Source: Paramesorhizobium salinisoli (GTDB lineage: Bacteria; Pseudomonadota; Alphaproteobacteria; Rhizobiales; Rhizobiaceae). Taken from it: a DNA stretch of 64,000 nucleotides. Location of the stretch: positions 434,001-498,000 of the forward strand of contig NZ_QOZG01000001.1 in NCBI RefSeq assembly GCF_003335045.1, in the 5' to 3' direction. Positions 1-64,000 of the stretch are shown here, piece after piece (positions within the stretch are counted from its first letter, which is position 1; every line of letters begins with the position of its first letter). Below the pieces are notes generated by a model. That model did no database searches and had not been told where the DNA came from. It saw nothing but the letters and a program-made list of their open reading frames with translations. Both the position numbers and the translations under genes were made by a program.

Positions 1-260
1 ACTATGTCGCGGATTTCGTCGCCAACATGAACCCGCTCGGCGTGCTCAAGGCGGAGGACATCATGGCGCCGCTCGACCGCACCCCCGGCACGCGCCCCTT
101 CGCCGCCACGGCCAGACGCGAGACGCCGGTGCGCGAGATCATGCAGGCGGTGGCGAGCAACAGCGGCGATGTCGGCATTGTAGAAAAGGGTGCGATCATC
201 GGCAAGATATCCGCGGACGATATCATCCGCGGGCTCTTGCAGCATCAGCGGCAGGGGTAG
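1..260 (+). CDS. Quaternary-amine (glycine betaine/choline) ABC transporter ATP-binding protein, C-terminal part
   Basis: The gene enters from the left edge, reading in frame from base 3, and stops at TAG 258-260. About 86 residues are visible. The segment reading YVADFVANMNPLGVLKAEDI is typical of the end of ProV/OpuAA/ChoV-type ATPases, where the nucleotide-binding domain passes into a tandem CBS module. What follows (a conserved VREIMQAV stretch, then GAIIGKISADDIIRGL) fits a CBS domain, which in this family senses ionic strength or nucleotide. The ATPase core lies outside the window, so the substrate (glycine betaine, proline betaine or choline) cannot be decided. It runs toward the dpp operon, ending next to the dppF stop. 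Confidence 0.75.
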   Translation, partial: YVADFVANMNPLGVLKAEDIMAPLDRTPGTRPFAATARRETPVREIMQAVASNSGDVGIVEKGAIIGKISADDIIRGLLQHQRQG

Positions 261-1109
261 TTACGCCCCCACCGCCGCCCTCTCCTTCTGCCGTGCCGCC
301 ACCCGCGCCCGAATGCTCTCCACATCGGCGTTCGGCGTCGCAGCAAACAGCGTCCTGGTATATTCGTGCTGCGGGTCGGAGAACACCTTCTCGCGGGGGC
401 CGTATTCGACCACTTCGCCATAATACATCACCATCACCTCGTCGGCGATGTAGCGCACGACGGACAGATCATGGCTGATGAACACGTAGGTCAGCCCGAA
501 CTCGTCCTGCAGGTCTGAGAGAAGGTTCAAAACCTGCGCCTGCACAGAAAGATCGAGCGCCGAGACAGGCTCGTCCAGCACCAGCAGGCTGGGGTTCAGC
601 ATGAGCGCCCGCCCAATCGCGATGCGCTGCCGCTGGCCGCCTGAGAACATATGCGGATAGCGGTTGAAATGCTCCGGTCCGAGCCCGACCTTGATCAGCA
701 TCTGCATGGCGAGATCGCGCCGCTCGGCAGCCGATTTGTTGGTGTTGAGCAGAAGCGGTTCGCCCAGCACATCGCCTATCTTCTGGCGCGGGTTGAGCGA
801 GCCATAGGGGTTCTGGAAGACAATCTGCACCTTCTGGCGCATTTCTCGCGTCAGCCCGTCGCGCAATATGTCGATCTTCATGCCGTCGATGAACAGTTCG
901 CCTGATGTCGGAGCATCGATCAGTGTCAGGATGCGCGCCAGCGTGGACTTGCCGCAGCCGCTCTCGCCGACGATGGCAAGCGTCTTGCCCTTTTCGACCG
1001 AAAAGTTGACGCCCTTGACGGCATGGATGGTCTTCTGCTTGCCGAACATGCCGCCGCCGACATGATAATCGCGAACGATATTGCGCGCCTCTAGAACAGG
1101 TTGGGTCAT
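261..1109 (-). CDS. dppF: Dipeptide/oligopeptide ABC transporter ATP-binding protein DppF
   Basis: A cytoplasmic ATPase of 282 residues that would pair with DppD to power peptide import. Visible motifs are Walker [10 protein letters not shown] (residues 48-56), the ABC signature [14 protein letters not shown], and Walker [13 protein letters not shown]. The C-terminal region resembles the oligopeptide/dipeptide extension of the family. The ATG overlaps the dppD stop by four bases (ATGA), so the two are probably translationally coupled. It is the last gene of a five-gene minus-strand operon (A-B-C-D-F). Family assignment is firm. The actual substrate (dipeptides, haem, aminolaevulinate or oligopeptides) is not visible. 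Confidence 0.93.
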
Positions 1110-1957
1110 TGTGCGGCTCCCGTTGCGATTTCATCCAGCACGAAATCGGAGACCGTCGGGAGGCGGTCGCCCACCGCATTCTCCGGCAATGCGGAGAGAA
1201 GTGCGCGCGTATAGGCGCTCTTCGGCGCCTGGAACAGTGAAAGCACGTCGGCTTCCTCCATCTTGCGGCCCTTATACTGAACGATGACGCGATCCGCCGT
1301 CTCGGCGACGACGCCCATGTCATGGGTGATCATGATGAGGGCCATGCCGTGCTCGGTTTGCAGACGCATCAAGAGATCGAGTATCTGCTTCTGGATCGTC
1401 ACGTCGAGCGCGGTCGTCGGCTCATCGGCGATGAGCAGCTTCGGATTGCAGGCAATCGCCATTGCGATCATCACGCGCTGGCACTGGCCGCCCGACATCT
1501 GATGCGGAAACGCGCCGAGACGTGCGGCTGCATCGCGGATGCCGACCAGTTCCAGAAGCTCGACGGCGCGCTTCCGGCTCTGCGCCCGGTTGAGCCCGAG
1601 ATGCTGCCGTAGCGTTTCCTCGATTTGAAAGCCCACGGTGAAACAGGGGTTGAGGCTCGCGACCGGCTCCTGGAAGATCATCGACATGTCGCAGCCGACG
1701 ATCGACCGCCGCTGACTTGAGCTCAGCGTGCGAAGATCCGTACCGTCGAATGACATGACGTCGGCCGCTACCGCGGCCGTCTTCGGCAAAAGCCCCATCA
1801 CGGCCAGCATACCGACCGATTTGCCGGATCCGGACTCGCCGACAATGGCGAGCACTTCGCCTTTGTCGACAGTCAGATCGATCCCGTCGACCGCCTTGAA
1901 GGCGCCATGCGCGGTTTCAAAGGAAACGGAAAGATTCCTGATTTCGAGAAGTGCCAT
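1106..1957 (-). CDS. dppD: Dipeptide/oligopeptide ABC transporter ATP-binding protein DppD
   Basis: The second ATPase of the peptide importer, 283 residues. Walker A GESGSGKS lies at residues 40-47, the signature reads [15 protein letters not shown], and Walker B reads [12 protein letters not shown]. The start at 1957 is preceded by a GAGGAGC ribosome-binding site seven bases upstream. It lies four bases after dppC and overlaps dppF by four bases, which fits a single transcript. Length and motif order are normal for DppD/OppD. Dimerisation with DppF below the DppB/DppC channel is inferred from the family. Confidence 0.93.
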
Positions 1958-1961
1958 CGGA

Positions 1962-2870
1962 TCAGCTCCTCTTCAGCTTCGGGTCGAGCGCATCGCGCAG
2001 GCCGTCGCCGGCCAGGTTGATGGCGAGAACCGTGATCAGGATCGCAAGACCGGGGAAGGTCACGACCCACCAGGCCCGCAGGATGAATTCGCGTGCCTCC
2101 GCCAGCATGGTGCCCCATTCCGGTGTGGGCGGCTGTGCGCCCATGCCGAGGAAGCCCAATGCCGCCGCGTCGAGGATGGCGTTGGAGAACGACAGCGTTC
2201 CCTGCACGATCAGCGGCGCAAGACAGTTGGGAAGGATCGTCTTGAACATCAGCCGCAGCCGCCCTGCCCCGGCAAGCCGTGCCGCGATGACATATTCGCG
2301 GTTCTTCTCGGACATCACCGCAGCCCGCGTCAGGCGCGCGAAGTGCGGCTGCAGGACAAGCGCAATGGCGATCATCGCATTCGTCAGTCCCGGCCCCAGA
2401 ATGGCGACCAGCACGAGCGCCAGGAGCAGCGAGGGAAACGCCAGGATGACGTCCATGACCCGCATGATGACCGTATCGATCCAGCCGCCGAAGAACCCGG
2501 CGATCAGGCCGATGATGATGCCGCCGACCAGCGCGATGCTGACGACCACCACGCCGATGAACAGCGAATATTGCGCGCCGTAGATCAGTCGCGAAAGGAT
2601 GTCGCGGCCGATGGCGTCGGTGCCGAGAATGAATTCAGGCCGGCCGCCCTCCTGCCAGACAGGCGGCGTGAGGAGTGCATCGCGGAATTGCTGGGTGGGA
2701 TCGTGAGGCGCCAGAAGTGGCGCAAAGATCGCCACCAGGGCGAGTGCCACGAATATCCAGAAACCGATCACCGCACCGCGATTTTCGCTGAAATAGAACC
2801 AGAAATCAGCCAGAGCACGGCGGCGCATCGCGCCGGACGAGGTTTCTGCCGGGAGTGTTGCGTTGCTCAT
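1962..2870 (-). CDS. dppC: Dipeptide/oligopeptide ABC transporter permease DppC
   Basis: An inner-membrane permease of 302 residues. The N-terminal stretch before the first membrane helix (around residues 32-52) and the periplasmic part with a [14 protein letters not shown] motif are typical of DppC/OppC. Several hydrophobic helices follow, and the EAA-type loop that contacts the ATPase is present ([20 protein letters not shown]). The ATG at 2870 follows GAGG about six bases upstream. It follows dppB by seven bases. With DppB it should form the translocation pore. Confidence 0.93.
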
Positions 2871-2877
2871 GGGAACC

Positions 2878-3885
2878 TCATTTATGCCGGATGCGCGGAT
2901 TGATCAGACCATAGAGCATGTCGACGATCAGATTGACGACCATCACCATGCCCGCGATCAGAAGCAGGCCGCCCTGAACCGCAGGATAGTCCCGCCGGAA
3001 AATGGAATCGATCATCCATTTTCCAATGCCCGGCCAGGAAAAGATCGTCTCCGTCAGGATCGCGCCCGCCATCAGCACGCCGATCTGCAGGCCGATGGTG
3101 GTGATGACCGGGATCATGGCATTGCGCAACGCGTGAAGACCGACCACGCGGCCTGTCGGAAGCCCTTTGGCCCGGGCGGTGCGCACATAGTCCTCGCCCA
3201 GCACTTCCAGCATGGCGGAACGCGTCTGCCGCGCGATCACCGCGAGCGGAATCGTCGCCAGAACAATGGTCGGCAAGGCCAGATGCGACACGGCGGAGGC
3301 GAACGCGCCTTTCTGCCCCGAGAGCAGGCTGTCGATCAGCATGAAACCCGTCACCGGCGGAAAATAATAGAGAAGCGAGATACGGCCCGATACCGGCGTC
3401 CACTGCAGGATGCCTGAGAACAGGATGATCAGCAGCAGCCCCCACCAGAAGATCGGCATGGAATAGCCGACGAGCGCCGTCCCCATCGACAGCTGGTCGA
3501 ACCACGAGCCGCGCTTCACCGCAGCCAGCACACCCGCCGGAATACCGATGAGCGTAGCGAGAAGGATAGCGCAGAGGCCGAGTTCGAGAGTGGCCGGAAA
3601 CAGCGTCAGGAACTCCGTGAGAACCGGCTTCTTGGTAATCAGCGAAGTGCCGAGATCGCCATGCATGAGCCGCCAGAGATAATCGAGATACTGTTCCCAG
3701 ATCGGGCGATCGAAACCGAGTTGGGCCATCAGTTGGGCATGGCGCTCGGGGCTGACACCCCGTTCGCCCGCCATCAGCAGGACCGGATCGCCGGGCAGCA
3801 CCCGTACAAAACCGAAGGCGACGATGGTGATGCCGATAAATGTCGGGATCAGGTAGGTTAGTTTTCCAAGGATGAAACGCAACAT
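2878..3885 (-). CDS. dppB: Dipeptide/oligopeptide ABC transporter permease DppB
   Basis: An inner-membrane permease of 335 residues, beginning MLRFILGKLTYLIPTF. I place the start at the ATG at 3885, eight bases after a GGAG ribosome-binding site. An in-frame TTG six bases upstream (3891) is less likely. The first helix is followed by the PGDPV motif of the DppB/OppB family, and the cytoplasmic loop reads EVLGEDYVRTARAKGL. It pairs with DppC. A strong intercistronic hairpin separates it from dppA upstream, so it is probably expressed at a lower level than the binding protein. Confidence 0.93.
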   Translation of the reverse strand: MLRFILGKLTYLIPTFIGITIVAFGFVRVLPGDPVLLMAGERGVSPERHAQLMAQLGFDRPIWEQYLDYLWRLMHGDLGTSLITKKPVLTEFLTLFPATLELGLCAILLATLIGIPAGVLAAVKRGSWFDQLSMGTALVGYSMPIFWWGLLLIILFSGILQWTPVSGRISLLYYFPPVTGFMLIDSLLSGQKGAFASAVSHLALPTIVLATIPLAVIARQTRSAMLEVLGEDYVRTARAKGLPTGRVVGLHALRNAMIPVITTIGLQIGVLMAGAILTETIFSWPGIGKWMIDSIFRRDYPAVQGGLLLIAGMVMVVNLIVDMLYGLINPRIRHK

Positions 3886-3899
3886 GTACAAAACTCCAA

Positions 3900-3930
3900 C
3901 CGGGCGCGGAACATATCGTCCCGCGCCCGG
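3900..3930 (-). promoter_or_regulatory. Intercistronic hairpin between dppA and dppB
   Basis: A perfect 10-bp inverted repeat (arms CCGGGCGCGG and CCGCGCCCGG) with an 11-base loop lies in the 63-base gap between the dppA stop and the dppB start. There is no U-run, so it is more likely an mRNA-stabilising or partially terminating structure than a full terminator. Such structures often follow the highly expressed binding-protein gene of ABC operons. Confidence 0.6.
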
Positions 3931-3948
3931 CCGCTTCAGTATCAGAAA

Positions 3949-5544
3949 TTATTCGGCGATGTCGACGTTGTCGAATACATAGTCGCCGAGCGGGCTCTGC
4001 TTGAAACCCGTAACCTTGGCGGACATCGGCACGTAAACGGTCGAGTGTGCCAGCGTCGCCCAGGGCGCCTGCTCCTTGAAGATGACCTGCGCCTCTTCAT
4101 AGAGCTTCGCGCGCTCTTTCTGGTCGGATGTGACCTTCGCCTTCTGGATCAGATCGTCGAACGGCTTGTAGCACCATTGCGCGCGGTTATTGCTGCCGAC
4201 GCCCGCACAGCCGAGAAGCGTGCCCATGAAGTTGTCCGGATCGCCATTATCGCCGGTCCAGCCGAGGATGACGGAGCCGTCGCGGTCCTTGTCGGATGAC
4301 TTCTTGAGGTATTCGCCCCATTCCATCGACACGATTTCAGCCTCTACGCCGATTTTGGCAAAATCCGACTGCATGAGTTCGGCGGTGCGGCGAGCGTTCG
4401 GCATGTATGGCCGGCTCACGGGCATCGCCCAGAGCTTCATCTTGAGGTCCTTCACGCCGGCGGCTTCGAGCGCCTTCTTGGCCGCTTCCGGATCGTACGG
4501 ATCGTCCTTGATGGCGTCGTTATAGCCCCACATTGTCGGCGGGATCGGGTTCTTGGCTACCTGGCCCTGCCCCTGGAACACGGCGTCGATGATCGCCTGC
4601 TTGTTGAGCGCCATGTTGAGTGCCTTGCGCACTTCCGGCTTGTCGTAAGGCGCCTTCAGCGTGTTGTAGGCGAAATAGGCGACGTTCAGGCCGGCCTGTT
4701 CATCAACCTTGAGATTGGAATCGGCCTGCAGGCCCTTGATGTCTGCCGGAGCAGGATAGGACATCAGGTGACATTCACCAGCCTTGAGCTTCTGCGCGCG
4801 AACGGCAGCGTCGGTGGTGATGGCAAAAACCAGATCGTCGATCTTCGGACGACCGCCCCAGTAGTCGTCGTTTGCCTTGAAGCGAACGACGGCGTCCTTC
4901 TGATAGGCGACGAAGGCGAACGGACCGGTGCCAACCGGGTACTGGTTGAGACCGTCCATCTTGCCATCGGCTGCCAGCTTGTCGGTATATTCCTTCGAGA
5001 TGATCGAAGCGAACGGCATCGAAATATTGGCCAGGAACGGTGCCTCTGGACGGGTCAGAACGAACTTGACCGTGTTATCGTCAACCTTGACGATATCCTT
5101 GATCAGCGTGCCCATTTCCATGCTGTCAAAATATTCGTAGGTGATGCCGGCGGTATATTGGTGCCAGGGATTGTCCTTGTTGCGCATGCGGTCGAAGGAG
5201 AAGATCACGTCGTCCGCATTGAAATCGCGGGTCGGCGTGAACTGATCGCTCGAATGGAACTTCACGCCCTTGCGCAGATGGAACGTGTACTCCATGCCGT
5301 CGCTGGAAACATCCCAGCTTTCTGCGAGACCCGGCACGACCTTGGTCGTTCCGCTCTCGAATTCGGCCAGGCGGTTGTAAACCGGGTGAGCCGACGCATC
5401 GAACGTGTCTCCGCCGGTATAGGCCGCCGGGTCGAAGCCTTCCGGCGAAGCCGGCGAGCAATAGATCAGCGTTTTAGCCGAAGCGCTTCCGGCCATCAGA
5501 ACGGCGAGCGCCGTTGCGGCCAGTATTTTTTTGTAGAATTTCAT
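3949..5544 (-). CDS. dppA: Dipeptide/oligopeptide ABC transporter periplasmic binding protein DppA
   Basis: A periplasmic solute-binding protein (SBP family 5) of 531 residues. The start at 5544 is chosen because GGAGG sits five to nine bases upstream and the product then begins [20 protein letters not shown]. That is a clean Sec signal peptide ending in ASA around residue 23. An upstream in-frame start would add 12 residues that spoil the signal. The mature N-terminus ([20 protein letters not shown]) matches the DppA branch. It is the first gene of the dpp operon and has a palindromic element in its leader (5572-5592). Ligand preference is not readable from the sequence. Confidence 0.93.
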
Positions 5545-6023
5545 GATTCCGCCTCCAAGAGGTATTGTTGCCGCGGACACCCCTTGTCCGCGACCTGCCC
5601 CATGGAAGCTCTTGCGACGACTCTTTGCAAGCCCATTTCGTGAAAGAAAGTGGCGAATTTGCAGTTAACGTAAGGGTAATCTGTGGAAAAATATTCTAAC
5701 AAACACGTTGGGAGTGGAAATTTAGGATTCGCAGAGCCGAAAACGCCGGCACATTTGCTTGCAACCGCCACGGCGCTTCTACAACTTACACCATCTGCGC
5801 TGTTCAAAACGGCGGATTGGACCCGGCGAATTTGTCGCTAAAGGCCTTCCGCGCAGAAAAGGAGAAGAATAGTTCCTTCATTGATAAAAATGGCGTCGCC
5901 TCATTACTCCCGAGGTGAGTTTCCATGCACCCGTATGAAGATTTCTTCAAAAGACAACTTGTATAGCGGCACGCCTTTGCCATATGTGATCGCACATTCT
6001 GCATCCTGCAGTTGATAAGGGCC
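5545..6023. other. Intergenic region between dppA and the HugZ-type gene
   Basis: This divergent spacer of about 480 bases must hold the promoters for both flanking genes. A perfect 8-bp inverted repeat (arms CGCGGACA and TGTCCGCG, 5-base spacer) at 5572-5592 lies 28 bases upstream of the dppA ATG, inside the probable leader. It could be a leader hairpin or an operator. The remainder is less GC-rich than the genes. I see no credible ORF in it. Confidence 0.5.
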
Positions 6024-6821
6024 ATGATGCCAGGCAAAAACAACGTCATCCGCCAAACCGACGCCGATGCACGGCGTCTGGCAAAGACATTGTTGCGAAC
6101 CGCGCGCTATGGCGCTCTGGCGGTTCTCGATTCACGATCCGGCTGGCCTTTGGCAAGCCGCGTCGCACTGGCGACGGATATCGATGGCGCGCCGGTCGTG
6201 CTCGTATCGGCGCTCTCGTCCCATACGCCGGCGTTACTTGCCGATAGCCGCTCGTCACTTCTTCTCGGCGAGCCGGGCAAGGGCGATCCGCTGGCCTATC
6301 CGCGCATCACGCTGCTTTGCAGCGCCCGCCGGATCGGCCGCGATGATCCGGATTACGAGCGCCTTCGTCGCCGTTATCTGAACCGCCATCCAAAGGCGCG
6401 GCTTTATGTCGATCTTGGCGATTTCAGCTTCTTCCGCTTCCACCTTGAGGGCGCCAATCTGAATGGCGGCTTCGGCAAGGCCTTCGTGCTGACCCGCGAG
6501 GACCTCATCGCGGATCACGCCTCAAATGCCGAGATAGAAGCTGCCGAACAGCCGGCGCTCGATCACATGAACAGCGACCACGCCGATGCCGTCATGCATT
6601 ATGCCCGTCATTTCGCAGGCGCCAGGGACGACGGCAGGGTATGGCGAATGAGCGGCATCGACGCCGAAGGTTTCGACCTTGTGGCGAATGATGATGAGGC
6701 TCTCCGTGTTCTTTTCAATATGCCCGTGCAAAGCGCGGGAGACATTCACCGGGTGCTTGTGGAGATGGCAAAGGAAGCACGCCAGCAGCTAACCGCATCG
6801 AGCGAACTGAATAAAGTGTGA
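6024..6821 (+). CDS. HugZ-family / pyridoxamine-phosphate-oxidase-like protein with DUF2470 domain
   Basis: A soluble protein of about 265 residues. The N-terminal half (ARRLAKTLLRTARYGALAVL onward) has the split-barrel fold signature of the PNPOx-like superfamily. The C-terminal 80 residues, starting near AAEQPALDHMNSDHADAV, match the DUF2470 module of HugZ-type haem-utilisation proteins. ATG codons at 6024 and 6027 follow ATAAGG. The TTG at 6012 is less likely. In the family such proteins bind or degrade haem or flavin, but no haem-uptake genes lie nearby, so a haem role here is inference. Confidence 0.75.
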   Translation: MMPGKNNVIRQTDADARRLAKTLLRTARYGALAVLDSRSGWPLASRVALATDIDGAPVVLVSALSSHTPALLADSRSSLLLGEPGKGDPLAYPRITLLCSARRIGRDDPDYERLRRRYLNRHPKARLYVDLGDFSFFRFHLEGANLNGGFGKAFVLTREDLIADHASNAEIEAAEQPALDHMNSDHADAVMHYARHFAGARDDGRVWRMSGIDAEGFDLVANDDEALRVLFNMPVQSAGDIHRVLVEMAKEARQQLTASSELNKV

Positions 6822-6947
6822 TTAAATTCTTGGGATAGCGCGCAATAAAGACTTGCAACAAAAAATTCCATCGTTAGTTGTATATCGCTTTTGCGACTAT
6901 CGCTTTATTAAAGCAACGATGCAGTCATACGGGGGTAGGACGGCTTT

Positions 6948-7283
6948 ATGAAATCCGAGAGATATTTTACGGATTTGATTGCAAACGCCGACCAGGCGGC
7001 AGGTTTTCTGTCGGCTCTGGCGAACAACAAACGTTTGCTGATCTTATGCGAATTGCTGAAGAACGAGATGTCGGTAGGCCATTTGGCAAAGACAGTCAAT
7101 CTGAGCCAATCGGCCTTGTCCCAGCATCTGGCGAAGCTCAGGGCGCTCAATCTTGTTTCGACGCGTCGTGATGCGCAGACCATTTACTATATCGTATCGT
7201 CACATCATATAGAATTGATGCTCGCCACGCTCGACAGCCTTTATATGAACGCAAAACCCGCCGGCGATCAGCTCAGACAATGA
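6948..7283 (+). CDS. ArsR/SmtB-family winged-helix transcriptional regulator
   Basis: 111 residues with a winged-helix domain. The stretch NNKRLLILCELLKNEMSVGH is followed by the recognition helix LSQSALSQHLAKLRALNLV and a wing with the RRDAQTIYYIV motif. The wording resembles the NolR/BigR/SoxR branch of rhizobial ArsR proteins rather than metal sensors. No CxC metal site is seen in the recognition helix. The gene overlaps the next by four bases (ATGA), so the regulator and the RNA methyltransferase share a transcript. Confidence 0.85.
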   Translation: MKSERYFTDLIANADQAAGFLSALANNKRLLILCELLKNEMSVGHLAKTVNLSQSALSQHLAKLRALNLVSTRRDAQTIYYIVSSHHIELMLATLDSLYMNAKPAGDQLRQ

Positions 7284-8131
7284 GTGACGCAGGAAAGATG
7301 GCGGAGCTGAAAGGAGCGTTTCGGCCAGAAGAGCGCGTCCTGAAAATTGATGATGCCGGCGATCCCTGTCTTCTACCCTATCGCGACATCCGCGAGAGGG
7401 ATCTCGTCGGGCGCCACCAGCGTTTCATCGCGGAGGGCAAGGTCGTCCTCAACGTGCTGCTTTCGTCGGCCCGGTTCGAGCCGGAATCGATCCTCGTCCT
7501 CGAGAACCGGCTGAACGGTCTTGAACCGCAATTGCGCCTTTGCCCGGAAGAACTGCCCGTCTACTGCGTCTCGCAGGCGATCATGGATGAAATCGCCGGC
7601 TTTCACGTCCATCGCGGCATATTGGCCATCGGCCGGCGCAAGGCCACGCCATCGGCATCCGAATTGCTCTCCGGCTTGCCGGAGCGGGCGCTTGTCGCCG
7701 TCCTCTGCGGTATTTCCAATCACGACAATGTCGGCTCGATCTTTCGCAATGCCGCCGCCTTCGAGGCCGATTGCATCCTGATGGACGAGACCTCCTGCGA
7801 CCCGCTCTACCGCAAGGCGATCCGTGTTTCCGTCGGAGCCGCGCTGAAGGTTCCTTATGCCAGGCAAGGCTCGATCGACGAGATCGTGGCGGCACTGGCG
7901 CAAGAAGGGTTCGAAATGCTGGCGCTCAGCCCGTCTGGAGCGTTGAGCATCTACGACGCTCCCCCCGCCCCCCGGTTGGCGCTTTTATTCGGCACCGAAG
8001 GCGAAGGCCTCCCCAAACCGCTCATGGAAAAGCTCCGCACGGCGCGCATTCCCATGTCGCAGGACTTCGACAGCCTCAACGTCGCCACGGCCTCGGGTAT
8101 CGCTCTCTCGCGTTTCAGCCGCTTCGCCTGA
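7280..8131 (+). CDS. TrmH/SpoU-family RNA 2'-O-methyltransferase
   Basis: 283 residues. An N-terminal substrate-binding segment is followed by a SPOUT methyltransferase domain. The characteristic motifs are GISNHDNVGSIFRNAAAF, the SAM-binding knot LLFGTEGEGLP, and the final SLNVATASGIALSRF. The family transfers a methyl group from SAM to a ribose 2'-OH in rRNA or tRNA. The specific nucleotide cannot be read from the sequence. It is translationally coupled to the ArsR gene and converges on mnmA, another RNA-modification gene. Confidence 0.88.
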   Translation: MSDAGKMAELKGAFRPEERVLKIDDAGDPCLLPYRDIRERDLVGRHQRFIAEGKVVLNVLLSSARFEPESILVLENRLNGLEPQLRLCPEELPVYCVSQAIMDEIAGFHVHRGILAIGRRKATPSASELLSGLPERALVAVLCGISNHDNVGSIFRNAAAFEADCILMDETSCDPLYRKAIRVSVGAALKVPYARQGSIDEIVAALAQEGFEMLALSPSGALSIYDAPPAPRLALLFGTEGEGLPKPLMEKLRTARIPMSQDFDSLNVATASGIALSRFSRFA

Positions 8132-8194
8132 GGCAATTTACCGAGCAGGTCGTCGTGTTGAACCCGGAGCTATCCTCTAGGAAAGGCCGAAGAT

Positions 8195-9391
8195 CTACGC
8201 CGCCGATGCGCTTGGCGTCTGGCCTGCCAGGCGGCGCAGCATTTCCTCGGCTTGTGGGGCGCGTTCCGAGCGGCCGATGAATCCGCCGCCCAAGACGCGC
8301 GCCGTGTTGCTGTCGTCGGAATAAAGCACGCAGGCCTGCCCCGGCGCGATGCCGCTTTCGCCATCGACCAGTTCCACCCATGTCTCGCCCTTGGCGTGAT
8401 GAAGTACCGCCGGACGCGGCGGCCGGGTGGAACGCACCTTGGCATAAACCTCGAAGCCGGACGCGGGAATACCATCGAGCGGCGCATCGCCGAGCCAGTT
8501 GACGTCGCGCAGGAAGACCTTGTGCGTCTCCAGCGCTTCGCGCGGCCCAACGATCACGCGAGCCTGCGCGGCATCGAGATGCACCACATAGAGCGGTTCG
8601 CCGGTCGCCACGCCGATACCGCGACGCTGGCCGATCGTATAATGGACAATGCCCTCGTGCTGGCCGAGCACACGCCCGTCAATATGCACGATATCGCCGG
8701 GATTGGCCGCTTCGGGCTTCAGCTTGGCGATGATGTCGGAGTATTTGCCCTGCGGCACGAAGCAGATGTCCTGGCTGTCCTGCTTCTTGGCGACCGTGAG
8801 GCCCAGTTCCTCGGCGATCGCCCGTACTTGCGCTTTGGGCATATGGCCGAGCGGAAAGCGGAGATAATCAATCTGGTCCTGCGTGGTTGCGAACAGGAAA
8901 TAGCTCTGGTCGCGGTCCGTGTCGACGGGACGATAAAGGGAGCGATGCGCACCATTGGCATGGCTGCGGATATAGTGGCCGGTGGCAAGGGCCGCCGCGC
9001 CGAGATCGCGCGCCGTCTGCAGGAGATCGGCAAACTTCACCGTCTGGTTACAGGAAACGCAGGGAATCGGTGTTTCGCCGCTGACATAGCTGTTGGCGAA
9101 GGTATCAATGACCGCCTCGCGGAACCGCGCTTCATAATCCAGCACGTAATGCGGGATTCCGAGGCTTTCCGAAACGCGGCGCGCATCCTCGATATCCTGT
9201 CCCGCACAGCACGAACCGGCGCGATGCACTGCTGCGCCATGATCGTAAAGCTGCAGTGTCACGCCGACCACATCATAGCCTTCGCGCTTCAAAATGCCCG
9301 CCACCACGGACGAATCGACCCCGCCCGACATGGCAACGACAATGCGGTTGTCTTCCGGCTTGCCCGGCAGATCGAGGCTATTCAACATCAT
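8195..9391 (-). CDS. mnmA: tRNA 2-thiouridylase MnmA
   Basis: The enzyme thiolates U34 of tRNA-Lys, Glu and Gln using sulfur relayed from IscS/Tus proteins or an equivalent. The PP-loop SGGVDSS is near the N-terminus, followed by the catalytic cysteine region [13 protein letters not shown] and the second conserved cysteine in [14 protein letters not shown]. The C-terminal barrel ([14 protein letters not shown]) is complete. I place the start at the ATG at 9391, because Brucella-like homologues begin (M)xLNSLDLPG. An in-frame ATG at 9436 would add 15 residues, and neither has a strong ribosome-binding site. Length is normal. Confidence 0.95.
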
Positions 9392-9643
9392 GAGCAGGTC
9401 CGGCTTGTGGGCAATGCCCAACGTCTCTCGGGTCATATTTATCAGATCGTGCTTTTATATAGGGCAAATCGCATGACTTTGCCAAGATGCCGCATTCATT
9501 TGCGACATGCCCCGGCCGGTAGCCCCTAGAGGGCCCATCAGCCCCCTGCCCGGCCCCTGTCCGATGCCTCGCATCCGGCCAGAAAAGACGAACAAAAGAT
9601 TAAGATGCGAAACACTATTCGTTACCAGAGCATTACCGCATGC

Positions 9644-9658
9644 TTAGTCAAATTTTAA
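9644..9658 (+). promoter_or_regulatory. Candidate CtrA-binding site upstream of sciP
   Basis: TTAG (9644-9647), seven bases, then TTAA (9655-9658) is one mismatch from the alphaproteobacterial CtrA full site TTAA-N7-TTAA. It lies about 60 bases upstream of the sciP start, where control of sciP by CtrA would be expected. Confidence 0.5.
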
Positions 9659-9716
9659 AGCTGTCGCATTATGTTGGACTGCGATTAGGTCCTTGAGTTG
9701 ATGTGTAGAGAGTACA

Positions 9717-9992
9717 ATGACCGATCTGGTAAGACCACGTGTCAAATATGTTATCGGCCCTGATGGCAGTCCGCTGACCATTGCCGATCTTCCACCCGCC
9801 AATACGCGGCGCTGGGTCATTCGCCGCAAGGCCGAGGTAGTTGCCGCAGTTCGCGGCGGCCTCCTCAGTCTTGAGGAAGCATGCCAACGCTATACGTTGA
9901 CGGTAGAAGAGTTTCTATCCTGGCAGTCCTCGATCGACGAGCATGGTCTCGCCGGTCTCCGGACCACCCGTATTCAGCAATACCGTCATTAG
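9717..9992 (+). CDS. sciP: CtrA inhibitor protein SciP (DUF1153)
   Basis: A cytoplasmic protein of 91 residues with the full DUF1153 signature: YVIGPDGSPLTIADLPP, then RRWVIRRKAEVVAAVRGGLL and a helix-turn-helix ending EEFLSWQ. In Caulobacter, SciP binds CtrA and blocks its recruitment of RNA polymerase in G1. The fold is a Trp-repressor-like HTH. Length is the usual one. It lies 1.4 kb from ctrA, and a CtrA-like box stands upstream (9644-9658), which fits a feedback loop. A terminator follows at 10075-10103. Confidence 0.93.
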   Translation: MTDLVRPRVKYVIGPDGSPLTIADLPPANTRRWVIRRKAEVVAAVRGGLLSLEEACQRYTLTVEEFLSWQSSIDEHGLAGLRTTRIQQYRH

Positions 9993-10074
9993 ATCATGAT
10001 GCCGGAGATCATTATCGATTTTCCGGAAACGGTCATGTTTTAAATATTGGACATTTGCAATCAATGATTACCGG

Positions 10075-10103
10075 ATGGCCGGCCCCCTGGGCTGGCCATT
10101 TTT
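10075..10103 (+). terminator. Rho-independent terminator after sciP
   Basis: Nine-base-pair stem (ATGGCCGGC with GCTGGCCAT, one G-U pair), a seven-base loop, and five Ts immediately after, 83 bases past the sciP stop. Confidence 0.75.
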
Positions 10104-10175
10104 GGTTTCCGCGTGACACGAAATTCCGGCTGGCTCATAAGGTAAAGCTCGAAAAGACAGGACGGAGATGCGCCT

Positions 10176-10484
10176 TTGAGCGAAGAACCCAACAATGAAA
10201 TGACAATTCGCGGGGAAGAAACCGGTACGGGCGGGCGGTATGTCGCGGAAGTTGCCGGCCATGCGGCCGAAATGACCTACTCGCGCGTCAACGCCGCCCT
10301 GATCATCATCGATCATACGGACGTGCCTGATGCGTTGCGCGGCAAGGGTGTAGGTCAGGCGCTGGCGTTGCACGCGGTGGAGGATGCACGAAAAAGCGGC
10401 TGGAAAATTCTGCCGCTCTGCCCGTTTATGCGCGCCCAATCGCTGCGCCATTCCGACTGGGGCGATGTGATCCAGCAAAGATAG
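10176..10484 (+). CDS. GCN5-related N-acetyltransferase, small NATD1/YjdJ type
   Basis: 102 residues. The acetyl-CoA loop appears as ALRGKGVGQALALHAVEDAR. The order of elements (MTYSRVNAALIIIDHTDVPD before it, ILPLCPFMRAQ after) is that of the minimal GNAT family with NATD1/YjdJ. A TTG start at 10176 has GGAG about eight bases upstream. The in-frame ATG at 10200 would remove eight residues that lie before the domain. The substrate is unknown. It converges with fliJ. Confidence 0.8.
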   Translation: MSEEPNNEMTIRGEETGTGGRYVAEVAGHAAEMTYSRVNAALIIIDHTDVPDALRGKGVGQALALHAVEDARKSGWKILPLCPFMRAQSLRHSDWGDVIQQR

Positions 10485-10524
10485 GCTCACCTCCCGGACG
10501 AGCCCCATCTATGATCCAGGCTTT

Positions 10525-10911
10525 TTAGCCGATCATCGCGCGCCGGTCGGCTACTGCGCGTTCCTCGGCGTCGCGAGACTTGCCGTCGCGCTCTTCCAGC
10601 GCTTCCGCTTTGGCGAGTTCCGCTTCCGCTTCGGCTAGCGCCGCCTCGGCGGCTTCCTTCTGCGCCATCAGATCGCGGATCGACACGAAAAGATTGTCGC
10701 GGCGCTGGCGCGCAGCCTTGGCAAATGTCGGATAGGCGAAATGCGACAGATCGCTGATCCCTGCCTTCTTCTCCTCCGACTGTATCTGCGCGTCAAGCTC
10801 GCTGGCCATGCGCTCGAATTCGCCCATCATCAGGTCCAGTTGGCCAAGTTGCCGGCGTTTTTCCTTCACCTGGAACAGTTTAAGCCTCATGAGGCTCTCA
10901 CGCGGTTTCAT
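10525..10911 (-). CDS. fliJ: Flagellar export chaperone FliJ-like protein
   Basis: 128 residues from the ATG at 10911 (MKPRESLMRLKLFQVKEKRR). The protein is almost wholly helical and charged, with a long coiled coil rich in Ala and Glu (AAEAALAEAEAELAKAEALE). This fits FliJ, the stalk of the flagellar type III export ATPase. Rhizobial genomes commonly keep fliJ beside ctrA, which supports the name. An upstream in-frame ORF start would add 24 unlikely residues. As with other coiled-coil proteins, similarity alone is a weak basis; synteny raises confidence. Confidence 0.8.
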   Translation of the reverse strand: MKPRESLMRLKLFQVKEKRRQLGQLDLMMGEFERMASELDAQIQSEEKKAGISDLSHFAYPTFAKAARQRRDNLFVSIRDLMAQKEAAEAALAEAEAELAKAEALEERDGKSRDAEERAVADRRAMIG

Positions 10912-11152
10912 ACGCAATACTCCTTGAAAACCAGGAACGAACACCAGGAATCTTGGTTCCAAATGGGAGCGCAATGCGTTCACATTTGGAACCAGCCCAC
11001 CTATCCCGCAACAGAATCACTTCCGAAAACGAAACAGAAAATTAAAGATTTCCCCGTTTGGTAACCTTTTCTTTACGAGCAGCATTAATCATACGCGTTA
11101 GGACTTAAGGCTCGGTAAATCCAATGTGGCTTTCTTGCAACAGGAAAACATT

Positions 11153-11285
11153 GAGTCGAAAGAATCATTTAGGAGAGATTCTTAATGTGGAAAATTCAGG
11201 CTTTCTGCATTGGATTTCACGATTTGAATCAGGGAAATACGGCAAATTTTTAATTAAAATCTAAACCCGCTTGCCAAGCGGAATC
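11153..11285. promoter_or_regulatory. Cluster of five GANTC (CcrM) sites upstream of ctrA
   Basis: GANTC occurs at 11153, 11162, 11177, 11226 and 11281. A four-base-specific site is expected about once per 256 bases in random sequence. Alphaproteobacterial CcrM methylates GANTC and couples ctrA promoter activity to replication. Confidence 0.7.
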
Positions 11286-11293
11286 AGATTTTG

Positions 11294-11301
11294 TTAACCA
11301 T
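11294..11301 (+). promoter_or_regulatory. CtrA half-site TTAACCAT before ctrA
   Basis: An exact TTAACCAT, the 8-mer CtrA half-site known in alphaproteobacteria, lies 90 bases before the ctrA start. It fits autoregulation. Confidence 0.55.
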
Positions 11302-11391
11302 TTGCTGGCAACCTTCATACAAAGGCAACGACTGTTCCGTGTGCTGCTTTGAGGGCCATACCTGTTCGGCGGCGGAAAGGGGATTTGAAAG

Positions 11392-12093
11392 ATGCGCGTT
11401 CTTTTGATTGAAGACGACAGTGCGACTGCACAGAGCATTGAATTGATGCTCAAGTCGGAAAGCTTCAATGTTTATACGACGGACCTCGGTGAAGAGGGCG
11501 TCGATCTCGGCAAATTGTATGATTACGACATCATCCTGCTCGACCTCAACCTTCCGGACATGTCCGGCTATGAGGTCCTGCGCACCTTGCGCCTGTCCAA
11601 GGTCAAGACCCCGATCCTGATCCTTTCCGGCATGGCCGGTATCGAGGATAAGGTTCGCGGCCTCGGCTTCGGCGCGGATGATTACATGACCAAGCCGTTC
11701 CACAAGGACGAGCTCGTCGCTCGCATCCATGCCATCGTTCGCCGTTCCAAGGGCCATGCCCAATCGGTCATCACGACGGGCGATCTTGTCGTCAATCTCG
11801 ACGCCAAGACGGTGGAAGTTGGCGGCACGCGCGTCCATCTGACCGGCAAGGAATACCAGATGCTGGAGTTGCTCTCGCTGCGCAAGGGCACGACGCTGAC
11901 CAAGGAAATGTTCCTCAACCATCTCTATGGCGGGATGGACGAGCCGGAACTCAAGATCATCGACGTGTTCATCTGTAAGCTGCGCAAGAAGCTCGACGCC
12001 GTCTCTGGCAGCCAAAGCTACATCGAAACGGTTTGGGGCCGCGGCTACGTCCTGCGCGAGCCCGAAACGACCGACATGCGCGAAATCGCCTGA
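11392..12093 (+). CDS. ctrA: Cell-cycle master response regulator CtrA
   Basis: An OmpR-type regulator of 233 residues. The receiver domain has the acidic pair EDD at 7-9, the phosphoacceptor Asp51 ([10 protein letters not shown]) and the conserved Lys in DDYMTKPF. The winged-helix DNA-binding domain follows from about residue 125 ([20 protein letters not shown], then [12 protein letters not shown]). CtrA is phosphorylated through the CckA-ChpT relay. It controls division, flagellar and replication-origin genes, and recognises TTAA-N7-TTAA. Its neighbours include its inhibitor (sciP) and its phosphotransferase (chpT). A terminator follows. Confidence 0.98.
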
Positions 12094-12114
12094 CCTGATC
12101 CCAGGTTCAGCCTG

Positions 12115-12139
12115 AAAGCCCCGCCATGCGGGGCTTTTT
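12115..12139 (+). terminator. Rho-independent terminator after ctrA
   Basis: A 10-bp perfect stem (AAAGCCCCGC with GCGGGGCTTT), three-base loop CAT and a T-run lie 22 bases after the ctrA stop. Being symmetric (A-run on the other strand), it may also serve the convergent receiver gene. Confidence 0.9.
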
Positions 12140-12155
12140 GCTATCTGCCCTATAT

Positions 12156-12521
12156 TCACGCTGTGCCGATGCTGGCGAATTGCGCCGTCAGGTAGGGTCT
12201 GTCGAAAGGCTTCAGCATATAGCTGAAAGCGCCCGCGCGCTTGGCCCGCATGATCTTCGGCAAATCCACCTCATTGAGGCAGAGCACGATCCTGGCCCGC
12301 TTGCCGCCGGGCATTTCCCTTATCGCACTGATGATTTCGAGCGTCGGCAGATCGGGAAGGTCGCTATCGAGGAGGATGACATCCGGCATCTCGGCCATGC
12401 ATTCCTCGATAGCCTGTGAACCATTCGCGGCATCGGCGACGACCATGACGCCATCCGACAGAATCCGCTTGGCAACTTTTCTGATCACAGATGAATCGTC
12501 AACAATGAGACAGCGCGCCAT
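12156..12521 (-). CDS. Single-domain response regulator next to chpT
   Basis: 121 residues, a stand-alone CheY-like receiver with no output domain. The acidic pair is at residues 8-9 (VDDSSVIRKVA), the phosphoacceptor is Asp52 (VILLDSDLP), and the conserved Lys is at 104 (YMLKPFDRP). It lies downstream of chpT on the same strand with a gap of 93 bases, so it may be co-transcribed. Its sequence is unlike CpdR or DivK as I know them. Its role is open: it could be an alternative ChpT target or a chemotaxis-type protein. It converges on ctrA. Confidence 0.85.
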   Translation of the reverse strand: MARCLIVDDSSVIRKVAKRILSDGVMVVADAANGSQAIEECMAEMPDVILLDSDLPDLPTLEIISAIREMPGGKRARIVLCLNEVDLPKIMRAKRAGAFSYMLKPFDRPYLTAQFASIGTA

Positions 12522-12614
12522 AAGACCTCCCCTGGTGCTCCGTTGAGGAGCCTTTGGGAGGCAATCTAGCCGCCAGCCATGAAAAAACGACCAAGCGATA
12601 CGGTAAAGTTTTAG

Positions 12615-13265
12615 CTATTCCTGGCTTGCGGCTGGTGAGGCTGCGGAAAAGACGATTTCCTCCGCCGTGGCGTGAATGGATATGGTCATTCCCGCTTCCT
12701 GAGCCAGGAGCAGTGTATAATAAGGCTGGACGGAATGGGCATCGACCGGCTCTTCCGGCATTTTCCCGCTGTGCAGCTCCAGGAATTTCGGCGGCACGCG
12801 CAGCATCGGCCCCTTGGCGGTCACGACGAAGCGCGGTTCGGTCTCCGCATTCTCCAGAACCACCGAAAGCGAGCCGCCGCGCGGAATGGCGCCATTGCCG
12901 ATGAGGATCAGGTTGAGCAGCAGCTTGACCTTGTTCTTCGGCAGGAGGACGCGATTGCCGCTCCAGGTGAATTCGGCCTTCTCGCCCTTCATATATTCGT
13001 TCGCGACGTTCTGCGCGTCGCCCGTGTCGATCTGCACCCCGGCCGAACCGGCGGCGCCGAAAGCGATGCGCGCGAACTGAAGCCTTGCCGAAGCGGTACG
13101 CGCGCTCGACTTGATCAGGTTCATCGCGTCTTCGTCTGCCCCGCCTTCTTCCAGAAGCTCGAGGCCGTTATTGATCGCGCCGACCGGCGAGATGATGTCG
13201 TGGCAGATGCGGCTGCACAAAAGAGCGCCGAGATCGACGGCGGAAAGAACGACGGGCAAGGGCAT
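12615..13265 (-). CDS. chpT: Histidine phosphotransferase ChpT
   Basis: 216 residues. From the ATG at 13265 the protein begins MPLPVVLSAVDLGALLCSRI and puts the phospho-accepting histidine at position 22 (CHDIISPVGAINNG), as in Brucella ChpT. GGAG stands eight bases upstream of this ATG. Longer in-frame starts at 13271 and 13286 are less well placed. The protein has a DHp-like helical hairpin followed by a degenerate ATPase-like domain lacking ATP-binding motifs. It passes phosphate from CckA to CtrA and CpdR. Placement between ctrA and eipA is typical of the Brucella group. Confidence 0.95.
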   Translation of the reverse strand: MPLPVVLSAVDLGALLCSRICHDIISPVGAINNGLELLEEGGADEDAMNLIKSSARTASARLQFARIAFGAAGSAGVQIDTGDAQNVANEYMKGEKAEFTWSGNRVLLPKNKVKLLLNLILIGNGAIPRGGSLSVVLENAETEPRFVVTAKGPMLRVPPKFLELHSGKMPEEPVDAHSVQPYYTLLLAQEAGMTISIHATAEEIVFSAASPAASQE

Positions 13266-13600
13266 GGACATATCTCCGGACAGCATGATTGCCTTCAGGC
13301 AATCGGACGGGTCTGAATTCTGGTTTCCAGGCCGAATCGCCCGGCTTTATCGCCTCTCTGGATACACAGGGCTTTTGCCGACGGCAAGGAAGCGCGGTCC
13401 GCCATGGGAAAATTTGACGGCGGCAGATCAACCGTCATGTGCCGAGTCATCGAAATGCCAAGATCCAAACATAATGATTTGGAAAACAATTAGCTCTTTA
13501 ATAACGATGATTCGGGCAAAGCGGACGTGAGATCCGCATGCACGTTCTCTTCAGGGTTCCGGCGTCAGACAGAGAAGCGAGCAGCCAGAAGGAAAATTGA
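13266..13600. promoter_or_regulatory. Divergent promoter region of chpT and eipA
   Basis: A 335-base spacer. It carries two GANTC sites (13444-13448 and 13509-13513) and a weak CtrA-like arrangement TTAG-N7-ATAAC at 13490-13505, about 100 bases before eipA. Brucella eipA is reported to be activated by CtrA, so this is the place to look for the site, but the match here is imperfect. No ORF is supported. Confidence 0.45.
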
Positions 13601-14200
13601 ATGGCCTCTCTATTTCTGTCCCAATCCCAATCGTGGACCCGTCTGCGGTTTGCAGCGACGTTCGTAGCCTTGTTCGTGGCGGCGTTCCTGCTCGTCCCGC
13701 ATCAGGCCCGCGCCAACGAAACCTACACGATGGAGGAGATCGTCGAATCCGGCCATCGCTTCTTCGGCTCGACCTCCGGCGGCATTGCGTCGGTGATCGA
13801 AAAGGTCTTCCAGAGCTACGGGCTGCCCAACGGCTATATATTGGGCGAAGAAGGCTCCGGCGCGTTTATCGGCGGCCTGACCTATGGCGAGGGCACGCTC
13901 TATACCAAGAACGCGGGCGACCATAAGACGTTCTGGCAGGGCCCGTCACTTGGCTGGGATTTCGGCGGCCAGGGCTCCCGCGTCATGATGCTCGTCTATA
14001 ATCTCGACGATATCCAGAGCATGTATGGGCGCTATGCCGGCATATCCGGCTCGGCTTACGTCATTGCCGGAGCCGGATTCAACGTGCTCAAACGCGAGAA
14101 CATCCTGCTCGTTCCGGTGCGCACCGGCGTTGGCGCTCGCCTGGGCGTCAATATCGGCTACCTCAAGCTGACACCGGCACCGACCTGGAATCCGTTTTGA
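13601..14200 (+). CDS. eipA: Periplasmic envelope integrity protein EipA (DUF1134)
   Basis: 199 residues. A Sec signal peptide with a hydrophobic core around residues 18-33 (FAATFVALFVAAFLLV) ends at QARA near residue 38. The mature part is one DUF1134 domain: ETYTMEEIVESGHRFFGSTS, a glycine-rich YILGEEGSGAFIGGLTYGEG segment, and WDFGGQGSRVMML. In Brucella abortus EipA is an eight-stranded beta-barrel in the periplasm, needed for envelope stress resistance and under CtrA control. Length and neighbourhood match. A 12-bp hairpin follows the stop. Confidence 0.93.
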   Translation: MASLFLSQSQSWTRLRFAATFVALFVAAFLLVPHQARANETYTMEEIVESGHRFFGSTSGGIASVIEKVFQSYGLPNGYILGEEGSGAFIGGLTYGEGTLYTKNAGDHKTFWQGPSLGWDFGGQGSRVMMLVYNLDDIQSMYGRYAGISGSAYVIAGAGFNVLKRENILLVPVRTGVGARLGVNIGYLKLTPAPTWNPF

Positions 14201-14206
14201 CGTGAT

Positions 14207-14241
14207 GCACAAGCCTGCTGGATTACGGCGCAGGCTTGTGC
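14207..14241 (+). terminator. Hairpin downstream of eipA
   Basis: A perfect 12-bp stem (GCACAAGCCTGC with GCAGGCTTGTGC) and 11-base loop lie six bases after the eipA stop. There is no U-tract, so termination efficiency is uncertain. Confidence 0.5.
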
Positions 14242-14350
14242 CATTCTACGCATGGAACCTTGATCGGGTGGATCGAGGATAGATCATGCAGCATTTCAGC
14301 GTTATCGGGCGCCTTTTACGCATCCTGTCGGATGCAGGGCGTGGCGAGGC

Positions 14351-15373
14351 GTGCAACAGGTCCTGGTCCCGCAAGTGATCGAGTCTGCCCTTTTCTTCAT
14401 CCTCGGCTTTCTCAGCGCCGTATTTCTCGCCGCGCTGGTCGCGCCATCCATATGGCGGCGCGCCACCATATTGACGCGGCGGCGCGTCGAGACCGAAGTC
14501 CCACTGACGCTCAATGAGATCCAGGCAGACAAGGACAGCTTGCGTGCGCACTATGCGATGGCAGTCCGCAAGCTCGAAATGCGGCTGGCCGAACTCAACG
14601 AGAAACATGCCGAACAAAAGATCGAACTTGGCGCCAATTACGAAAAACTCAAGCGACTCTCAACGCTGGAACACGAGTTGGAGGCGTTGCGTCAGCGCCA
14701 GGCCCAACGCGAGAGCGAGCTTGCATCGACCGCCAACGCGCTTGCTACTGCCGAACAGAGCCTTGGGCAGCACAAGGGCGAACTGGAGATGCTGCAGCTT
14801 CGCCACAGCGAGCTTTCAAGCCTCGCGGATACGCTCCGCATCGAGATTGCCGTGCGCGAAACCGAATTGGGGCGGCTGATGGGAGAACTGGACGACATGC
14901 GGCACGAACGCAAGAAGACCGATGCAACGCAACGCGAATTGTCGACCGAGGCCAAAACGGCCCAGTCAGCGCTCGCAAGCGAGCGCAAGCGCAATGCCGC
15001 ACTGGAAAAGAAGCTGGAACGCCTGCTGACGGATCTCACCGACTTCAGGGAGAAACTTGAGCGGCGCGAAACCGAACTGGCGCGGCTGCGCAGCGGCGAA
15101 GCTGCCCCCGCCGCACAGGACAAGGCAAAGACCAAAGCCAAACAGGTTCAGTCCAGTGAAGCCAAGCCAGAGCAGGCTACGGCGGACGCCGCGTTGCGCG
15201 AGCAGATGCAGGAGCTCACCGCTGAAGTCGTCGCCATGACGGCAGAGCGCGAAGGCCCGCAATCGCCCATTCACAAGGCACTGGAACAGGCGGAAGCGAA
15301 GAAAGGCAGCGCAACGGATAACGCCCAGGAAAGCCTCGCCGATCGCATCCGCAACCTGAAAAAGCCGGAATAG
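14351..15373 (+). CDS. Membrane-anchored coiled-coil protein of unknown function
   Basis: 340 residues from a GTG start at 14351. I found no better start in this frame. Residues 8-33 (QVIESALFFILGFLSAVFLA) form one membrane helix, followed by a basic stretch (IWRRATILTRRR) that should be cytoplasmic. About 200 residues of heptad-rich coiled coil come next (LEHELEALRQRQAQRESELA, then KKLERLLTDLTDFREKLERR). The tail is disordered and ends SLADRIRNLKKPE. The layout resembles single-pass scaffold proteins. I do not recognise the family. It follows eipA with the same orientation. Confidence 0.8.
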   Translation: MQQVLVPQVIESALFFILGFLSAVFLAALVAPSIWRRATILTRRRVETEVPLTLNEIQADKDSLRAHYAMAVRKLEMRLAELNEKHAEQKIELGANYEKLKRLSTLEHELEALRQRQAQRESELASTANALATAEQSLGQHKGELEMLQLRHSELSSLADTLRIEIAVRETELGRLMGELDDMRHERKKTDATQRELSTEAKTAQSALASERKRNAALEKKLERLLTDLTDFREKLERRETELARLRSGEAAPAAQDKAKTKAKQVQSSEAKPEQATADAALREQMQELTAEVVAMTAEREGPQSPIHKALEQAEAKKGSATDNAQESLADRIRNLKKPE

Positions 15374-15666
15374 CGGAATTCGACGTTCCGGAATGGATCA
15401 TCGGATCAAGCCGATGATGACGAAGGGCTAATGATGACGCTCCGGGGGCACGGGCGGGTGGCCATCACTGCGACCAGCACCGCCGCCAATCCCTCCCCGC
15501 GAAGCGGAAAGGGCGGGGACGAAAAATCGCCCGACGGGCGGTCTAGCGGCCGCAGTCAAATACCTGGAGATGACCGCCCGTCTCCCCATCCCAGGTTTAT
15601 GGGGCGCTCTTTCTCAATGGCCAGACGCGGAAAGCGGGCGTGGTAGCCTCCCGCTGCCAGCCAAAA
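15374..15666. other. GC-rich intergenic region
   Basis: 293 bases between two convergent genes. It contains several short inverted GC-rich stretches (around 15490-15515 and 15525-15545) and no credible coding frame. It may be a remnant of an intergenic palindromic repeat of the sort seen at 28.6 kb, but I cannot align it reliably by eye. Confidence 0.35.
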
Positions 15667-16791
15667 CTATCCCTTCTTTCCGTGGAATTCTCGGATGGCC
15701 GCGATCACGGTGTCCTGGTCGGCCTCGCTCAGATAGGGATGCATCGGCAGGCTCAGGATGCGGGTGGGCAGCGCTTCAGACACCGGCAGGCCTCCGGGCG
15801 CTACTGGATAATGCTTGTAGGCCTGCTGCAGATGCAACGGCTTGACGTAATAGATGACCGAGGGAATGCCGGCAGCCTGAAGATGAGCCTTCAAGCCGTC
15901 GCGGTTTTCGCTCTCGATCGAATATTGAGCCCAGGCCGAGCGATATCCTGCCGGCAGGTGCGGCACCTTCACCACATCCTTCAGCCCCTCGGCATAGCGT
16001 TTTGCCACCACCTGCCGCGCTTCCATCTCATCCTCGAGAATGGCAAGCTTCTCGATCAGGATCGCTGCCTGGATTGTGTCGAGGCGGGAATTGAGGCCGA
16101 TGCGCACATTGTCATATTGCGTCTCGCCCTTGCCGTGAAACAGCACCGAGCGCAGCGTCTCAGCCAGTTCGCCGTCATTGGTGAACATCGCGCCGCCATC
16201 GCCATAGCAGCCGAGTGGCTTGGCCGGATAAAAGCTCGTCGAGGCGACATGGCCGAACGCGCCGCACATCACATTGTCGCGCTTGCCGCCAATCGACTGC
16301 GCCGCGTCCTCGATGACAAAAAGCCCCTCGCGCTCGGCCAGCGCCATCATCGCGTTGTATTCGGCGGCAAGGCCGAAAAGGTCGACCGGGATGATCGCCT
16401 TCGGCTGCAGGCGTCCTTCCCTGCGGATTTCGGCAATGGCCGCCTCAAGCTGCGCGACATCCATGTTGTAGCTGACAGGGTCGACATCGACAAAAACCGG
16501 CTCCGCGCCGGCAAGTGCCACCACCTCGGCCGTGGCCGCGAAGGTGAAGCTCGGGCAGAAGACCGCGTCGCCTGGCCCAATGCCGCGCGCCATCAGCGGC
16601 ATCAGCAACGCATCCGTCCCATTGGCGCAGGCGATCACATGCTCGATGCCGACGTAATCGGCGAGCCTCTTCTCGAACTCCGCCACTTCAGGCCCAAGAA
16701 TGTAGCGCCCGTCAGCCACCACCTTGGCGATAGCCGCGTTCAGCCGGTCTCCGATGCGCTCGCGTTGCGCCGCCAGATCGATGAATTGCAT
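15667..16791 (-). CDS. DegT/DnrJ/EryC1/StrS-family sugar aminotransferase
   Basis: A PLP-dependent enzyme of 374 residues. The start is the ATG at 16791 (MQFIDLAAQRERIGDRLNAA), with GGAG six to nine bases upstream. Family motifs are ANGTDALLMPL, FVDVDPVSYNMDVAQLEAA, the VIEDAAQSIGG segment, and the PLP-lysine region TSFYPAKPLGCYGDGG. These enzymes aminate keto nucleotide sugars, as WbpE/WlbC do with UDP-3-keto sugars. The oxidoreductase gene upstream on the same strand (gap about 200 bases) is the natural partner. The product sugar is inference. Confidence 0.9.
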   Translation of the reverse strand: MQFIDLAAQRERIGDRLNAAIAKVVADGRYILGPEVAEFEKRLADYVGIEHVIACANGTDALLMPLMARGIGPGDAVFCPSFTFAATAEVVALAGAEPVFVDVDPVSYNMDVAQLEAAIAEIRREGRLQPKAIIPVDLFGLAAEYNAMMALAEREGLFVIEDAAQSIGGKRDNVMCGAFGHVASTSFYPAKPLGCYGDGGAMFTNDGELAETLRSVLFHGKGETQYDNVRIGLNSRLDTIQAAILIEKLAILEDEMEARQVVAKRYAEGLKDVVKVPHLPAGYRSAWAQYSIESENRDGLKAHLQAAGIPSVIYYVKPLHLQQAYKHYPVAPGGLPVSEALPTRILSLPMHPYLSEADQDTVIAAIREFHGKKG

Positions 16792-16993
16792 GTCTGCTCC
16801 AATGACGATTGATCCGCGGCCGATACCTTGCGCGAATCCGGTTGGGACTGTGTAACGCTTCGTTCCGGCAGCTTCCATCGCGCCGCCGTTCAAAGTTTGA
16901 TCGGCTATGTAACAACGCTTGAGGCTGTTGTCACCGGTTGCTGATCACATCCCCATGTCAGAGATTTTGGCAGATTGCCAGTCGTTAGCCCTG

Positions 16994-17950
16994 TCACTGG
17001 CCATGATTGACGGTGCCGGCGGTCAGGATGCGCAGTACGTTGATCGCTTCCTCGCCGTCGGTACGCGGCTTTGCCCGCGTTTCGATGCAATCGATGAAAT
17101 GCTGGCATTCGCGGGTGAGCGGCATGCCCTCTCCCACCCGGATATAGGTCGGCTCCTCGGCGGTGAACGCCCATTGCCCGTTGTCCTGCCAGACCGCATG
17201 GCGATAGACGGCGAGCTTGCGCTCCCATGGCTCGACATCGTCGAACACGGCCATCGCCTTGGTGCCCACCACCGTCAGACGGCGCTCGCGATAGGGATTA
17301 AGCCGAGAGGCGAAGAGATGACCGCGCAGATTGCCGGGGAATTTCAGATGCAGATGGGCGAAATCGCTCAAATGATCGAGAAGTGCTGCCCCCTCGCCGC
17401 GCACCTCGACGGGTTCGCAGCCGGTCAGCGCCAGAATCATCGAGAGATCATGCGGAGCGAGATCCCACAGCGCATCGTTTTCGGTGTGGAACTTGCCGAG
17501 GCCGAGGCGGTGCGAATGGATATAGCGCACTTCTCCCAGTTCACCCGCCTGCACCAGTTCGAGAAGCTTTTCAAAAGCCGGATGAAACCGCAGCACATGG
17601 CCGACCATGAAGACGCGGCCATTGTCGCGCGCAGCCTTCACCTCTGCCTCGGCATCTGCAACCGTCAGCGCGATCGGCTTTTCGACGAGCACGTCCTTGC
17701 CATTGGTCACCGCGCGGGTCGCATATTCCGCATGGAACTGCGGCGGCAGCGCCAGCACGATGGCGTCCACATCGTCACGGGTGAAGAGATCCTCCACCTC
17801 GATATGCAGCACGCCCTGCTCCGCGGCAAAGCCCGCAGCACGGTCGCTGTTCTGGTCGGAGACGGCGTAAAGCGCGCCGAGACTCTTCAATGTACGAATA
17901 TGGTTGCTGCCCCAATAGCCGCAACCCAATACTGCAATGCGCGGTGCCAT
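16994..17950 (-). CDS. Gfo/Idh/MocA-family oxidoreductase
   Basis: 318 residues from the ATG at 17950, with GGA seven bases upstream. A TTG three codons earlier is less likely. An N-terminal Rossmann fold is visible (IAVLGCGYWGSNHIRTL), and the family's EKPIAL motif carries the catalytic lysine (VLVEKPIALTVADAE). The sequence resembles WlbA/WbpB-type enzymes that oxidise C3 of UDP-GlcNAc uronate. With the following aminotransferase this would give a 3-amino sugar for a surface polysaccharide. No acetyltransferase of the WlbB type lies next to it. The role is inferred from the pair. Confidence 0.87.
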   Translation of the reverse strand: MAPRIAVLGCGYWGSNHIRTLKSLGALYAVSDQNSDRAAGFAAEQGVLHIEVEDLFTRDDVDAIVLALPPQFHAEYATRAVTNGKDVLVEKPIALTVADAEAEVKAARDNGRVFMVGHVLRFHPAFEKLLELVQAGELGEVRYIHSHRLGLGKFHTENDALWDLAPHDLSMILALTGCEPVEVRGEGAALLDHLSDFAHLHLKFPGNLRGHLFASRLNPYRERRLTVVGTKAMAVFDDVEPWERKLAVYRHAVWQDNGQWAFTAEEPTYIRVGEGMPLTRECQHFIDCIETRAKPRTDGEEAINVLRILTAGTVNHGQ

Positions 17951-18126
17951 TAATTCCAAGCCTTTGCGTTCGCCACTCCCTTATCGACGCAAAAGCGGGA
18001 AGACAAGTCTTGGTCGCGATGAAGAACGCTTGACACGGCATTGTTACCCACCTTATACCCGCGCCGTTCCCGCTGAAAAACAGCGCGAAGCTCCGAGGAT
18101 CGGGGCAACACCGATACGGCATCGGG

Positions 18127-18203
18127 GGCGGAGTAGCTCAGTAGGTTAGAGCAGAGGAATCATAATCCTTGTGTCGGGGGTTCGAATCCCTCCTCCGCTA
18201 CCA
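18127..18203 (+). tRNA. tRNA with CAT anticodon, probably elongator tRNA-Met
   Basis: 77 bases including encoded CCA. The acceptor stem is GGCGGAG with CTCCGCT (G-U at the first pair) and discriminator A. The D-arm is GCTC/GAGC. The anticodon stem GAGGA/TCCTT encloses the loop ATCATAA, giving anticodon CAT. The T-arm GGGGG/CCCTC carries TTCGAAT. It lacks initiator hallmarks (three G-C pairs at the anticodon stem base and an unpaired first base). tRNA-Ile2 with lysidine at C34 is the alternative and cannot be excluded by eye. Confidence 0.95.
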
Positions 18204-18210
18204 TCGCTTT

Positions 18211-19455
18211 TCAGAATGTAGCGCGACGCTCGTTTCTTACAGTTTGACGCTGGTTCTTAGACAGCCGCAATTTTTGCCGCCGGCGTTGCCAGAATGGTTG
18301 ATCAGACCAGCGGGGCTGGATGCCATAGTAGAAATCTCGTTGCGACAAATATGTTTGCCAGAGTTGGCGCTGTTGCTCGACGTATTGGTGGATGTAAATA
18401 TTGCCGCTGCCCAATCCCGCCGCAGTCTGCGGGCCATCCGTCAACGCGTAATGTATCATATGTCCGGCATGGCTGGCCGTCCTGAGCGCTTTGTCGATGC
18501 CTTGCGATGACAGCGGATCATAGGCTTGTGCCGCGTCGCCCACCGCGATCCAGGCGTCACCGCCGAAGTCTCGCAGTCGCTGGCTGTTCGCAGGTGCGCC
18601 CCGGATCGTCCCGCAGGGGCGATAGCCCCTGGCTTTGAGCAATGGTGCTATATGCGTCGCGCCGGCCAGCAGCTGATCGAAGCCTTGCCGTGACGCAGCC
18701 AGCCTCGCTGCCGGCAAGTCCCTGTCGGAGTGAAAAACCACCAACCGCCCGGTTTCGCCGCCATCACGGCCTGGCAAGCGGTTGCTGTACCACCAGCCGT
18801 CTGGAGCGGCCTCGATCCTTGTATAGCGGTCATCATCCTCGCCGGTGCAGGAAAACCATTGCGCATAGGCGAACAACTGATCGTCATCAGGGACGATCGG
18901 GACACCGAGCATCCGGGCTACAACCGCCTGCCGACCAGAACAATCGACGAGATAACGGGCACGATCCTGCCGGATGCCTGCATCCGAGGCGAATGTGAGC
19001 TGCCAATTGTAGGAGCCGTCAGCGATACGCGCGCAAGAGCGCAAACTGGTGCCCTTGAGCAAGGTTGCGCCAGCGCGAACCGCATTCGCGCGCAGGGCTT
19101 CATCGAAAGCCAATCGGTCGATGCACACGCCGTGGCCGGACGACGTAAAGAAAAAATCCGCGATATCGGCCTGCTCGCTCGCCCATAGCGAGACATTGCC
19201 GGCCGTGCTGAAAAGGCCGGGAAGTTGTTGTTCCGGAGATTCAGGGTCTCCAAGGAAGTGTTTGACCAGACCAATCGATGCCGGCGGCAGGGACTCGCCG
19301 AGCTTGAAACTGGAGGATTCCCGTCTCTCCACCAACAGCACACGCTGGCCGTACCTAGCCAGCGTGATGGCGGTTGCGGATCCCGCGGGCCCGGAGCCGA
19401 CAATGACGACGTCCCAGGTTGTGCCGGTCCGCTCGGGCTGCGACATCGGCGGCAC
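18211..19455 (-). CDS. LodB-like FAD-dependent maturation flavoprotein
   Basis: 414 residues. The N-terminal dinucleotide-binding motif is GSGPAGSATAITLARYG near residues 20-36. The second FAD contact is WIAVGDAAQAYDPLSSQG, which is the arrangement of the tryptophan-halogenase/geranylgeranyl-reductase-like flavoproteins. It begins one base past the stop of the LodA-like gene on the same strand, as lodB follows lodA in Marinomonas. There LodB is needed to build the cysteine tryptophylquinone cofactor, not for catalysis. Family and synteny together make the LodB role likely. The basic C-terminal tail (RRRQKLRLSKNQRQ) is unusual, and its stop lies seven bases from the tRNA end. Confidence 0.87.
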   Translation of the reverse strand: MPPMSQPERTGTTWDVVIVGSGPAGSATAITLARYGQRVLLVERRESSSFKLGESLPPASIGLVKHFLGDPESPEQQLPGLFSTAGNVSLWASEQADIADFFFTSSGHGVCIDRLAFDEALRANAVRAGATLLKGTSLRSCARIADGSYNWQLTFASDAGIRQDRARYLVDCSGRQAVVARMLGVPIVPDDDQLFAYAQWFSCTGEDDDRYTRIEAAPDGWWYSNRLPGRDGGETGRLVVFHSDRDLPAARLAASRQGFDQLLAGATHIAPLLKARGYRPCGTIRGAPANSQRLRDFGGDAWIAVGDAAQAYDPLSSQGIDKALRTASHAGHMIHYALTDGPQTAAGLGSGNIYIHQYVEQQRQLWQTYLSQRDFYYGIQPRWSDQPFWQRRRQKLRLSKNQRQTVRNERRATF

Positions 19456-19458
19456 GAA

Positions 19459-21459
19459 TTATGTTTTTTTGGCCGGCGGCATATTCAGCGCCGGATCACG
19501 CTCTTGCTCGACGAAGACGGTCTGACCATTGTCCTTCAGATAGCTGCCGTCCTCATTCTTGATCGGCAGCACCATCCCCAGCTTTGACCAGGCATAGGCC
19601 ATCTGGTTGTAACCGTCAGTGGCCGACAGCGGTTCGCCCTGTTCATCATATCCGCGGAACCATTCCTTGTAGGTTCGGGTCTGGTTCGTCTTGTCGTATG
19701 CAAAAACGATATCCGGCCGCTGAACTGGCCACCACGCCTGGTTGCAAGACCAGAAATCGCCCTGCCAAGGGCACGACATATAGGCAGCAAGCGAACCGGG
19801 CTCGATACCCTGATTGACGCGGAACGCCTCGGCGAAATTTTCCCGATAGATAATGAGATACGGGAATTCGATGCCGGGATGAAAACCGCCGCCGATCGTG
19901 GGCTCGAGCGCCGAACTGTCCAGCGCGTGCGGCTGCTCGGCGAGCGGCAACGACTCAAGAGGCACCGGCTTTGGCGGAACGCCGACATCAAAATTCCCGT
20001 CAGCCCACTCTTTCATGTGATTGAGTTGTAATTCGGTAAGGCTCAGGAACTGGTTCGGGAAGCTATTGCCCAACTGCTTGTTCTGCAACGGCTTGCCCGC
20101 GGTGCCCCAAAGCTTGGGCATCTTGTAGTCTTCCTCGTCTCGCTTGAATTCATCGTTCTTCCAGCTGGTCGGGCGCTCCGGTGGCGGCGGCATCAGTGAA
20201 TCGACCAGCCGCCCGTTCTTTCCGGCCGCTTGCCGCATCAGGCTATAGACCATCTGCCTTGTCGGCTGGCTGTTCTCGCTTGGATCGATGAAAGCGGCCA
20301 TATAATCGCTGTTGAGCAAGTTTCCCGGCTGCTTCGGACCATGAGCGGCATCCTTGGAGTCTCCCGTAACGCCCGCAGCCTCGGCGCTCACCCACCCATA
20401 GTTAACCGCCTTGGCGAAGATCGGATAGACATCGCGGTAGAAGTTCGTCTTCTGCTTGGCGTAAGGATATGCTTCAGGGAAAGCCTCGTACACACGATCC
20501 AAAAGCGACACCACGTGGTACATGTGAGGTGCAAATTTCGGTGGCGCGGTGGCGATCCACGCCCCTGCGTGCGGGTTTCTCGTACCTTCATCGGTCGCCG
20601 ACTTCACATTGTCGCGCGTGCTCAGGATAGTGCCATCCTTGAGCGTGACCGTGACATCGATTTCACCACCACACGTGTCGTCCCACCATCCCGGAATGTT
20701 GAAATATGCAAACTGGTTCGTCAGCGGATTTTTGCCGTCTTCCGGGCCGTTCGGAGGGTTGACCGTCATACTCGGGTTCGACAATTCCACCTTGGGTGTC
20801 GTGACGCATTCGCTTTTCCCGGGCGCCGGAACGAACAGCAGGCGGTCCTTGGAATCGAGGCGAAGCTGCCCCAGTTCGATATCGGTGGCTGCTTTGTAAG
20901 TCACCTCGACGTCTTTCGAGGGATCCTGCGGTGTGAAACCCTCGAACCGCAATTGCCCGGGCAACGTGCCTTTTTCGATGCCCGTGAAAATATCGCCTTT
21001 CATGACGACCGGACCGGCTTCTCCAGAGGCGATCGTATGCACACCGGGATCGATGATGAGCTTGTCACGTTCGATCGGCTTCATACCCGGCTGGATGGAC
21101 GGGTTGCGCAACATGTCCGGGTCAAACAGATATGCCCCTTGAAAGGCATAATTCGCCGATTTCATGTTCCGGACATGAACCCGCCAGCGAATGGATTGTA
21201 CGAGGTCTGACTCGGAGGTGAGTTCCGCGACGACGTTGCCGTCGGCATCATAGGCATAGACCCGATATCGCTGCGCCTGGCGTTTCAGCCGCGCACTGCT
21301 GTCACGGTAGGTTCCGCCGTTTGGTCCGGGGCCATTGCTGCCGCCGGGATCGACCACGATTCCCGGCGCTTCGGGACCAATGTAAAACTCGTCACTGTCC
21401 CCCAGGCGAGCAATGCCTATACCGGGATGGATGCGAATGCTGTTGATCTTATCGGCCAC
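19459..21459 (-). CDS. LodA/GoxA-like cysteine-tryptophylquinone amino-acid oxidase
   Basis: 666 residues from a GTG start at 21459, with GGAGG seven bases upstream. It begins with the family opening IRIHPGIGIARLGDSDEFYI. Near the C-terminus stands CPWQGDFWSCNQAWWPVQRP: Cys572 has an aspartate four residues before it (Asp568), the spacing of Asp512/Cys516 in LodA. A candidate partner is Trp624 (YAWSKLGMV). LodA oxidises the epsilon-amino group of lysine and GoxA oxidises glycine, releasing hydrogen peroxide. The substrate here is unknown. No signal peptide is visible, though the preceding gene encodes a Tat-signal protein. Residue equivalences are my alignment by eye. Confidence 0.88.
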   Translation of the reverse strand: MADKINSIRIHPGIGIARLGDSDEFYIGPEAPGIVVDPGGSNGPGPNGGTYRDSSARLKRQAQRYRVYAYDADGNVVAELTSESDLVQSIRWRVHVRNMKSANYAFQGAYLFDPDMLRNPSIQPGMKPIERDKLIIDPGVHTIASGEAGPVVMKGDIFTGIEKGTLPGQLRFEGFTPQDPSKDVEVTYKAATDIELGQLRLDSKDRLLFVPAPGKSECVTTPKVELSNPSMTVNPPNGPEDGKNPLTNQFAYFNIPGWWDDTCGGEIDVTVTLKDGTILSTRDNVKSATDEGTRNPHAGAWIATAPPKFAPHMYHVVSLLDRVYEAFPEAYPYAKQKTNFYRDVYPIFAKAVNYGWVSAEAAGVTGDSKDAAHGPKQPGNLLNSDYMAAFIDPSENSQPTRQMVYSLMRQAAGKNGRLVDSLMPPPPERPTSWKNDEFKRDEEDYKMPKLWGTAGKPLQNKQLGNSFPNQFLSLTELQLNHMKEWADGNFDVGVPPKPVPLESLPLAEQPHALDSSALEPTIGGGFHPGIEFPYLIIYRENFAEAFRVNQGIEPGSLAAYMSCPWQGDFWSCNQAWWPVQRPDIVFAYDKTNQTRTYKEWFRGYDEQGEPLSATDGYNQMAYAWSKLGMVLPIKNEDGSYLKDNGQTVFVEQERDPALNMPPAKKT

Positions 21460-21527
21460 CGCTCAACCTCCAAAAATTGCTGTTTTTAATCCGACTCTGA
21501 AAGAGCATTTCAGACAGCCCGGGTTGC

Positions 21528-21818
21528 TCAGAGAGACGACCGGACGATCTTCCAGTCCACCAGGTCTGCAGAGGCGACCGCGTACCGGTTTCCACAATGT
21601 TCGATGTCGGCGTAAGTGAGGCCGCCTGATTGGGCATGGGCCTGCATGGAGAAGCCCCCGCCGAAGCTCGCCTTGATCGATTTCTCGATGTGCGAGGCAG
21701 TGGAGGCTGGTGCGCTGTGCGTTTTAGCCTCCCCTTTTCCGGTGCTGCCGATACCGCCCAGCAGGAGAACGGAGGACGCTGCGCATCCCTTTATGAAGTC
21801 TCTACGCTCGATGTTCAT
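21528..21818 (-). CDS. Small Tat-signal protein leading the LodA/LodB-like operon
   Basis: 96 residues. The ATG at 21818 has GGGAG about nine bases upstream. The N-terminus MNIERRDFIKGCAASSVLLL is a textbook twin-arginine signal (RRDFIKG, then a moderate hydrophobic core). The mature part of about 65 residues is small, glycine-rich in the middle (SFGGGFSMQAHAQSGGL) and has one cysteine (IEHCGNRYAVAS). I do not recognise a family. It lies 68 bases upstream of the LodA-like gene on the same strand. A possible role is as a Tat carrier or accessory subunit for the quinoprotein. That is inference. Confidence 0.75.
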   Translation of the reverse strand: MNIERRDFIKGCAASSVLLLGGIGSTGKGEAKTHSAPASTASHIEKSIKASFGGGFSMQAHAQSGGLTYADIEHCGNRYAVASADLVDWKIVRSSL

Positions 21819-22373
21819 ATTCCGTACTCCCTGGCATTATCGCCCTGACACCAATCATCGCGTCATCTCGACGTTATTTCGTTGAAAAGTATTACGGATG
21901 AGGATTTAATATGGAATGAATATTGATTTATAAATTACTTTAAAAATAGGAGACTACTTCATCTTTTTAATAATATTTATCACTGTGCTATATTAAGTAA
22001 ATATATTTATTTATATAATATTCAAGCTGCTGAAAGATACACATAAAAGAATGGGAAGAAGCCGTCAGCCTCTTCCCACCGACATGATCAATCTCTCCAG
22101 GACCTTGTCGCCGCCCCTGCGCTACAAAAAGCCTACAATGCAGCCCTCCGCACATTCCTAGTCGCGATAAAGGAAAATATTCCTAGAATACGGCGTATCT
22201 TTTTTGTATTTACGGCGCGTCGTCTGGTGCGTTGAACACGCGCGGGAGCCGATCTGCTCCGGGGCGATCGGCGCGTGAAAACGCCTGGAACGACCCTTCG
22301 CTTCGCATCCCCATTCTGGTGCAGTTTATCAACCCGAGAATAAAGCGGCTCGCTTCTAAAATCTCCCCTTGTT
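21819..22373. other. AT-rich intergenic region upstream of the Tat/LodA operon
   Basis: This stretch is markedly more AT-rich than its surroundings, especially 21890-22030. It has a perfect 8-bp hairpin (TGGGAAGA with TCTTCCCA, 11-base loop) at 22052-22078 without a U-run. No credible ORF. It must contain the promoter of the minus-strand operon. The base composition supports acquisition of this segment by transfer. Confidence 0.5.
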
Positions 22374-22395
22374 TATGCAACAACCATGTTGCATA
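22374..22395 (+). promoter_or_regulatory. Palindromic operator before the ArsR-glyoxalase operon
   Basis: Perfect 9-bp inverted repeat (arms TATGCAACA and TGTTGCATA, four-base spacer ACCA) ending 10 bases before the ATG of the ArsR-type gene. The position and symmetry fit an autoregulatory operator. Confidence 0.7.
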
Positions 22396-22405
22396 ACATC
22401 CTGAG

Positions 22406-22705
22406 ATGTCTGACGAAGAGGGTACAAACCGCATTTACCGGGCGATCGCCGATACGACTCGCCGACGAATCATCGATGAGTTGGCGCTGCGCGATCGCCA
22501 GTCCTTGTTCGAGATTTGTGCGCGAATGATATCCAAGCACGGTATCTATCTCAGCCGCCAGGCGTTCTCGCGGCACCTGTCCGTGCTGGAGGACGTCGGC
22601 ATCATCGAGGTGGAGTGGCAGGGTACGACCAAACTCCACTCCCTGAATAAAGCGCCGTTGGCCGGATTGGCGAACGGCTGGCTCTCCAGATTCGAGGAAC
22701 AGTGA
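22406..22705 (+). CDS. ArsR-family winged-helix regulator
   Basis: 99 residues. The domain opens with YRAIADTTRRRIIDELALRD, has the recognition helix LSRQAFSRHLSVLEDVGIIE, and a wing ending QGTTKLHSLNKAPL. This is the subtype that often precedes glyoxalase or SRPBCC genes. The stop is immediately followed by the start of the VOC gene, so the two are co-transcribed. A perfect palindrome directly upstream is the likely self-recognised operator. The inducing ligand is unknown. Confidence 0.87.
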   Translation: MSDEEGTNRIYRAIADTTRRRIIDELALRDRQSLFEICARMISKHGIYLSRQAFSRHLSVLEDVGIIEVEWQGTTKLHSLNKAPLAGLANGWLSRFEEQ

Positions 22706-23101
22706 ATGAAAATCTATGTGACCAGTGTCTTCGTCGATGACCAAGCCAAGGCCCTCGATTTTTACACGCGAGTGCTTGGCTTCGAGGTCAAGCATGACGT
22801 GCCCGTCGGAAAGCACCGCTGGCTCACGGTTGTCGATAGGAACAATCCTAGTGGCACGGAACTGCTTCTCGAGCCGAGTGAACACCCCGCCGCCAAACCT
22901 TTCAAGGATGCGCTGGTGCGTGACGGTATCCCCTTCACGTCCTTCCAGGTCGATGATCTGGACGCAGAATATGGCAGGCTTCGCGGCCTTGGAGTGGAGT
23001 TCACGCAGGCGCCCATGGATGCAGGCACCGTCAAGATGGCTGTATTCGATGACACCTGTGGAAATTTAATTCAGCTGGTCGAGATGATCGAACCGGTGTG
23101 A
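22706..23101 (+). CDS. VOC-superfamily (glyoxalase/bleomycin-resistance-type) protein
   Basis: 131 residues, a single pair of beta-alpha-beta-beta-beta modules: VTSVFVDDQAKALDFYTRVL in the first half, and TSFQVDDLDAEYGRLRGLGV with DTCGNLIQLVE in the second. The glutamate in the last motif and the glutamate in ELLLEPSEH are possible metal ligands. The wording resembles VOC extradiol/glyoxalase-like proteins. It is adjacent to and in phase with the ArsR gene, so probably a detoxification or small-molecule resistance pair. The substrate is not known. Confidence 0.85.
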   Translation: MKIYVTSVFVDDQAKALDFYTRVLGFEVKHDVPVGKHRWLTVVDRNNPSGTELLLEPSEHPAAKPFKDALVRDGIPFTSFQVDDLDAEYGRLRGLGVEFTQAPMDAGTVKMAVFDDTCGNLIQLVEMIEPV

Positions 23102-23534
23102 GCACTGCCCGACGAGAGATCACGGATTCCGGTTTTGCTCCAACCACAGCATTTTCCCGCCTCCTCCACAGTGGTCTTTGCGGCAGGCTGGCGGTAGTTC
23201 CCGTTTACCTGCCGACAGGGCAAGTCTTTTCCGTGAACACCTGAAGCGTTGAAGACGTACGGGCCAGGCGCAGTGGGCGTGTTACTCTATCGATGATTCC
23301 GCCAGCTTGATGGTCACCTCAGTTTCCCAATTGGCAGGGTCGGGTTTGGACACTGGATGGCAGACCGCGTCGCCCACGAGCTTGAAAGACTTTCCCTCCG
23401 AGGATGCGGGACCTATAATCCAAACGCCATAATACTTAGTCACATCAACGCGCTTGCCTTTGATTGTACTTTACGTCAACTTCCAACTTCTGCCTTTTTC
23501 ATAAAAGGCACCAACTTAAACTTTGGAGGATAGA
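23102..23534. other. Intergenic region with a possible small minus-strand frame
   Basis: 433 bases. From 23443 (GTG) to the stop at 23282 the minus strand reads a coding-looking 53-residue frame (MTKYYGVWIIGPASSEGKSF at its start, WETEVTIKLAESSIE at its end), with no ATG and an upstream in-frame TAA about 27 bases before the GTG. It could be a small gene or the end of a lost one. The rest shows no gene. The last 60 bases hold the promoter and GGAGG of the DUF3606 gene. Confidence 0.35.
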
Positions 23535-23717
23535 ATGGCAGACGATAAGAACAAGACCAAGCAAGACAGGTTGCGCATTGCGGCCAACCAGCCTTATGAG
23601 GTTGGCTATTTCCGCAAAAAGCACGGATTATCCCAGGATGCGGCTCGTAAGATCATCCAGGAAACGCGTGGCGATCGCGAAAAGGCCAACGAAATGGCCC
23701 GGAACCTGAGGAAGTAG
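23535..23717 (+). CDS. DUF3606 small protein
   Basis: 60 residues. The ATG at 23535 has GGAGG five to nine bases upstream. After a charged start (MADDKNKTKQDRLRIAANQP) the sequence YEVGYFRKKHGLSQDAARKI matches the DUF3606 family, a helical module common in rhizobia whose function is unknown. The protein is soluble and basic. It stands alone, facing the YadH-like gene. Confidence 0.8.
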   Translation: MADDKNKTKQDRLRIAANQPYEVGYFRKKHGLSQDAARKIIQETRGDREKANEMARNLRK

Positions 23718-23796
23718 CCCGCGCCTCAAAGCCACTGACGCCACGGATCTATACTGCTACCGCGACCGGCCTGTTCGCCCTTGCGTTTGGCAAAGA

Positions 23797-24558
23797 TCAG
23801 TTGCGCAGCCGATAGCCGGTCCTGAATATCCACGCGACAATTGCTATGCAGATGAGCAGGAAGACGACGGTCATTCCGAGACTGATCGCGACCGGAACGT
23901 CGGATGTTCCGTAAAAGCTCCAGCGGAAGCCGCTGACGAGATAGACAACCGGGTTGAACAGCGTCACGGTCCGCCAGATATCGGGCAGCATGTTGATTGA
24001 ATAGAAGCTGCCGCCGAGGAAGGTCAATGGCGTGACGATCAGCAGCGGCACCAGTTGCAGCTGCTCGAAGCTTTTCGCCCAGATGCCGATGATGAAGCCG
24101 AACAGGCTGAAGGTCACCGCTGTCAGCACCAGGAAAGCGAGCATCCATACCGGATGCTCGATCCTGAGCGGCACGAACAGCGCTGCAGTCGCCAGGATGA
24201 TCAGGCCAAGCACGATCGACTTGGTCGCAGCAGCCCCGACATAGGCGAGGACAATTTCGAGATAGGATACCGGCGCCGACAGCAATTCATAAATCGAGCC
24301 GACGAATTTGGGAAAATAGATAGCGAAGGAGGCATTGGAGATCGACTGCGTCAAAAGCGTCAACATGATCAGCCCCGGCACGATAAAGGCGCCGTAGCTG
24401 ATGCCGTCAATCTCGGTAATGCGTGAGCCGATGGCCGAGCCGAAGACGACGAAATAGAGCGATGTTGAAATGACCGGCGAAACGATGCTCTGCAGCATCG
24501 TGCGGAAGGCGCGCGCCATTTCCATCCGGTAGATGGCCCAGACTGCGTGGAAATTCAT
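23797..24558 (-). CDS. yadH: ABC-2 type transporter permease, YadH-like
   Basis: An inner-membrane protein of 253 residues with about six hydrophobic helices. It starts [20 protein letters not shown]. Family wording includes [20 protein letters not shown] and the conserved STSLYF and [12 protein letters not shown] segments of the YadH/NodJ-type permeases. The ATG overlaps the ATPase stop by four bases (ATGA). With the upstream ATPase it forms a half-size exporter. The exported compound is unknown. Homologues have been linked with drug, polysaccharide or lipid export. Confidence 0.87.
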
Positions 24559-25481
24559 GCCTGTTTCCTCACCAGATTGACGAAGATCTCCTCAAGCGAG
24601 CTGTTTTCCGTGTCCATGTCGCGGAAGTGGATGCCGGCCGCCTCCAGTTCACGGATCAGCGAAGCGACGCCGGGCCGTTCGCTTTGGTTGTCATATGTGT
24701 AGGTGAGTTGCCCGCCATCGGGGGAAAGCTCCAACGCATAATGCGAAAACGCATCCGGAATAGCGTCCAGCGGGCTGCGCAACTCCAGTATGAGCCGCTT
24801 GCGGCCCAGCTTGCGCATCAGTTCCGCCTTGTCCTCGACCAGCACGATCTCGCCGCGGTTGATCACGCCGACGCGGTCGGCCATAGCCTCGGCTTCTTCG
24901 ATGTAATGCGTGGTCAGGATGATGGTGACGCCGTCCTCGCGGAGCCGGCGCACCATCGCCCACATGTCCTGGCGCAGTTCGACATCGACACCCGCCGTCG
25001 GTTCGTCAAGAAACAGGATGCGTGGCTCGTGCGACAGCGCCTTCGCGATCATCAGCCGGCGCTTCATGCCGCCGGACAGCGTGATCGCCTTGGCGTCCTT
25101 CTTGTCCCATAGCGACAGGTCGCGCAGCACTTTTTCGACAAACGCCTTGTCCGCCGGCTTTCCGAACAGGCCGCGACTGTAGTTGACCGTCGCCCACACG
25201 CTTTCGAAGGCGTCGATGGTCAGTTCCTGCGGCACCAGCCCGATCAGGCTGCGCGCGGCACGGTAGTCGCGATTGATGTCATGGCCGTCGACGGTGACGG
25301 TGCCCGACGAGCGGTTGACGATACCGCAGACGATCGAAATCAGCGTCGTCTTGCCCGCGCCGTTCGGCCCAAGCAGCGCAAAGATCTCGCCGCGTCTTAT
25401 GTCGAGATTGATCTCCTTCAACGCCGTGAAGCCCGTAGCGTAGGTCTTGGTGACCCCGGAAATCGAGATGATCGGTTGCAT
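24555..25481 (-). CDS. yadG: ABC transporter ATP-binding protein, YadG-like
   Basis: 308 residues. Walker A is [10 protein letters not shown], the signature [15 protein letters not shown] and Walker [17 protein letters not shown], matching the YadG type closely (including RRLMIA and the [12 protein letters not shown] region before it). The C-terminal extension after residue 230 ends with the [13 protein letters not shown] motif of this subfamily. It is translationally coupled with the YadH-like permease downstream. Confidence 0.9.
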
Positions 25482-25858
25482 GGCTGAAACGGCTACTTGA
25501 AGGAGGGTTGTCTAATTAGCCCACTGAATGTGGGTGCGCGAACTCGGAAGTCAATGCTACTTCGGACAGTTCCGGACATGGAATTCGCCAGAACGTATCC
25601 CGATGTAGGCAACCCCTGCCCCGCCGTCCAGCCGAAATTCAACCAGAACACGTTTCCGGCACATCCCATTCTCTCCATATCTCGGAAGGCACGCGTGTAT
25701 CCGGCCGTTCTGCACGATTGTGTCGTTCCGGCAACGGAAGGGCCGGTTCTCTGTTCCAGCCCCTTATTCGCCGTCGTTTAAGGACACTATTAACCTTCAT
25801 TTTTTAATGATTTCAGCAAGCCCATCAAGGCGATTTCACATATGCGGGTTGCGGTGTC
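25482..25858. other. Divergent intergenic region between the YadG-like ATPase and ftsK
   Basis: 377 bases holding the two outward promoters. The part nearest ftsK is AT-rich, with TTAACC at about 25791 in front of a run of Ts. I see no ORF or strong palindrome. An ORF at 25497-25781 has no family resemblance and no convincing ribosome-binding site. Confidence 0.4.
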
Positions 25859-28591
25859 ATGCGTATCCAGAGAACGAATTTTCCAACAATGTCAGATAAT
25901 TGCAACGAAGCTCCCGAGGATTTTGATCCAATGCCAATGCACGGGCCAATACACGGGACTCCAGTTCCAGCCGAATCCCCCGTCACGTCCCAGCCCTTCA
26001 ATGCACCTCGTAACCCCGCGGTCATTCCCGCAGCCGTTCCTGCTGCAGCGCATCGGCCTTTGAACCCTGTCCGGCCTCAGCCGCCGGTCGCGCAAAAGCC
26101 AGTTCCATCCGCCGCAAGGACCGCGAGGTCCATCCATACGACCCCTCATGCACAGATGACGGCCTCGAGCACCCAGCCAACGCAGACCAGCGAATCCGGT
26201 TATCCCCCGGTATGGAAGCATGCGTTTTCGCTGGCCGAGAATGTGCGTTTCACGCGCACGCCGGAATGCGAACTGACGAAATCCAAGGATCAGGCGGAGG
26301 AAGCGAGCGTTTCCGGTCAAACCGATCTAGGACCAAAGGACCTCGTGCGGCCCAGGAAAGCGTTCCATACGACAGCGCTTCCAGAAGTCCCGGCAGCTTC
26401 AGCTGCCGGGACGGCCTCCGTTTCCCGGCCAGTCGCGCCCGCCTTCAAGCCTGCCCCGATCACCGGTCAGATGGCGTCAAATCTTCCCCTCAGGCAGACT
26501 ATTGTTACGACCCAATCGCAAGGGACATCATCGTCAAAGGGCACGCAAGCTCGGCCAGGAAGGGACGAGGCTTTCGCCCATCTGTCTGATTTCGCTTTTT
26601 GGGAATCCATGGAACTTATGGGCGAGTTGCCTCCAGCGCCAGCCGTGGCGGCCCCCGCCCGGCCCAGGCCGCAGACGGCGCCGACGTCGATCACCACCAT
26701 GTTCCGCGTCGTGGAGTGGAAGCCCAGTGCGCCGGAAGCCGAAGCGCCGATACCTCCGGCACTGCATGCCGCCGTTGAGATCACTCCCGAACCACCGGTC
26801 GCTCCGGCGCAACCCCTGGCCCGCAAGCCGCTCATACATGTCCAGGAGGAGGTAGCGGTCCAGAGCTCCGACGATCATCGGCCCCATGCAGTCGTCACAC
26901 CGCATGAGGTGGATAACGACGCTCCGCAGGCGACTGTACGCGTTGCTCCCGTCACCATGATGCGGCCCGTGGAGCGAAAGGAACAGCCTTTCGCCTCCGC
27001 CCGCATGGAGCTTCGCCTCATGGGCGCCGCGGGGCAGCACGGCTATGAGATGCCGCCGGTTTCGCTGCTGCAGGAGCCGGCCCCGCAGACGGGGGAAGTC
27101 ATCACGCAGGAGATGCTCGAGCGCAAGGCCGGGCTTCTCGAGAACGTGCTGGAGGATTTCGGCGTCAAGGGCGAGATCATCCATGTGCGCCCGGGTCCCG
27201 TCGTGACGCTTTACGAGTTCGAGCCCGCACCGGGCATAAAATCCTCCCGCGTCATCGGCCTTGCCGATGATATCGCCCGCTCGATGTCGGCATTGTCGGC
27301 CCGCGTTGCGGTGGTTCCCGGCCGCAACGTCATCGGCATCGAACTGCCCAACGCCACCCGCGAGACCGTCTATTTCCGCGAAATGATCACCTCGCCGGAT
27401 TTCCAGCGCACAAGCTTCAAGCTCGCGCTCTGCCTCGGCAAGACCATCGGCGGCGAACCCGTCGTGGCGGAACTGGCGAAGATGCCACATCTGCTCGTCG
27501 CCGGCACCACCGGCTCGGGCAAGTCGGTGGCCATCAACACCATGATCCTGTCGCTGCTCTACAGGCTCACGCCCGAAGAATGCCGCCTGATCATGGTCGA
27601 TCCGAAGATGCTGGAACTGTCGATCTATGACGGCATCCCGCATCTCCTGACGCCCGTCGTCACTGACCCGAAGAAAGCCGTCATGGCGCTCAAATGGGCG
27701 GTGCGCGAGATGGAGGATCGCTATCGCAAGATGTCGGCGGTCGGCGTGCGCAACATCGACGGCTTCAACAGCCGCATGACTGCTGCCAAGCAGAAGGGCG
27801 AAACGGTGCTGCGCACCATCCAGACCGGCTTCGATAAGAACACCGGCGAAGCCCTCTACGAGCAGGAGGAGATGGACCTCGCGCCGATGCCCTATATCGT
27901 CATCATCGTCGACGAGATGGCCGATCTGATGATGGTCGCCGGCAAGGAGATCGAAGGCGCGATCCAGCGGCTGGCCCAGATGGCCCGCGCCGCCGGCATC
28001 CACCTGATCATGGCGACGCAGCGCCCCTCCGTTGATGTCATCACCGGCACGATCAAGGCGAACTTCCCGACGCGCATCTCCTTCCAGGTCACGTCGAAGA
28101 TCGACAGCCGCACCATTCTCGGTGAACAGGGCGCCGAGCAATTGCTCGGCCAGGGCGACATGCTGCACATGGTCGGCGGCGGACGCATCTCGCGCGTGCA
28201 CGGCCCCTTCGTTTCCGACGAGGAAGTGGAAAAGGTCGTCACACATCTGAAGGCCCAGGGCCGGCCCGATTACCTCAACACGGTCACCGCGGACGAGGAC
28301 GAAGAGGTCGAGCCGGAGGACACCGCAGTCTTCGACAAGAGCGCGATGGCGGCCGAGGATGGCGACGACGATCTCTACGCGCAGGCAGTCAAGGTGATCC
28401 TGCGCGACAAGAAATGCTCCACCTCCTACATCCAGCGCCGCCTCGGCATCGGCTACAACCGCGCCGCCTCGCTGGTCGAGCGGATGGAGAAGGAAGGCCT
28501 CGTAGGTCCGGCAAACCATGTCGGCAAGCGCGAGATCCTCTCGCAGAACCGCGACAGGAGCGTCTCGCGCAGCGAGGACGACGATATCTAG
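25859..28591 (+). CDS. ftsK: FtsK/SpoIIIE-family DNA translocase lacking an N-terminal membrane domain
   Basis: 910 residues. The first 360 or so are low-complexity, proline/alanine-rich and carry no membrane helix, unlike standard FtsK with four. The motor follows: the alpha domain around residue 420 ([20 protein letters not shown]), Walker [13 protein letters not shown] near residue 548, Walker [15 protein letters not shown] near 680, and [20 protein letters not shown]. The gamma winged helix ([20 protein letters not shown]), which reads KOPS/SRS sequences, closes it. It pumps DNA at division. The start has a weak ribosome-binding site, and ATG 25889 is an alternative. Rhizobia often carry a second, membrane-bound FtsK. 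Confidence 0.93.
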
Positions 28592-28619
28592 AGCATTTCA
28601 GATTGAAGTGAAAACGCCG

Positions 28620-28803
28620 GCGGGACAGCGCCCCCCTCTGCCCTGCCGGGCATCTCCCCCTCAAGGGGGAGATTAGCTGATATGATTTTCAGTTCCCGTT
28701 CTGCAACGTCTGCGATTGATGCAGCACATCTATGAAGGAGCAATCTCCCTCCTTATGGGGGAGATGGCCGGCAGGCCAGAGGGGGGTGCCTCGCGATTCC
28801 GTC
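28620..28803. repeat. Inverted intergenic repeat pair (rhizobial RIME/Bru-RS type)
   Basis: Two arms of about 50 bases, 28624-28676 and 28741-28795, are near-identical in inverted orientation, separated by about 65 bases. Each contains CCCCCCTCTG, a CCTGCCGG core and a CATCTCCCCC-type internal hairpin with GGGGGAGAT. The right arm ends in CGCGATTCC, a sequence that recurs beside the hairpin at 62.6 kb. This matches the layout of intergenic mosaic repeats known in Rhizobium and Brucella. The family name is by resemblance only. Confidence 0.65.
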
Positions 28804-28843
28804 AAAACTGGAACCGCTTTAGCATCCTCTGAATTCCCAATGG

Positions 28844-28879
28844 ATAGGCCCGAGAACCGGCTCCGGTTCTCGGGCCTAT
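28844..28879 (-). terminator. Strong hairpin at the end of the polyol operon
   Basis: Perfect 17-bp stem (ATAGGCCCGAGAACCGG and its complement) with a two-base centre. It overlaps the xylB stop codon (28876-28878). There is no U-run. Probably terminates or protects the 3' end of the ten-gene minus-strand transcript. Confidence 0.6.
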
Positions 28880-30354
28880 GTGTTTGTGGCGGGAGGATAC
28901 ATGTCGAGATAACGCGCCCTGCGTTCGGCAAGAACCGGTGCCTTGCTAGAATCCGGCTCGAAGCGCGCACGGATCGGCGGCTTTCGGCAGATCGCCTCGA
29001 TCGTCCCTGCCCCCGCCGCGACCATTCCAAGACGTGCAGCCCCGAAGGCAGCACCGATCTCGGCCCCTTCGGGCAGATCGAGCGGCAGATCAAGCATATC
29101 GGCCAGAAGCCCGTTCCAATAGGCGCTGCGCGAGCCGCCGCCCACCAGCATGCAGGAGCGCGGCGCAGCATCCGCCGCCTTCAGCACGTCGAGACCGTCG
29201 GCCAGCGCAAATGCCACCCCTTCCAGCACGGCATAGGCGAGCGCCCCGGCATCATGCTCGGCCCGCAGGCCGCTGAACCCGGCGGTGGCGTTGGGATCAT
29301 TATGCGGCGTCCGCTCACCTGTGAGATAGGGCAGGAAGACCGGCGCCGCCTCGCGCCGCCCCGCATCGGCGGCAAATTGCCTGGCTTTTTCAATGAGCCC
29401 TGCCACATCGTGCTGATGCCCGGTCAGACCAGCGAGCCATGCCAGTGCCGAAGCCGCCGAAAGCGCCACCACCATGCCGTGCCAGCGCTGCGGCAGGGCA
29501 TGGCAGAAGCCATGCAGCGTCCGCTCCGGCAAGGAGACGAGACGGTCGGTCGAGACGAACAGCACGCCCGATGTGCCAAGCGACAGGAAGCCATCGCCCG
29601 GGCCGATAGCGCCTATGCCGACCGCTGAGGACGCATTGTCGCCGCCGCCGCCCGCAATCGGGATTTTTCTCCCGGCAAGGCCCCAATCCGCTGCCACATC
29701 GCTGGAGAGATAGGCCGATATCTCCGCCCCCTCAACCAGATCCGGCATCTGCGCTCGCTTCATGTCGCATGCATCGAGAAGCACATCATCCCAGCGCCGC
29801 CGCCCGACATCGAGCCACAATGTCCCTGCCGAATCCGACATATCAGACACATAATCGCCCGACAGCCGGTAGCGCAGATAATCCTTCGGAAGGAGCACCT
29901 TGGCGATCTCCGCGAAGATTTCCGGCTCGTGCCGCGCCACCCATAAAAGCTTTGGCGCGGTGAAACCGGGCATGGTCGTGTTCGACGAACGAACCATGAA
30001 ATCCGGCACCCGTTCCAGCAATTCGCCGCATTCGCGCCCGCAGCGCCCGTCATTCCACAGGATCGCCGGGCGCAGGACGGAGCCATGTCGGTCGAGCAAT
30101 GTCGCGCTGTGCTGCTGGCCGGAAAGGCCGATGCCCTCCAGTTCCAAAAACCGCTGTGGCGCCAGGCCGCGCACCTGTGCGACGGCCTTTTGCGCCGCCT
30201 GCCACCATTCCTCGGGGTCCTGCTCCGACCATAACGGCCGCGGGCGCAGCACCTCGACCGGAGCGGAACCCTCGGCGATAAGCACCTGATTTTCATCGAG
30301 AAGGACAGCTTTTACGGACGAGGTACCGACATCGATACCGAGATAGCTCGCCAT
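28876..30354 (-). CDS. xylB: Xylulokinase (FGGY family)
   Basis: 492 residues. The FGGY signature regions are visible: YLGIDVGTSSVKAVLLDENQ at the N-terminus, QQHSATLLDR, DNASSAVGIGAIGPGDGFLS, and MLVGGGSRSAYWNGLLADML with GAAFGAARLG at the C-terminus. These match bacterial XylB, which phosphorylates D-xylulose at O5 with ATP. The ATG overlaps the stop of the preceding transporter ATPase gene. It is the last gene of the polyol operon. A role in phosphorylating a ketose made by the operon's dehydrogenase is likely. Strict xylulose specificity is not provable here. Confidence 0.88.
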   Translation of the reverse strand: MASYLGIDVGTSSVKAVLLDENQVLIAEGSAPVEVLRPRPLWSEQDPEEWWQAAQKAVAQVRGLAPQRFLELEGIGLSGQQHSATLLDRHGSVLRPAILWNDGRCGRECGELLERVPDFMVRSSNTTMPGFTAPKLLWVARHEPEIFAEIAKVLLPKDYLRYRLSGDYVSDMSDSAGTLWLDVGRRRWDDVLLDACDMKRAQMPDLVEGAEISAYLSSDVAADWGLAGRKIPIAGGGGDNASSAVGIGAIGPGDGFLSLGTSGVLFVSTDRLVSLPERTLHGFCHALPQRWHGMVVALSAASALAWLAGLTGHQHDVAGLIEKARQFAADAGRREAAPVFLPYLTGERTPHNDPNATAGFSGLRAEHDAGALAYAVLEGVAFALADGLDVLKAADAAPRSCMLVGGGSRSAYWNGLLADMLDLPLDLPEGAEIGAAFGAARLGMVAAGAGTIEAICRKPPIRARFEPDSSKAPVLAERRARYLDMYPPATNT

Positions 30355-31439
30355 CAGATCGCCAGCCCCTGCTGATCGAAGAGATAGACATGGTCCGGGG
30401 CGATGCCGACCGCCAAATCCTCGTTCCTCGTGATCCCGAGGCGACCGGGAGAGACGATGGTCATGACGGGACCATCTGCGGGCTGGGCATAGATCTGGCT
30501 GGCGCCGCCAAGATATTCGGTGAAGTCGGCCTTCAGCGTCAGTACCGGATTGGCGGACCGCACCTCCAGATGTTCCGGCCTCATCCCTACCGTCAAATCG
30601 TCGCCGATCTTCGTCTGGTGCGGCCCCTTGGTGGCAATGGCGATTGCACCACCGACAAAAGCCGGGCTCGAAACGGTCAACTGCCGTTCCGCCACGGCGG
30701 TGACCCTGGTGGGGAGAAAATTCATCTTCGGCGAACCGATGAAGCCGGCGACGAACATGTTGGCGGGGTTGTCATAGAGTTCGGTCGGGGTGCCGATCTG
30801 CTCGACGCGCCCTGCCCGCAGCACGACGATACGATCGGCCAGCGTCATGGCCTCGATCTGGTCATGCGTGACATAGACCATCGTGACGCCGAGCGCACGA
30901 TGCAGCTTGGCGATCTCGACGCGCATCTGCGTCCGCAATTCCGCGTCGAGATTGGAAAGCGGCTCATCGAACAGGAAGAGCTTGGGATTGCGCACGATCG
31001 CCCGCCCGATCGCCACCCGCTGGCGCTGCCCGCCGGAGAGCTGGCGCGGCTTGCGTTGCAGGAGTGGTTCGATCTGCAGAATGCGCGCCGCCTCCGTCAC
31101 CCGCTTCTTGATCTCGTCCTCGCTGGTCTTCACCATGCGAAGGCCGAAGGCGAGATTGTCGAAGACGCTCATATGCGGATAGAGCGCATAGGACTGAAAC
31201 ACCATCGCCACTTCGCGCCGCGCCGGCTCCACATGGGTGACGATCTTCTCGTCGATGAGGACATCACCGCCACTGGTCTCTTCCAGGCCGGCGATCATGC
31301 GCAAGAGGGTCGACTTGCCGCAGCCGGACGGCCCGACGAAAACGACGAATTCGCCCTTTTCCGCCGAAAGGCTCACGCCCTGGACGGCAAAATGCTCGCC
31401 ATAGCGCTTGACCACATTGTCGAGACGAAGAAATGACAT
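30354..31439 (-). CDS. Sugar ABC transporter ATPase, UgpC/MalK/MsmK type
   Basis: 361 residues. Walker A is [10 protein letters not shown], the signature [15 protein letters not shown] and Walker [17 protein letters not shown], all typical of the carbohydrate-uptake CUT1 ATPases. After residue 235 comes the beta-barrel TOBE/MalK-type regulatory domain ([15 protein letters not shown], ending [13 protein letters not shown]). It pairs with the two permeases and the binding protein encoded upstream in the same operon. It lies between two FGGY kinase genes with one-base gaps or overlaps. Confidence 0.92.
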
Positions 31440-31440
31440 A

Positions 31441-33048
31441 TCAGAGGGCTCCAGACAGTTGCGCCGATGGCAAGGCTCCGAGAGCCCGCCCGGCGATTTC
31501 TATCTCGTTTCTGGTTTTGAAAAGTGTGAGGTAGATGCGGTAGGCGGCATCATGCGCCTGCTGCCAATAGGGATCGGGATCGAGCACCTTTTGCTCCGGC
31601 GCCATCGCCTCCAGGCTACCGAACAGGTCGGCATGAAAGCCGGCGGCGACCGCCGCGACCATCGCCGTGCCGAGAAGCACAGGCTCCCTGGCATCGCTGA
31701 CGATCAGCCTCGCGCCGATCGCATCCCGATAAAGCTGGACGAGAAGCGGATTGTGCAGATGCCCGCCAGCCAGCGCGACACTGTCGAAGGCATAGCCGCC
31801 ATGGGCGTTCAGGTGCTCGAGGATTTGCCGGGTCTGCAGCGCCAGCGCCCGCGCCGTGGCGTAATAGGCCTCCAGGAACGAACGCTCGCCGGTTTCCGGG
31901 CCAATGCCGGTTGCAAGTGCCCGCACCCGCCCGTCACCGAGTGGTGCGCGGTTGCCGAGCCAGTCCGGCACGATATGGCGGGTGGCCGCAAATGAGGCGC
32001 CCTCCTCGTCGAGCAGTTTCAGTATCCGCTCGGCGGTCTGAAGATGCAGTGTGCCGGATGCTTTTCCGGGGCTCGCCGGATGATGGTTGAGCACGGCATC
32101 GAGCGCCGTACCGGAAAGACTCTGGCCGGCTTCATGCATCCAGTAGCCGGGAAAGACCGCATCCCTGAATGGACCCCAGACACCGGAAACATGGCGCGCA
32201 TCACTGGCAAAGGGCATGTAGCAGGTGGACGAGCCACCGATCATCGGAAGTAGATTGTTCATCCGCGCCTGATAATCGCGCCCAAGGACGCCAAGTGCGC
32301 CCGCCTCGGCATCGATCAGCCCGATCGCGACGGGAATACCCCAGGGAATGCCGAGGGCCGCGCTGGCGGATGCCGATACAACGCCATGCACCTCGCCCAC
32401 TTTTCCGGGCTTCTCTCCGAGATGGCCGAGCGCGGTCAGTTCACCGATCCCGAGCCGGTCCAGCAGATCCTGGCACCAGGGTTCGGCTTCACCCGGGAGA
32501 TAGGGCCACTTACAACCAAGGCCGCAGACCGAATGCCGGTCCGTATCCGTCGCGCGGCGGGCAAGCTCGTCGCAAAGGTCGCGCGCGCCTGTTACCCGCG
32601 CCCATGCCGCCGGGCGGTGCCGTTTCAGCCACAGGAGTTTCGGCAGATTGGTTTCCGGCGAGAGCGAGCCGCCGACATGATCGAGGAAGCGGTGGCCAGT
32701 CGCGTCGATCTCCGCCGCCTCCGCCTCGCCCCGGTGATCCATCCAGCAGATCACATCGCCGCCGCCGTCGAGCGGCGCATCCCCCTCGGCTTCGATATAG
32801 AGGGAAGACGTGGCGTCGAAAGCCAGTCCCGCAACTGAAGACGCCAATTCCGGATGCTGCGCCAGGCAGTCGGTCGAGGCGCGGCAGACCGCCTGCCAGA
32901 TATCATCCATGCGATAGACGGCATGATGCTCCGCCGGCGTCAGCAATTCGAATGATGCCGATGCCGACGCCAGCAATTGCCCCTCCCGGTCGAAGAGGCC
33001 GGCGCGCGCGGAAAGCGTTCCGACGTCGATCGCAAGCAGATGGCTCAT
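31441..33048 (-). CDS. FGGY-family carbohydrate kinase, ribulokinase-like
   Basis: 535 residues, larger than XylB. It begins [20 protein letters not shown] and has [16 protein letters not shown], the [17 protein letters not shown] segment and the C-terminal [20 protein letters not shown]. These are features of the ribulokinase/D-ribulokinase branch (FGGYs with a CWMDHR motif). It phosphorylates a ketose or polyol at a terminal hydroxyl. The second FGGY kinase in the operon (xylB) suggests either two substrates or two successive sugars. Substrate not readable. Confidence 0.85.
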
Positions 33049-33066
33049 TGCGTCCTCATCATGCGC

Positions 33067-34035
33067 TCAATCTTTCAAAATGGCTTCGGCAACGTCTTCA
33101 TCGGTGATGAGGCGGTTGACATATCCCGCCCGGAGCACCGCCCTGATGATCGGCACCTTGTGCATGCCGCCCGATGCAAGGACCGATGACGGGATCAGCT
33201 TCAGGTCCGAAGGCTGCATCGCCATGACTCGCTGGTTCAGCGGATGATCGACAGGCGCGCCATCCTCATCGAGGAACACGCCGAGAATATCGCCGACAGC
33301 ACCCGCCGCCTGCAGCGTCGGCAGGTTTTCGGTCACGATCTGGGTCTTCGCCAGAAGCGAATAGTTGGAGAGGTCGCCGCAGGCGATCAGCGCTACAGCC
33401 GTCCTGCGACCACGCTCCATCGTCTCGGCGAGCCCGTAATGGGTGAGCAGGGTGGTGCGGCTTTCGCTCGACGGGCAATAGATCGGCGCCGCTACGTAAT
33501 AGCATTCCGCACCCAGCATGCGTGCGAACTCCGTCGACACCTCGAATGTGTTCGTGCCGGATCCGCGCGTCAGCCCGCCCATCAGCGCCGCAACCCATGC
33601 GTTGGGAAGACGGCGCGGCGTCAGATGCCGCCTTGCCGCCGACAGCGTCTGGCCCCAGCCGATGCCGAACCCCTTGCCGTCGACCAGCAGGGGATCGAGC
33701 ATCGCGGCCGTCGCGCGACCCAGCACGCGATGCAGATCCTCGAAATCGGGGACGGACGGCACGACGGAACAATCGACAAGGCCGAACCGCTCCTTCAGTC
33801 TCTCCTCGAGCACCACGCAATGCGTGAGCGGCATCTTGATATCGACGCTGACCAGTCCGTCGCTTCTCGCCTGGACGACGATCTTGTTTACCCGCAGGCG
33901 GGTGATGCGCAGCTTGTCGGCAATCTCCTGCTGGGTCAGGCCTCCGACATAATAATACCAGGCGACGCGGGCGCGGATCTGGTCCGTATCGCTTGATACA
34001 TTGGCCTGTGCTTCGTTTGCGGTGAGTTCGTTCAA
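33067..34035 (-). CDS. SorC/DeoR-family sugar-binding transcriptional regulator
   Basis: 322 residues. The N-terminal HTH is VAWYYYVGGLTQQEIADKLR, with a recognition helix RLRVNKIVVQARSDG. A SorC-type sugar-phosphate-binding domain fills the rest (GIGWGQTLSAARRHLTPRRL, the glycine-rich effector loop). The start is a TTG overlapping the epimerase stop, with GAGG eight bases upstream. No ATG fits. It is embedded in the operon and probably controls the promoter before the dehydrogenase gene, in response to a phosphorylated intermediate. The family includes EryD of erythritol catabolism. Confidence 0.9.
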   Translation of the reverse strand: MNELTANEAQANVSSDTDQIRARVAWYYYVGGLTQQEIADKLRITRLRVNKIVVQARSDGLVSVDIKMPLTHCVVLEERLKERFGLVDCSVVPSVPDFEDLHRVLGRATAAMLDPLLVDGKGFGIGWGQTLSAARRHLTPRRLPNAWVAALMGGLTRGSGTNTFEVSTEFARMLGAECYYVAAPIYCPSSESRTTLLTHYGLAETMERGRRTAVALIACGDLSNYSLLAKTQIVTENLPTLQAAGAVGDILGVFLDEDGAPVDHPLNQRVMAMQPSDLKLIPSSVLASGGMHKVPIIRAVLRAGYVNRLITDEDVAEAILKD

Positions 34036-34973
34036 GGCATGCCTCGGGATATCTGTTGGGCGAAAGCCGGTTTAAGCACGGATATCGAATGCTTCAACGC
34101 TTGGAGTATCGACAGATCGTCCCGCTCGAAAGGATAAAACACCTCCAGGAACACCGGCCTGTCGGCAAGGCCCGCCCGCTGCTGCAAGTCCGCTGCCTCG
34201 CCGGGAACGACCGCACCGCTTTCGCTGAAATCCCAATGGCGGTCATACTGGAAATCCGTCTGCTGCAGATGCACCATGCCGATATCGGGCGCCAGCGCCT
34301 CGAACCATTCCGCCATTCCCGCACGATCGCGCCCGTAAAGCGGCTCGAACGTGGCGTGCCCCCAGTCGACGCAATATTTCCAACGCACGGGCGATCCCGC
34401 CAGATCGGCGGCCATGCGCTTGGCCTGCGCCACCGTCCACGGCCACTCGCGGCGCATCGGCGTCGGCTCGACATAGAGCTCGACGATCCCGCTTTCTCCG
34501 GCGGCCTGCGCGAGCCGCCCCATCCGGGCGATCAGATCATCGTAATCCGCCGGCGGGATGCTATCGGGCTCCTTGCCATCTATCCTTGAGGCAATGGCTC
34601 CCAGCGGGCCGCCGACACGATAAATCCCAGCACTTGCCGCGAAGCGATAAGCCTTCTTCATCCACGCTTCCGCGACATCGCGGACCCGGGGATCGGGATG
34701 GAGAAGCTGGTTGAACGTATAGTGGGCAAGGCCGATGAAGGCGCTGTGGACCGTGATCCCGTACCGATCCGCAGCGCTGCGAATATCCCGGGCGCAATCC
34801 GCCAGAATATCCTCCGGCCATGTCGGATCGACGAGGTCGAACGAAAGCTGCACCAGATCGAGGCCCAGTTCCTCGCGCACGATCGGCGCCCAGAGTTCGG
34901 GCGTCACCCATCGCTTCACGCAGAACGAAAGATTGATCCCGAGCGGAATGGATACCGGCTGAGTGTCCGTCAT
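34032..34973 (-). CDS. TIM-barrel sugar (phosphate) isomerase/epimerase
   Basis: 313 residues from the ATG at 34973, which overlaps the permease stop by four bases. The xylose-isomerase-like barrel shows as LGINLSFCVKRWVTPELWAP, LDLVQLSFDLVDP, metal-ligand candidates ELYVEPTPMRREWPW (Glu), YCVDWGHATFEPLYG (Asp, His) and VFLEVFYPFERDDL (Glu). The family performs aldose-ketose isomerisation or 3-epimerisation (tagatose 3-epimerase, erythrulose-phosphate epimerase). Several residues of that type are spaced as a divalent-metal site. The reaction here is unproven. An upstream in-frame extension of 36 residues is rejected. Confidence 0.8.
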   Translation of the reverse strand: MTDTQPVSIPLGINLSFCVKRWVTPELWAPIVREELGLDLVQLSFDLVDPTWPEDILADCARDIRSAADRYGITVHSAFIGLAHYTFNQLLHPDPRVRDVAEAWMKKAYRFAASAGIYRVGGPLGAIASRIDGKEPDSIPPADYDDLIARMGRLAQAAGESGIVELYVEPTPMRREWPWTVAQAKRMAADLAGSPVRWKYCVDWGHATFEPLYGRDRAGMAEWFEALAPDIGMVHLQQTDFQYDRHWDFSESGAVVPGEAADLQQRAGLADRPVFLEVFYPFERDDLSILQALKHSISVLKPAFAQQISRGMP

Positions 34974-35788
34974 TTGGTAGCGCCCATGGTAAGCCCCCGA
35001 ACCATATGTCTCGATACCAGTAGCGCGAAAATCGTCACCGGGAGCACGATCACCGTGCCCGTCGCCATGATCTTGCCCCACGGCAGTTCATACCCCGACA
35101 TGAAGCTCGTCGCCATGACGGGCGCGGTCTGGACGCTGCGCCGCGTCAGCACCAGCGCATAGAGAAGCTCGTTCCAGGAGAAGATGAAGCTGAAAATCGC
35201 CGATACAGCGATGCCGGGTAATCCAAGCGGCACATAGATCTTGCGGAAGATCGTGAACTGGTCCGCCCCGTCGAGGCGCGCAGCCTGTTCGAGCTCGATG
35301 GGAATGGAGCGGAACTGATCGGTGCAGATCCACACCACGATCGGCAGGTTGAAGGTCAGATAGATCAGGACCAGCACCAGATAAGTATCGAGCATCTTGA
35401 GCTGCACCGCCAGGAGATAGACCGGCAGGGCCAGCACGATCGGGCTGATCATGCGGTTCGAGATGAACCAGAACCAGAGATCCGACTTGCCACGGAACTC
35501 GAAGCGCGCCAGCGCATAGGCCGCCGGCGCCCCGAGCAGCACGGAGAGCGCCGTGGTCAGCGTCGCCACGATAAGCGAATTGACGATCGAGCCGAACACT
35601 TTCTCGTCCGCAAAGATGTCGGCGTAATTGGCGAATGTCGGCGTGAAGAACCACACCGGCGGCGATGCCAGGAGGTCGCTCTGGTCCTTGAAGCTGGAGG
35701 ACACCATCCAATAGAAGGGAAAGAGCGTGAAACACAGGACGGCGATCAATCCCGCTCCGTGCAGCACCCGGCGAAGCGTCGTGGACAT
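34970..35788 (-). CDS. Carbohydrate ABC transporter permease, MalG/UgpE type
   Basis: 272 residues from the ATG at 35788 (MSTTLRRVLHGAGLIAVLCF), overlapping the stop of the first permease. Six helices are apparent, with the SSFKDQSDLLASPPVWF periplasmic start of CUT1 MalG-type proteins and the EAA loop IELEQAARLDGADQFTIFRK. It forms the inner-membrane pore with the permease upstream. A long spurious upstream extension in this frame lies within the other permease gene and is not coding. Confidence 0.92.
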   Translation of the reverse strand: MSTTLRRVLHGAGLIAVLCFTLFPFYWMVSSSFKDQSDLLASPPVWFFTPTFANYADIFADEKVFGSIVNSLIVATLTTALSVLLGAPAAYALARFEFRGKSDLWFWFISNRMISPIVLALPVYLLAVQLKMLDTYLVLVLIYLTFNLPIVVWICTDQFRSIPIELEQAARLDGADQFTIFRKIYVPLGLPGIAVSAIFSFIFSWNELLYALVLTRRSVQTAPVMATSFMSGYELPWGKIMATGTVIVLPVTIFALLVSRHMVRGLTMGATK

Positions 35789-36690
35789 CACTCGATCTCC
35801 TTGTAGATCAGCCTGATATAGAGACGGCTCAGCACGATGGTCATGATCAGGAGAAGGATCGCCTGGGCGGAAGCCATGCCCATGTCGAAAACCCGGAAAC
35901 CCACGCGCTGGATATAGATCGAGACGAGATCCGTGGCCGCGCCCGGCCCGCCGCGCGTCATCACGAAGACCATGTCGAAGAGCTTGAGAATATCGGCCGA
36001 GCGCAGGATCAGCATCGCTGTGAGACCCGGCAGCAGATAGGGCAGTTGCACATAGCGCAGGAGCGCCGTCTTCGAGCTCGTCTCCAGCCGCGCCGCCTCC
36101 TCGATCTCGACCGGCACCATGGACAATCCGGCAAGGAAGATCAGCGCGCAGAACGGCGTCCATTGCCAGATATCCATGACCGCGATGGCGATGAACGCGC
36201 CGGTCGGCGAGCCGAGCCAATCCATGCCGCCGATGCCGATGGCGTTGAGAAATTGGTTCGCGACGCCGAAATCGCGGTTGAATATCAGCCGCCCGATCAA
36301 GCCGACGACGGCATAAGTCGTCGCCAGCGGCACGACGAGGGATATGCGGGCCAGCGCCCTGAGCATTCCGAGACCCGGCCGGTGCAGAAGCAGGGCGATG
36401 CAGATGCCGAAGAAAAGCTGGAAGGGCAGAACCGTCACGTAGAAGCGCGCCGTCAGCCCGAGCGACTGCCAGAACGTCTGGTCGGAAAGGACATTGATGT
36501 AGTTTTCAAATCCGATAAAGGGAAAGCCGTCACGCGGACGGGTGATATTATAGCGCCGGAACGACGTCACCAGCGCCGAGATCGTCGGATAGATGCCAAT
36601 GACGAGCAGCGCGAATACAGCGGGTGCCAGAAACCAGAACGGCGTCCAGCGTCCATAGCCCGGATTAAGCCTCGTCTCAGTGCGTTCCAC
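35788..36690 (-). CDS. Carbohydrate ABC transporter permease, MalF/UgpA type
   Basis: 300 residues. I place the start at GTG 36690, because AGGGAGGAG stands five to twelve bases upstream. The product then begins MERTETRLNPGYGRWTPFWF. An in-frame ATG at 36711 or TTG at 36732 would add residues from within the tandem repeat that precedes the gene. First helix around residues 18-40, EAA loop VEIEEAARLETSSKTALLRY. It forms the second half of the CUT1 importer. Confidence 0.9.
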   Translation of the reverse strand: MERTETRLNPGYGRWTPFWFLAPAVFALLVIGIYPTISALVTSFRRYNITRPRDGFPFIGFENYINVLSDQTFWQSLGLTARFYVTVLPFQLFFGICIALLLHRPGLGMLRALARISLVVPLATTYAVVGLIGRLIFNRDFGVANQFLNAIGIGGMDWLGSPTGAFIAIAVMDIWQWTPFCALIFLAGLSMVPVEIEEAARLETSSKTALLRYVQLPYLLPGLTAMLILRSADILKLFDMVFVMTRGGPGAATDLVSIYIQRVGFRVFDMGMASAQAILLLIMTIVLSRLYIRLIYKEIE

Positions 36691-36718
36691 CAACTCTCCT
36701 CCCTTCTGCATCAGGCGC

Positions 36719-36789
36719 GGCCGCTCATTCAAGATTGGTCTTCATTCCAGGTTGGCCCCTCATTCCAGGTTGGCCCCTCATTCCAGGTT
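36719..36789 (-). repeat. Tandem 18-bp repeat copying the end of the SIS gene
   Basis: Four head-to-tail units: 36772-36789 and 36754-36771 (identical), 36737-36753 (17 bases, diverged) and 36719-36736 (diverged). Read on the minus strand each contains AAC CTG GAA TGA or a variant, that is Asn-Leu-Glu-stop. The first unit is the real end of the SIS-domain gene. Confidence 0.9.
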
Positions 36790-37341
36790 GGTATGGTTGG
36801 CGCGCATCGCCTCGGGCGTGATTCCAAGCCTCTCCCGGAGCTTCAGGATCATCACCTCGAAGAGGATGTATTGCGCACCCTCGTAAAGCGAGCCCATCGG
36901 CAGGACCGACACGCCAGTCCCAACATCATCCGGCTCAAGATCGTCCGCCATCGTCTGGGCCGGAATGGTGAGCACGTGATCCGCACGTTTTGCCGCCTCG
37001 CCATTCGGCTGCGCGGTAATCACAAGCGTCTTTGCACCGGCTGCCTTCGCCTCCCCCATCAGCCCCAAAACGGTCGAGAAACTGCCGGGACCAGCGGAGA
37101 CGACCAGCAGATCCCCCTCGCCCACCGGCGGCGTTGTCATATCGCCGACGACGGCTGCCTTGAGGCCCAGATGATAGAGCCGCATGGCGAAGCCCTTCAC
37201 CTGCAATCCTTCACGGCCGACGCCGTAAAGCGCGATCCGCCCGGCATCGGCAATGACCGCAACGGCAGCATCGACCGTCTGCTCGTCGATACGCTCGAAA
37301 ACCGCGCCAAGCTCGGCAAGCGCCTGATCGTATAGCTTCAA
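36778..37341 (-). CDS. 6-phospho-3-hexuloisomerase-like SIS-domain protein
   Basis: 187 residues if started at TTG 37341, which has GGGAGGAGGAG directly upstream and gives MKLYDQALAELGAVFERIDE. The ATG at 37374 has no ribosome-binding site. A single SIS domain: GRIALYGVGREGLQVKGFAM, the sugar-phosphate loop LLVVSAGPGSFSTVLGLMGE, and a terminal MGSLYEGAQYILFEVMILKL as in PHI. In ribulose-monophosphate metabolism PHI converts 3-hexulose 6-phosphate to fructose 6-phosphate. No 3-hexulose-6-phosphate synthase is seen here, so a substrate from the polyol pathway is likely. Stop at 36778 lies in an 18-bp tandem repeat. Confidence 0.8.
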   Translation of the reverse strand: MKLYDQALAELGAVFERIDEQTVDAAVAVIADAGRIALYGVGREGLQVKGFAMRLYHLGLKAAVVGDMTTPPVGEGDLLVVSAGPGSFSTVLGLMGEAKAAGAKTLVITAQPNGEAAKRADHVLTIPAQTMADDLEPDDVGTGVSVLPMGSLYEGAQYILFEVMILKLRERLGITPEAMRANHTNLE

Positions 37342-37381
37342 GGTCTCCTCCTCCCCAGGACAAGTCTCGTCCATCAGACCG

Positions 37382-37407
37382 GGCGGGCAGGATATTCCCC
37401 GCCCGCC
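37382..37407 (-). promoter_or_regulatory. Intercistronic hairpin after the sugar-binding-protein gene
   Basis: Arms GGCGGGC (37382-37388) and GCCCGCC (37401-37407), 12-base loop, between the binding-protein stop (37434) and the SIS gene start. No U-run. Analogous to the hairpin after dppA. Confidence 0.5.
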
Positions 37408-37433
37408 GCATGTCAGTTTCGCAAATATCAGAG

Positions 37434-38786
37434 TTACTGCAGCAATTCCCGCTTGCCGTCGTAATAGCCTTCCTTGCCGAGGATATCCTCCATGCGGGTG
37501 CCGATTTCCTTGGCGCCGGCCTCTGTCGAGACCTCTCCGAGCATCATCTTGCTACCCCATTCGGCGACAACTTCCGAGATGGCCGGCCAGGCGGGGAAAC
37601 GCGGACGGAATTCAGGCACACCCTTCTGCCAGGAGGCGACCATCGGCTCGACGAACTTGTATTTCGCCTTGATCTCCGGCTGCTCGTAGATTGATGTGCG
37701 GCCGGAAACGCCGCCTGCCTCCACATAGGGACGCGCGATCTCTTCCGACGTCGCCCACTGGATGAAGAGCCATGACGCCTTTTTCAGATCGTCAGGCGCC
37801 TGTTCGGCCACGGCGAGCGAAAAACCGCCGAGCGCCGGCAGACGTCCCGCCGGACCGGCAGGCTCAGGCGCGACGGCAAGGCAATCGCCAAGCTTCGAGG
37901 TCGCCGGATCGGTCAACGTGCCGTAGAAGGCCGACCATTCGGTGATCATCGACACCTGCCCCTGCGCCAGTGCATTGACGGCCTCGGCATGGTCGAAGCT
38001 GACAATACCAGGAGGCATGAACTTCATCAGGTCCTGGCGGAACTGCAGCCCCTTCTGGCTCCCCTCGCTGAGGAGGTTCGACTTGAACTCCTTGTTCAGG
38101 AGCGAACCGCCGAAAGGCCAGAGCACACGCATGAAACTGTCGGCGGACTGCGTTTCGCCGCGCCGCGACTGCAGCGCGAACGCATAGCGGTTCTTGCTCG
38201 CATCCGTCAGCTTCGGCGCATAATCCGTCAGCAATTCGTCCCAGGTTGCAGGCGGCTTGTCGAAACCCGCTTCCTTGAGCTGGCAGGAATTATAGAACAG
38301 CAGCCCCGAATAATTGTCGAACGGAAGGCCATAGGTCTTGCCGCCCCACGAACCGAACGCCTCGAGCAGCAGCGGGAAAAAACCATCCAGCTTCAGATTG
38401 GGATCGGTGATCGATGGGTCCGAGGTGAATTCCTCGATCGACGTGATCCAGTTATTTTCTGCAAACTCCCCGATCCAGACGAGATCGACCAGTGCGATGG
38501 TCAGGTCACCGTTCGAGGTGAAGTTGAGCACCTGCTTTTCGCGGCTGTTCTCATAGGGAACGATCTCATAATTGACCTTGATCCCCGTCTTCTTCTCGAA
38601 TTCCGGCAGGAGTTTGATAATCGCCCGATAACCCGGGCGATCCAGGAAAATCACGTTGATTTCCTTGCCTTCGAAGGGCTTTCCGGCGGTCTCCAGCCAG
38701 TCCTGGGCCAAAGCCGTCGATGGCAGCGACGCGGCGCTGGCCATGAGCGCCAGCGCGCTCAACGATGCATATAGAAGTTTCCTCAC
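37434..38786 (-). CDS. Sugar ABC transporter substrate-binding protein (SBP family 1)
   Basis: 450 residues. The GTG at 38786 has GGAGG five bases upstream and starts a clean signal peptide, [20 protein letters not shown], cleaved after about residue 27 (ALA). The upstream ATG would add nine charged residues. The mature protein begins with [20 protein letters not shown] and has the SBP-1 pattern ([35 protein letters not shown]). It delivers the sugar or polyol to the CUT1 permeases downstream. It is the second gene of the operon and probably the most abundant protein made from it. Confidence 0.9.
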
Positions 38787-38787
38787 T

Positions 38788-39828
38788 TTATCCTCCCTGT
38801 TTTGGTAATCCATTCGGATAGATCAGGCTCTTTATGTAGCCCGGCGCGTTATCAGCGTGGTTGCGGAACGTGTCGGGTGCCTCGTCAAGGCCGACCTGAT
38901 GCGTCACGATTGACGCGACATCGACCTTTCCTCCAGCGACGAGTTCGATAGCGCGCGGATAGACCTCCCCCATCCGGCGTGCGAATTTGATCTTCAGCCC
39001 ACGGCGGCGGGCTTCGGCGGCGGGCAACGTGTAGACATCGCCGTCGGGGATGCCGACAAGCACGATGCGCCCGCCGATTTTGGCGGCAAGGACGGCATCA
39101 CGGAACCCGAGCGGCGAATTCGTCGCCTCGATGACCAGCGGCGCACCCTCGCGCCTAGTCCACTCGCGTATATCGTCTACCGATTCCCCGACCCGCGAGG
39201 CGCCGAGCCGGGCGGCCATGGTCCGCCGATGCTCAAGAGGATCGACCGCCAGAATCTCGCCCGCACCTGCCGCCTTCAGAACCTGCAGGATCAAAAGCCC
39301 GATCGGGCCGCATCCGATCAACGCCACTTGTTCCAGCAGTCGCGGCTTGGCCAGATCGACAGCATGAATGGCCACCCCAAGCGGTTCGAGCATCACAGCT
39401 TCCAGTGGCCCGAACTCATGAGGCAGCGGCACGATCTGCGATTTCGGCACCCAGATGCGCTCCGTCATCGCCCCGTCAAAGGGCGGCGCGCCGATGAATT
39501 TCACATTCGGGCAAAGGTTAGGATGCCCCCGCTCGCAGAACTCGCAATGGCCGCAGGCCTTGTTCGGATCGACGGCCACGAGCGAGCCGCGGGAAAGCCC
39601 GAGATCGTCCAGATCCTCGCAGAGATAGCCGCCGAATTCATGCCCTGGAACGAATGGCTCCTTCACGATCGCCGAGCCGATGCCCCCGTCCTTGAAATAA
39701 TGGAGATCGGAACCGCAGAGACCGACGGAAGCGACGTCGATGAGCACTTCGCCCGGGTTGCCCTCCCGCAGATTGAAGGGGGCGACATACGCGTCGTGGG
39801 CTGCACGAATGAAAAGGGCACGGCTCAT
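38788..39828 (-). CDS. Zinc-dependent medium-chain alcohol/polyol dehydrogenase
   Basis: 346 residues from the ATG at 39828. The catalytic zinc site shows as [14 protein letters not shown] and [14 protein letters not shown], and a structural zinc lobe as [18 protein letters not shown] (four cysteines). The NAD(P)-binding Rossmann motif is [15 protein letters not shown]. It resembles L-iditol/sorbitol 2-dehydrogenases (MDR family), which oxidise polyols to ketoses. It is the first gene of the ten-gene polyol operon and would supply the ketose for the kinases. Exact substrate unknown. Confidence 0.88.
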
Positions 39829-39871
39829 TGAGGCTTCCGGAAAATAGCATCTAAAAAAGGATTTCAGCGAC

Positions 39872-39900
39872 ACGATACAAATGTAAATTATCTTTTTCAA
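39872..39900 (-). promoter_or_regulatory. Candidate sigma-70 promoter of the polyol operon
   Basis: On the minus strand TTGAAA (39895-39900), a 17-base spacer and TATCGT (39872-39877), 44 bases before the dehydrogenase ATG. Two near-repeats TGTAAATTA and TGTAATTAA (39882-39910) overlap it and could be a SorC operator. Confidence 0.45.
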
Positions 39901-40106
39901 GTGTAATTAACGAGCAGGGCGACCAATGGGAATGGCCGTCTGACTTTGGCCGGGGCGGAACGAAAATGAAGGCAGGTCGGGCCGGACACGGGAAAAAATT
40001 AGCCTTGCCACTTCCAGTTTCAATAACCATGGCGGGATCCCGCCATCTCGCCAGGATTGCCGAATGGCAGCTGCCGCTCCATATTCCATTCTTTGGAGGT
40101 AGAACG

Positions 40107-40517
40107 ATGTCGATGAAATCCTTGGCTATGGCCGCAATAATCGGTTTCGCCAGCCTATCGCTTTCAGGCTGCGTCAGCGAAGGCGGCACCTATTATGAGG
40201 GGTACTCCCGTCCCGGCGGGTATTATGACCCCTACTATGGCGGCGGCGGTTATTATGGTGGTGGCGTCGTCTATGACCGTGATTATTACCGCGGCAGGCG
40301 TCATTATCGGGATCGTCGCGACCGTCGTCCTGATTACGCACGTCCGGGCCGCCCTGGTTATCAGCGGCCCGACCGCCCCCAACGTCCGGATCGCCCCACC
40401 TATGGAGGAGGTGACCGCCCGCAACGCCAGATCACCCGCCGCACTGACCGGCCGATCAAGTTCGTGGTTCCCACGCCGGATGGCGGCCGTCGCGTGATCA
40501 CTCCGGGTGCCGACTAA
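40107..40517 (+). CDS. Glycine/tyrosine-rich small lipoprotein
   Basis: 136 residues. The ATG at 40107 has GGAGG about eight bases upstream. The signal MKSLAMAAIIGFASLSLSGC ends in a lipobox LSGC. After the lipidated Cys comes a low-complexity Gly-Tyr segment (YYDPYYGGGGYYGGG), then an Arg/Asp/Pro-rich tail with repeated RPDRP units, and a short conserved end RPIKFVVPTPDGGRRVITPG. Such lipoproteins are frequent in rhizobia, function unknown. A terminator follows at 40526-40568. Confidence 0.85.
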   Translation: MSMKSLAMAAIIGFASLSLSGCVSEGGTYYEGYSRPGGYYDPYYGGGGYYGGGVVYDRDYYRGRRHYRDRRDRRPDYARPGRPGYQRPDRPQRPDRPTYGGGDRPQRQITRRTDRPIKFVVPTPDGGRRVITPGAD

Positions 40518-40525
40518 ACACATAT

Positions 40526-40568
40526 GCGCCTGCCTGAACCAACGCTTCGTGGCAGGCGCAAATTTTTT
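40526..40568 (+). terminator. Rho-independent terminator after the lipoprotein gene
   Basis: Nine-base-pair stem (GCGCCTGCC with GGCAGGCGC), 16-base loop, followed by AAATTTTTT. Confidence 0.8.
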
Positions 40569-41075
40569 ATCTCAGCCGGGAAATGCACCTGCCGCTCCAG
40601 TTTGGCGCGATGAAACCGATTGACGTCCGGCAAAATATTCGCAAGCCCCAACGGGAATTCAGGTATGACTTATACATAAGTCAGCACGACGCAGTATTAT
40701 ATTCAAAATAACAAGCAAAAACCGTCGATTGCACAACTATTCTGGACGATTACTTTAGGACTCCTCTGCAGTAATTAATTTCCGCCCCTCCTATTATTCG
40801 GACACCAAAGAGCATATATACGGATGCGTGCTTCATATGATGGCCGCAGAAAGAACTGCGGTGAAATTCCGGCCCGTCCACGACCACATGAATTCGACGC
40901 GTGGAAGGCCCAATAATCGCGTCGGCCCAAGCTTTTGCCGACCAGAACGTTTAAACGGTCAACACCGAATCATGCCCGTTTCGACCCTGTGCGCGTGCCA
41001 TAAGCTCGCCGCCGGGATTTACCCGAAGCATCACTGATTTCAGACAATATCTTTAAAGATAGGGAGATTTTCGCC
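40569..41075. other. AT-rich intergenic region with an orphan palindrome
   Basis: 507 bases without a supported gene. A 7-bp inverted repeat (TGACTTA and TAAGTCA, four-base spacer) lies at 40666-40683, far from any start. The final 30 bases carry GGGAGA, the ribosome-binding site of the next small gene. An ORF at 40828-41037 has no family wording and no ribosome-binding site. Confidence 0.4.
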
Positions 41076-41219
41076 ATGGCGAAAGGACAGCAGCGCAGCA
41101 ACCGCGAGACCAGAAAGCCGAAGAAGGAAAAGGTGGCTCCAAAGGCCGAAACGCCCTTCGGTGCCCAGGTCAAGCTGGCCAACAGCACAGTTGATGCCCG
41201 TCGCAAGCCAAAGGCTTGA
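41076..41219 (+). CDS. Small basic protein (47 aa), rhizobial conserved type
   Basis: 47 residues, beginning MAKGQQRSNRETRKPKKEKV and ending DARRKPKA. It is too short for the usual ORF threshold but has GGGAGA ten bases upstream. The sequence pattern (MAKGQ-RSNRE-KKPKKEK) is one I recognise from many Hyphomicrobiales annotated as hypothetical. Extremely Lys/Arg-rich and likely disordered; possibly nucleic-acid or ribosome associated. Function unknown. Adjacent to two other small charged proteins. Confidence 0.75.
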   Translation: MAKGQQRSNRETRKPKKEKVAPKAETPFGAQVKLANSTVDARRKPKA

Positions 41220-41257
41220 GGGTGGCAAGAATTGGATTCATTCAGAGGAGCTTTTCG

Positions 41258-41452
41258 ATGATCCGCTTCAAAAAAGACGATGCAGACCCGAAGCCGGTTG
41301 CGGCCAGGAAGAGTTCAAGTGCTGAGGTCGCCGCTGAGCACGAACAGGAATCCACGCACGAAGAAGCCACCGCCGTCAAACGCAAGGCTGCGGACAGCAA
41401 TGGAAAAGTGCGCCGCGCACGCCGGACCGTCGAGGACAACAGGCTGCTTTGA
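41258..41452 (+). CDS. Small charged hypothetical protein (64 aa)
   Basis: 64 residues. The ATG at 41258 has GAGGAG eight to thirteen bases upstream. It begins MIRFKKDDADPKPVAARKSS, has an acidic middle (EVAAEHEQESTHEEA) and ends with basic KVRRARRTVEDNRLL. No family recognised, likely disordered. It follows the 47-residue gene by 38 bases. Confidence 0.6.
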   Translation: MIRFKKDDADPKPVAARKSSSAEVAAEHEQESTHEEATAVKRKAADSNGKVRRARRTVEDNRLL

Positions 41453-41631
41453 TCGCATATTCCGGTGATCTGGTCAGGTCACCGGGCGAAGCCGACATCA
41501 CGAAGCGCGGGATTGTTCTCAGGACTTGCGGAAAAACGAACAGCGGTTTCGATAATTCAAAGCAGGAACCGCCGGTGCATCAGCCCAAACCGGGACCCGT
41601 TCCCGGAAAATACGATGCACCAAATCAATAA
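41449..41631 (+). CDS. Possible small protein (60 aa) overlapping the previous gene
   Basis: An ORF of 60 codons that would start at a TTG overlapping the preceding stop (TTGA). Its C-terminal half is Pro/Gly-rich (PPVHQPKPGPVPGKYDAPNQ). No ribosome-binding site is obvious. It may be translationally coupled or merely a chance frame. Confidence 0.3.
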   Translation: MIAYSGDLVRSPGEADITKRGIVLRTCGKTNSGFDNSKQEPPVHQPKPGPVPGKYDAPNQ

Positions 41632-41699
41632 ACTACGGCGTCCTCGTGTAGCGTCCAGAAGGACCCGCGGCGCTGTAGCAGCTAATCAAGGATCTTGTC

Positions 41700-41963
41700 A
41701 TGGCGCTTACATTTCCAAACCGAAGCCGGAGTTATGATGACGCGCATCAGCGCGTTCGTTTCATCGGCCATGACGGCATGTTCGAGGTTCCGTTTTTCAT
41801 CGAAGTCGATGCCTTTTCCAAGCCATCCTCCTCACCCTCTGCCGAAGCGGATTATCTGGCCGCTTTCGATGCCGCGGTAAGTTCAATTCACAATGTCGCG
41901 CGGGAAGCCTATTCCAACACCCGCAAGAACATGTACGTGCTGACATCGGGCGATTTTCGATAA
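41700..41963 (+). CDS. DUF1488 family protein
   Basis: 87 residues, ATG 41700 with AAGGA about eight bases upstream. The sequence contains VRFIGHDGMFEVPFFIEVDA followed by SPSAEADYLAAFDA and a helix with NVAREAYSNTR, which matches the DUF1488 pattern. Function unknown. It stands alone between small-protein genes and the aldo/keto reductase gene. Confidence 0.8.
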   Translation: MALTFPNRSRSYDDAHQRVRFIGHDGMFEVPFFIEVDAFSKPSSSPSAEADYLAAFDAAVSSIHNVAREAYSNTRKNMYVLTSGDFR

Positions 41964-42099
41964 GGGAAGCCGGTCATCAGCCGGTATCACTTCATTATGA
42001 TTTGAATTCGGCAGCGCTACGGGAACACTGTCCTGTTTTGGCGGATTTGGCTTTTTTGCAAAACCAAGTCCCCCAACGCCCAAGGAAAGGTATCCGAGC

Positions 42100-42975
42100 A
42101 TGTCAAAACCCACGGCAGCCAAATCCGGAACATTCGAAATCGGCGGAGACATCCAGGTCAACCGTCTCGGCTTCGGCGCCATGCGCATTACCGGCCCAGG
42201 CATCTGGGGTGAACCGAAGGACCGGGCGGAGGCGATCCGCACGCTGAAGCGCCTTCCCGATCTCGATGTGAACTTTATCGATACCGCCGATTCCTACGGA
42301 CCTGATATTTCCGAGGAACTGATCCGTGAAGCCCTTCATCCCTATGGCGACATTCTCGTCGCGACGAAAGGCGGGCTGACACGCACCGGACCGGATCGCT
42401 GGTCGCCTGTCGGACGCCCGGAATATCTCATCCAGCAGGCCCACAAAAGCCTTCGCAGCCTCGGCCTCGAGCAGATCGGCCTGTGGCAACTTCACCGCAT
42501 CGACTCGAAGACGCCGCGCGACGAGCAGTTCGATGCCGTCAAATCGCTTCTCGACGACGGCATCATCCGCCATGCCGGCTTGAGCGAAGTCTCCGTCGCC
42601 GACATCGAGGCCGCGTCCAAAGTCTTCAAGGTGGCGACGGTGCAAAACCGTTATAATCTCGTCGACCGGACGAGCGAGGACGTGCTGGATTATTGCGAGA
42701 AGCACAATATCGGCTTCATCCCCTGGTATCCGCTCGCGGCGGGCGATCTCGCCAAGCCGAATTCGCTGCTGGATAAGATCGCCAAAAAACATGGCGTGGG
42801 GCCGAGCCAGGTCGCGCTCGCCTGGGTGCTGAAGCGCAGCCCGGTCATGCTGCCCATCCCGGGCACATCGAAGATTGCCCATCTCGAGGAAAATGTCGCC
42901 GCCGCGGGCATTACGCTTTCGGACGAGGATTTCGCGGCGCTCGATCGCGAAGGCAAGGCACAGTTCAAGGGCTGA
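42100..42975 (+). CDS. Aldo/keto reductase (pyridoxal/aldehyde reductase type)
   Basis: 291 residues. The AKR motifs are present: [20 protein letters not shown] (Asp and Tyr of the tetrad), [15 protein letters not shown] (Lys), and [20 protein letters not shown] (His). The cofactor region near the C-terminus reads [21 protein letters not shown] soluble NADPH-dependent reductase; the closest subfamily by wording is the YdbC/pyridoxal reductase-like AKRs. Substrate unknown. Single gene with its own ribosome-binding site. Confidence 0.9.
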
Positions 42976-43340
42976 ACGGAATTCCCGGAAAACGCCGTCC
43001 GTCCGGACAAGCCACGATCCCAAAAGGTCACGCGAAATTCTGGCGGGCGGCGCAATCAAGTCGACGAAGACAGAGAAAGGTGAGATACTGACCTCAGTTG
43101 CGCCTTAAGCGGTGGATTGCCGTGAGGAGCTTCGCCAGATCGGGATGCAGGCTTGATAAGAAGTTCTGTTGAAAGCATGTTCACCGGACTGGCAAAGGAA
43201 TGACCGCGTTCACGGAAAGTTCATGCCCGGGAGGTCGATTCAACGTCATGAAGACATAATCCGGGCCTAGCTTTTTCTTTCGGTCCAGCCTGAAGCCGCT
43301 TCCGGCTCAATGGGCAACCGATCGTTCAGGAGTTGGAAAC
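42976..43340. other. Intergenic region without recognised gene
   Basis: 365 bases after the aldo/keto reductase gene. I see no strong terminator, repeat or ORF. The last 25 bases hold CAGGAG, the ribosome-binding site of the next small gene. Confidence 0.4.
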
Positions 43341-43643
43341 ATGAATGACGCTACATTCTCCGAACTGAATGCAAAGCTCGACGAACTAGCGAAAAAGCTG
43401 AGGAACCCGTTTGCCGGCTTGCAGACGAGTGTTACGCTCACCTCTGAGCAGACTGCCAAATTCGCCGAACTTGACGAAAAGGCCAAACTGCTTCAGGCGA
43501 AGCTCCGCGCAAAGCTCAACGATGCGCACGGCGTCGATTGGGAACTGCTGAAGCTCGAATTGCAGAACGACCTCATGCTCCTCACCAACAGTTTCGGGCA
43601 TTGGGCGGAGCATCTGGACAAGCGCTTCAACAATTCCCATTGA
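43341..43643 (+). CDS. Hypothetical helical protein (100 aa)
   Basis: 100 residues, ATG 43341 with CAGGAG about ten bases upstream. Predicted wholly helical and amphipathic (FSELNAKLDELAKKLRNPF, then AELDEKAKLLQAKLRAKLND, ending SFGHWAEHLDKRFNNSH). No family recognised. Soluble and without signal peptide. Surrounded by intergenic DNA on both sides. Confidence 0.6.
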   Translation: MNDATFSELNAKLDELAKKLRNPFAGLQTSVTLTSEQTAKFAELDEKAKLLQAKLRAKLNDAHGVDWELLKLELQNDLMLLTNSFGHWAEHLDKRFNNSH

Positions 43644-43819
43644 TCGCCTCCGCACCGCCCGGTGCAATGGGGTGAGCTATCTCAGGAAATAACCCTCTCC
43701 CGCCTTCCCTGGCGTCCTGCGCTCGGCTATTCCTAACGAGATGGGACCAGATGAGAATCCTGTTCAATCTGGCCCCATCCCGCTTTAGCTGATCAATTCA
43801 AAACCGCAGGTGCAGCACC

Positions 43820-45190
43820 GTGTCCCATCAGCCCAATTCCGTCGAAGCCCGAGACATCGCCTATCAGCTCCATTCCTATACGAATGCCCGCAAGCTGGAG
43901 GCCGAGGGATCCCTGGTTATCGAGCGCGGCGAAGGCATCTATGTCTTCGACAACAACGGCAAGCGCTATATCGAGGGAATGTCGGGACTTTGGAGCGTCG
44001 CTGTCGGCTTTGGCGAAAAGCGCCTGATCGAGGCCGCGACGCGGCAGATGGCGAAGCTACCCTATTACCATACGTTCACGCAGAAAACGCACGGCCCCTC
44101 CGTCGATCTGGCGGAAAAGCTGATCGCCATGGCGCCCGTGCCGATGTCGAAGGTCTATTTCACCAATTCAGGCTCGGAAGCCAACGACACCGTGGTCAAG
44201 CTCGTCCGCTACCGCTCCAATGCGCTGGGTTTGCCGGAGAAGAAGAAGATCATCTCGCGCCTGAAGGGCTATCACGGCGTGACGCTCGCGAGCGCCAGCC
44301 TGACCGGCCTGCCCAACAACCACCGCTCCTTCGATCTGCCGATGCCGGGCATCCTGCACACCACATGCCCGCATTACCGCGCAGGCGCCGTCCCCGGCGA
44401 GAGCGAAATCGAATTCTCCAAGCGCTGCGCCAAGGATCTCGAGGATATGATCCTGAGCGAAGGGCCGGAAACCATTGCCGCCTTCATCGGCGAACCGGTG
44501 ATGGGCGCTGGCGGCGTGATCGTACCGCCCACCGGCTATTGGCAGGCGATTCAGGCGGTTCTCAAGAAATACGACATCCTGCTGATTGCCGACGAGGTCA
44601 TCTGCGGGTTCGGCCGCACCGGCGAGGCTTTCGGCTCGACCCGGTATGAGATGGAGCCCGACATCATGACGCTGTCCAAGCAACTCTCCTCCTCCTATAT
44701 GCCGATCTCCGCCGTGCTCATCAACGACAGGGTCTATCAGCCGATCGCCGATGAATCGGCTGCCATCGGCACCTTCGGCCATGGCTATACCGCCAGCGGC
44801 CATCCCGTCGCCGCCGCCGTCGCCCTGGAAAACCTTGCCATCATCGAGGAACGCGACCTCATCGGGAATGCCCGAAACCTGAGCCCGCATTTTCTCGCGC
44901 GCTTGCGTTCGCTGGAGGCGCATCCTCTCGCCGTGGAAGCGCGCGGCGTCGGATTGATCGGCGCACTCGAACTCTACCATGCGGCTTTCGCCGACGAGCC
45001 GGGCGTTCTCGGCGCCATGATGAACCGCGCCATGCAGGAGCGCGGCCTGATTGCGCGCAATATGGGCGATTCCATCGCCTTCTGCCCGCCGCTGATCGTC
45101 ACGGACGCGGAAATCGACCAGATATTCGATATAACCGCATCGGCCCTCGATACGGTCAAGGCAATGATCGACAATGGCGGGGCGGGCTGA
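43820..45190 (+). CDS. Class III aminotransferase, omega-transaminase type
   Basis: 456 residues, GTG start at 43820 with a weak upstream AGG. It carries the class III signature: YHTFTQKTHGPSVDLAEKLI, FTNSGSEANDTVVKLVRYRS, LKGYHGVTLASASLTGLPNN, the Asp site LLIADEVICGFGRTGEAFGS and the PLP lysine MTLSKQLSSSYMP. The wording matches the (S)-selective omega-transaminase known from Ochrobactrum anthropi and its relatives, which use amines or beta-amino acids with pyruvate. Physiological substrate uncertain. It converges on an aldo/keto reductase gene 21 bases away. Confidence 0.9.
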   Translation: MSHQPNSVEARDIAYQLHSYTNARKLEAEGSLVIERGEGIYVFDNNGKRYIEGMSGLWSVAVGFGEKRLIEAATRQMAKLPYYHTFTQKTHGPSVDLAEKLIAMAPVPMSKVYFTNSGSEANDTVVKLVRYRSNALGLPEKKKIISRLKGYHGVTLASASLTGLPNNHRSFDLPMPGILHTTCPHYRAGAVPGESEIEFSKRCAKDLEDMILSEGPETIAAFIGEPVMGAGGVIVPPTGYWQAIQAVLKKYDILLIADEVICGFGRTGEAFGSTRYEMEPDIMTLSKQLSSSYMPISAVLINDRVYQPIADESAAIGTFGHGYTASGHPVAAAVALENLAIIEERDLIGNARNLSPHFLARLRSLEAHPLAVEARGVGLIGALELYHAAFADEPGVLGAMMNRAMQERGLIARNMGDSIAFCPPLIVTDAEIDQIFDITASALDTVKAMIDNGGAG

Positions 45191-45211
45191 CCCGCCCTGC
45201 TTCTCGCCGGA

Positions 45212-46246
45212 TCAAACCACCGGAGGATTGAGCCTCGCGAACCCTGCCTGACGGCGGTATGGGAAATAGGGATAAGGTGCGGTGACCTCGCTCGCCGCAT
45301 CAAGCCTGGCGACCTGTTCGGGTGTCAGCGACCAGCCGACCGCACCGAGATTCTGGCGCAACTGTTCCTCGTTGCGCGCGCCGATGATGACGGAGGAAAC
45401 CGTCGGGCGCCGTAGCAGCCAGTTGAGCGCTATCTGCGGCACCGTCTTGCCGGTTTCCTCGGCAACCGCGTCCAGCACATCGACAATATCGTAAAGCCGT
45501 TCCTCATCCACCGGCGGCCCGAATTCGGCAGTCTCGTGAAGGCGGCTCTGTTTCGGCAAAGGCTGTCCGCGACGTATTTTTCCGGTGAGCCGTCCCCAGC
45601 CGAGCGGGCTCCACACCAGCGCGCCGATGCCCTGGTCGCGACCGAGCGGCATCAGTTCCCATTCGTAATCGCGCCCGACCAGCGAATAATAAACCTGATG
45701 AGCCACATAGCGCGAATAGCCATGCTTGTCCTGCGCTGCCAGCGACTTCATCAACTCCCAGCCGGCGAAATTGGAGACGCCCGCATAGCGGATCTTGCCC
45801 GCGCGCACGAGATCGTCAAGCGCCGACACCACCTCTTCGACAGGCGTTCCCGCATCGAAGGCGTGCAGTTGCAGAAGATCGATATAGTCCGTGCCCAGAC
45901 GGCGCAACGCATCTTCCACCGCCTTGATCAGCCTTGGCCGCGAGGTTCCGGCTTCGTTCGGTCCCTCTCCCATCGGCAGGCCGGTCTTGGTCGAGATGAT
46001 CACCTGATCGCGCCGGCCTTTGATCGCCTCGGCCAGCACCTCCTCAGAAGCGCCGTTCGAATAGACGTCGGCGGTATCGAACAGGTTGACGCCCGCTTCG
46101 AGGCAGATATCCACCAGCCGCCGCGCCTCGCTAGCGTCCGTATTACCCCATGCACTGAAAAGCGGCCCCTGCCCGCCGAACGTTCCCGCGCCGAAGCTTA
46201 GGACGGGAACCTTCAGGCCGGATGTACCGAGATTTCTGTATTCCAT
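45212..46246 (-). CDS. Aldo/keto reductase (PLR/YajO/AKR11-like)
   Basis: 344 residues. Catalytic tetrad elements: NLFDTADVYSNGASEEVLAE (Asp, Tyr), VIISTKTGLPMGEG (Lys), DYIDLLQLHAFDAGTPVEEV (His). The nucleotide-binding end is SVIIGARNEEQLRQNLGAVG. It resembles the GPR/potassium-channel-beta-like and YajO AKRs that reduce aldehydes. It lies downstream of the MFS gene on the same strand (gap 32 bases), so the two may be co-transcribed. Confidence 0.9.
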   Translation of the reverse strand: MEYRNLGTSGLKVPVLSFGAGTFGGQGPLFSAWGNTDASEARRLVDICLEAGVNLFDTADVYSNGASEEVLAEAIKGRRDQVIISTKTGLPMGEGPNEAGTSRPRLIKAVEDALRRLGTDYIDLLQLHAFDAGTPVEEVVSALDDLVRAGKIRYAGVSNFAGWELMKSLAAQDKHGYSRYVAHQVYYSLVGRDYEWELMPLGRDQGIGALVWSPLGWGRLTGKIRRGQPLPKQSRLHETAEFGPPVDEERLYDIVDVLDAVAEETGKTVPQIALNWLLRRPTVSSVIIGARNEEQLRQNLGAVGWSLTPEQVARLDAASEVTAPYPYFPYRRQAGFARLNPPVV

Positions 46247-46278
46247 GATGTTTTCTCGCTTGTTGTTGTTGATTTTGT

Positions 46279-47460
46279 TCAGGCATTGCCGGTTGCCACG
46301 CAGGCGGGCGCAGCCTTCTGCTCAAGACGGATGCTGACGATCGCAACGGCAAGGCCAGCCAGTGTGATGAGCGCGGCGATCAGCGGGATCGCGCCAAGGC
46401 CCGGCCCGTGATCGATCACCGCGCCGCCGGCCCAGGCGCCAAGCGCATTGCCGAGGTTAAAGGCGGCGATGTTGAAGCTTGAGGCAAGACTCTGCCCCGC
46501 GCCCTCCGCCTTCGACAGCACCCACATCTGCAGCGGCGCAACCGTCGCGAAGCCCGCCGCACCCAGCAACCCGACGAATGCGACGGCGGCGATCCTGTCG
46601 TGCAGCGCAAAGGTCATCAGGCCCAGCACACTGGCCAACACAACGAGCGTGCCGATCACGGTGCGCACGAGATGCCTGTCCGCAAGGCGTCCGCCGATGA
46701 GGTTGCCAGCAATCAGCCCGCCGCCGAAGACGAGGAGAACAGGCGAAACCGCACTTTCCGGAAAGCCCGTAATCTCGGTCAGCGCCGGGGCGATATAGGT
46801 GAAGACCGCGAAGACGCCGGCATAGCCCAGCACCGTCGTCAAAAGCCCGAGCAGAACCGGCCGCCGCGCCATGGCCCTGAGATCGGCGCGCCAGTCTCCA
46901 GCCTCGGGCGCAACCTTGTCCTTCGGGACCAGCAGCGCGATGACGGCGAGAGCAACGCTTCCAACTATCGCCACGGCCCAGAACGTCGCGCGCCAGCCGA
47001 ATTGCTGGCCGAGCCACGTGCCGAAGGGGACGCCGAGAATATTGGCGACCGTCAGTCCGGTGAACATGATGGCGATGGCCGAGGCCCGCTTGTCCGGCGC
47101 GACGAGGCTGGTGGCGACCACCGATCCGACGCCGAAGAACGTGCCGTGGGCAAGGGCGGTGAGTACCCGTGCCGCCATCAGGAAGCCGTAGTCCGGCGCC
47201 AGCGCGCAGGCCGCATTGCCTATGGTGAAGATCACCATCAGGCCGAGCAGAACGGCCTTGCGCGGCCAGCGGCTGGTCATGGCGGTCAGAACCGGCGCGC
47301 CGGCGACGACGCCGAGCGCATAGCCGGAGATCAGAAGGCCCGCGGATGCGATCGTGACGTGGAGATCCGCGCTGACCTCCAGCAGAAGACCCATGATAAC
47401 GAATTCGGTGACGCCGATGCCGAAAGCACCGGCTGTCAGGGCATAGAGAGCCAAGGGCAT
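46279..47460 (-). CDS. MFS transporter, AraJ/arabinose-efflux (DHA1) type
   Basis: 393 residues with twelve hydrophobic helices. It starts MPLALYALTAGAFGIGVTEF, typical of the DHA1 AraJ/NepI branch, and has motif A-like TSRWPRKAVLLGLMVIF and motif C-like GVPFGTWLGQQFGWRATFWA. Such proteins export sugars, purines or drugs by proton antiport. The LysR gene is divergent from it, so that regulator probably controls it. Substrate unknown. Confidence 0.9.
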   Translation of the reverse strand: MPLALYALTAGAFGIGVTEFVIMGLLLEVSADLHVTIASAGLLISGYALGVVAGAPVLTAMTSRWPRKAVLLGLMVIFTIGNAACALAPDYGFLMAARVLTALAHGTFFGVGSVVATSLVAPDKRASAIAIMFTGLTVANILGVPFGTWLGQQFGWRATFWAVAIVGSVALAVIALLVPKDKVAPEAGDWRADLRAMARRPVLLGLLTTVLGYAGVFAVFTYIAPALTEITGFPESAVSPVLLVFGGGLIAGNLIGGRLADRHLVRTVIGTLVVLASVLGLMTFALHDRIAAVAFVGLLGAAGFATVAPLQMWVLSKAEGAGQSLASSFNIAAFNLGNALGAWAGGAVIDHGPGLGAIPLIAALITLAGLAVAIVSIRLEQKAAPACVATGNA

Positions 47461-47565
47461 GATAGACGCCTCTCCCTGGATGGTTTCGATCCACCGCTAT
47501 ATGGACGAAAGCCTTAAGGTGATATAGAGAGCGCGCGGGAACATCATTTATGAAATGAATTCATC

Positions 47566-48471
47566 ATGAGCCGCATGGACGTCAATCGCTTCGGCGAAAT
47601 GGAAGTCTTCGTGAGAGTCGTAGAAATGGGCGGCTTTTCCGCCGCCGCGCGGAGCTGCCGGCTGACGCCATCAGCCGTGAGCAAGCTGATCGCCCGGCTG
47701 GAAGCGCGCCTCGGCGCGCGGCTTATCAACCGTTCGACGCGAAAACTCGAGCTCACGCCGGAGGGCTGCGCCTTCTACGAGCGCAGCACGCGCATCCTTG
47801 CCGATCTTGACGAGGCAGAACGCAATGCCTCGTCAGGCGAAAAGCCCGCCGGCCGCATCCGCCTCAACACCAACGCCTCCTTCGCCACCCATATCCTGGC
47901 GCCACTCGTCCCGGAATTCCTGGCGAAATATCCTGATATAACGCTCGACATCGTGCAGACGGATGCGGTGATCGACCTCCTTGCGGAACACACCGACGTT
48001 GCGATCCGCGCCGGCCCGCTGAAAAGCTCCACCCTCGTCGCCCGCAAGCTCGGCGCGACGCGCATGACGATTGTTGCCTCACCGGACTATCTCGGGCGGT
48101 TCGGAGAGCCGAAAACCGTTGCCGAACTGGAAAACCACAACCGGATCGGCTTTTGCTATATCAGGACCGTCGAGGGCTGGCCGCTCGTCCACGAAGGCCA
48201 GACGGTCATGCTCCCGATCACCGGCAATATCCAGGTCAGCGACGGCGAAGGTATGCGGCAACTGGCACTCGCCGGCACCGGCCTCGCCCGGCTCGCCGCC
48301 TTCACCGTCCGCGAGGACATCAGGGCTGGCCGCCTCATGCCAATCATGGAGGATCGCAATCCCGGCGATCTGGAAGAAGTCCACGCCGTCTATCTCGGCC
48401 AGGGCGGCCCCCTGCCCGCCCGCGTGCGCGCGCTGCTCGATTTCCTCGCCGAACACGCCCGCGTGCGGTGA
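47566..48471 (+). CDS. LysR-family transcriptional regulator
   Basis: 301 residues. N-terminal winged HTH is FVRVVEMGGFSAAARSCRLT with the recognition part PSAVSKLIARLEARLGARLI, the family's strict signature. The periplasmic-binding-like effector domain follows from residue 90. ATG codons at 47566 and 47575 are possible. A palindrome ATGAATTCAT (47555-47564) sits just before the first. It is divergently transcribed from the MFS-aldo/keto reductase pair, 105 bases apart, the classical LysR arrangement with its target. Confidence 0.93.
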   Translation: MSRMDVNRFGEMEVFVRVVEMGGFSAAARSCRLTPSAVSKLIARLEARLGARLINRSTRKLELTPEGCAFYERSTRILADLDEAERNASSGEKPAGRIRLNTNASFATHILAPLVPEFLAKYPDITLDIVQTDAVIDLLAEHTDVAIRAGPLKSSTLVARKLGATRMTIVASPDYLGRFGEPKTVAELENHNRIGFCYIRTVEGWPLVHEGQTVMLPITGNIQVSDGEGMRQLALAGTGLARLAAFTVREDIRAGRLMPIMEDRNPGDLEEVHAVYLGQGGPLPARVRALLDFLAEHARVR

Positions 48472-48828
48472 GCCCTCGGCATTCGCCAAGGCGAAATCCA
48501 ATATAAACATTATATTATTATTATAATCAATTTAGCTCATCAATACTTACTTAATTGCCAGACAGTAAAATATAGCTGCAAGACATCATTCAAACTATAT
48601 ACAATATATGAATTATTTTACGTTAATCTCGATAACTATATTGCCTATATTTTTCTGAATCGGAATTCTATGATCACTTCGAAATTAAATGCTCAAACCC
48701 TGAGAGCTATTCACGGTTTTTGCCATTTCATTTCCAACCAAGGGCGGCTTCCAGGGCCACCCGAGCATATGATTGCACCTAAATTTATAATGAAATCAAT
48801 AATATACTCTAATGAGAGGTGAATATCG
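48472..48828. other. AT-rich intergenic region
   Basis: 357 bases, far more AT-rich than the genes around it (48500-48660 especially). It carries no supported ORF. GAGAGGTG at 48814-48821 is the ribosome-binding site of the following gene. The composition hints at acquired DNA. Confidence 0.5.
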
Positions 48829-49755
48829 ATGAGCGACCTTCTGAAATGGACCTCAGCCCCTGTTAGTTCCAGTTCCATCCCCAACACGACCTGGCTTTCG
48901 CCGCAGGATTTCCCTTCCCTATATACCAGCGCGGCTGCGCCGGCCCTTGCTGTTTTTCAGGACAAGCTATGGATCATGCACCGCGGCGGCGGGGAAAACA
49001 TGGATCTGTGGTATTCAAACTTCACCCCCCAATCCGGATGGAGGAATGGCGAATGGCAAATCCGCTATAATAACATTCCGGTGAAGAGCCCCTCAAAACC
49101 GGCGCTCGCTGTAATCGTCGAGGATAACACGCTGCAGTGCGCATATTTGAGGTCATCTGGGCAGACACAGCGAGGAGGTCATATATCGTTTGTCAGCACC
49201 GACAATGGTCAAGATTGGAATCCTCCTGTCACTGAGCATATCCTTCCATCTGCTTCCGGGCCGGCTGTCGCTTGGTTCAGAGACGCATTTTGGTGCGTAT
49301 TCCGCCAGCTGGAGAGTAATCAATTATGGGTTGCGCTCCTCTACGGCATGGAAGTCGATTCCTATGAGATAAGTAGCCAAAAATCCTCCGCGGCACCCGC
49401 GCTGGCTGTATTCAAGGACCAGCTTTGGTGCGTGTACCGCGGCTACGGCAACGACAACAACCTGTATGTTACGACGAGCAACAGGGGTGAAATCTGGGCG
49501 CCGCCCACACCAATTCCAGGACAGACCAGCGATTGCGAACCGGCTCTGGTCTATGTATCCGAGAACGACGCGCTTTTATGCGTATACGGGGACGGCAACG
49601 GCGGTTCTGTATTTTATTACACATACAACACCACTGGAGACCCCACCAAGTGGTCGTCACCCAAGACGATAAACGGAAACCCGCGTGCTCCGGGAACCGG
49701 CGTCGGGCTGGCAGAATATCAAAAGAACATTTACTGCGTCTACCGCACCGCCTGA
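48829..49755 (+). CDS. Six-repeat beta-propeller-like protein of unknown function
   Basis: 308 residues with no signal peptide or membrane helix. Six related segments start near residues 37, 90, 144, 189, 237 and 289, spaced 45-54 apart. The consensus is xxPALAVFxDxLWCVYRGxxNDNxLYV (see SAAPALAVFKDQLWCVYRG and YTSAAAPALAVFQDKLWIMH). The last is incomplete, so the ring could close with the N-terminus. This looks like a sialidase/BNR-type or PLL-lectin-like propeller. Function (carbohydrate binding, adhesion or toxin-like) is not established. It lies between AT-rich DNA and the MscS gene, with no partner. Confidence 0.75.
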   Translation: MSDLLKWTSAPVSSSSIPNTTWLSPQDFPSLYTSAAAPALAVFQDKLWIMHRGGGENMDLWYSNFTPQSGWRNGEWQIRYNNIPVKSPSKPALAVIVEDNTLQCAYLRSSGQTQRGGHISFVSTDNGQDWNPPVTEHILPSASGPAVAWFRDAFWCVFRQLESNQLWVALLYGMEVDSYEISSQKSSAAPALAVFKDQLWCVYRGYGNDNNLYVTTSNRGEIWAPPTPIPGQTSDCEPALVYVSENDALLCVYGDGNGGSVFYYTYNTTGDPTKWSSPKTINGNPRAPGTGVGLAEYQKNIYCVYRTA

Positions 49756-49873
49756 AAAGAGAGCTCCCGGAATGGCGGCGGCATCCGCCCTCATTCCGGG
49801 GCACGAACGGTATCAATCGCATTCTCTGAATGCGCGGCCCCCTGATAGGTTTCGGCAATGAACGTTGCGGATT

Positions 49874-52465
49874 TTACCCTGCCGGCTTGGGATCAGCCTT
49901 CGCAGCCTTGTCCCGGAACAGCTTCCAGCGGGACTGGCTTGCGTTGGGAAGTTTGCCCTTGCCATTCATTTCGTCCGGCTCCGTCTCATGCGCCTGAATC
50001 GAGCCTTCCGGCGGATAGACGAGTGTATTGTTCATCTCCTCCTTGTGCGCCTTCAGGAAATCGGGGAATGGAAGCTTTTCCTCAGCCCGCCATGCCGCAA
50101 CCGTTTTCTCCGCCGCCGCCTGTTTTTCCCTGTCGATCGGGGTATCGTCGGCCGCGTACTCGACCGATGACGGGAATGCGAACTGTGCGCCTGCATCGTC
50201 CATGATCTTCATGATATGCATCAGAATGTCCTCGCGTATGGCGAGGAATTCGGCGTGCTCGGCCGTCCTGATATAGGCGATGATCTCGACATCGAGCGAA
50301 TATTCCCCAAATCCAACGAAGCGGATATGGGGATCTTCCACGACGCGGGGATGCGCGATGAGCAACTGGCGCAATTGCGCAAGCACATAGCGCAGTTGAT
50401 CGGCCGTCGTCTCGTAGCGCAGTTGCAGCGTGGTTTTGAAACGGATGCGGTCACGCCTGGCATAATTCTCGATCTTCATGTCGGAGAATTCGGAGTTGGG
50501 CACCGAAATAACTGTGCGATCGAGCGAACGCACTCGCGTGGACCGCATGCCGATATGTTCCACCGTGCCGAACGTATCGTCGAATTTACAGAAATCGCCG
50601 ACGCTGACCGGCCGGTCGGCATAAAGCGTCAGGCCGGAAAGAAAATTCTGCAAGGTCGGCTGTGCGGCAAGCGCCACCGCGAGACCGCCGATGCCGAGCC
50701 CGGCCAGAACATGCTCGTAGGGGATGGCGAACACCTTGGCGAGAAGCAGGAAGGCCGTGATGATGACCGCGACGCGCGCGACGCCGGTGAGGAGCGAGAT
50801 CAGCGTCTCGTGATAGCCGGGGATTTCCCAGCGGGTGCGATAGCTTTCGGCCATGTTCCCGATCAGATGCCAGAGAATAGGAACCGTCCCGATCAGCATT
50901 CCTGCCCAGGCGAGCGCCTTCACCGGCGTCGCCACGACATCGGGCAACCCCAGGAGGCGTAGCGCGGCAAGCAGGAACAGGCCGAGCACGATGGCCCGTA
51001 TCGACCACCCGATCACCCGCAGGTGCGGCGCCGGCGGGCCGGATACGCTGGCCGACGTACGGTGCGAAAAGGCGGAGATGACGGCGTTGACCAGGAAGCC
51101 GCAGACAATGCCGAGAAGACCCAGGATGGCAAGCATCAGCCATTGCCAGCGATCGGCCGGACCCGCACGCTTGAGCAGGTCCGGGCTGATCGAGCGGGCA
51201 AGCGACCGTGCTTTGAAATAAGGATCGTCCGCTGCAAAGGCCGTGAACTCCGGCGCGACCGGCATATCCTCGACGGCGGCATAAAGCCCCCGGATATGAT
51301 GAAGCGTCTCCGGCGTGAACTGCCAGATCACGCCCCCCTTGTCGGCATCGCCCACCTCGACGGGACCAACGACGATATTGCCCGCCGGGTGCTGGAAAAA
51401 GGTGTAAGGTTTCTTGCTCTTGGGGTCGTCAGGGATCTCCTGCCAATAGACATAGCCGATCCGGTCGATGACCTTCTTCAGATATCTCCCGAGCAGTTGG
51501 GCTTCGTCGTCGCGCACGGCGGCGTTGAAGCCGAGCATGTTGAGCGTGCTGTCGGCCACCTTGTCATTGCCATTGATGAAGCCGCTCAGCAGCGTCTTGA
51601 ACGTATCGCGCGGTGTCCTGAGTTTTTCCGGCTCCGCTACCGCATCCACCGGCTCGCCGCGCGCATTGGAGAGCTCCGCATGCTTGGCTTTCAGCGCGGC
51701 AAGCGACGGCCCCGCAATGAACCACTTGTCTCCCTTGCGCCGGAAAGCGGCATCGAAGGTCACATTCGTATCGAACTGACCAAGCTTCGCCGTCGCATCG
51801 TCTCCCTGTATCTGCCCGTGCGGCAGGTTCCAGAAGCGGAAGGTAAGCTTGTCGAGAACCGTATAGAGCTCATGCACATAATCGCTGATGTTGAGACCGC
51901 CACGGTCGGCCTCGCTCACGTCAACGACACTGGCAGCCTTGCTGACCAGCGCCATGCCGCCACCCGCGCCCCGCGAAACACCATCGGCGCCGCTTTCGTT
52001 CATCGCCTGCAGGAACGAGCGCATGGTCGTCATCGGGCTCGACTGGTCGACTTCCACGCCCTGGTACTGCGAGGCGTCCACACGGACGCCGGTCCACCAT
52101 TCCGCCGTGGCATATTCGAAGCGGCCCATGAAGCTCGAGCCATCAGGCGACTGGACAAAGAGGATTTCGCCCTGGCGATTGCCCTCGAACCATCGGCCGA
52201 TGAGTTGCCGTCCGACGGCCTTGGCTTCGATCCGGCCATTGTAGAGCGCGTATCGGCCTGTCACGTCGGTGCCGGTCTGCTGGAACTCGACCTGCGCGCC
52301 GCCGCCGGTCCACTTGGTGTCCCAAAGACCTGTCCAGTTGGCTGTTGCCTGGGACTGGGCCTCCGACACGGAAAACATCAGGCCAAAAAGCGAAAGCATC
52401 AGTAAAAGAAAAGTCGAACGCCGCGCCTGCCGCAGTAACCGCCCGAAAATCATGATCATGCGCAT
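49874..52465 (-). CDS. MscS-family mechanosensitive channel with large periplasmic domain
   Basis: 863 residues. The ATG at 52465 has GAGGGG about seven bases upstream. A TTG one codon before is less likely. A signal peptide ends near residue 36 (VSEAQSQA), then an N-terminal beta-rich domain (WTGLWDTKWTGGGAQVEFQQ), a region to about 450, several membrane helices, and the MscS module: LAGLGIGGLAVALAAQPTLQ, the pore helix FLSGLTLYADRPVSVGDFCK, then the cytoplasmic cage. Channels of this type open under membrane tension to release solutes on osmotic down-shock. The N-terminal domain is distinct from standard MscS. Confidence 0.88.
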   Translation of the reverse strand: MRMIMIFGRLLRQARRSTFLLLMLSLFGLMFSVSEAQSQATANWTGLWDTKWTGGGAQVEFQQTGTDVTGRYALYNGRIEAKAVGRQLIGRWFEGNRQGEILFVQSPDGSSFMGRFEYATAEWWTGVRVDASQYQGVEVDQSSPMTTMRSFLQAMNESGADGVSRGAGGGMALVSKAASVVDVSEADRGGLNISDYVHELYTVLDKLTFRFWNLPHGQIQGDDATAKLGQFDTNVTFDAAFRRKGDKWFIAGPSLAALKAKHAELSNARGEPVDAVAEPEKLRTPRDTFKTLLSGFINGNDKVADSTLNMLGFNAAVRDDEAQLLGRYLKKVIDRIGYVYWQEIPDDPKSKKPYTFFQHPAGNIVVGPVEVGDADKGGVIWQFTPETLHHIRGLYAAVEDMPVAPEFTAFAADDPYFKARSLARSISPDLLKRAGPADRWQWLMLAILGLLGIVCGFLVNAVISAFSHRTSASVSGPPAPHLRVIGWSIRAIVLGLFLLAALRLLGLPDVVATPVKALAWAGMLIGTVPILWHLIGNMAESYRTRWEIPGYHETLISLLTGVARVAVIITAFLLLAKVFAIPYEHVLAGLGIGGLAVALAAQPTLQNFLSGLTLYADRPVSVGDFCKFDDTFGTVEHIGMRSTRVRSLDRTVISVPNSEFSDMKIENYARRDRIRFKTTLQLRYETTADQLRYVLAQLRQLLIAHPRVVEDPHIRFVGFGEYSLDVEIIAYIRTAEHAEFLAIREDILMHIMKIMDDAGAQFAFPSSVEYAADDTPIDREKQAAAEKTVAAWRAEEKLPFPDFLKAHKEEMNNTLVYPPEGSIQAHETEPDEMNGKGKLPNASQSRWKLFRDKAAKADPKPAG

Positions 52466-52673
52466 CAAAGTCCCCTCGTGACCTTCGACGCTGCCGCATC
52501 CAATCGACAGTCTGATCTTACAGCCGCAATGGAATCAACTTACACGGCGGCCGCCGCCGCGCTGATCTTAGCGCAGCTTCCTCATATTTCTATAGAGATA
52601 ATATATCTTGCCTAACCAGAAGTATCATTGATGCCGAAATTAGAGGAACCCAGCTAAATTCTCTTTTATATCG

Positions 52674-55600
52674 TCAGGTTGCGCTTCTTTCTTCTACGCT
52701 TTTCTCCGGCTCCTTGATGCGGAACCATGCGACATAGAGTGCCGGCAGGAACAGGAGCGTGATCGCCGTGCCGGCGATGATGCCACCCATCATGGCATAG
52801 GCCATCGGCCCCCAAAACACCTCGCGCGCGATCGGAATCAGCGCCAGGCTCGCCGCCGCCGCAGTCAGCGCGATCGGCCGCATGCGATGCTGCGTTGCCT
52901 CGATCACAGCGTCCCATGGATGCGTGCCCTCCCCGATCAGCTCCTCGATCTGCACGATGAGGATCACCGAATTGCGGATCAGGATGCCGATCAGCGCCAG
53001 CACGCCGAGAATGGCGACAAAGCCCAGGGGAGCGCCGCTCGGCACCAGCGCCGCCACGACACCGATCAGGCCCAGCGGCGCCACGGCAACCACCAGGAAA
53101 AGCCGCTGGAAGCTCTGGAGCTGGAACATCAGGATCGTCGCCATGACGAACAGCATCAGCGGCACCACGGCGATGATCGGCCCCTGGCTCTTGCCGCTCT
53201 CCTCGACAGTGCCGGCCGTCTCTATTGCATAGCCGGCGGGCAGTTTTTCGGCAAAGGACTGAATATCCGGTCCAAGTTCCTCGACAATGGTCGCAGGCAT
53301 CACACTATCGTTGATACCCGCCGCCACCGTGATTGTGGGAATACGGTCGCGCCGCCAGACCACGGGCTGCTCAAGCTCGTAACGGAAATTGGCGATCGCC
53401 GCGAGCGGTACCGCCTCGCCTGCGCCTGTTGCGATCTGGAGATTTCGCAACGTCTCGATCGAGCCCCTCTCCTTCGCGTCGGCCCGCGCGATCACATTGA
53501 CCAGATAGGTCGCATCACGCACCTGCGTGATCGTCACGCCCCCGACGACGCTGTTGAGTGTCGTGGCGATTGCCTTGGACGTGATGCCGAGTTGCCGGGC
53601 CTTGTCCTGCATCACGTCGACCTTGACCATGCGGGCAGGCTCGCTCCAGTCGTAGGTGACGATGCCCAGATGGGGATTGGCGCTCATGATCCCGGCCAGA
53701 TCCTGCGAAAGGCCGCGCAGGGTCTGAATATCCGGCCCGCTGAGGCGGTATTGCACCGGCCTGCCGACAGGAGGGCCAAGCTCCAGGAACTTCACATAGG
53801 TGTCGGTGCCGATGAAATCCCGCCTGAGCGTTGTCTCGAACGCGGCCTTCAGCCGGTTTCGCGCCTCGATGTTCTTTGTAACGATGATCATCTGCCCGAA
53901 ATAGGGATTGGCCGGCTGCACGTCGAAAGTCAGCACGAAGCGCACCGCGCCCTGGCCGATATAGGTACTCCAGTGGTCGATATCGGGGTTGCCTGCGAGC
54001 GTTGTTTTCTCGAAGCGCTCCATCTCTGCCTTTGTCTCGGCGATGGAACTGCTTTCCGGCAATTTCCAGTCGATGACCAGTTCCGGCCTGTCGGAGGAGG
54101 GAAAGAACTGCTGCTCGATGAACCGTAGCCCGAAAACGGAAAGCGCGAATGCCAGCACGGTGGCGATGATGGTCAGCCAATGATGGCGGACCGCCAGGCG
54201 CAGCACGCGCGAAAACGCCATGAAGAACCGGCGGGGCTTTTCCTCGTGATGGCGCATCGTGGCAGGCATGAAGGTCACGCCAAGAAGCGGCGCGAAGAGC
54301 ACCGCGACGATCCATGACACGATCAGCGAAACAGCGATGACGACAAAAAGCGTAAACGTATATTCGCCCGCCTGGCTGTTGTTCAGTCCGATGGGCATGA
54401 AGCCGGCGATCGTCACCAATGTTCCCGTCAGCATGGGAAATGCCGTGTGGCTATAGACAAAGGTCGCGGCCTTGTTCAGCGGATCGCCCAATTCCAGCCG
54501 CGCCACCATCATTTCGACAGCGATCATCGCGTCGTCCACCAGCAGCCCGAGCGCTATGATGAGCGCCCCGAGCGAAACGCGCTGCAGCGAGATATCGAGA
54601 TAGCTCATCGTCAGGAAAGTGATGGCAAGCACCAGCGGAATCGAAAGTGCCACCACGAAACCGGCCCGGATACCGAGGCTGATGAAGCTTACGATGAGCA
54701 CGATGGCGACGGCCTCGAACAGCGCGCGGGTAAAGCCGGAGACCGCCTCCTCGACCACCAGGGGCTGGTCCGCCACCTGATGTACGCCAACGCCGACCGG
54801 CAGCTCCGCCACCACCTTCTTCATCGTCTCGCTCAACACCTCGCCGAACTCCAGCAGATTGCCGTTGGGCTTCATGCCGATGGCAAGCCCGATGGCATCC
54901 TGGCCGTTGAAGCGGAAAATCGATGTTGGCGGATCGATATAGCCCCGCGTGATGGTCGCGACATCCGTCAGCCGGAAAAACCGGTCGTTCACCCGCAGAT
55001 TGATGGCCCGAAGACTGTCTTCCGAGGTGAATTGCCCATTCACCCGCACGCTCACCCGTTCCGGCCCCGCTTCGATGACGCCCGATGGCGTGATGGCATT
55101 CTGATCCTGGAGGCTCTGCATGATGGCCTGTTCGTCCAGGCCGAGCGCAGCCAGTTGCCGCGTGGAGAACTCGAGATAGATGGCCTCGTCCTGCGCGCCG
55201 ACCAGATCGACCTTGCCGGCATTGGGAACGGTGAGGATCTTAGTGCGGGCATCTTCGACATAATCGCGCAATTGCCGTTGCGTCAGCCCGTCAGCCGTGA
55301 AGGCGTAGATATTGCCATAGACATCGCCAAAACGGTCGTTGAAAAACGGCCCCTGCACGCCTTCGGGAAAGGACGATCTGATGTCGTTCAGCATGTTGCG
55401 GACGCGAACCCATGTCCCCTCGACATCGCGCCCCCGGGTGGTTGCCTTCAGATTGACGAAGACGATCGTCTTGCCGGCTGTCGTGACGCTGCGGGTGAAA
55501 TCGAGATTGTCGAGTTCCTCGAGCTTCTTCTCGATGCGATCCGTGACCTGGTTGATCGTCTCCTCGACCGAGGCGCCAGGCCAGTTGGCCTGCACCAGCA

Positions 55601-55742
55601 TGGTCTTGATGGTGAAGGCCGGGTCTTCCTCGCGCCCGAGATCGACATAGGAAAACGCGCCGGCAATCAGGAAAACCAGCATGAAATACCAGACGAGAGA
55701 GCGATGGTTCAGAGCCCAGTCCGAGAGATTGAAGCCTTTCAA
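52674..55742 (-). CDS. RND efflux pump inner-membrane protein (HAE1/TriC-like)
   Basis: 1022 residues, close to the usual 1020-1050. It opens MKGFNLSDWALNHRSLVWYF and has twelve-helix topology with two large periplasmic loops. The proton-relay pair is GLLVDDAMIAVEMM in helix 4. The GSALVGYIS-like positions of the porter are replaced by a TriC/VexF-type pattern. It overlaps the second adaptor gene by four bases, so three components are translated from one transcript. Outer-membrane factor not encoded here. Substrates unknown. The two-adaptor arrangement recalls TriABC of Pseudomonas. Confidence 0.92.
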   Translation of the reverse strand: MKGFNLSDWALNHRSLVWYFMLVFLIAGAFSYVDLGREEDPAFTIKTMLVQANWPGASVEETINQVTDRIEKKLEELDNLDFTRSVTTAGKTIVFVNLKATTRGRDVEGTWVRVRNMLNDIRSSFPEGVQGPFFNDRFGDVYGNIYAFTADGLTQRQLRDYVEDARTKILTVPNAGKVDLVGAQDEAIYLEFSTRQLAALGLDEQAIMQSLQDQNAITPSGVIEAGPERVSVRVNGQFTSEDSLRAINLRVNDRFFRLTDVATITRGYIDPPTSIFRFNGQDAIGLAIGMKPNGNLLEFGEVLSETMKKVVAELPVGVGVHQVADQPLVVEEAVSGFTRALFEAVAIVLIVSFISLGIRAGFVVALSIPLVLAITFLTMSYLDISLQRVSLGALIIALGLLVDDAMIAVEMMVARLELGDPLNKAATFVYSHTAFPMLTGTLVTIAGFMPIGLNNSQAGEYTFTLFVVIAVSLIVSWIVAVLFAPLLGVTFMPATMRHHEEKPRRFFMAFSRVLRLAVRHHWLTIIATVLAFALSVFGLRFIEQQFFPSSDRPELVIDWKLPESSSIAETKAEMERFEKTTLAGNPDIDHWSTYIGQGAVRFVLTFDVQPANPYFGQMIIVTKNIEARNRLKAAFETTLRRDFIGTDTYVKFLELGPPVGRPVQYRLSGPDIQTLRGLSQDLAGIMSANPHLGIVTYDWSEPARMVKVDVMQDKARQLGITSKAIATTLNSVVGGVTITQVRDATYLVNVIARADAKERGSIETLRNLQIATGAGEAVPLAAIANFRYELEQPVVWRRDRIPTITVAAGINDSVMPATIVEELGPDIQSFAEKLPAGYAIETAGTVEESGKSQGPIIAVVPLMLFVMATILMFQLQSFQRLFLVVAVAPLGLIGVVAALVPSGAPLGFVAILGVLALIGILIRNSVILIVQIEELIGEGTHPWDAVIEATQHRMRPIALTAAAASLALIPIAREVFWGPMAYAMMGGIIAGTAITLLFLPALYVAWFRIKEPEKSVEERSAT

Positions 55743-56839
55743 CGCTCTGTTCCTTCCTGCGGAAGCTTGACCTTCTGACCCGCTTCGAGGCTATGCACGC
55801 CCGCCGTCACCACATAGGTGCCATCGGCGATATTGCCTGCTGTAAAGCTGTATCCATTGCGCGCCACGATGCTGACATCCTGGGTGCGGACGGTTTGCGT
55901 GGCGGGATCGACGACCCACACCATTGTCTTGCCACCCTCCTCCAGAAGCGCCGAGATGGGCAGGAGCACCGAAGGCTGCGTCGCCACCCGGCGCGTGGCG
56001 GTAATCGTCGCACCGAGCCGGAAAGCAGCCTGCGGTTCATTAAGCGTTATACGGACGCGCCGTGTTCTCGTGGCCGCGTCGGATTGCGGCGCGATCTCCC
56101 TGATACGTCCTCTTGCCCGAATGGATGGAGCCGACTGCAGGATGACGTCGAAAGGCATTCCGATCGAGATATCGCCGATCATGCTGTCAGGAATATCGAC
56201 GACCGCCTCTCTTGTGTCGGAACGCGCGACCGTCAGCACCGTCTGTCCCGCGCCCACGACCTGCCCCACCTGCGCATTCACCGATGACACGACACCGTTG
56301 AAATCCGACCGCAATTGCGCATAGTTGCGCTGGTCCTCGGCCTGGCTCAGCGCCGCCTGCGCCTTTTCGACGCCGGCGCTTGCGGCGTCCAGCGCCTGCC
56401 GCGCCGCATCATATATGGATTCCGATATGTTGCCCTGCCGGAGAAGCGTGCTTTGTCGTTCCTCAGCCGCCGACGCATTGGCGAATTGCGCCTCGGCGCT
56501 CGCCAGATCGGCGCGCGCCGCCTGGACGCCGAGATCGAGCGCGGAGGGGTCGATCATGGCGAGCGTCTCGCCCTGCTTGACCAGATCGCCGACATCGACA
56601 TCGCGACTGACAATGCGCCCGAGGGTGCGAAAGGCGAGATTCGCGCTGTAGCGTGGCTGGACGGTGCCGACGAACCCATAGGTACGCTGCACCTGCGGCT
56701 CCGCCTTCACATAGAGGACGGGGCGGACTGGCGCGGGTTCCTCCTCATGCTGTTCGCTGCAACCTGCGACGAGCAGCAGCGCTGAAACTCCCGCAAATAT
56801 CCGGGTTTGCAAGCGAAGCTTTCCGGAAATGCCCATCAT
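55739..56839 (-). CDS. RND efflux periplasmic adaptor (lipoprotein), second of two
   Basis: 366 residues. It begins with a lipobox (VSALLLVAGCSEQHEEEPAP, Cys near 27), then barrel-sandwich, coiled-coil hairpin (AEAQFANASAAEERQSTLLR) and beta-barrel regions of the membrane-fusion family. It shares only family-level likeness with the preceding adaptor. The ATG overlaps its stop (ATGA). In two-adaptor systems the pair forms hetero-hexamers around the pump and channel. Confidence 0.9.
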   Translation of the reverse strand: MMGISGKLRLQTRIFAGVSALLLVAGCSEQHEEEPAPVRPVLYVKAEPQVQRTYGFVGTVQPRYSANLAFRTLGRIVSRDVDVGDLVKQGETLAMIDPSALDLGVQAARADLASAEAQFANASAAEERQSTLLRQGNISESIYDAARQALDAASAGVEKAQAALSQAEDQRNYAQLRSDFNGVVSSVNAQVGQVVGAGQTVLTVARSDTREAVVDIPDSMIGDISIGMPFDVILQSAPSIRARGRIREIAPQSDAATRTRRVRITLNEPQAAFRLGATITATRRVATQPSVLLPISALLEEGGKTMVWVVDPATQTVRTQDVSIVARNGYSFTAGNIADGTYVVTAGVHSLEAGQKVKLPQEGTER

Positions 56840-57954
56840 TGCCCGACCTCCTCGAGGATATCGACCGCCTCGCCGGAACGCAGCAACTGGGTGCCTCTGG
56901 TTACGACACGCTGGCCCTCTTCGAGCCCGCTTACGATGACGACCCGCTCGCGCTCATAGGATAGAACCTTCACCGGGGCGAGGCTCGTGACATTCGTATT
57001 CCCTGCGACCAGCCAGACCGCCGGCCGGCCCGCGTCGGAGGTGAGCGCGCTCCAGGGAAGGATCGCGGCGCGCTGGGGCTGCATGCGCACGGAGCCGGTC
57101 ACCGTCGCGCCGAGCGTCATCTGCGGCGGCGTATTGGCTATGCTGACCTTGACGCGGACCGTGCCGGTAGCCGGATCGATGGCGGGCGATACCTCGCGCA
57201 CCTGTCCTTTGGCCTGGATTTCGGGATTGGAGAGGAGCGCGATGGTGACGACCGGAACGGCCTTGGCGTTGGCGACCAGCGTTTCCTGTACGTCGAATAC
57301 GGCGTCGCGCGGCCCGTCCTCCGCAATGGTGAAAACCGTCTCCGTCGCCTGTACAACCTGCCCCACCTCGATATTGCGTGCCGTTATGACGCCCGATATG
57401 CCGGCTCGCAACCGGGTATAGGAAAGCTCGTCCTGCGCATTGGCGAGCTGGCTTTGCGCCACAGTCAAGGCGCCTTGCGCAGTTCGCAGCGCCTCCTCTG
57501 CCTCGTCATATTGCCGACGCGTGGTAAATCCCTGCGCGAGAAGCGCCTTTTGCCGATCGAATGTCGAGGACGCCTGAACGACTTGCGAGTTCGCCGTGTC
57601 GAGCGAGGCCTGGGCCGTGCGGATATTGACCTGCTGCCCGACCGGATCGAGACGTGCAAGCACGTCTTGAGGATCGACATGTTGTCCGACATCGACATTG
57701 CGCGCGATGACCTGGCCGCCGACACGGAAGGAAAGATTGGTGAGCGTACGCGCGGCAATCGCGCCGGTCAGCGAGATCTCGGGTGAGAATTGCGTGTATC
57801 TGACGGTTTCAACGGCAACCGCGACGCTGTCCACCCCCTTTGCCGCCTCTTCCTGCCTGCCGCAGGCGGAAACAGAGATGGCAAGAATGCCAATGCCGGC
57901 AAACCGTCTCCAACCGATCATCGCCGGATGACGCCGCCGCTTCATGTCTGCCAT
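56836..57954 (-). CDS. RND efflux periplasmic adaptor (lipoprotein), first of two
   Basis: 372 residues. N-terminus has a membrane anchor with lipobox LAISVSACGRQEEAAKG (Cys near 31), then the lipoyl-like and helical hairpin segments FSPEISLTGAIAARTLTNLS and ASSTFDRQKALLAQGFTTRR. It is the first gene of the three-gene efflux operon. ATG codons at 57954, 57945 and 57921 are all possible. The first has GGGGC just upstream. There is no regulator next to the operon. Confidence 0.9.
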   Translation of the reverse strand: MADMKRRRHPAMIGWRRFAGIGILAISVSACGRQEEAAKGVDSVAVAVETVRYTQFSPEISLTGAIAARTLTNLSFRVGGQVIARNVDVGQHVDPQDVLARLDPVGQQVNIRTAQASLDTANSQVVQASSTFDRQKALLAQGFTTRRQYDEAEEALRTAQGALTVAQSQLANAQDELSYTRLRAGISGVITARNIEVGQVVQATETVFTIAEDGPRDAVFDVQETLVANAKAVPVVTIALLSNPEIQAKGQVREVSPAIDPATGTVRVKVSIANTPPQMTLGATVTGSVRMQPQRAAILPWSALTSDAGRPAVWLVAGNTNVTSLAPVKVLSYERERVVIVSGLEEGQRVVTRGTQLLRSGEAVDILEEVGQ

Positions 57955-58416
57955 GCTGAAGCCCCCTCACCTCATCTGCGCAGAACTGATAGGTCATCTG
58001 CTGCAAGATGCAACCGCTAATAGTTGTAGCGGGTAGATCACTTTTTCCTTCTCATCTTGAAGAGGGTTTCGATAAGGACAGTTTTACCCGTTCGGGCCGG
58101 AAGCCGAGGCCGATGAGACGCCGGTCTTTTGATGCGGAAACTGAAGGAATTCATCCAAGAGTCCAAGTTGATTCATGATTTCAAGGATCGACGGATGAAT
58201 CGTATCGCCCTTAAATCGCGCAGGAAATCCTCATGCCCGCGCCAGCAGATATCCGAGCATCAGCACCTCGTTTCGAGCAACGGCGGCCGATTTGGCCGAT
58301 GGAACTGCGCAGGTCACGATATCTCCTTGGATGATTCCAGGTGGACCGGAAACTCCGGTGCAAAGCCTGATCAAAGTAACCTCATTGCCGCCCAAGGCAA
58401 GATGCGCGCGGAAGCG
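57955..58416. other. Intergenic region upstream of the efflux operon
   Basis: 462 bases between the efflux operon promoter and the end of the Lrp/AsnC gene. A 6-bp inverted repeat (CCGCTA and TAGCGG, seven-base spacer) at 58014-58032 lies about 60 bases upstream of the first adaptor ATG and could be an operator. ORFs in this stretch have no family likeness. A minus-strand frame at 58231-58413 shows some protein-like wording but no start. Confidence 0.4.
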
Positions 58417-58884
58417 TCATTTCGACCTTGCAGGTGCTTTCGACTGCAGCACGCTGCGGATCGCGAAGCTCGAATGAATGCGCGAGACACCAGGCAGGCG
58501 TGACAGGATTTCCTTGTGAATCGTCTCATAGGCGGCGGCGTTCTGCGCCTCTGCCCGCAGGATGTAATCGGCATCTCCGGTCATCAGGTAACATTCTTGT
58601 ATTTCCGGATATTTACGCACCGCTTCCTCGAAGCGGTTGAGATATTCCTCTGTCTGCCGCTCAAGCGTGATCTGCACGATGGCGACCAGCCTGTCTTCCG
58701 CCTCCAGCCCGCCGACGATGGCGGTATAACCGCGGATCACGCCGCTTTCCTCCAGTATCTGCACCCGTCTCAGACAGGCCGACGGCGAAAGCCCGACCTC
58801 CGCCGCGAGTTGGCTGTTGGTCATGCGACCGTCGCGACGCAGGCAGCGAATGATATTGCGATCAATCGCGTCGAGCAGGGACAT
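58417..58884 (-). CDS. Lrp/AsnC-family regulator next to dadA
   Basis: 155 residues from the ATG at 58884. HTH LRRDGRMTNSQLAAEVGLSP and SACLRRVQILEESGVIRGYT, then the RAM effector domain (LNRFEEAVRKYPEIQECYLM, TGDADYILRAEA). Longer in-frame extension to 59025 crosses the intergenic space and has no support. Divergent from the alanine-racemase remnant and dadA, as DadR/BkdR regulators commonly are. It probably senses alanine or another amino acid and regulates dadA. Confidence 0.93.
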   Translation of the reverse strand: MSLLDAIDRNIIRCLRRDGRMTNSQLAAEVGLSPSACLRRVQILEESGVIRGYTAIVGGLEAEDRLVAIVQITLERQTEEYLNRFEEAVRKYPEIQECYLMTGDADYILRAEAQNAAAYETIHKEILSRLPGVSRIHSSFAIRSVLQSKAPARSK

Positions 58885-58897
58885 GCAGAAAATTCCG

Positions 58898-58970
58898 ATA
58901 ATTAGCAATAAACAGCAATTATTTCCCATAAATACGCAGGAAATTCGGCTGAAAGATAGCACATTCGAAT
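58898..58970. promoter_or_regulatory. Candidate Lrp-type operator region
   Basis: In the spacer between the Lrp gene and the racemase remnant: a 6-bp inverted repeat ATAATT and AATTAT (58898-58922, 13-base spacer) and an 8-bp palindrome ATTCGAAT at 58963-58970. AT-rich. Fits divergent control by the Lrp/AsnC protein. Confidence 0.4.
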
Positions 58971-59003
58971 AGTCTTCGTCTAGCATCCCGCAAGAGGCGG
59001 CGC

Positions 59004-59286
59004 GTGGCGAGTGGGGACATGTCATTCAATTTTTCCGATCCGGATATCCTCCCATTGTCGGGTGGGATACTCACCGTCGACCTCAAGGCGTTGCGCGACA
59101 ATTATGCGCTCATCGCACGCACCGTCGCGCCAGCCAGAACGTCAGCCGTCGTCAAGGCTGACGCCTACGGTATTACCCTTGAGAATGTCGCGGCCGACTG
59201 CGGAACCATCGCCTACGAGAAACTGACGTCGCTCGGCCCGCGCTACCAGCGCCACTATATATATAAAAGATGTAGGGAACCCACGC
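59004..59286 (+). pseudogene. Alanine racemase (dadX/alr) remnant with in-frame internal deletion
   Basis: The frame from 59004 (GTG) or 59019 (ATG) reads the true start of an alanine racemase: GILTVDLKALRDNYALIART, then TSAVVKADAYG with the PLP lysine. At about base 59172 it jumps in frame to the racemase C-terminus: [20 protein letters not shown], then [10 protein letters not shown]. Roughly 290 codons of the middle (substrate loop, catalytic tyrosine) are missing, so it cannot be active. After that the frame runs on through a TA repeat (59256-59265) without the expected stop and into dadA. This is a deleted dadX next to dadA, leaving an 86-residue fusion or nothing functional. Confidence 0.8.
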
Positions 59287-60540
59287 ATGAAGATCACCAT
59301 TCTCGGCGCAGGCGTCATCGGCGTGACTTCTGCCTATTATCTTGCCAAAGCCGGCCATGAAGTGACCGTCATCGACCGGCAGCCGGCCCCGGCGCTCGAA
59401 ACCAGCTTTGCCAATGCCGGCGAGATTTCTCCCGGCTACGCCTCGCCATGGGCCGCCCCCGGCATCCCGATGAAGGCGCTGAAATGGCTTTTCATGCAGC
59501 ACTCACCGCTGATCCTGCGCCCGCAAGTCGATTTGGCCATGCTGAGCTGGCTCCTCGCGATGCTGGCCAATTGCACCTCGGCGCGCTACGCGGTCAACAA
59601 GAGCCGCATGGTCAGGCTTGCCGAATATAGCCGCGACTGCCTGATCGACCTGCGTGCGCAGACCGGCATTCATTATGACGAGCGGTCGAAAGGCACGCTG
59701 CAGCTCTTCCGCAAGCAGGCACAACTCGACGGCATCACCAAAGACATCGAGGTGCTGCGCAAGGACGGCGTGCCTTTCGAGGTGCTCGATCCGACGGGCT
59801 GCATCGCCGCCGAACCGGGCCTTGCCCAGGTCCGGCACCTTGTCGCAGGCGGGCTCCGCCTGCCGCATGACGAGACGGGCGACTGCTTCAAATTCACCAA
59901 TGAACTGGCGAAGCTCGCCGAAAGCCTCGGCGTTAAATTCCATTTCAACGTGACGATCCGACGCTTCAAGCACGCCGGCAACCATATCTCAGCCGTCGAG
60001 ACCTCCGAAGGCGATATAGCTGGCGACCGCTTCATTCTGGCGCTCGGCAGCTATTCGCCGCTTCTGGCAAAGCCGCTCGGCCTCGACATCCCGGTATATC
60101 CGGTCAAGGGCTATTCCATCACCGTGCCGATCGTCGATGCCGACCGCGCGCCAGTTTCAACCATCATGGATGAAACCTACAAGATTGCCATCACCCGCCT
60201 CGGCGACCGCATCCGCGTTGGCGGCATGGCTGAAATCTCGGGTTTCAGCAAGGATCTGCCTGCGGCACGGCGCAAGACGCTGGAGCAGTCCGTGGGCAGC
60301 CTATTCCCCGGCGCGGGCGACCTTGCCACGGCGACTTTCTGGTCGGGCCTCCGCCCGATGACGCCTGACAGCACCCCGATCATCGGCGCCACCCGCTATG
60401 ACAATCTCTATCTCAACACCGGCCACGGCACGCTCGGTTGGACTATGGCCTGCGGCTCCGCCCGCGTCGTTGCCGACCTGATCGACGGCCGCAAGCCGGA
60501 TATCGAGACCGCCGATCTCAACCTGTCGCGCTACGGCTAA
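59287..60540 (+). CDS. dadA: D-amino acid dehydrogenase small subunit DadA
   Basis: 417 residues. Starts [20 protein letters not shown], the FAD-binding Rossmann motif, and has [36 protein letters not shown] and the C-terminal [20 protein letters not shown]. DadA oxidises D-alanine to pyruvate and ammonia at the membrane, feeding electrons to quinones. The usual partner racemase in front is disrupted, so D-alanine must come from elsewhere or from another racemase. The stop codon interlocks with that of the convergent XRE/cupin gene (60537-60540). Confidence 0.95.
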
Positions 60541-61085
60541 AACGTCGGCGGTGTGCAGGCGCTGACGATCTCGCATGGCACGGGTCCAACACAGCGAAAG
60601 CGGTGCGGGCGCCTGCTCTCGAAATAATAGGCGTCGCCCGGCCCGAGAATCCGGCGCTCGCTCCCGACCGTCACCTCGATGCGCCCGCTGATCACCACGC
60701 CGCCCTCCTCGCCTTCGTGTACCAACGGCACCCGGCCCGTATCCGCGCCCGGCTCGTAGCGCTCCTTCAATATCTGCAGCGAGCGGGCGAAGAGATTGTC
60801 GCCCACCTGCAGATAGGAAATCTTGCCCTTGCCGATTTCGACAAGCTCGTCCGCCTGGTAGAATGCCTTCAACGGCGCGTCCGGCTCGATCGCGAAGAAT
60901 TCCGACAGGCCTATGGGAATGCCGTCGAGAATGCGCTTGAGCGCCCCGACTGACGGATTGGTCTGGTTCGACTCGATCAGCGAGATGGTGGAATTGGTCA
61001 CCCCGGCCCGCTTTGCCAGCTCGCGCTGCGAAAGGTTATGCCGCATGCGGACATAACGCAGCCTGCCGCCGATATCGATACTCAT
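60537..61085 (-). CDS. XRE-cupin transcriptional regulator, PuuR-like
   Basis: 182 residues. HTH_3 domain: [20 protein letters not shown] and [20 protein letters not shown]; then a C-terminal cupin ([20 protein letters not shown], then [15 protein letters not shown]). The layout is that of PuuR, repressor of putrescine and polyamine genes. It stands divergent from the adjacent class III aminotransferase, likely its target. Convergent and stop-overlapping with dadA. Confidence 0.9.
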
Positions 61086-61235
61086 GATCCGTCCCGCGCT
61101 CCGGTGTTGATAATGTTCGATATACGGTAATTCCAGAATATGCCTTAAGCAATATCAGTTACTTACGAAGTGCTAGAAAAGGACTTGTTGCCATCAGGCG
61201 AACCGTGTCCTCTCCATCCCAAAGGGAGTTCCACC

Positions 61236-62567
61236 ATGCTGACCAAAGCCAATACGCCAAGCCTCGAGAATTACTGGATGCCGTTTACCGCCAACCGGCA
61301 GTTCAAGGCCGCCCCGCGCCTCCTCGCCAGCGCCGAGGGCATGTATTACACCGATATCGACGGCGGAAAGGTTCTGGACGGAACGGCGGGCCTGTGGTGC
61401 GTCAATGCCGGCCATGGCCGCAGGCGCATCGCCGAGGCGGTGGAACGCCAGCTCACGACCATGGACTTCGCCCCCTCCTTCCAGATGGGGCATCCCGTAG
61501 CGTTCGATTTCGCCGAAAAGCTTGCGGCAAAGGCCCCGGGCGGTGCGGAGGCGAAGCTGGACCGGATATTCTTCACCGGATCGGGATCCGAATCCGTCGA
61601 TACCGCGCTGAAGATCGCCATCGCCTATCAGCGCGCCATCGGCCAGGGAACGCGCACCCGTGTCATCGGCCGCGAGCGCGGCTACCACGGCGTCGGTTTC
61701 GGCGGCATCTCCGTCGGCGGCCTTGTCAACAACCGTCGCGTTTTCCCCACGCTTCCCGGTACGGACCATCTGCGCCACACCCATGATCCCGAGCGTAACA
61801 GCTTCGCCAAAGGCCTGCCCGCCCATGGCGCCGAGCTTGCCGACGATCTGGAACGGCTGGTAGCCCTGCATGGCGCCGAGACGATCGCCGCCGTCATCGT
61901 GGAGCCTGTCGCCGGCTCGACCGGCGTCCTGCTTCCGCCAAAGGGCTATCTGGAAAGGCTACGCGCCATCGCCGACAAGCACGGCATCCTGCTGATCTTC
62001 GATGAGGTCATCACCGGCTTCGGCCGCCTCGGCACGCCTTTCGCCGTCGATTATTTCGGCGTCGTCCCTGACCTCGTCACCACTGCAAAGGGGCTGACCA
62101 ACGGCGCGATCCCGATGGGTGCCGTCTTCGCCAGCCGCAAAATCTATGACGCGCTGATGCAGGGGCCGGAAGGCCAGATCGAGCTCTTCCACGGCTATAC
62201 CTATTCCGGCCATCCCGCAGCCTGTGCAGCAGGACTGGCGACACTGGAAATCTATGAGGAAGAAGGGCTTCTAACACGCGGCGCGGAGCTCGCCAACCAT
62301 TGGCAGGAGGCAATGCATTCGCTGGAGGGCCTGCCCCATATCATCGACATCCGCACCATCGGCCTCGTGGCGGGCATCGAGCTTGCCTCACGCGAGGGTG
62401 CCGTTGGCGCGCGCGCCTATGAGATCTTCACCGATTGCTTCAAGAAGGGCCTGCTCATCCGCGTCACCGGCGACACCATCGCCCTGTCGCCGCCGCTGAT
62501 CGTGGAACGTGAGCAGATCGATACGATGGTTTCCATGCTCAGCGACAGCATCAAGAAAACCGGGTAA
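61236..62567 (+). CDS. Class III aminotransferase, beta-alanine/omega-amino acid:pyruvate type
   Basis: 443 residues from the ATG at 61236, with AGGGAG eight bases upstream; the first candidate start 22 residues earlier is unlikely. Motifs: ENYWMPFTANRQFKAAPRLL, the PLP region FFTGSGSESVDTALKIAIAY, FDEVITGFGRLGTPFAVDYF, and the lysine LVTTAKGLTNGAIPMGAVFA. Matches the omega-amino acid:pyruvate transaminase family, acting on beta-alanine, GABA or polyamine-derived amines. The divergent PuuR-like regulator fits amine or polyamine catabolism. Confidence 0.92.
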   Translation: MLTKANTPSLENYWMPFTANRQFKAAPRLLASAEGMYYTDIDGGKVLDGTAGLWCVNAGHGRRRIAEAVERQLTTMDFAPSFQMGHPVAFDFAEKLAAKAPGGAEAKLDRIFFTGSGSESVDTALKIAIAYQRAIGQGTRTRVIGRERGYHGVGFGGISVGGLVNNRRVFPTLPGTDHLRHTHDPERNSFAKGLPAHGAELADDLERLVALHGAETIAAVIVEPVAGSTGVLLPPKGYLERLRAIADKHGILLIFDEVITGFGRLGTPFAVDYFGVVPDLVTTAKGLTNGAIPMGAVFASRKIYDALMQGPEGQIELFHGYTYSGHPAACAAGLATLEIYEEEGLLTRGAELANHWQEAMHSLEGLPHIIDIRTIGLVAGIELASREGAVGARAYEIFTDCFKKGLLIRVTGDTIALSPPLIVEREQIDTMVSMLSDSIKKTG

Positions 62568-62570
62568 ATC

Positions 62571-62609
62571 CCCCCTCTCTGCGGGGGCATCTCCCCCGCA
62601 GAGAGGGGG
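62571..62609. terminator. Perfect 17-bp hairpin between convergent genes
   Basis: Arms CCCCCTCTCTGCGGGGG and its complement with a five-base loop. It lies directly after the aminotransferase stop (62567) and before hutC. The following CGCGATTCC matches the end of the repeat at 28.6 kb, so it probably belongs to the same intergenic repeat family while serving as a bidirectional terminator. Confidence 0.7.
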
Positions 62610-62663
62610 ATGCCCCCCGCGATTCCATCAAGGCAGCAATCGCTCGGAACAGCTTGGAAAGAC

Positions 62664-63413
62664 TCATCCTTGCGCCGGTGTGAACCGGGCAATGAGCGCG
62701 TGATTGTCGCCGGAATAGGTCAGCCGGACGTGCGTTATCGGCTGACCGGCATTCCAGGTGCGCCGTTCGACGACAAGGCATGGCGAACCCTCGGAAATAG
62801 CCAATGCACCCGCCGTCTCCTGGTCCGCCGCCACGGCGCGGATGCTGTGCTCGGCATTGCTCCACGGCACACGGTCGAGCAGCCACGGGCCGGGTGCGAC
62901 CTGCCGGAAATCCTCGCCATCCGCCTCAGGCACGGCGCCCAGATTGATAATGCGCTCCTCCAGGCAGAAGGGGCGTGGTCCGGCGAAATGCCGGCATGAA
63001 AGTTCGAGAAGCAAGGTATCCGTATCGATATCCAGACGCTTGCGGTCCGACGCGCTGGCCTTCCGCTTGCGCATCTTCAGCAACTCGTAGCGGTAGGGCA
63101 GCCCGAGTTGCTGCACCTCCTCCCTGATATCGTGGATTTCCAGGACGGCGGCCTGCGATTGCGGTTGGGCGACGAAACTGCCGGAGCGCCGCTTGCGCTC
63201 GATGAGCCCGCCCTTGGCGAGTTGCGTCAGCGCCTTGTTCACCGTCATCCGGGAGCAGCCATATTGCTCCGTCAGTTCATGCTCGAAGGGAATGCGATAG
63301 CCGGGCGGCCATTCACCGGAGAAGATATGCGCCTCTATATCGCCGAGAATGCGTTGATGCAGCGAAGCGGGCGGGCTCTCGCCTCCATTCCTGTCATTGG
63401 AATTATGCACCAT
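62664..63413 (-). CDS. hutC: GntR-family histidine utilisation repressor HutC
   Basis: 249 residues. GntR winged HTH near the N-terminus: IFSGEWPPGYRIPFEHELTE, then YGCSRMTVNKALTQLAKGGL. The UTRA effector domain follows, with HDIREEVQQLGLPYRYELLK and CLVVERRTWNAGQPITHVRL. HutC senses urocanate and represses hut genes. It lies 81 bases downstream of the hutF-like gene on the same strand. Confidence 0.92.
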   Translation of the reverse strand: MVHNSNDRNGGESPPASLHQRILGDIEAHIFSGEWPPGYRIPFEHELTEQYGCSRMTVNKALTQLAKGGLIERKRRSGSFVAQPQSQAAVLEIHDIREEVQQLGLPYRYELLKMRKRKASASDRKRLDIDTDTLLLELSCRHFAGPRPFCLEERIINLGAVPEADGEDFRQVAPGPWLLDRVPWSNAEHSIRAVAADQETAGALAISEGSPCLVVERRTWNAGQPITHVRLTYSGDNHALIARFTPAQG

Positions 63414-63494
63414 TCATCCGTCCTTCGAATCGCCGCAGGTTTCGACCTTAGACTGCACGGGCAGGAGCAAGAATACAAAACGACCGCCGGTCGT

Positions 63495-64000
63495 TCATCC
63501 CTGAAGAAGCTGCCTGAGCACGGTATCGAACCCCCGCGCAGACTTCTCCCGCAGACGATGCCGCCCGCCCTCCACCTGCTTCACGCCGCGCACCCAGACG
63601 CTGTCGATTGTTGCACGGCCGGCGAAGATCCAGCCATCCAGAATGGCATCGTCCATCGCGCCGGCAAGCCTTTGCGTATCGAGCGAAACCAGATCCGCCG
63701 CCTGCCCCACGGCGATGCCCTCGCCCGAAACGCCAAGCGCAGCGCTGCCGCCGGCAAAAGCGCCGACATAAAGCGCGCATCCCGTCGAGCCCTCCGCCAC
63801 GGCCATGACGTTGCGGGCTCGATGGAAGATGCGCTGCGAATATTCCAGCTGCCGCAATTCGTCGGCAATGCCTATCAGCACATTGGAATCCGAGCCAATG
63901 CCGAAACGGCCGCCATTTGCCGTGAAGAGCGGCGCCTGGAATGTGCCGTCGCCGAGATTGGCTTCGGTCACCGGGCAGAGACCGGCGATCGCGCCGCTCG
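63495..64000 (-). CDS. hutF: Formimidoylglutamate deiminase HutF, C-terminal part
   Basis: The gene enters from the right edge and reads SGAIAGLCPVTEANLGDG at the boundary, then GRFGIGSDSNVLIGIADELR and ARNVMAVAEG. This is the amidohydrolase fold with the SDSN metal-site motif and matches HutF/formiminoglutamate deiminase. About 168 residues are visible. With hutC it marks the histidine degradation cluster extending to the right. An ORF start at 63971 is internal, not the true start. Confidence 0.88.
   Translation of the reverse strand, partial: SGAIAGLCPVTEANLGDGTFQAPLFTANGGRFGIGSDSNVLIGIADELRQLEYSQRIFHRARNVMAVAEGSTGCALYVGAFAGGSAALGVSGEGIAVGQAADLVSLDTQRLAGAMDDAILDGWIFAGRATIDSVWVRGVKQVEGGRHRLREKSARGFDTVLRQLLQG

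Follow-up and report, generated by a model that had tools for sequence, protein, structure and literature searches.

How does a quinoprotein oxidase that carries no signal peptide leave the cytoplasm, if it leaves at all? To our knowledge, the exit route of such LodA-type oxidases has not been settled. The question is raised here by an operon in the window (the whole 64,000-nt stretch of DNA that was analysed), in which genes for a LodA-like oxidase and a LodB-like flavoprotein follow a small gene encoding a twin-arginine (Tat) signal. We consider it moderately probable that the product of this operon is a cysteine tryptophylquinone (CTQ) oxidase exported with the help of a Tat escort that has a gene of its own. 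In the open-licence literature on LodA/CTQ and on Tat partners, we found no description of a Tat miniprotein beside lodA; a member of the clade described below may stand unnamed in the supplements of a 2015 survey.

Operon layout and genomic setting

A three-gene operon with spacings of 68 bp (small gene to lodA) and 3 bp (lodA to lodB) had been proposed in the initial annotation, and its open reading frames were confirmed at the following positions, listed with the predicted cofactor codons and a neighbouring tRNA gene:

21528..21818, minus strand: Tat-signal miniprotein gene (96 aa; N-terminus MNIERRDFIKG)
19459..21459, minus strand: LodA-like quinoprotein oxidase gene (666 aa; GTG start; LodA_N and LodA_C Pfam matches)
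18211..19455, minus strand: LodB/GoxB-like FAD-dependent maturase gene (414 aa; matches to NCBIfam-type models, below cut-off; 3' of lodA in relatives)
19744..19746, minus strand: Cys572 codon (TGC), predicted CTQ cysteine, aligning with LodA Cys516
19729..19731, minus strand: Trp577 codon (TGG), predicted CTQ tryptophan, aligning with LodA Trp581
18127..18203, plus strand: tRNA-Met (CAT), found by ARAGORN, at the edge of the variable region containing the operon

Synteny with five congeners stops at the 3' end of this tRNA-Met (CAT). Upstream of the small gene no promoter stood out above chance, and a pattern scan confined to the 64-kb window found no TatABC.

The oxidase and its cofactor residues

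The reading of the middle gene as LodA-like is borne out by both Pfam domains, with 142.5 bits for LodA_N (cut-off 26.3) and 101.6 bits for LodA_C (cut-off 25). Scores stayed below the equivalog models for GoxA (NF038173; 205.2 of the 750 bits needed) and for LodA lysine 6-oxidase (NF038172; 120.4 of 600). The LodB-like protein likewise scored 206.9 bits against NF038171 and 196.5 against NF038174, where the equivalog cut-offs are 400, and 166 bits against the QhpG model NF049967, again under the equivalog cut-off. The operon has the Pfam domains, the Cys/Asp/Trp cofactor site and the adjacent lodB in common with the LodA/LodB lysine 6-oxidase operon (group I); the accessible text on the latter mentions no Tat miniprotein, in contrast to the operon in the window.

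We aligned the oxidase to LodA (chain 3weu) and GoxA (6eer), numbering LodA residues after the accessible part of PMC4417212. Of the cofactor residues proposed earlier, Cys572 and Asp568 align with their counterparts in both enzymes, while the suggested partner Trp624 does not and Trp577 takes its place. Cys572, Trp577 and Asp568 are invariant in all 33 LodA-like proteins aligned, 27 of which lie outside the clade of the window oxidase. Because Trp624 never varies inside the clade (23/23), only the wider family can decide on it, and there it was rejected as the CTQ tryptophan: the position holds Trp in only 19 of the 33 rows (13 of the 27 outside the clade) and otherwise Phe, Ile, Leu or Met. 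From this alignment, CTQ is predicted to form from Cys572 and Trp577, with Asp568 conserved, which makes Trp577 instead of Trp624 the tryptophan to mutate. Five stretches of the oxidase (residues 169–185, 220–235, 281–296, 363–370 and 416–425) fall in gaps in 85% or more of the 27 rows outside the clade, and these are candidate loops for docking of the small protein.

The predicted pair is separated by 5 residues, compared with 65 between Cys516 and Trp581 of LodA (PMC4417212, in part). A similarly close CTQ pair, with Asp at −4 and a Trp-Trp, is described for QhpC, the gamma subunit of QHNDH (Cys37, Trp42-Trp43, Asp33; PMC7876137, in part). The match of the oxidase to this subunit is sub-threshold, both in Pfam (PF08992; 15.5 of 25 bits) and against PDB 1jmx (E = 0.095), and QhpC is exported via the ABC transporter QhpF according to the same partial source, unlike the Tat route proposed here.

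The small protein

The classic RRDFIKG signal attributed to the first gene is well founded: the protein exceeds the cut-off of the Tat signal model TIGR01409 (20.4 bits, cut-off 16.7), and both arginines and the following Phe of the motif are invariant in all 23 small proteins collected. Its Pfam TAT_signal score of 12.4 bits lies under the cut-off of 22.7. Behind the RRDFIK n-region come a hydrophobic stretch to about residue 24, a variable linker and a conserved core spanning residues 44–90. Agreement with the majority residue reaches 79% in the core and 48% over residues 13–42, and dN was lower than dS in all six pairs compared. Since the core is conserved and dN is below dS, what the signal carries matters, and not the signal alone. 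AlphaFold2 modelled 52 residues with a pLDDT of 90 or more and predicts one helix (38–52) and four strands (57–64, 67–74, 77–83 and 90–95).

Beyond the Tat signal, neither Pfam nor NCBIfam, nor Pfam run on the 23 members, supported any family for this protein. The single protein matched no solved structure, and the best match of the profile, the NapA signal peptide at E = 0.08, was unconvincing.

Linkage to one oxidase clade

The order small gene–lodA–lodB on one strand is kept in 23 of 23 operons, found in two orders of Alphaproteobacteria and in the Pusillimonas family. Because a search with the small protein had itself supplied 18 of these operons, a fair test had to run in reverse, starting from the oxidase, and this was done on 131 genomes of the Pusillimonas family. 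All 18 full-length lodA genes of the clade, in 17 genomes, adjoin the small gene; a 19th clade oxidase, truncated by a contig end, was left out of the count. Six genomes of the same family that carry only a distant lodA gave no small-gene match. Co-occurrence with lodA elsewhere had been set beforehand as the test of the partnership, and the small protein passed it in the collected operons as well as in the reverse search.

Among other LodA-like loci scanned, 0 of 41 had a homologue of the small protein. On the tree, the six small-gene-linked oxidases included form one clade (100/100), apart from the GoxA-like rows. A divergent small protein (G396) was recovered at E = 1.7e-9 by a core-part profile built without it. 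A scan of genome contigs with short patterns taken from the single small protein returned two loci only. Full-length profile matches at three further loci, G197 (E = 0.005), G743 (0.007) and G1266 (6e-4, residues 2–38 only), were set aside as chance; the core-domain match there was never better than E = 0.079.

Besides the trio, no neighbouring gene family recurs in more than two of the 23 loci, and operons within a genus have the trio DNA in common while their flanks differ, so the three genes travel together. Presumed co-transcription is by itself no proof of interaction, and the small gene could encode a Tat substrate that has nothing to do with the oxidase and happens to share its operon. 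Given that the arrangement persists in 23/23 operons across distant hosts with no other family in more than two loci, and that the core is under purifying selection, we regard this as highly improbable.

The group ID lod operons also have an extra small gene, of 138–142 aa and without an assigned function, located between lodA and lodB (PMC4417212, in part). The small gene of the window is not that gene: two proteins that we ourselves identified as group ID candidates (L054 and L066; 143 and 144 aa) have neither a twin-arginine start nor a profile match.

Proposed export of the oxidase by a Tat escort

That the oxidase has no signal peptide of its own, as first annotated, was upheld: its first conserved motif, IRIHPG, already starts at residue 8, and the GTG start lies at the same place in 20 of the 23 operons, the window's included. 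Together with this signal-less enzyme, the linkage, the single clade, the Tat signal, the cofactor residues and the conserved core are the computed basis of the escort model. The strict linkage of a small tagged protein to one oxidase branch suggests, at the level of sequence, a carrier of the finished enzyme. The LodA-like enzyme would fold in the cytoplasm, where the LodB-like FAD enzyme would assist conversion of Trp577 to the quinone cross-linked to Cys572. To bind the folded oxidase, the small protein would use its core domain, predicted as a helix with four strands, and its twin-arginine signal would draw the pair through the Tat translocase before being cleaved off. Outside the cytoplasm, the oxidase would act on a substrate that is presumably a primary amine or amino acid, yielding hydrogen peroxide.

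Parts of this scheme have precedents. In the GoxA/GoxB glycine oxidase operon (LodA group II), a CTQ oxidase, a flavoprotein maturase and a Tat signal likewise occur together, with the difference that the signal of GoxA is the N-terminus of the enzyme itself, whereas it sits on a separate protein here; the fused form was thus already known (PMC3948610, in part). Signal-less subunits are known to hitch-hike through Tat in PaoABC and HybOC, which also pair a signal-bearing partner with a signal-less redox enzyme, although the enzymes differ (PMC4273604, in part). Streptomyces MelC1 and tyrosinase offer a similar likeness with another enzyme (PMC2758597, in part). No sequence relation of the small protein to the Tat hitch-hiker or MelC1 systems was found.

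The missing signal alone is weak evidence for an escort, since a signal is often missing in this family: when the first 60 residues were checked with a simple pattern, no Tat motif was seen in 23 of the 27 LodA-like proteins from outside the clade, the remaining four being GoxA-like rows with the signal on the enzyme itself, and none of the 41 other loci has the small gene. As most of the LodA-like proteins examined lack both the motif and such a partner, the enzyme might not need export. The small protein could then be exported alone as a periplasmic anchor (with its signal uncut), inhibitor or helper, the oxidase staying in the cytoplasm or using another route. Its core is predicted to be a compact domain that could function on its own, and it tracks LodA divergence less than the signal part does: with the outlier L068 excluded, distance correlations with LodA were r = 0.58 for the core, 0.78 for the signal part and 0.82 for LodB. 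A binding core might be expected to track LodA best, yet linked genes co-diverge anyway. Spacing between the small gene and lodA, 12–154 bp in the 22 of 23 rows resolved, is not tightly coupled, which also speaks against an escort. However, a periplasmic protein cannot meet a cytoplasmic oxidase, and the clade linkage is strict (18/18, with 0/41 elsewhere). The uncut anchor is further disfavoured, if weakly, by AxA motifs in 21 of 23 small proteins; these are weak evidence for signal cutting because in five, the window's included, they occur only at residues 37–40, in the alanine-rich linker. Overall, separate export of the small protein appears unlikely to us.

By analogy with MelC1, which serves tyrosinase in copper loading, the small protein might instead be primarily a maturation helper that holds the apo-oxidase for LodB, export being a by-product of the signal. 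MelC1 itself bears a Tat signal. A two-gene operon of helper and tyrosinase is a known arrangement (PMC2758597 and PMC6312201, both in part), and CTQ formation in LodA appears to be copper dependent in its first step (PMC7876137, in part). Against this, MelC1 does not appear among the seven Pfam families listed for the 23 small proteins at E values up to 1; the core shows no evident metal site, having one nearly invariant His plus His74 (20/23) and no conserved Cys; and the CTQ residues are kept in other clades that lack the small gene. We give this reading a low probability.

Returning to the escort, an elaborated form would make the small protein a caddie for the quinoprotein: it would bind the LodB-matured oxidase, plug the active site against peroxide formation in the cytoplasm, carry the enzyme through Tat and be shed outside. 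We hold this elaboration to be doubtful; if true, it would be a one-way safety device for enzymes with a self-derived cofactor, of separate origin from MelC1. A Tat partner that serves one clade alone and can be separated from its enzyme would offer a simple genetic handle, a single gene of 96 codons, on oxidase location and quinone formation, and the protein might provide a small, natural carrier domain by which folded enzymes could be exported through Tat.

Searches for relatives of the small protein in phages and of the oxidase in viral contigs gave none. The plasmid search returned one decayed copy of the small gene, on a Nitrobacter plasmid without lodA, a point against the escort, though this copy looks like a remnant among transposases.

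Organization of the operon

The operon lies next to a tRNA gene and comprises three genes:

18127-18203, tRNA-Met gene, with the operon immediately beyond it
21818 to 18211, minus strand, trio in the order small gene, lodA-like gene, lodB-like gene
Minus strand, small gene, 96 codons, twin-arginine start MNIERRDFIKG
Minus strand, lodA-like gene, 666 codons, GTG start
Minus strand, lodB-like gene, 414 codons

The open reading frames (ORFs) and gaps (68 bp between the small gene and lodA, 3 bp between lodA and lodB) bear out the layout with a Tat-signal small protein described in the initial annotation, and this spacing suggests that the trio would be co-transcribed. Upstream of the operon, an A+T-rich patch (21600-22199) has 46% GC, compared with 53-65% in the other 600-base steps of 12000-27599.

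Both LodA Pfam domains score well above their cut-offs in the oxidase, and its scores against the equivalog models of GoxA glycine oxidase (205 of 750 bits) and LodA lysine oxidase (120 of 600 bits) are far too low. The putative maturase is similar to LodB, GoxB and QhpG, below the cut-off of each. A search of the organism's own genome with the oxidase returned a single gene, that of the window.

Cofactor residues

Aligned to the LodA chain of 3weu, oxidase residues 549-601 show no gap as far as Cys572, which stands opposite LodA Cys516; in the next aligned block, Trp576-Trp577 lie opposite LodA Trp580-Trp581. The cysteine tryptophylquinone (CTQ) pair of LodA is described as Cys516 and Trp581 (PMC4417212). 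We aligned 33 LodA-like proteins, six from the clade that has the small gene beside it and 27 from outside. The initial annotation, which named Cys572, Trp624 and Asp568, was right about the cysteine and the aspartate and wrong about the tryptophan, because Asp568, Cys572 and Trp577 are invariant in all 33 proteins, whereas the Trp624 position holds tryptophan in only 19. Trp624 is thereby ruled out, and Trp577 matches LodA Trp581.

The Cys and the Trp lie 5 residues apart in the six clade proteins and in L076, a Paraburkholderia caribensis plasmid locus, 15-37 apart in the other 26 rows and 65 apart in LodA. This short spacing resembles that of QhpC of quinohemoprotein amine dehydrogenase, for which Cys37, Trp42-Trp43 and Asp33 are reported (PMC7876137), although the sequence match to QhpC is not significant. 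The L076 gene (3953-7363) encodes an 1136-aa LodA-like protein, is preceded by an S53 peptidase gene and has no miniprotein. On a Planctomyces sp. SH-PL62 plasmid (L078, 3935-4435), a 166-aa protein matches the oxidase over residues 512-655 only, the C-terminal part with the cofactor site; directly after its gene follows one annotated as tryptophan 7-halogenase.

Co-occurrence of the small gene with lodA

Within the genus, four of six genomes contain the oxidase and the same four contain the small gene. The small gene lies at the same coordinates in the congener G005 and in Phyllobacterium phragmitis NZ_PVBR01000017.1, and a search of 55 further relatives found none. G396, a genome of another order, carries the oxidase together with a small protein (24-34% identity depending on the alignment). 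A profile built from parts of the conserved miniprotein core (residues 44-90), with the G396 row excluded, recovers this protein at E=1.7e-9 in a scan of every ORF at the loci then assembled; with the clade and a Nitrobacter remnant set aside, the next best match (E=0.054) is an ORF antisense to a lodA gene.

In 131 genomes from the family of Pusillimonas sp. T2, a small-protein profile matched 18 places in 17 genomes; one further match, to the signal only, was dropped. At all 18 places, L008 included, lodA and then lodB follow the small gene on the same strand. Since these places were found through the small protein, a fair test is the reverse search with the oxidase, which matched 24 of the same 131 genomes. 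Seventeen of them contain 18 full-length clade oxidases (72-86% identity), all 18 adjoining the small gene; the oxidase of G1348, whose match starts at residue 435 and has 78% identity, was left out of this count, as the contig start cuts its upstream side. Six of the 24 have distant LodA-like genes only (32-48% over parts), with no small-gene match there.

The pairing on which the initial annotation turned thus recurs elsewhere, with the order small gene, lodA, lodB in 23/23 operons. In 18 operons 3 bp separate lodA from lodB, in two it is 4 bp and in one 0 (no value for two with ORFs called too long); the small gene lies 12-154 bp from lodA in 22 rows, the G396 row being left out. No core-domain match was found in 41 other LodA-like loci (best E=1.5), seven of which, from the reverse search, have only about 1.5 kb of flank.

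Genome G1262 carries two full trio copies (L108 and L113), each with its own small gene. At L117 (2234-3453), the lodB-like gene reads as two ORFs, apparently through a break or a sequencing error. A decayed small-gene relative lies among transposase genes on Nitrobacter hamburgensis plasmid NC_007959.1 (L006, 7980-8260), with no lodA within the 16 kb examined.

Distribution and phylogeny

Beyond these relatives, few genomes have the pair in the phylum, class and order samples, which are tool-drawn, non-exhaustive subsets. The phylum sample (398 genomes) contained the clade in two genomes, including the organism's own, plus one distant oxidase. In the class sample (385 genomes), 13 genomes including its own have some LodA-like gene, and the small gene occurs in its own genome only, once two weak matches were dropped. 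The order of G396 (244 genomes) has the clade in G396 only and one distant oxidase elsewhere; 10 of 250 genomes in the order of G254 have oxidases, all distant.

A maximum-likelihood tree of the 33 LodA-like proteins, built with six clade oxidases and without the 17 retrieved later from the Pusillimonas family, groups the six on a single branch with support of 100/100 and a stem of 1.99 changes per column. This branch is separate from the GoxA-like rows and others, its position among them being weakly supported.

A 2015 survey of LodA-like proteins describes groups I-V, mentions that most group II enzymes bear a Tat motif and that group ID has another, different small gene, located between lodA and lodB; its main text names neither Phyllobacterium nor Pusillimonas (PMC4417212). 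The 143- and 144-aa proteins between lodA and lodB at L054 (1687-2118) and L066 (1699-2133), starting NPF-G-W-YRSLLN, probably correspond to this unexplained group ID gene. Having no twin-arginine start and no profile match, they were rejected as miniprotein relatives.

A constrained domain behind a Tat signal

R5, R6 and F8 are invariant in 23/23 miniproteins, and a hydrophobic stretch comes next. An AxA motif follows this stretch in 21/23, in five of them, the window's included, only at residues 37-40. Residues 13-42 are variable (48% to the majority residue) and residues 44-90 conserved (79%), with no conserved Cys in the latter among the 23; His61 is histidine in 22/23 and His74 in 20/23. 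In each of the six pairs compared, core dN is smaller than dS. The AlphaFold2 model from the 23-row alignment has 52 residues with pLDDT of 90 or more, a helix (38-52), four strands and a signal part of low confidence. Core conservation, dN < dS and the modelled domain together establish that the passenger is a real small domain under constraint. With L068 left out, its distances track those of LodA (r 0.58) more weakly than do those of the signal part (0.78) or LodB (0.82), which counts against a simple co-evolution story.

Proposed export of the oxidase

LodB and GoxB are described as flavoproteins required for CTQ formation (PMC7876137). Because the LodB-like protein shows no signal peptide and starts directly with its FAD-binding motif, CTQ would be built in the cytoplasm on the folded oxidase, and any export would then be that of a folded protein, and so by Tat. 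The Tat signal would come from a separate partner, the miniprotein, taking the signal-less oxidase out through a Tat translocase assumed in the host.

GoxA (PMC3948610) and four GoxA-like rows carry the signal on the enzyme itself, whereas this clade has it on a putative partner protein. HybOC and PaoABC, which are documented Tat hitch-hikers (PMC4273604), also have it on a partner. It is reasonably likely that a signal-less CTQ oxidase is matured in the cytoplasm and exported via Tat with the signal on its partner. The main reservation comes from the wider LodA-like family, many members of which lack both motif and partner: a Tat motif is missing from 23 of the 27 outside rows, and none of the 41 other loci has the partner. 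The constrained, signal-bearing domain could instead belong to a maturation helper for the oxidase, or to a periplasmic partner exported separately from it; we consider both roles unlikely, and equally so.

Genomic setting

Besides the trio, clustering of neighbouring ORFs at the 23 loci found no family in more than two, with a crude filter that retained lodA in 20/23 and the small gene in 17/23. DNA similarity with the operons of three congeners is confined to 18274 to about 21845. Synteny with all five congeners ends at the 3' end of tRNA-Met and is back near 25757 in three of them, just before a 910-aa ORF at 25859; one of these three also has a 197-bp piece (23522-23717) in common with the window. 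The operon therefore sits in a variable stretch next to tRNA-Met, 18204-25757. A trio that stays together while moving is best read as one functional unit. The LodB-like protein has 414 aa, compared with 391-409 in relatives with a clean ORF, and its last about 21 codons (18211-18274) fall outside the DNA common to the congeners' operons, so this C-terminus may derive from the insertion site.
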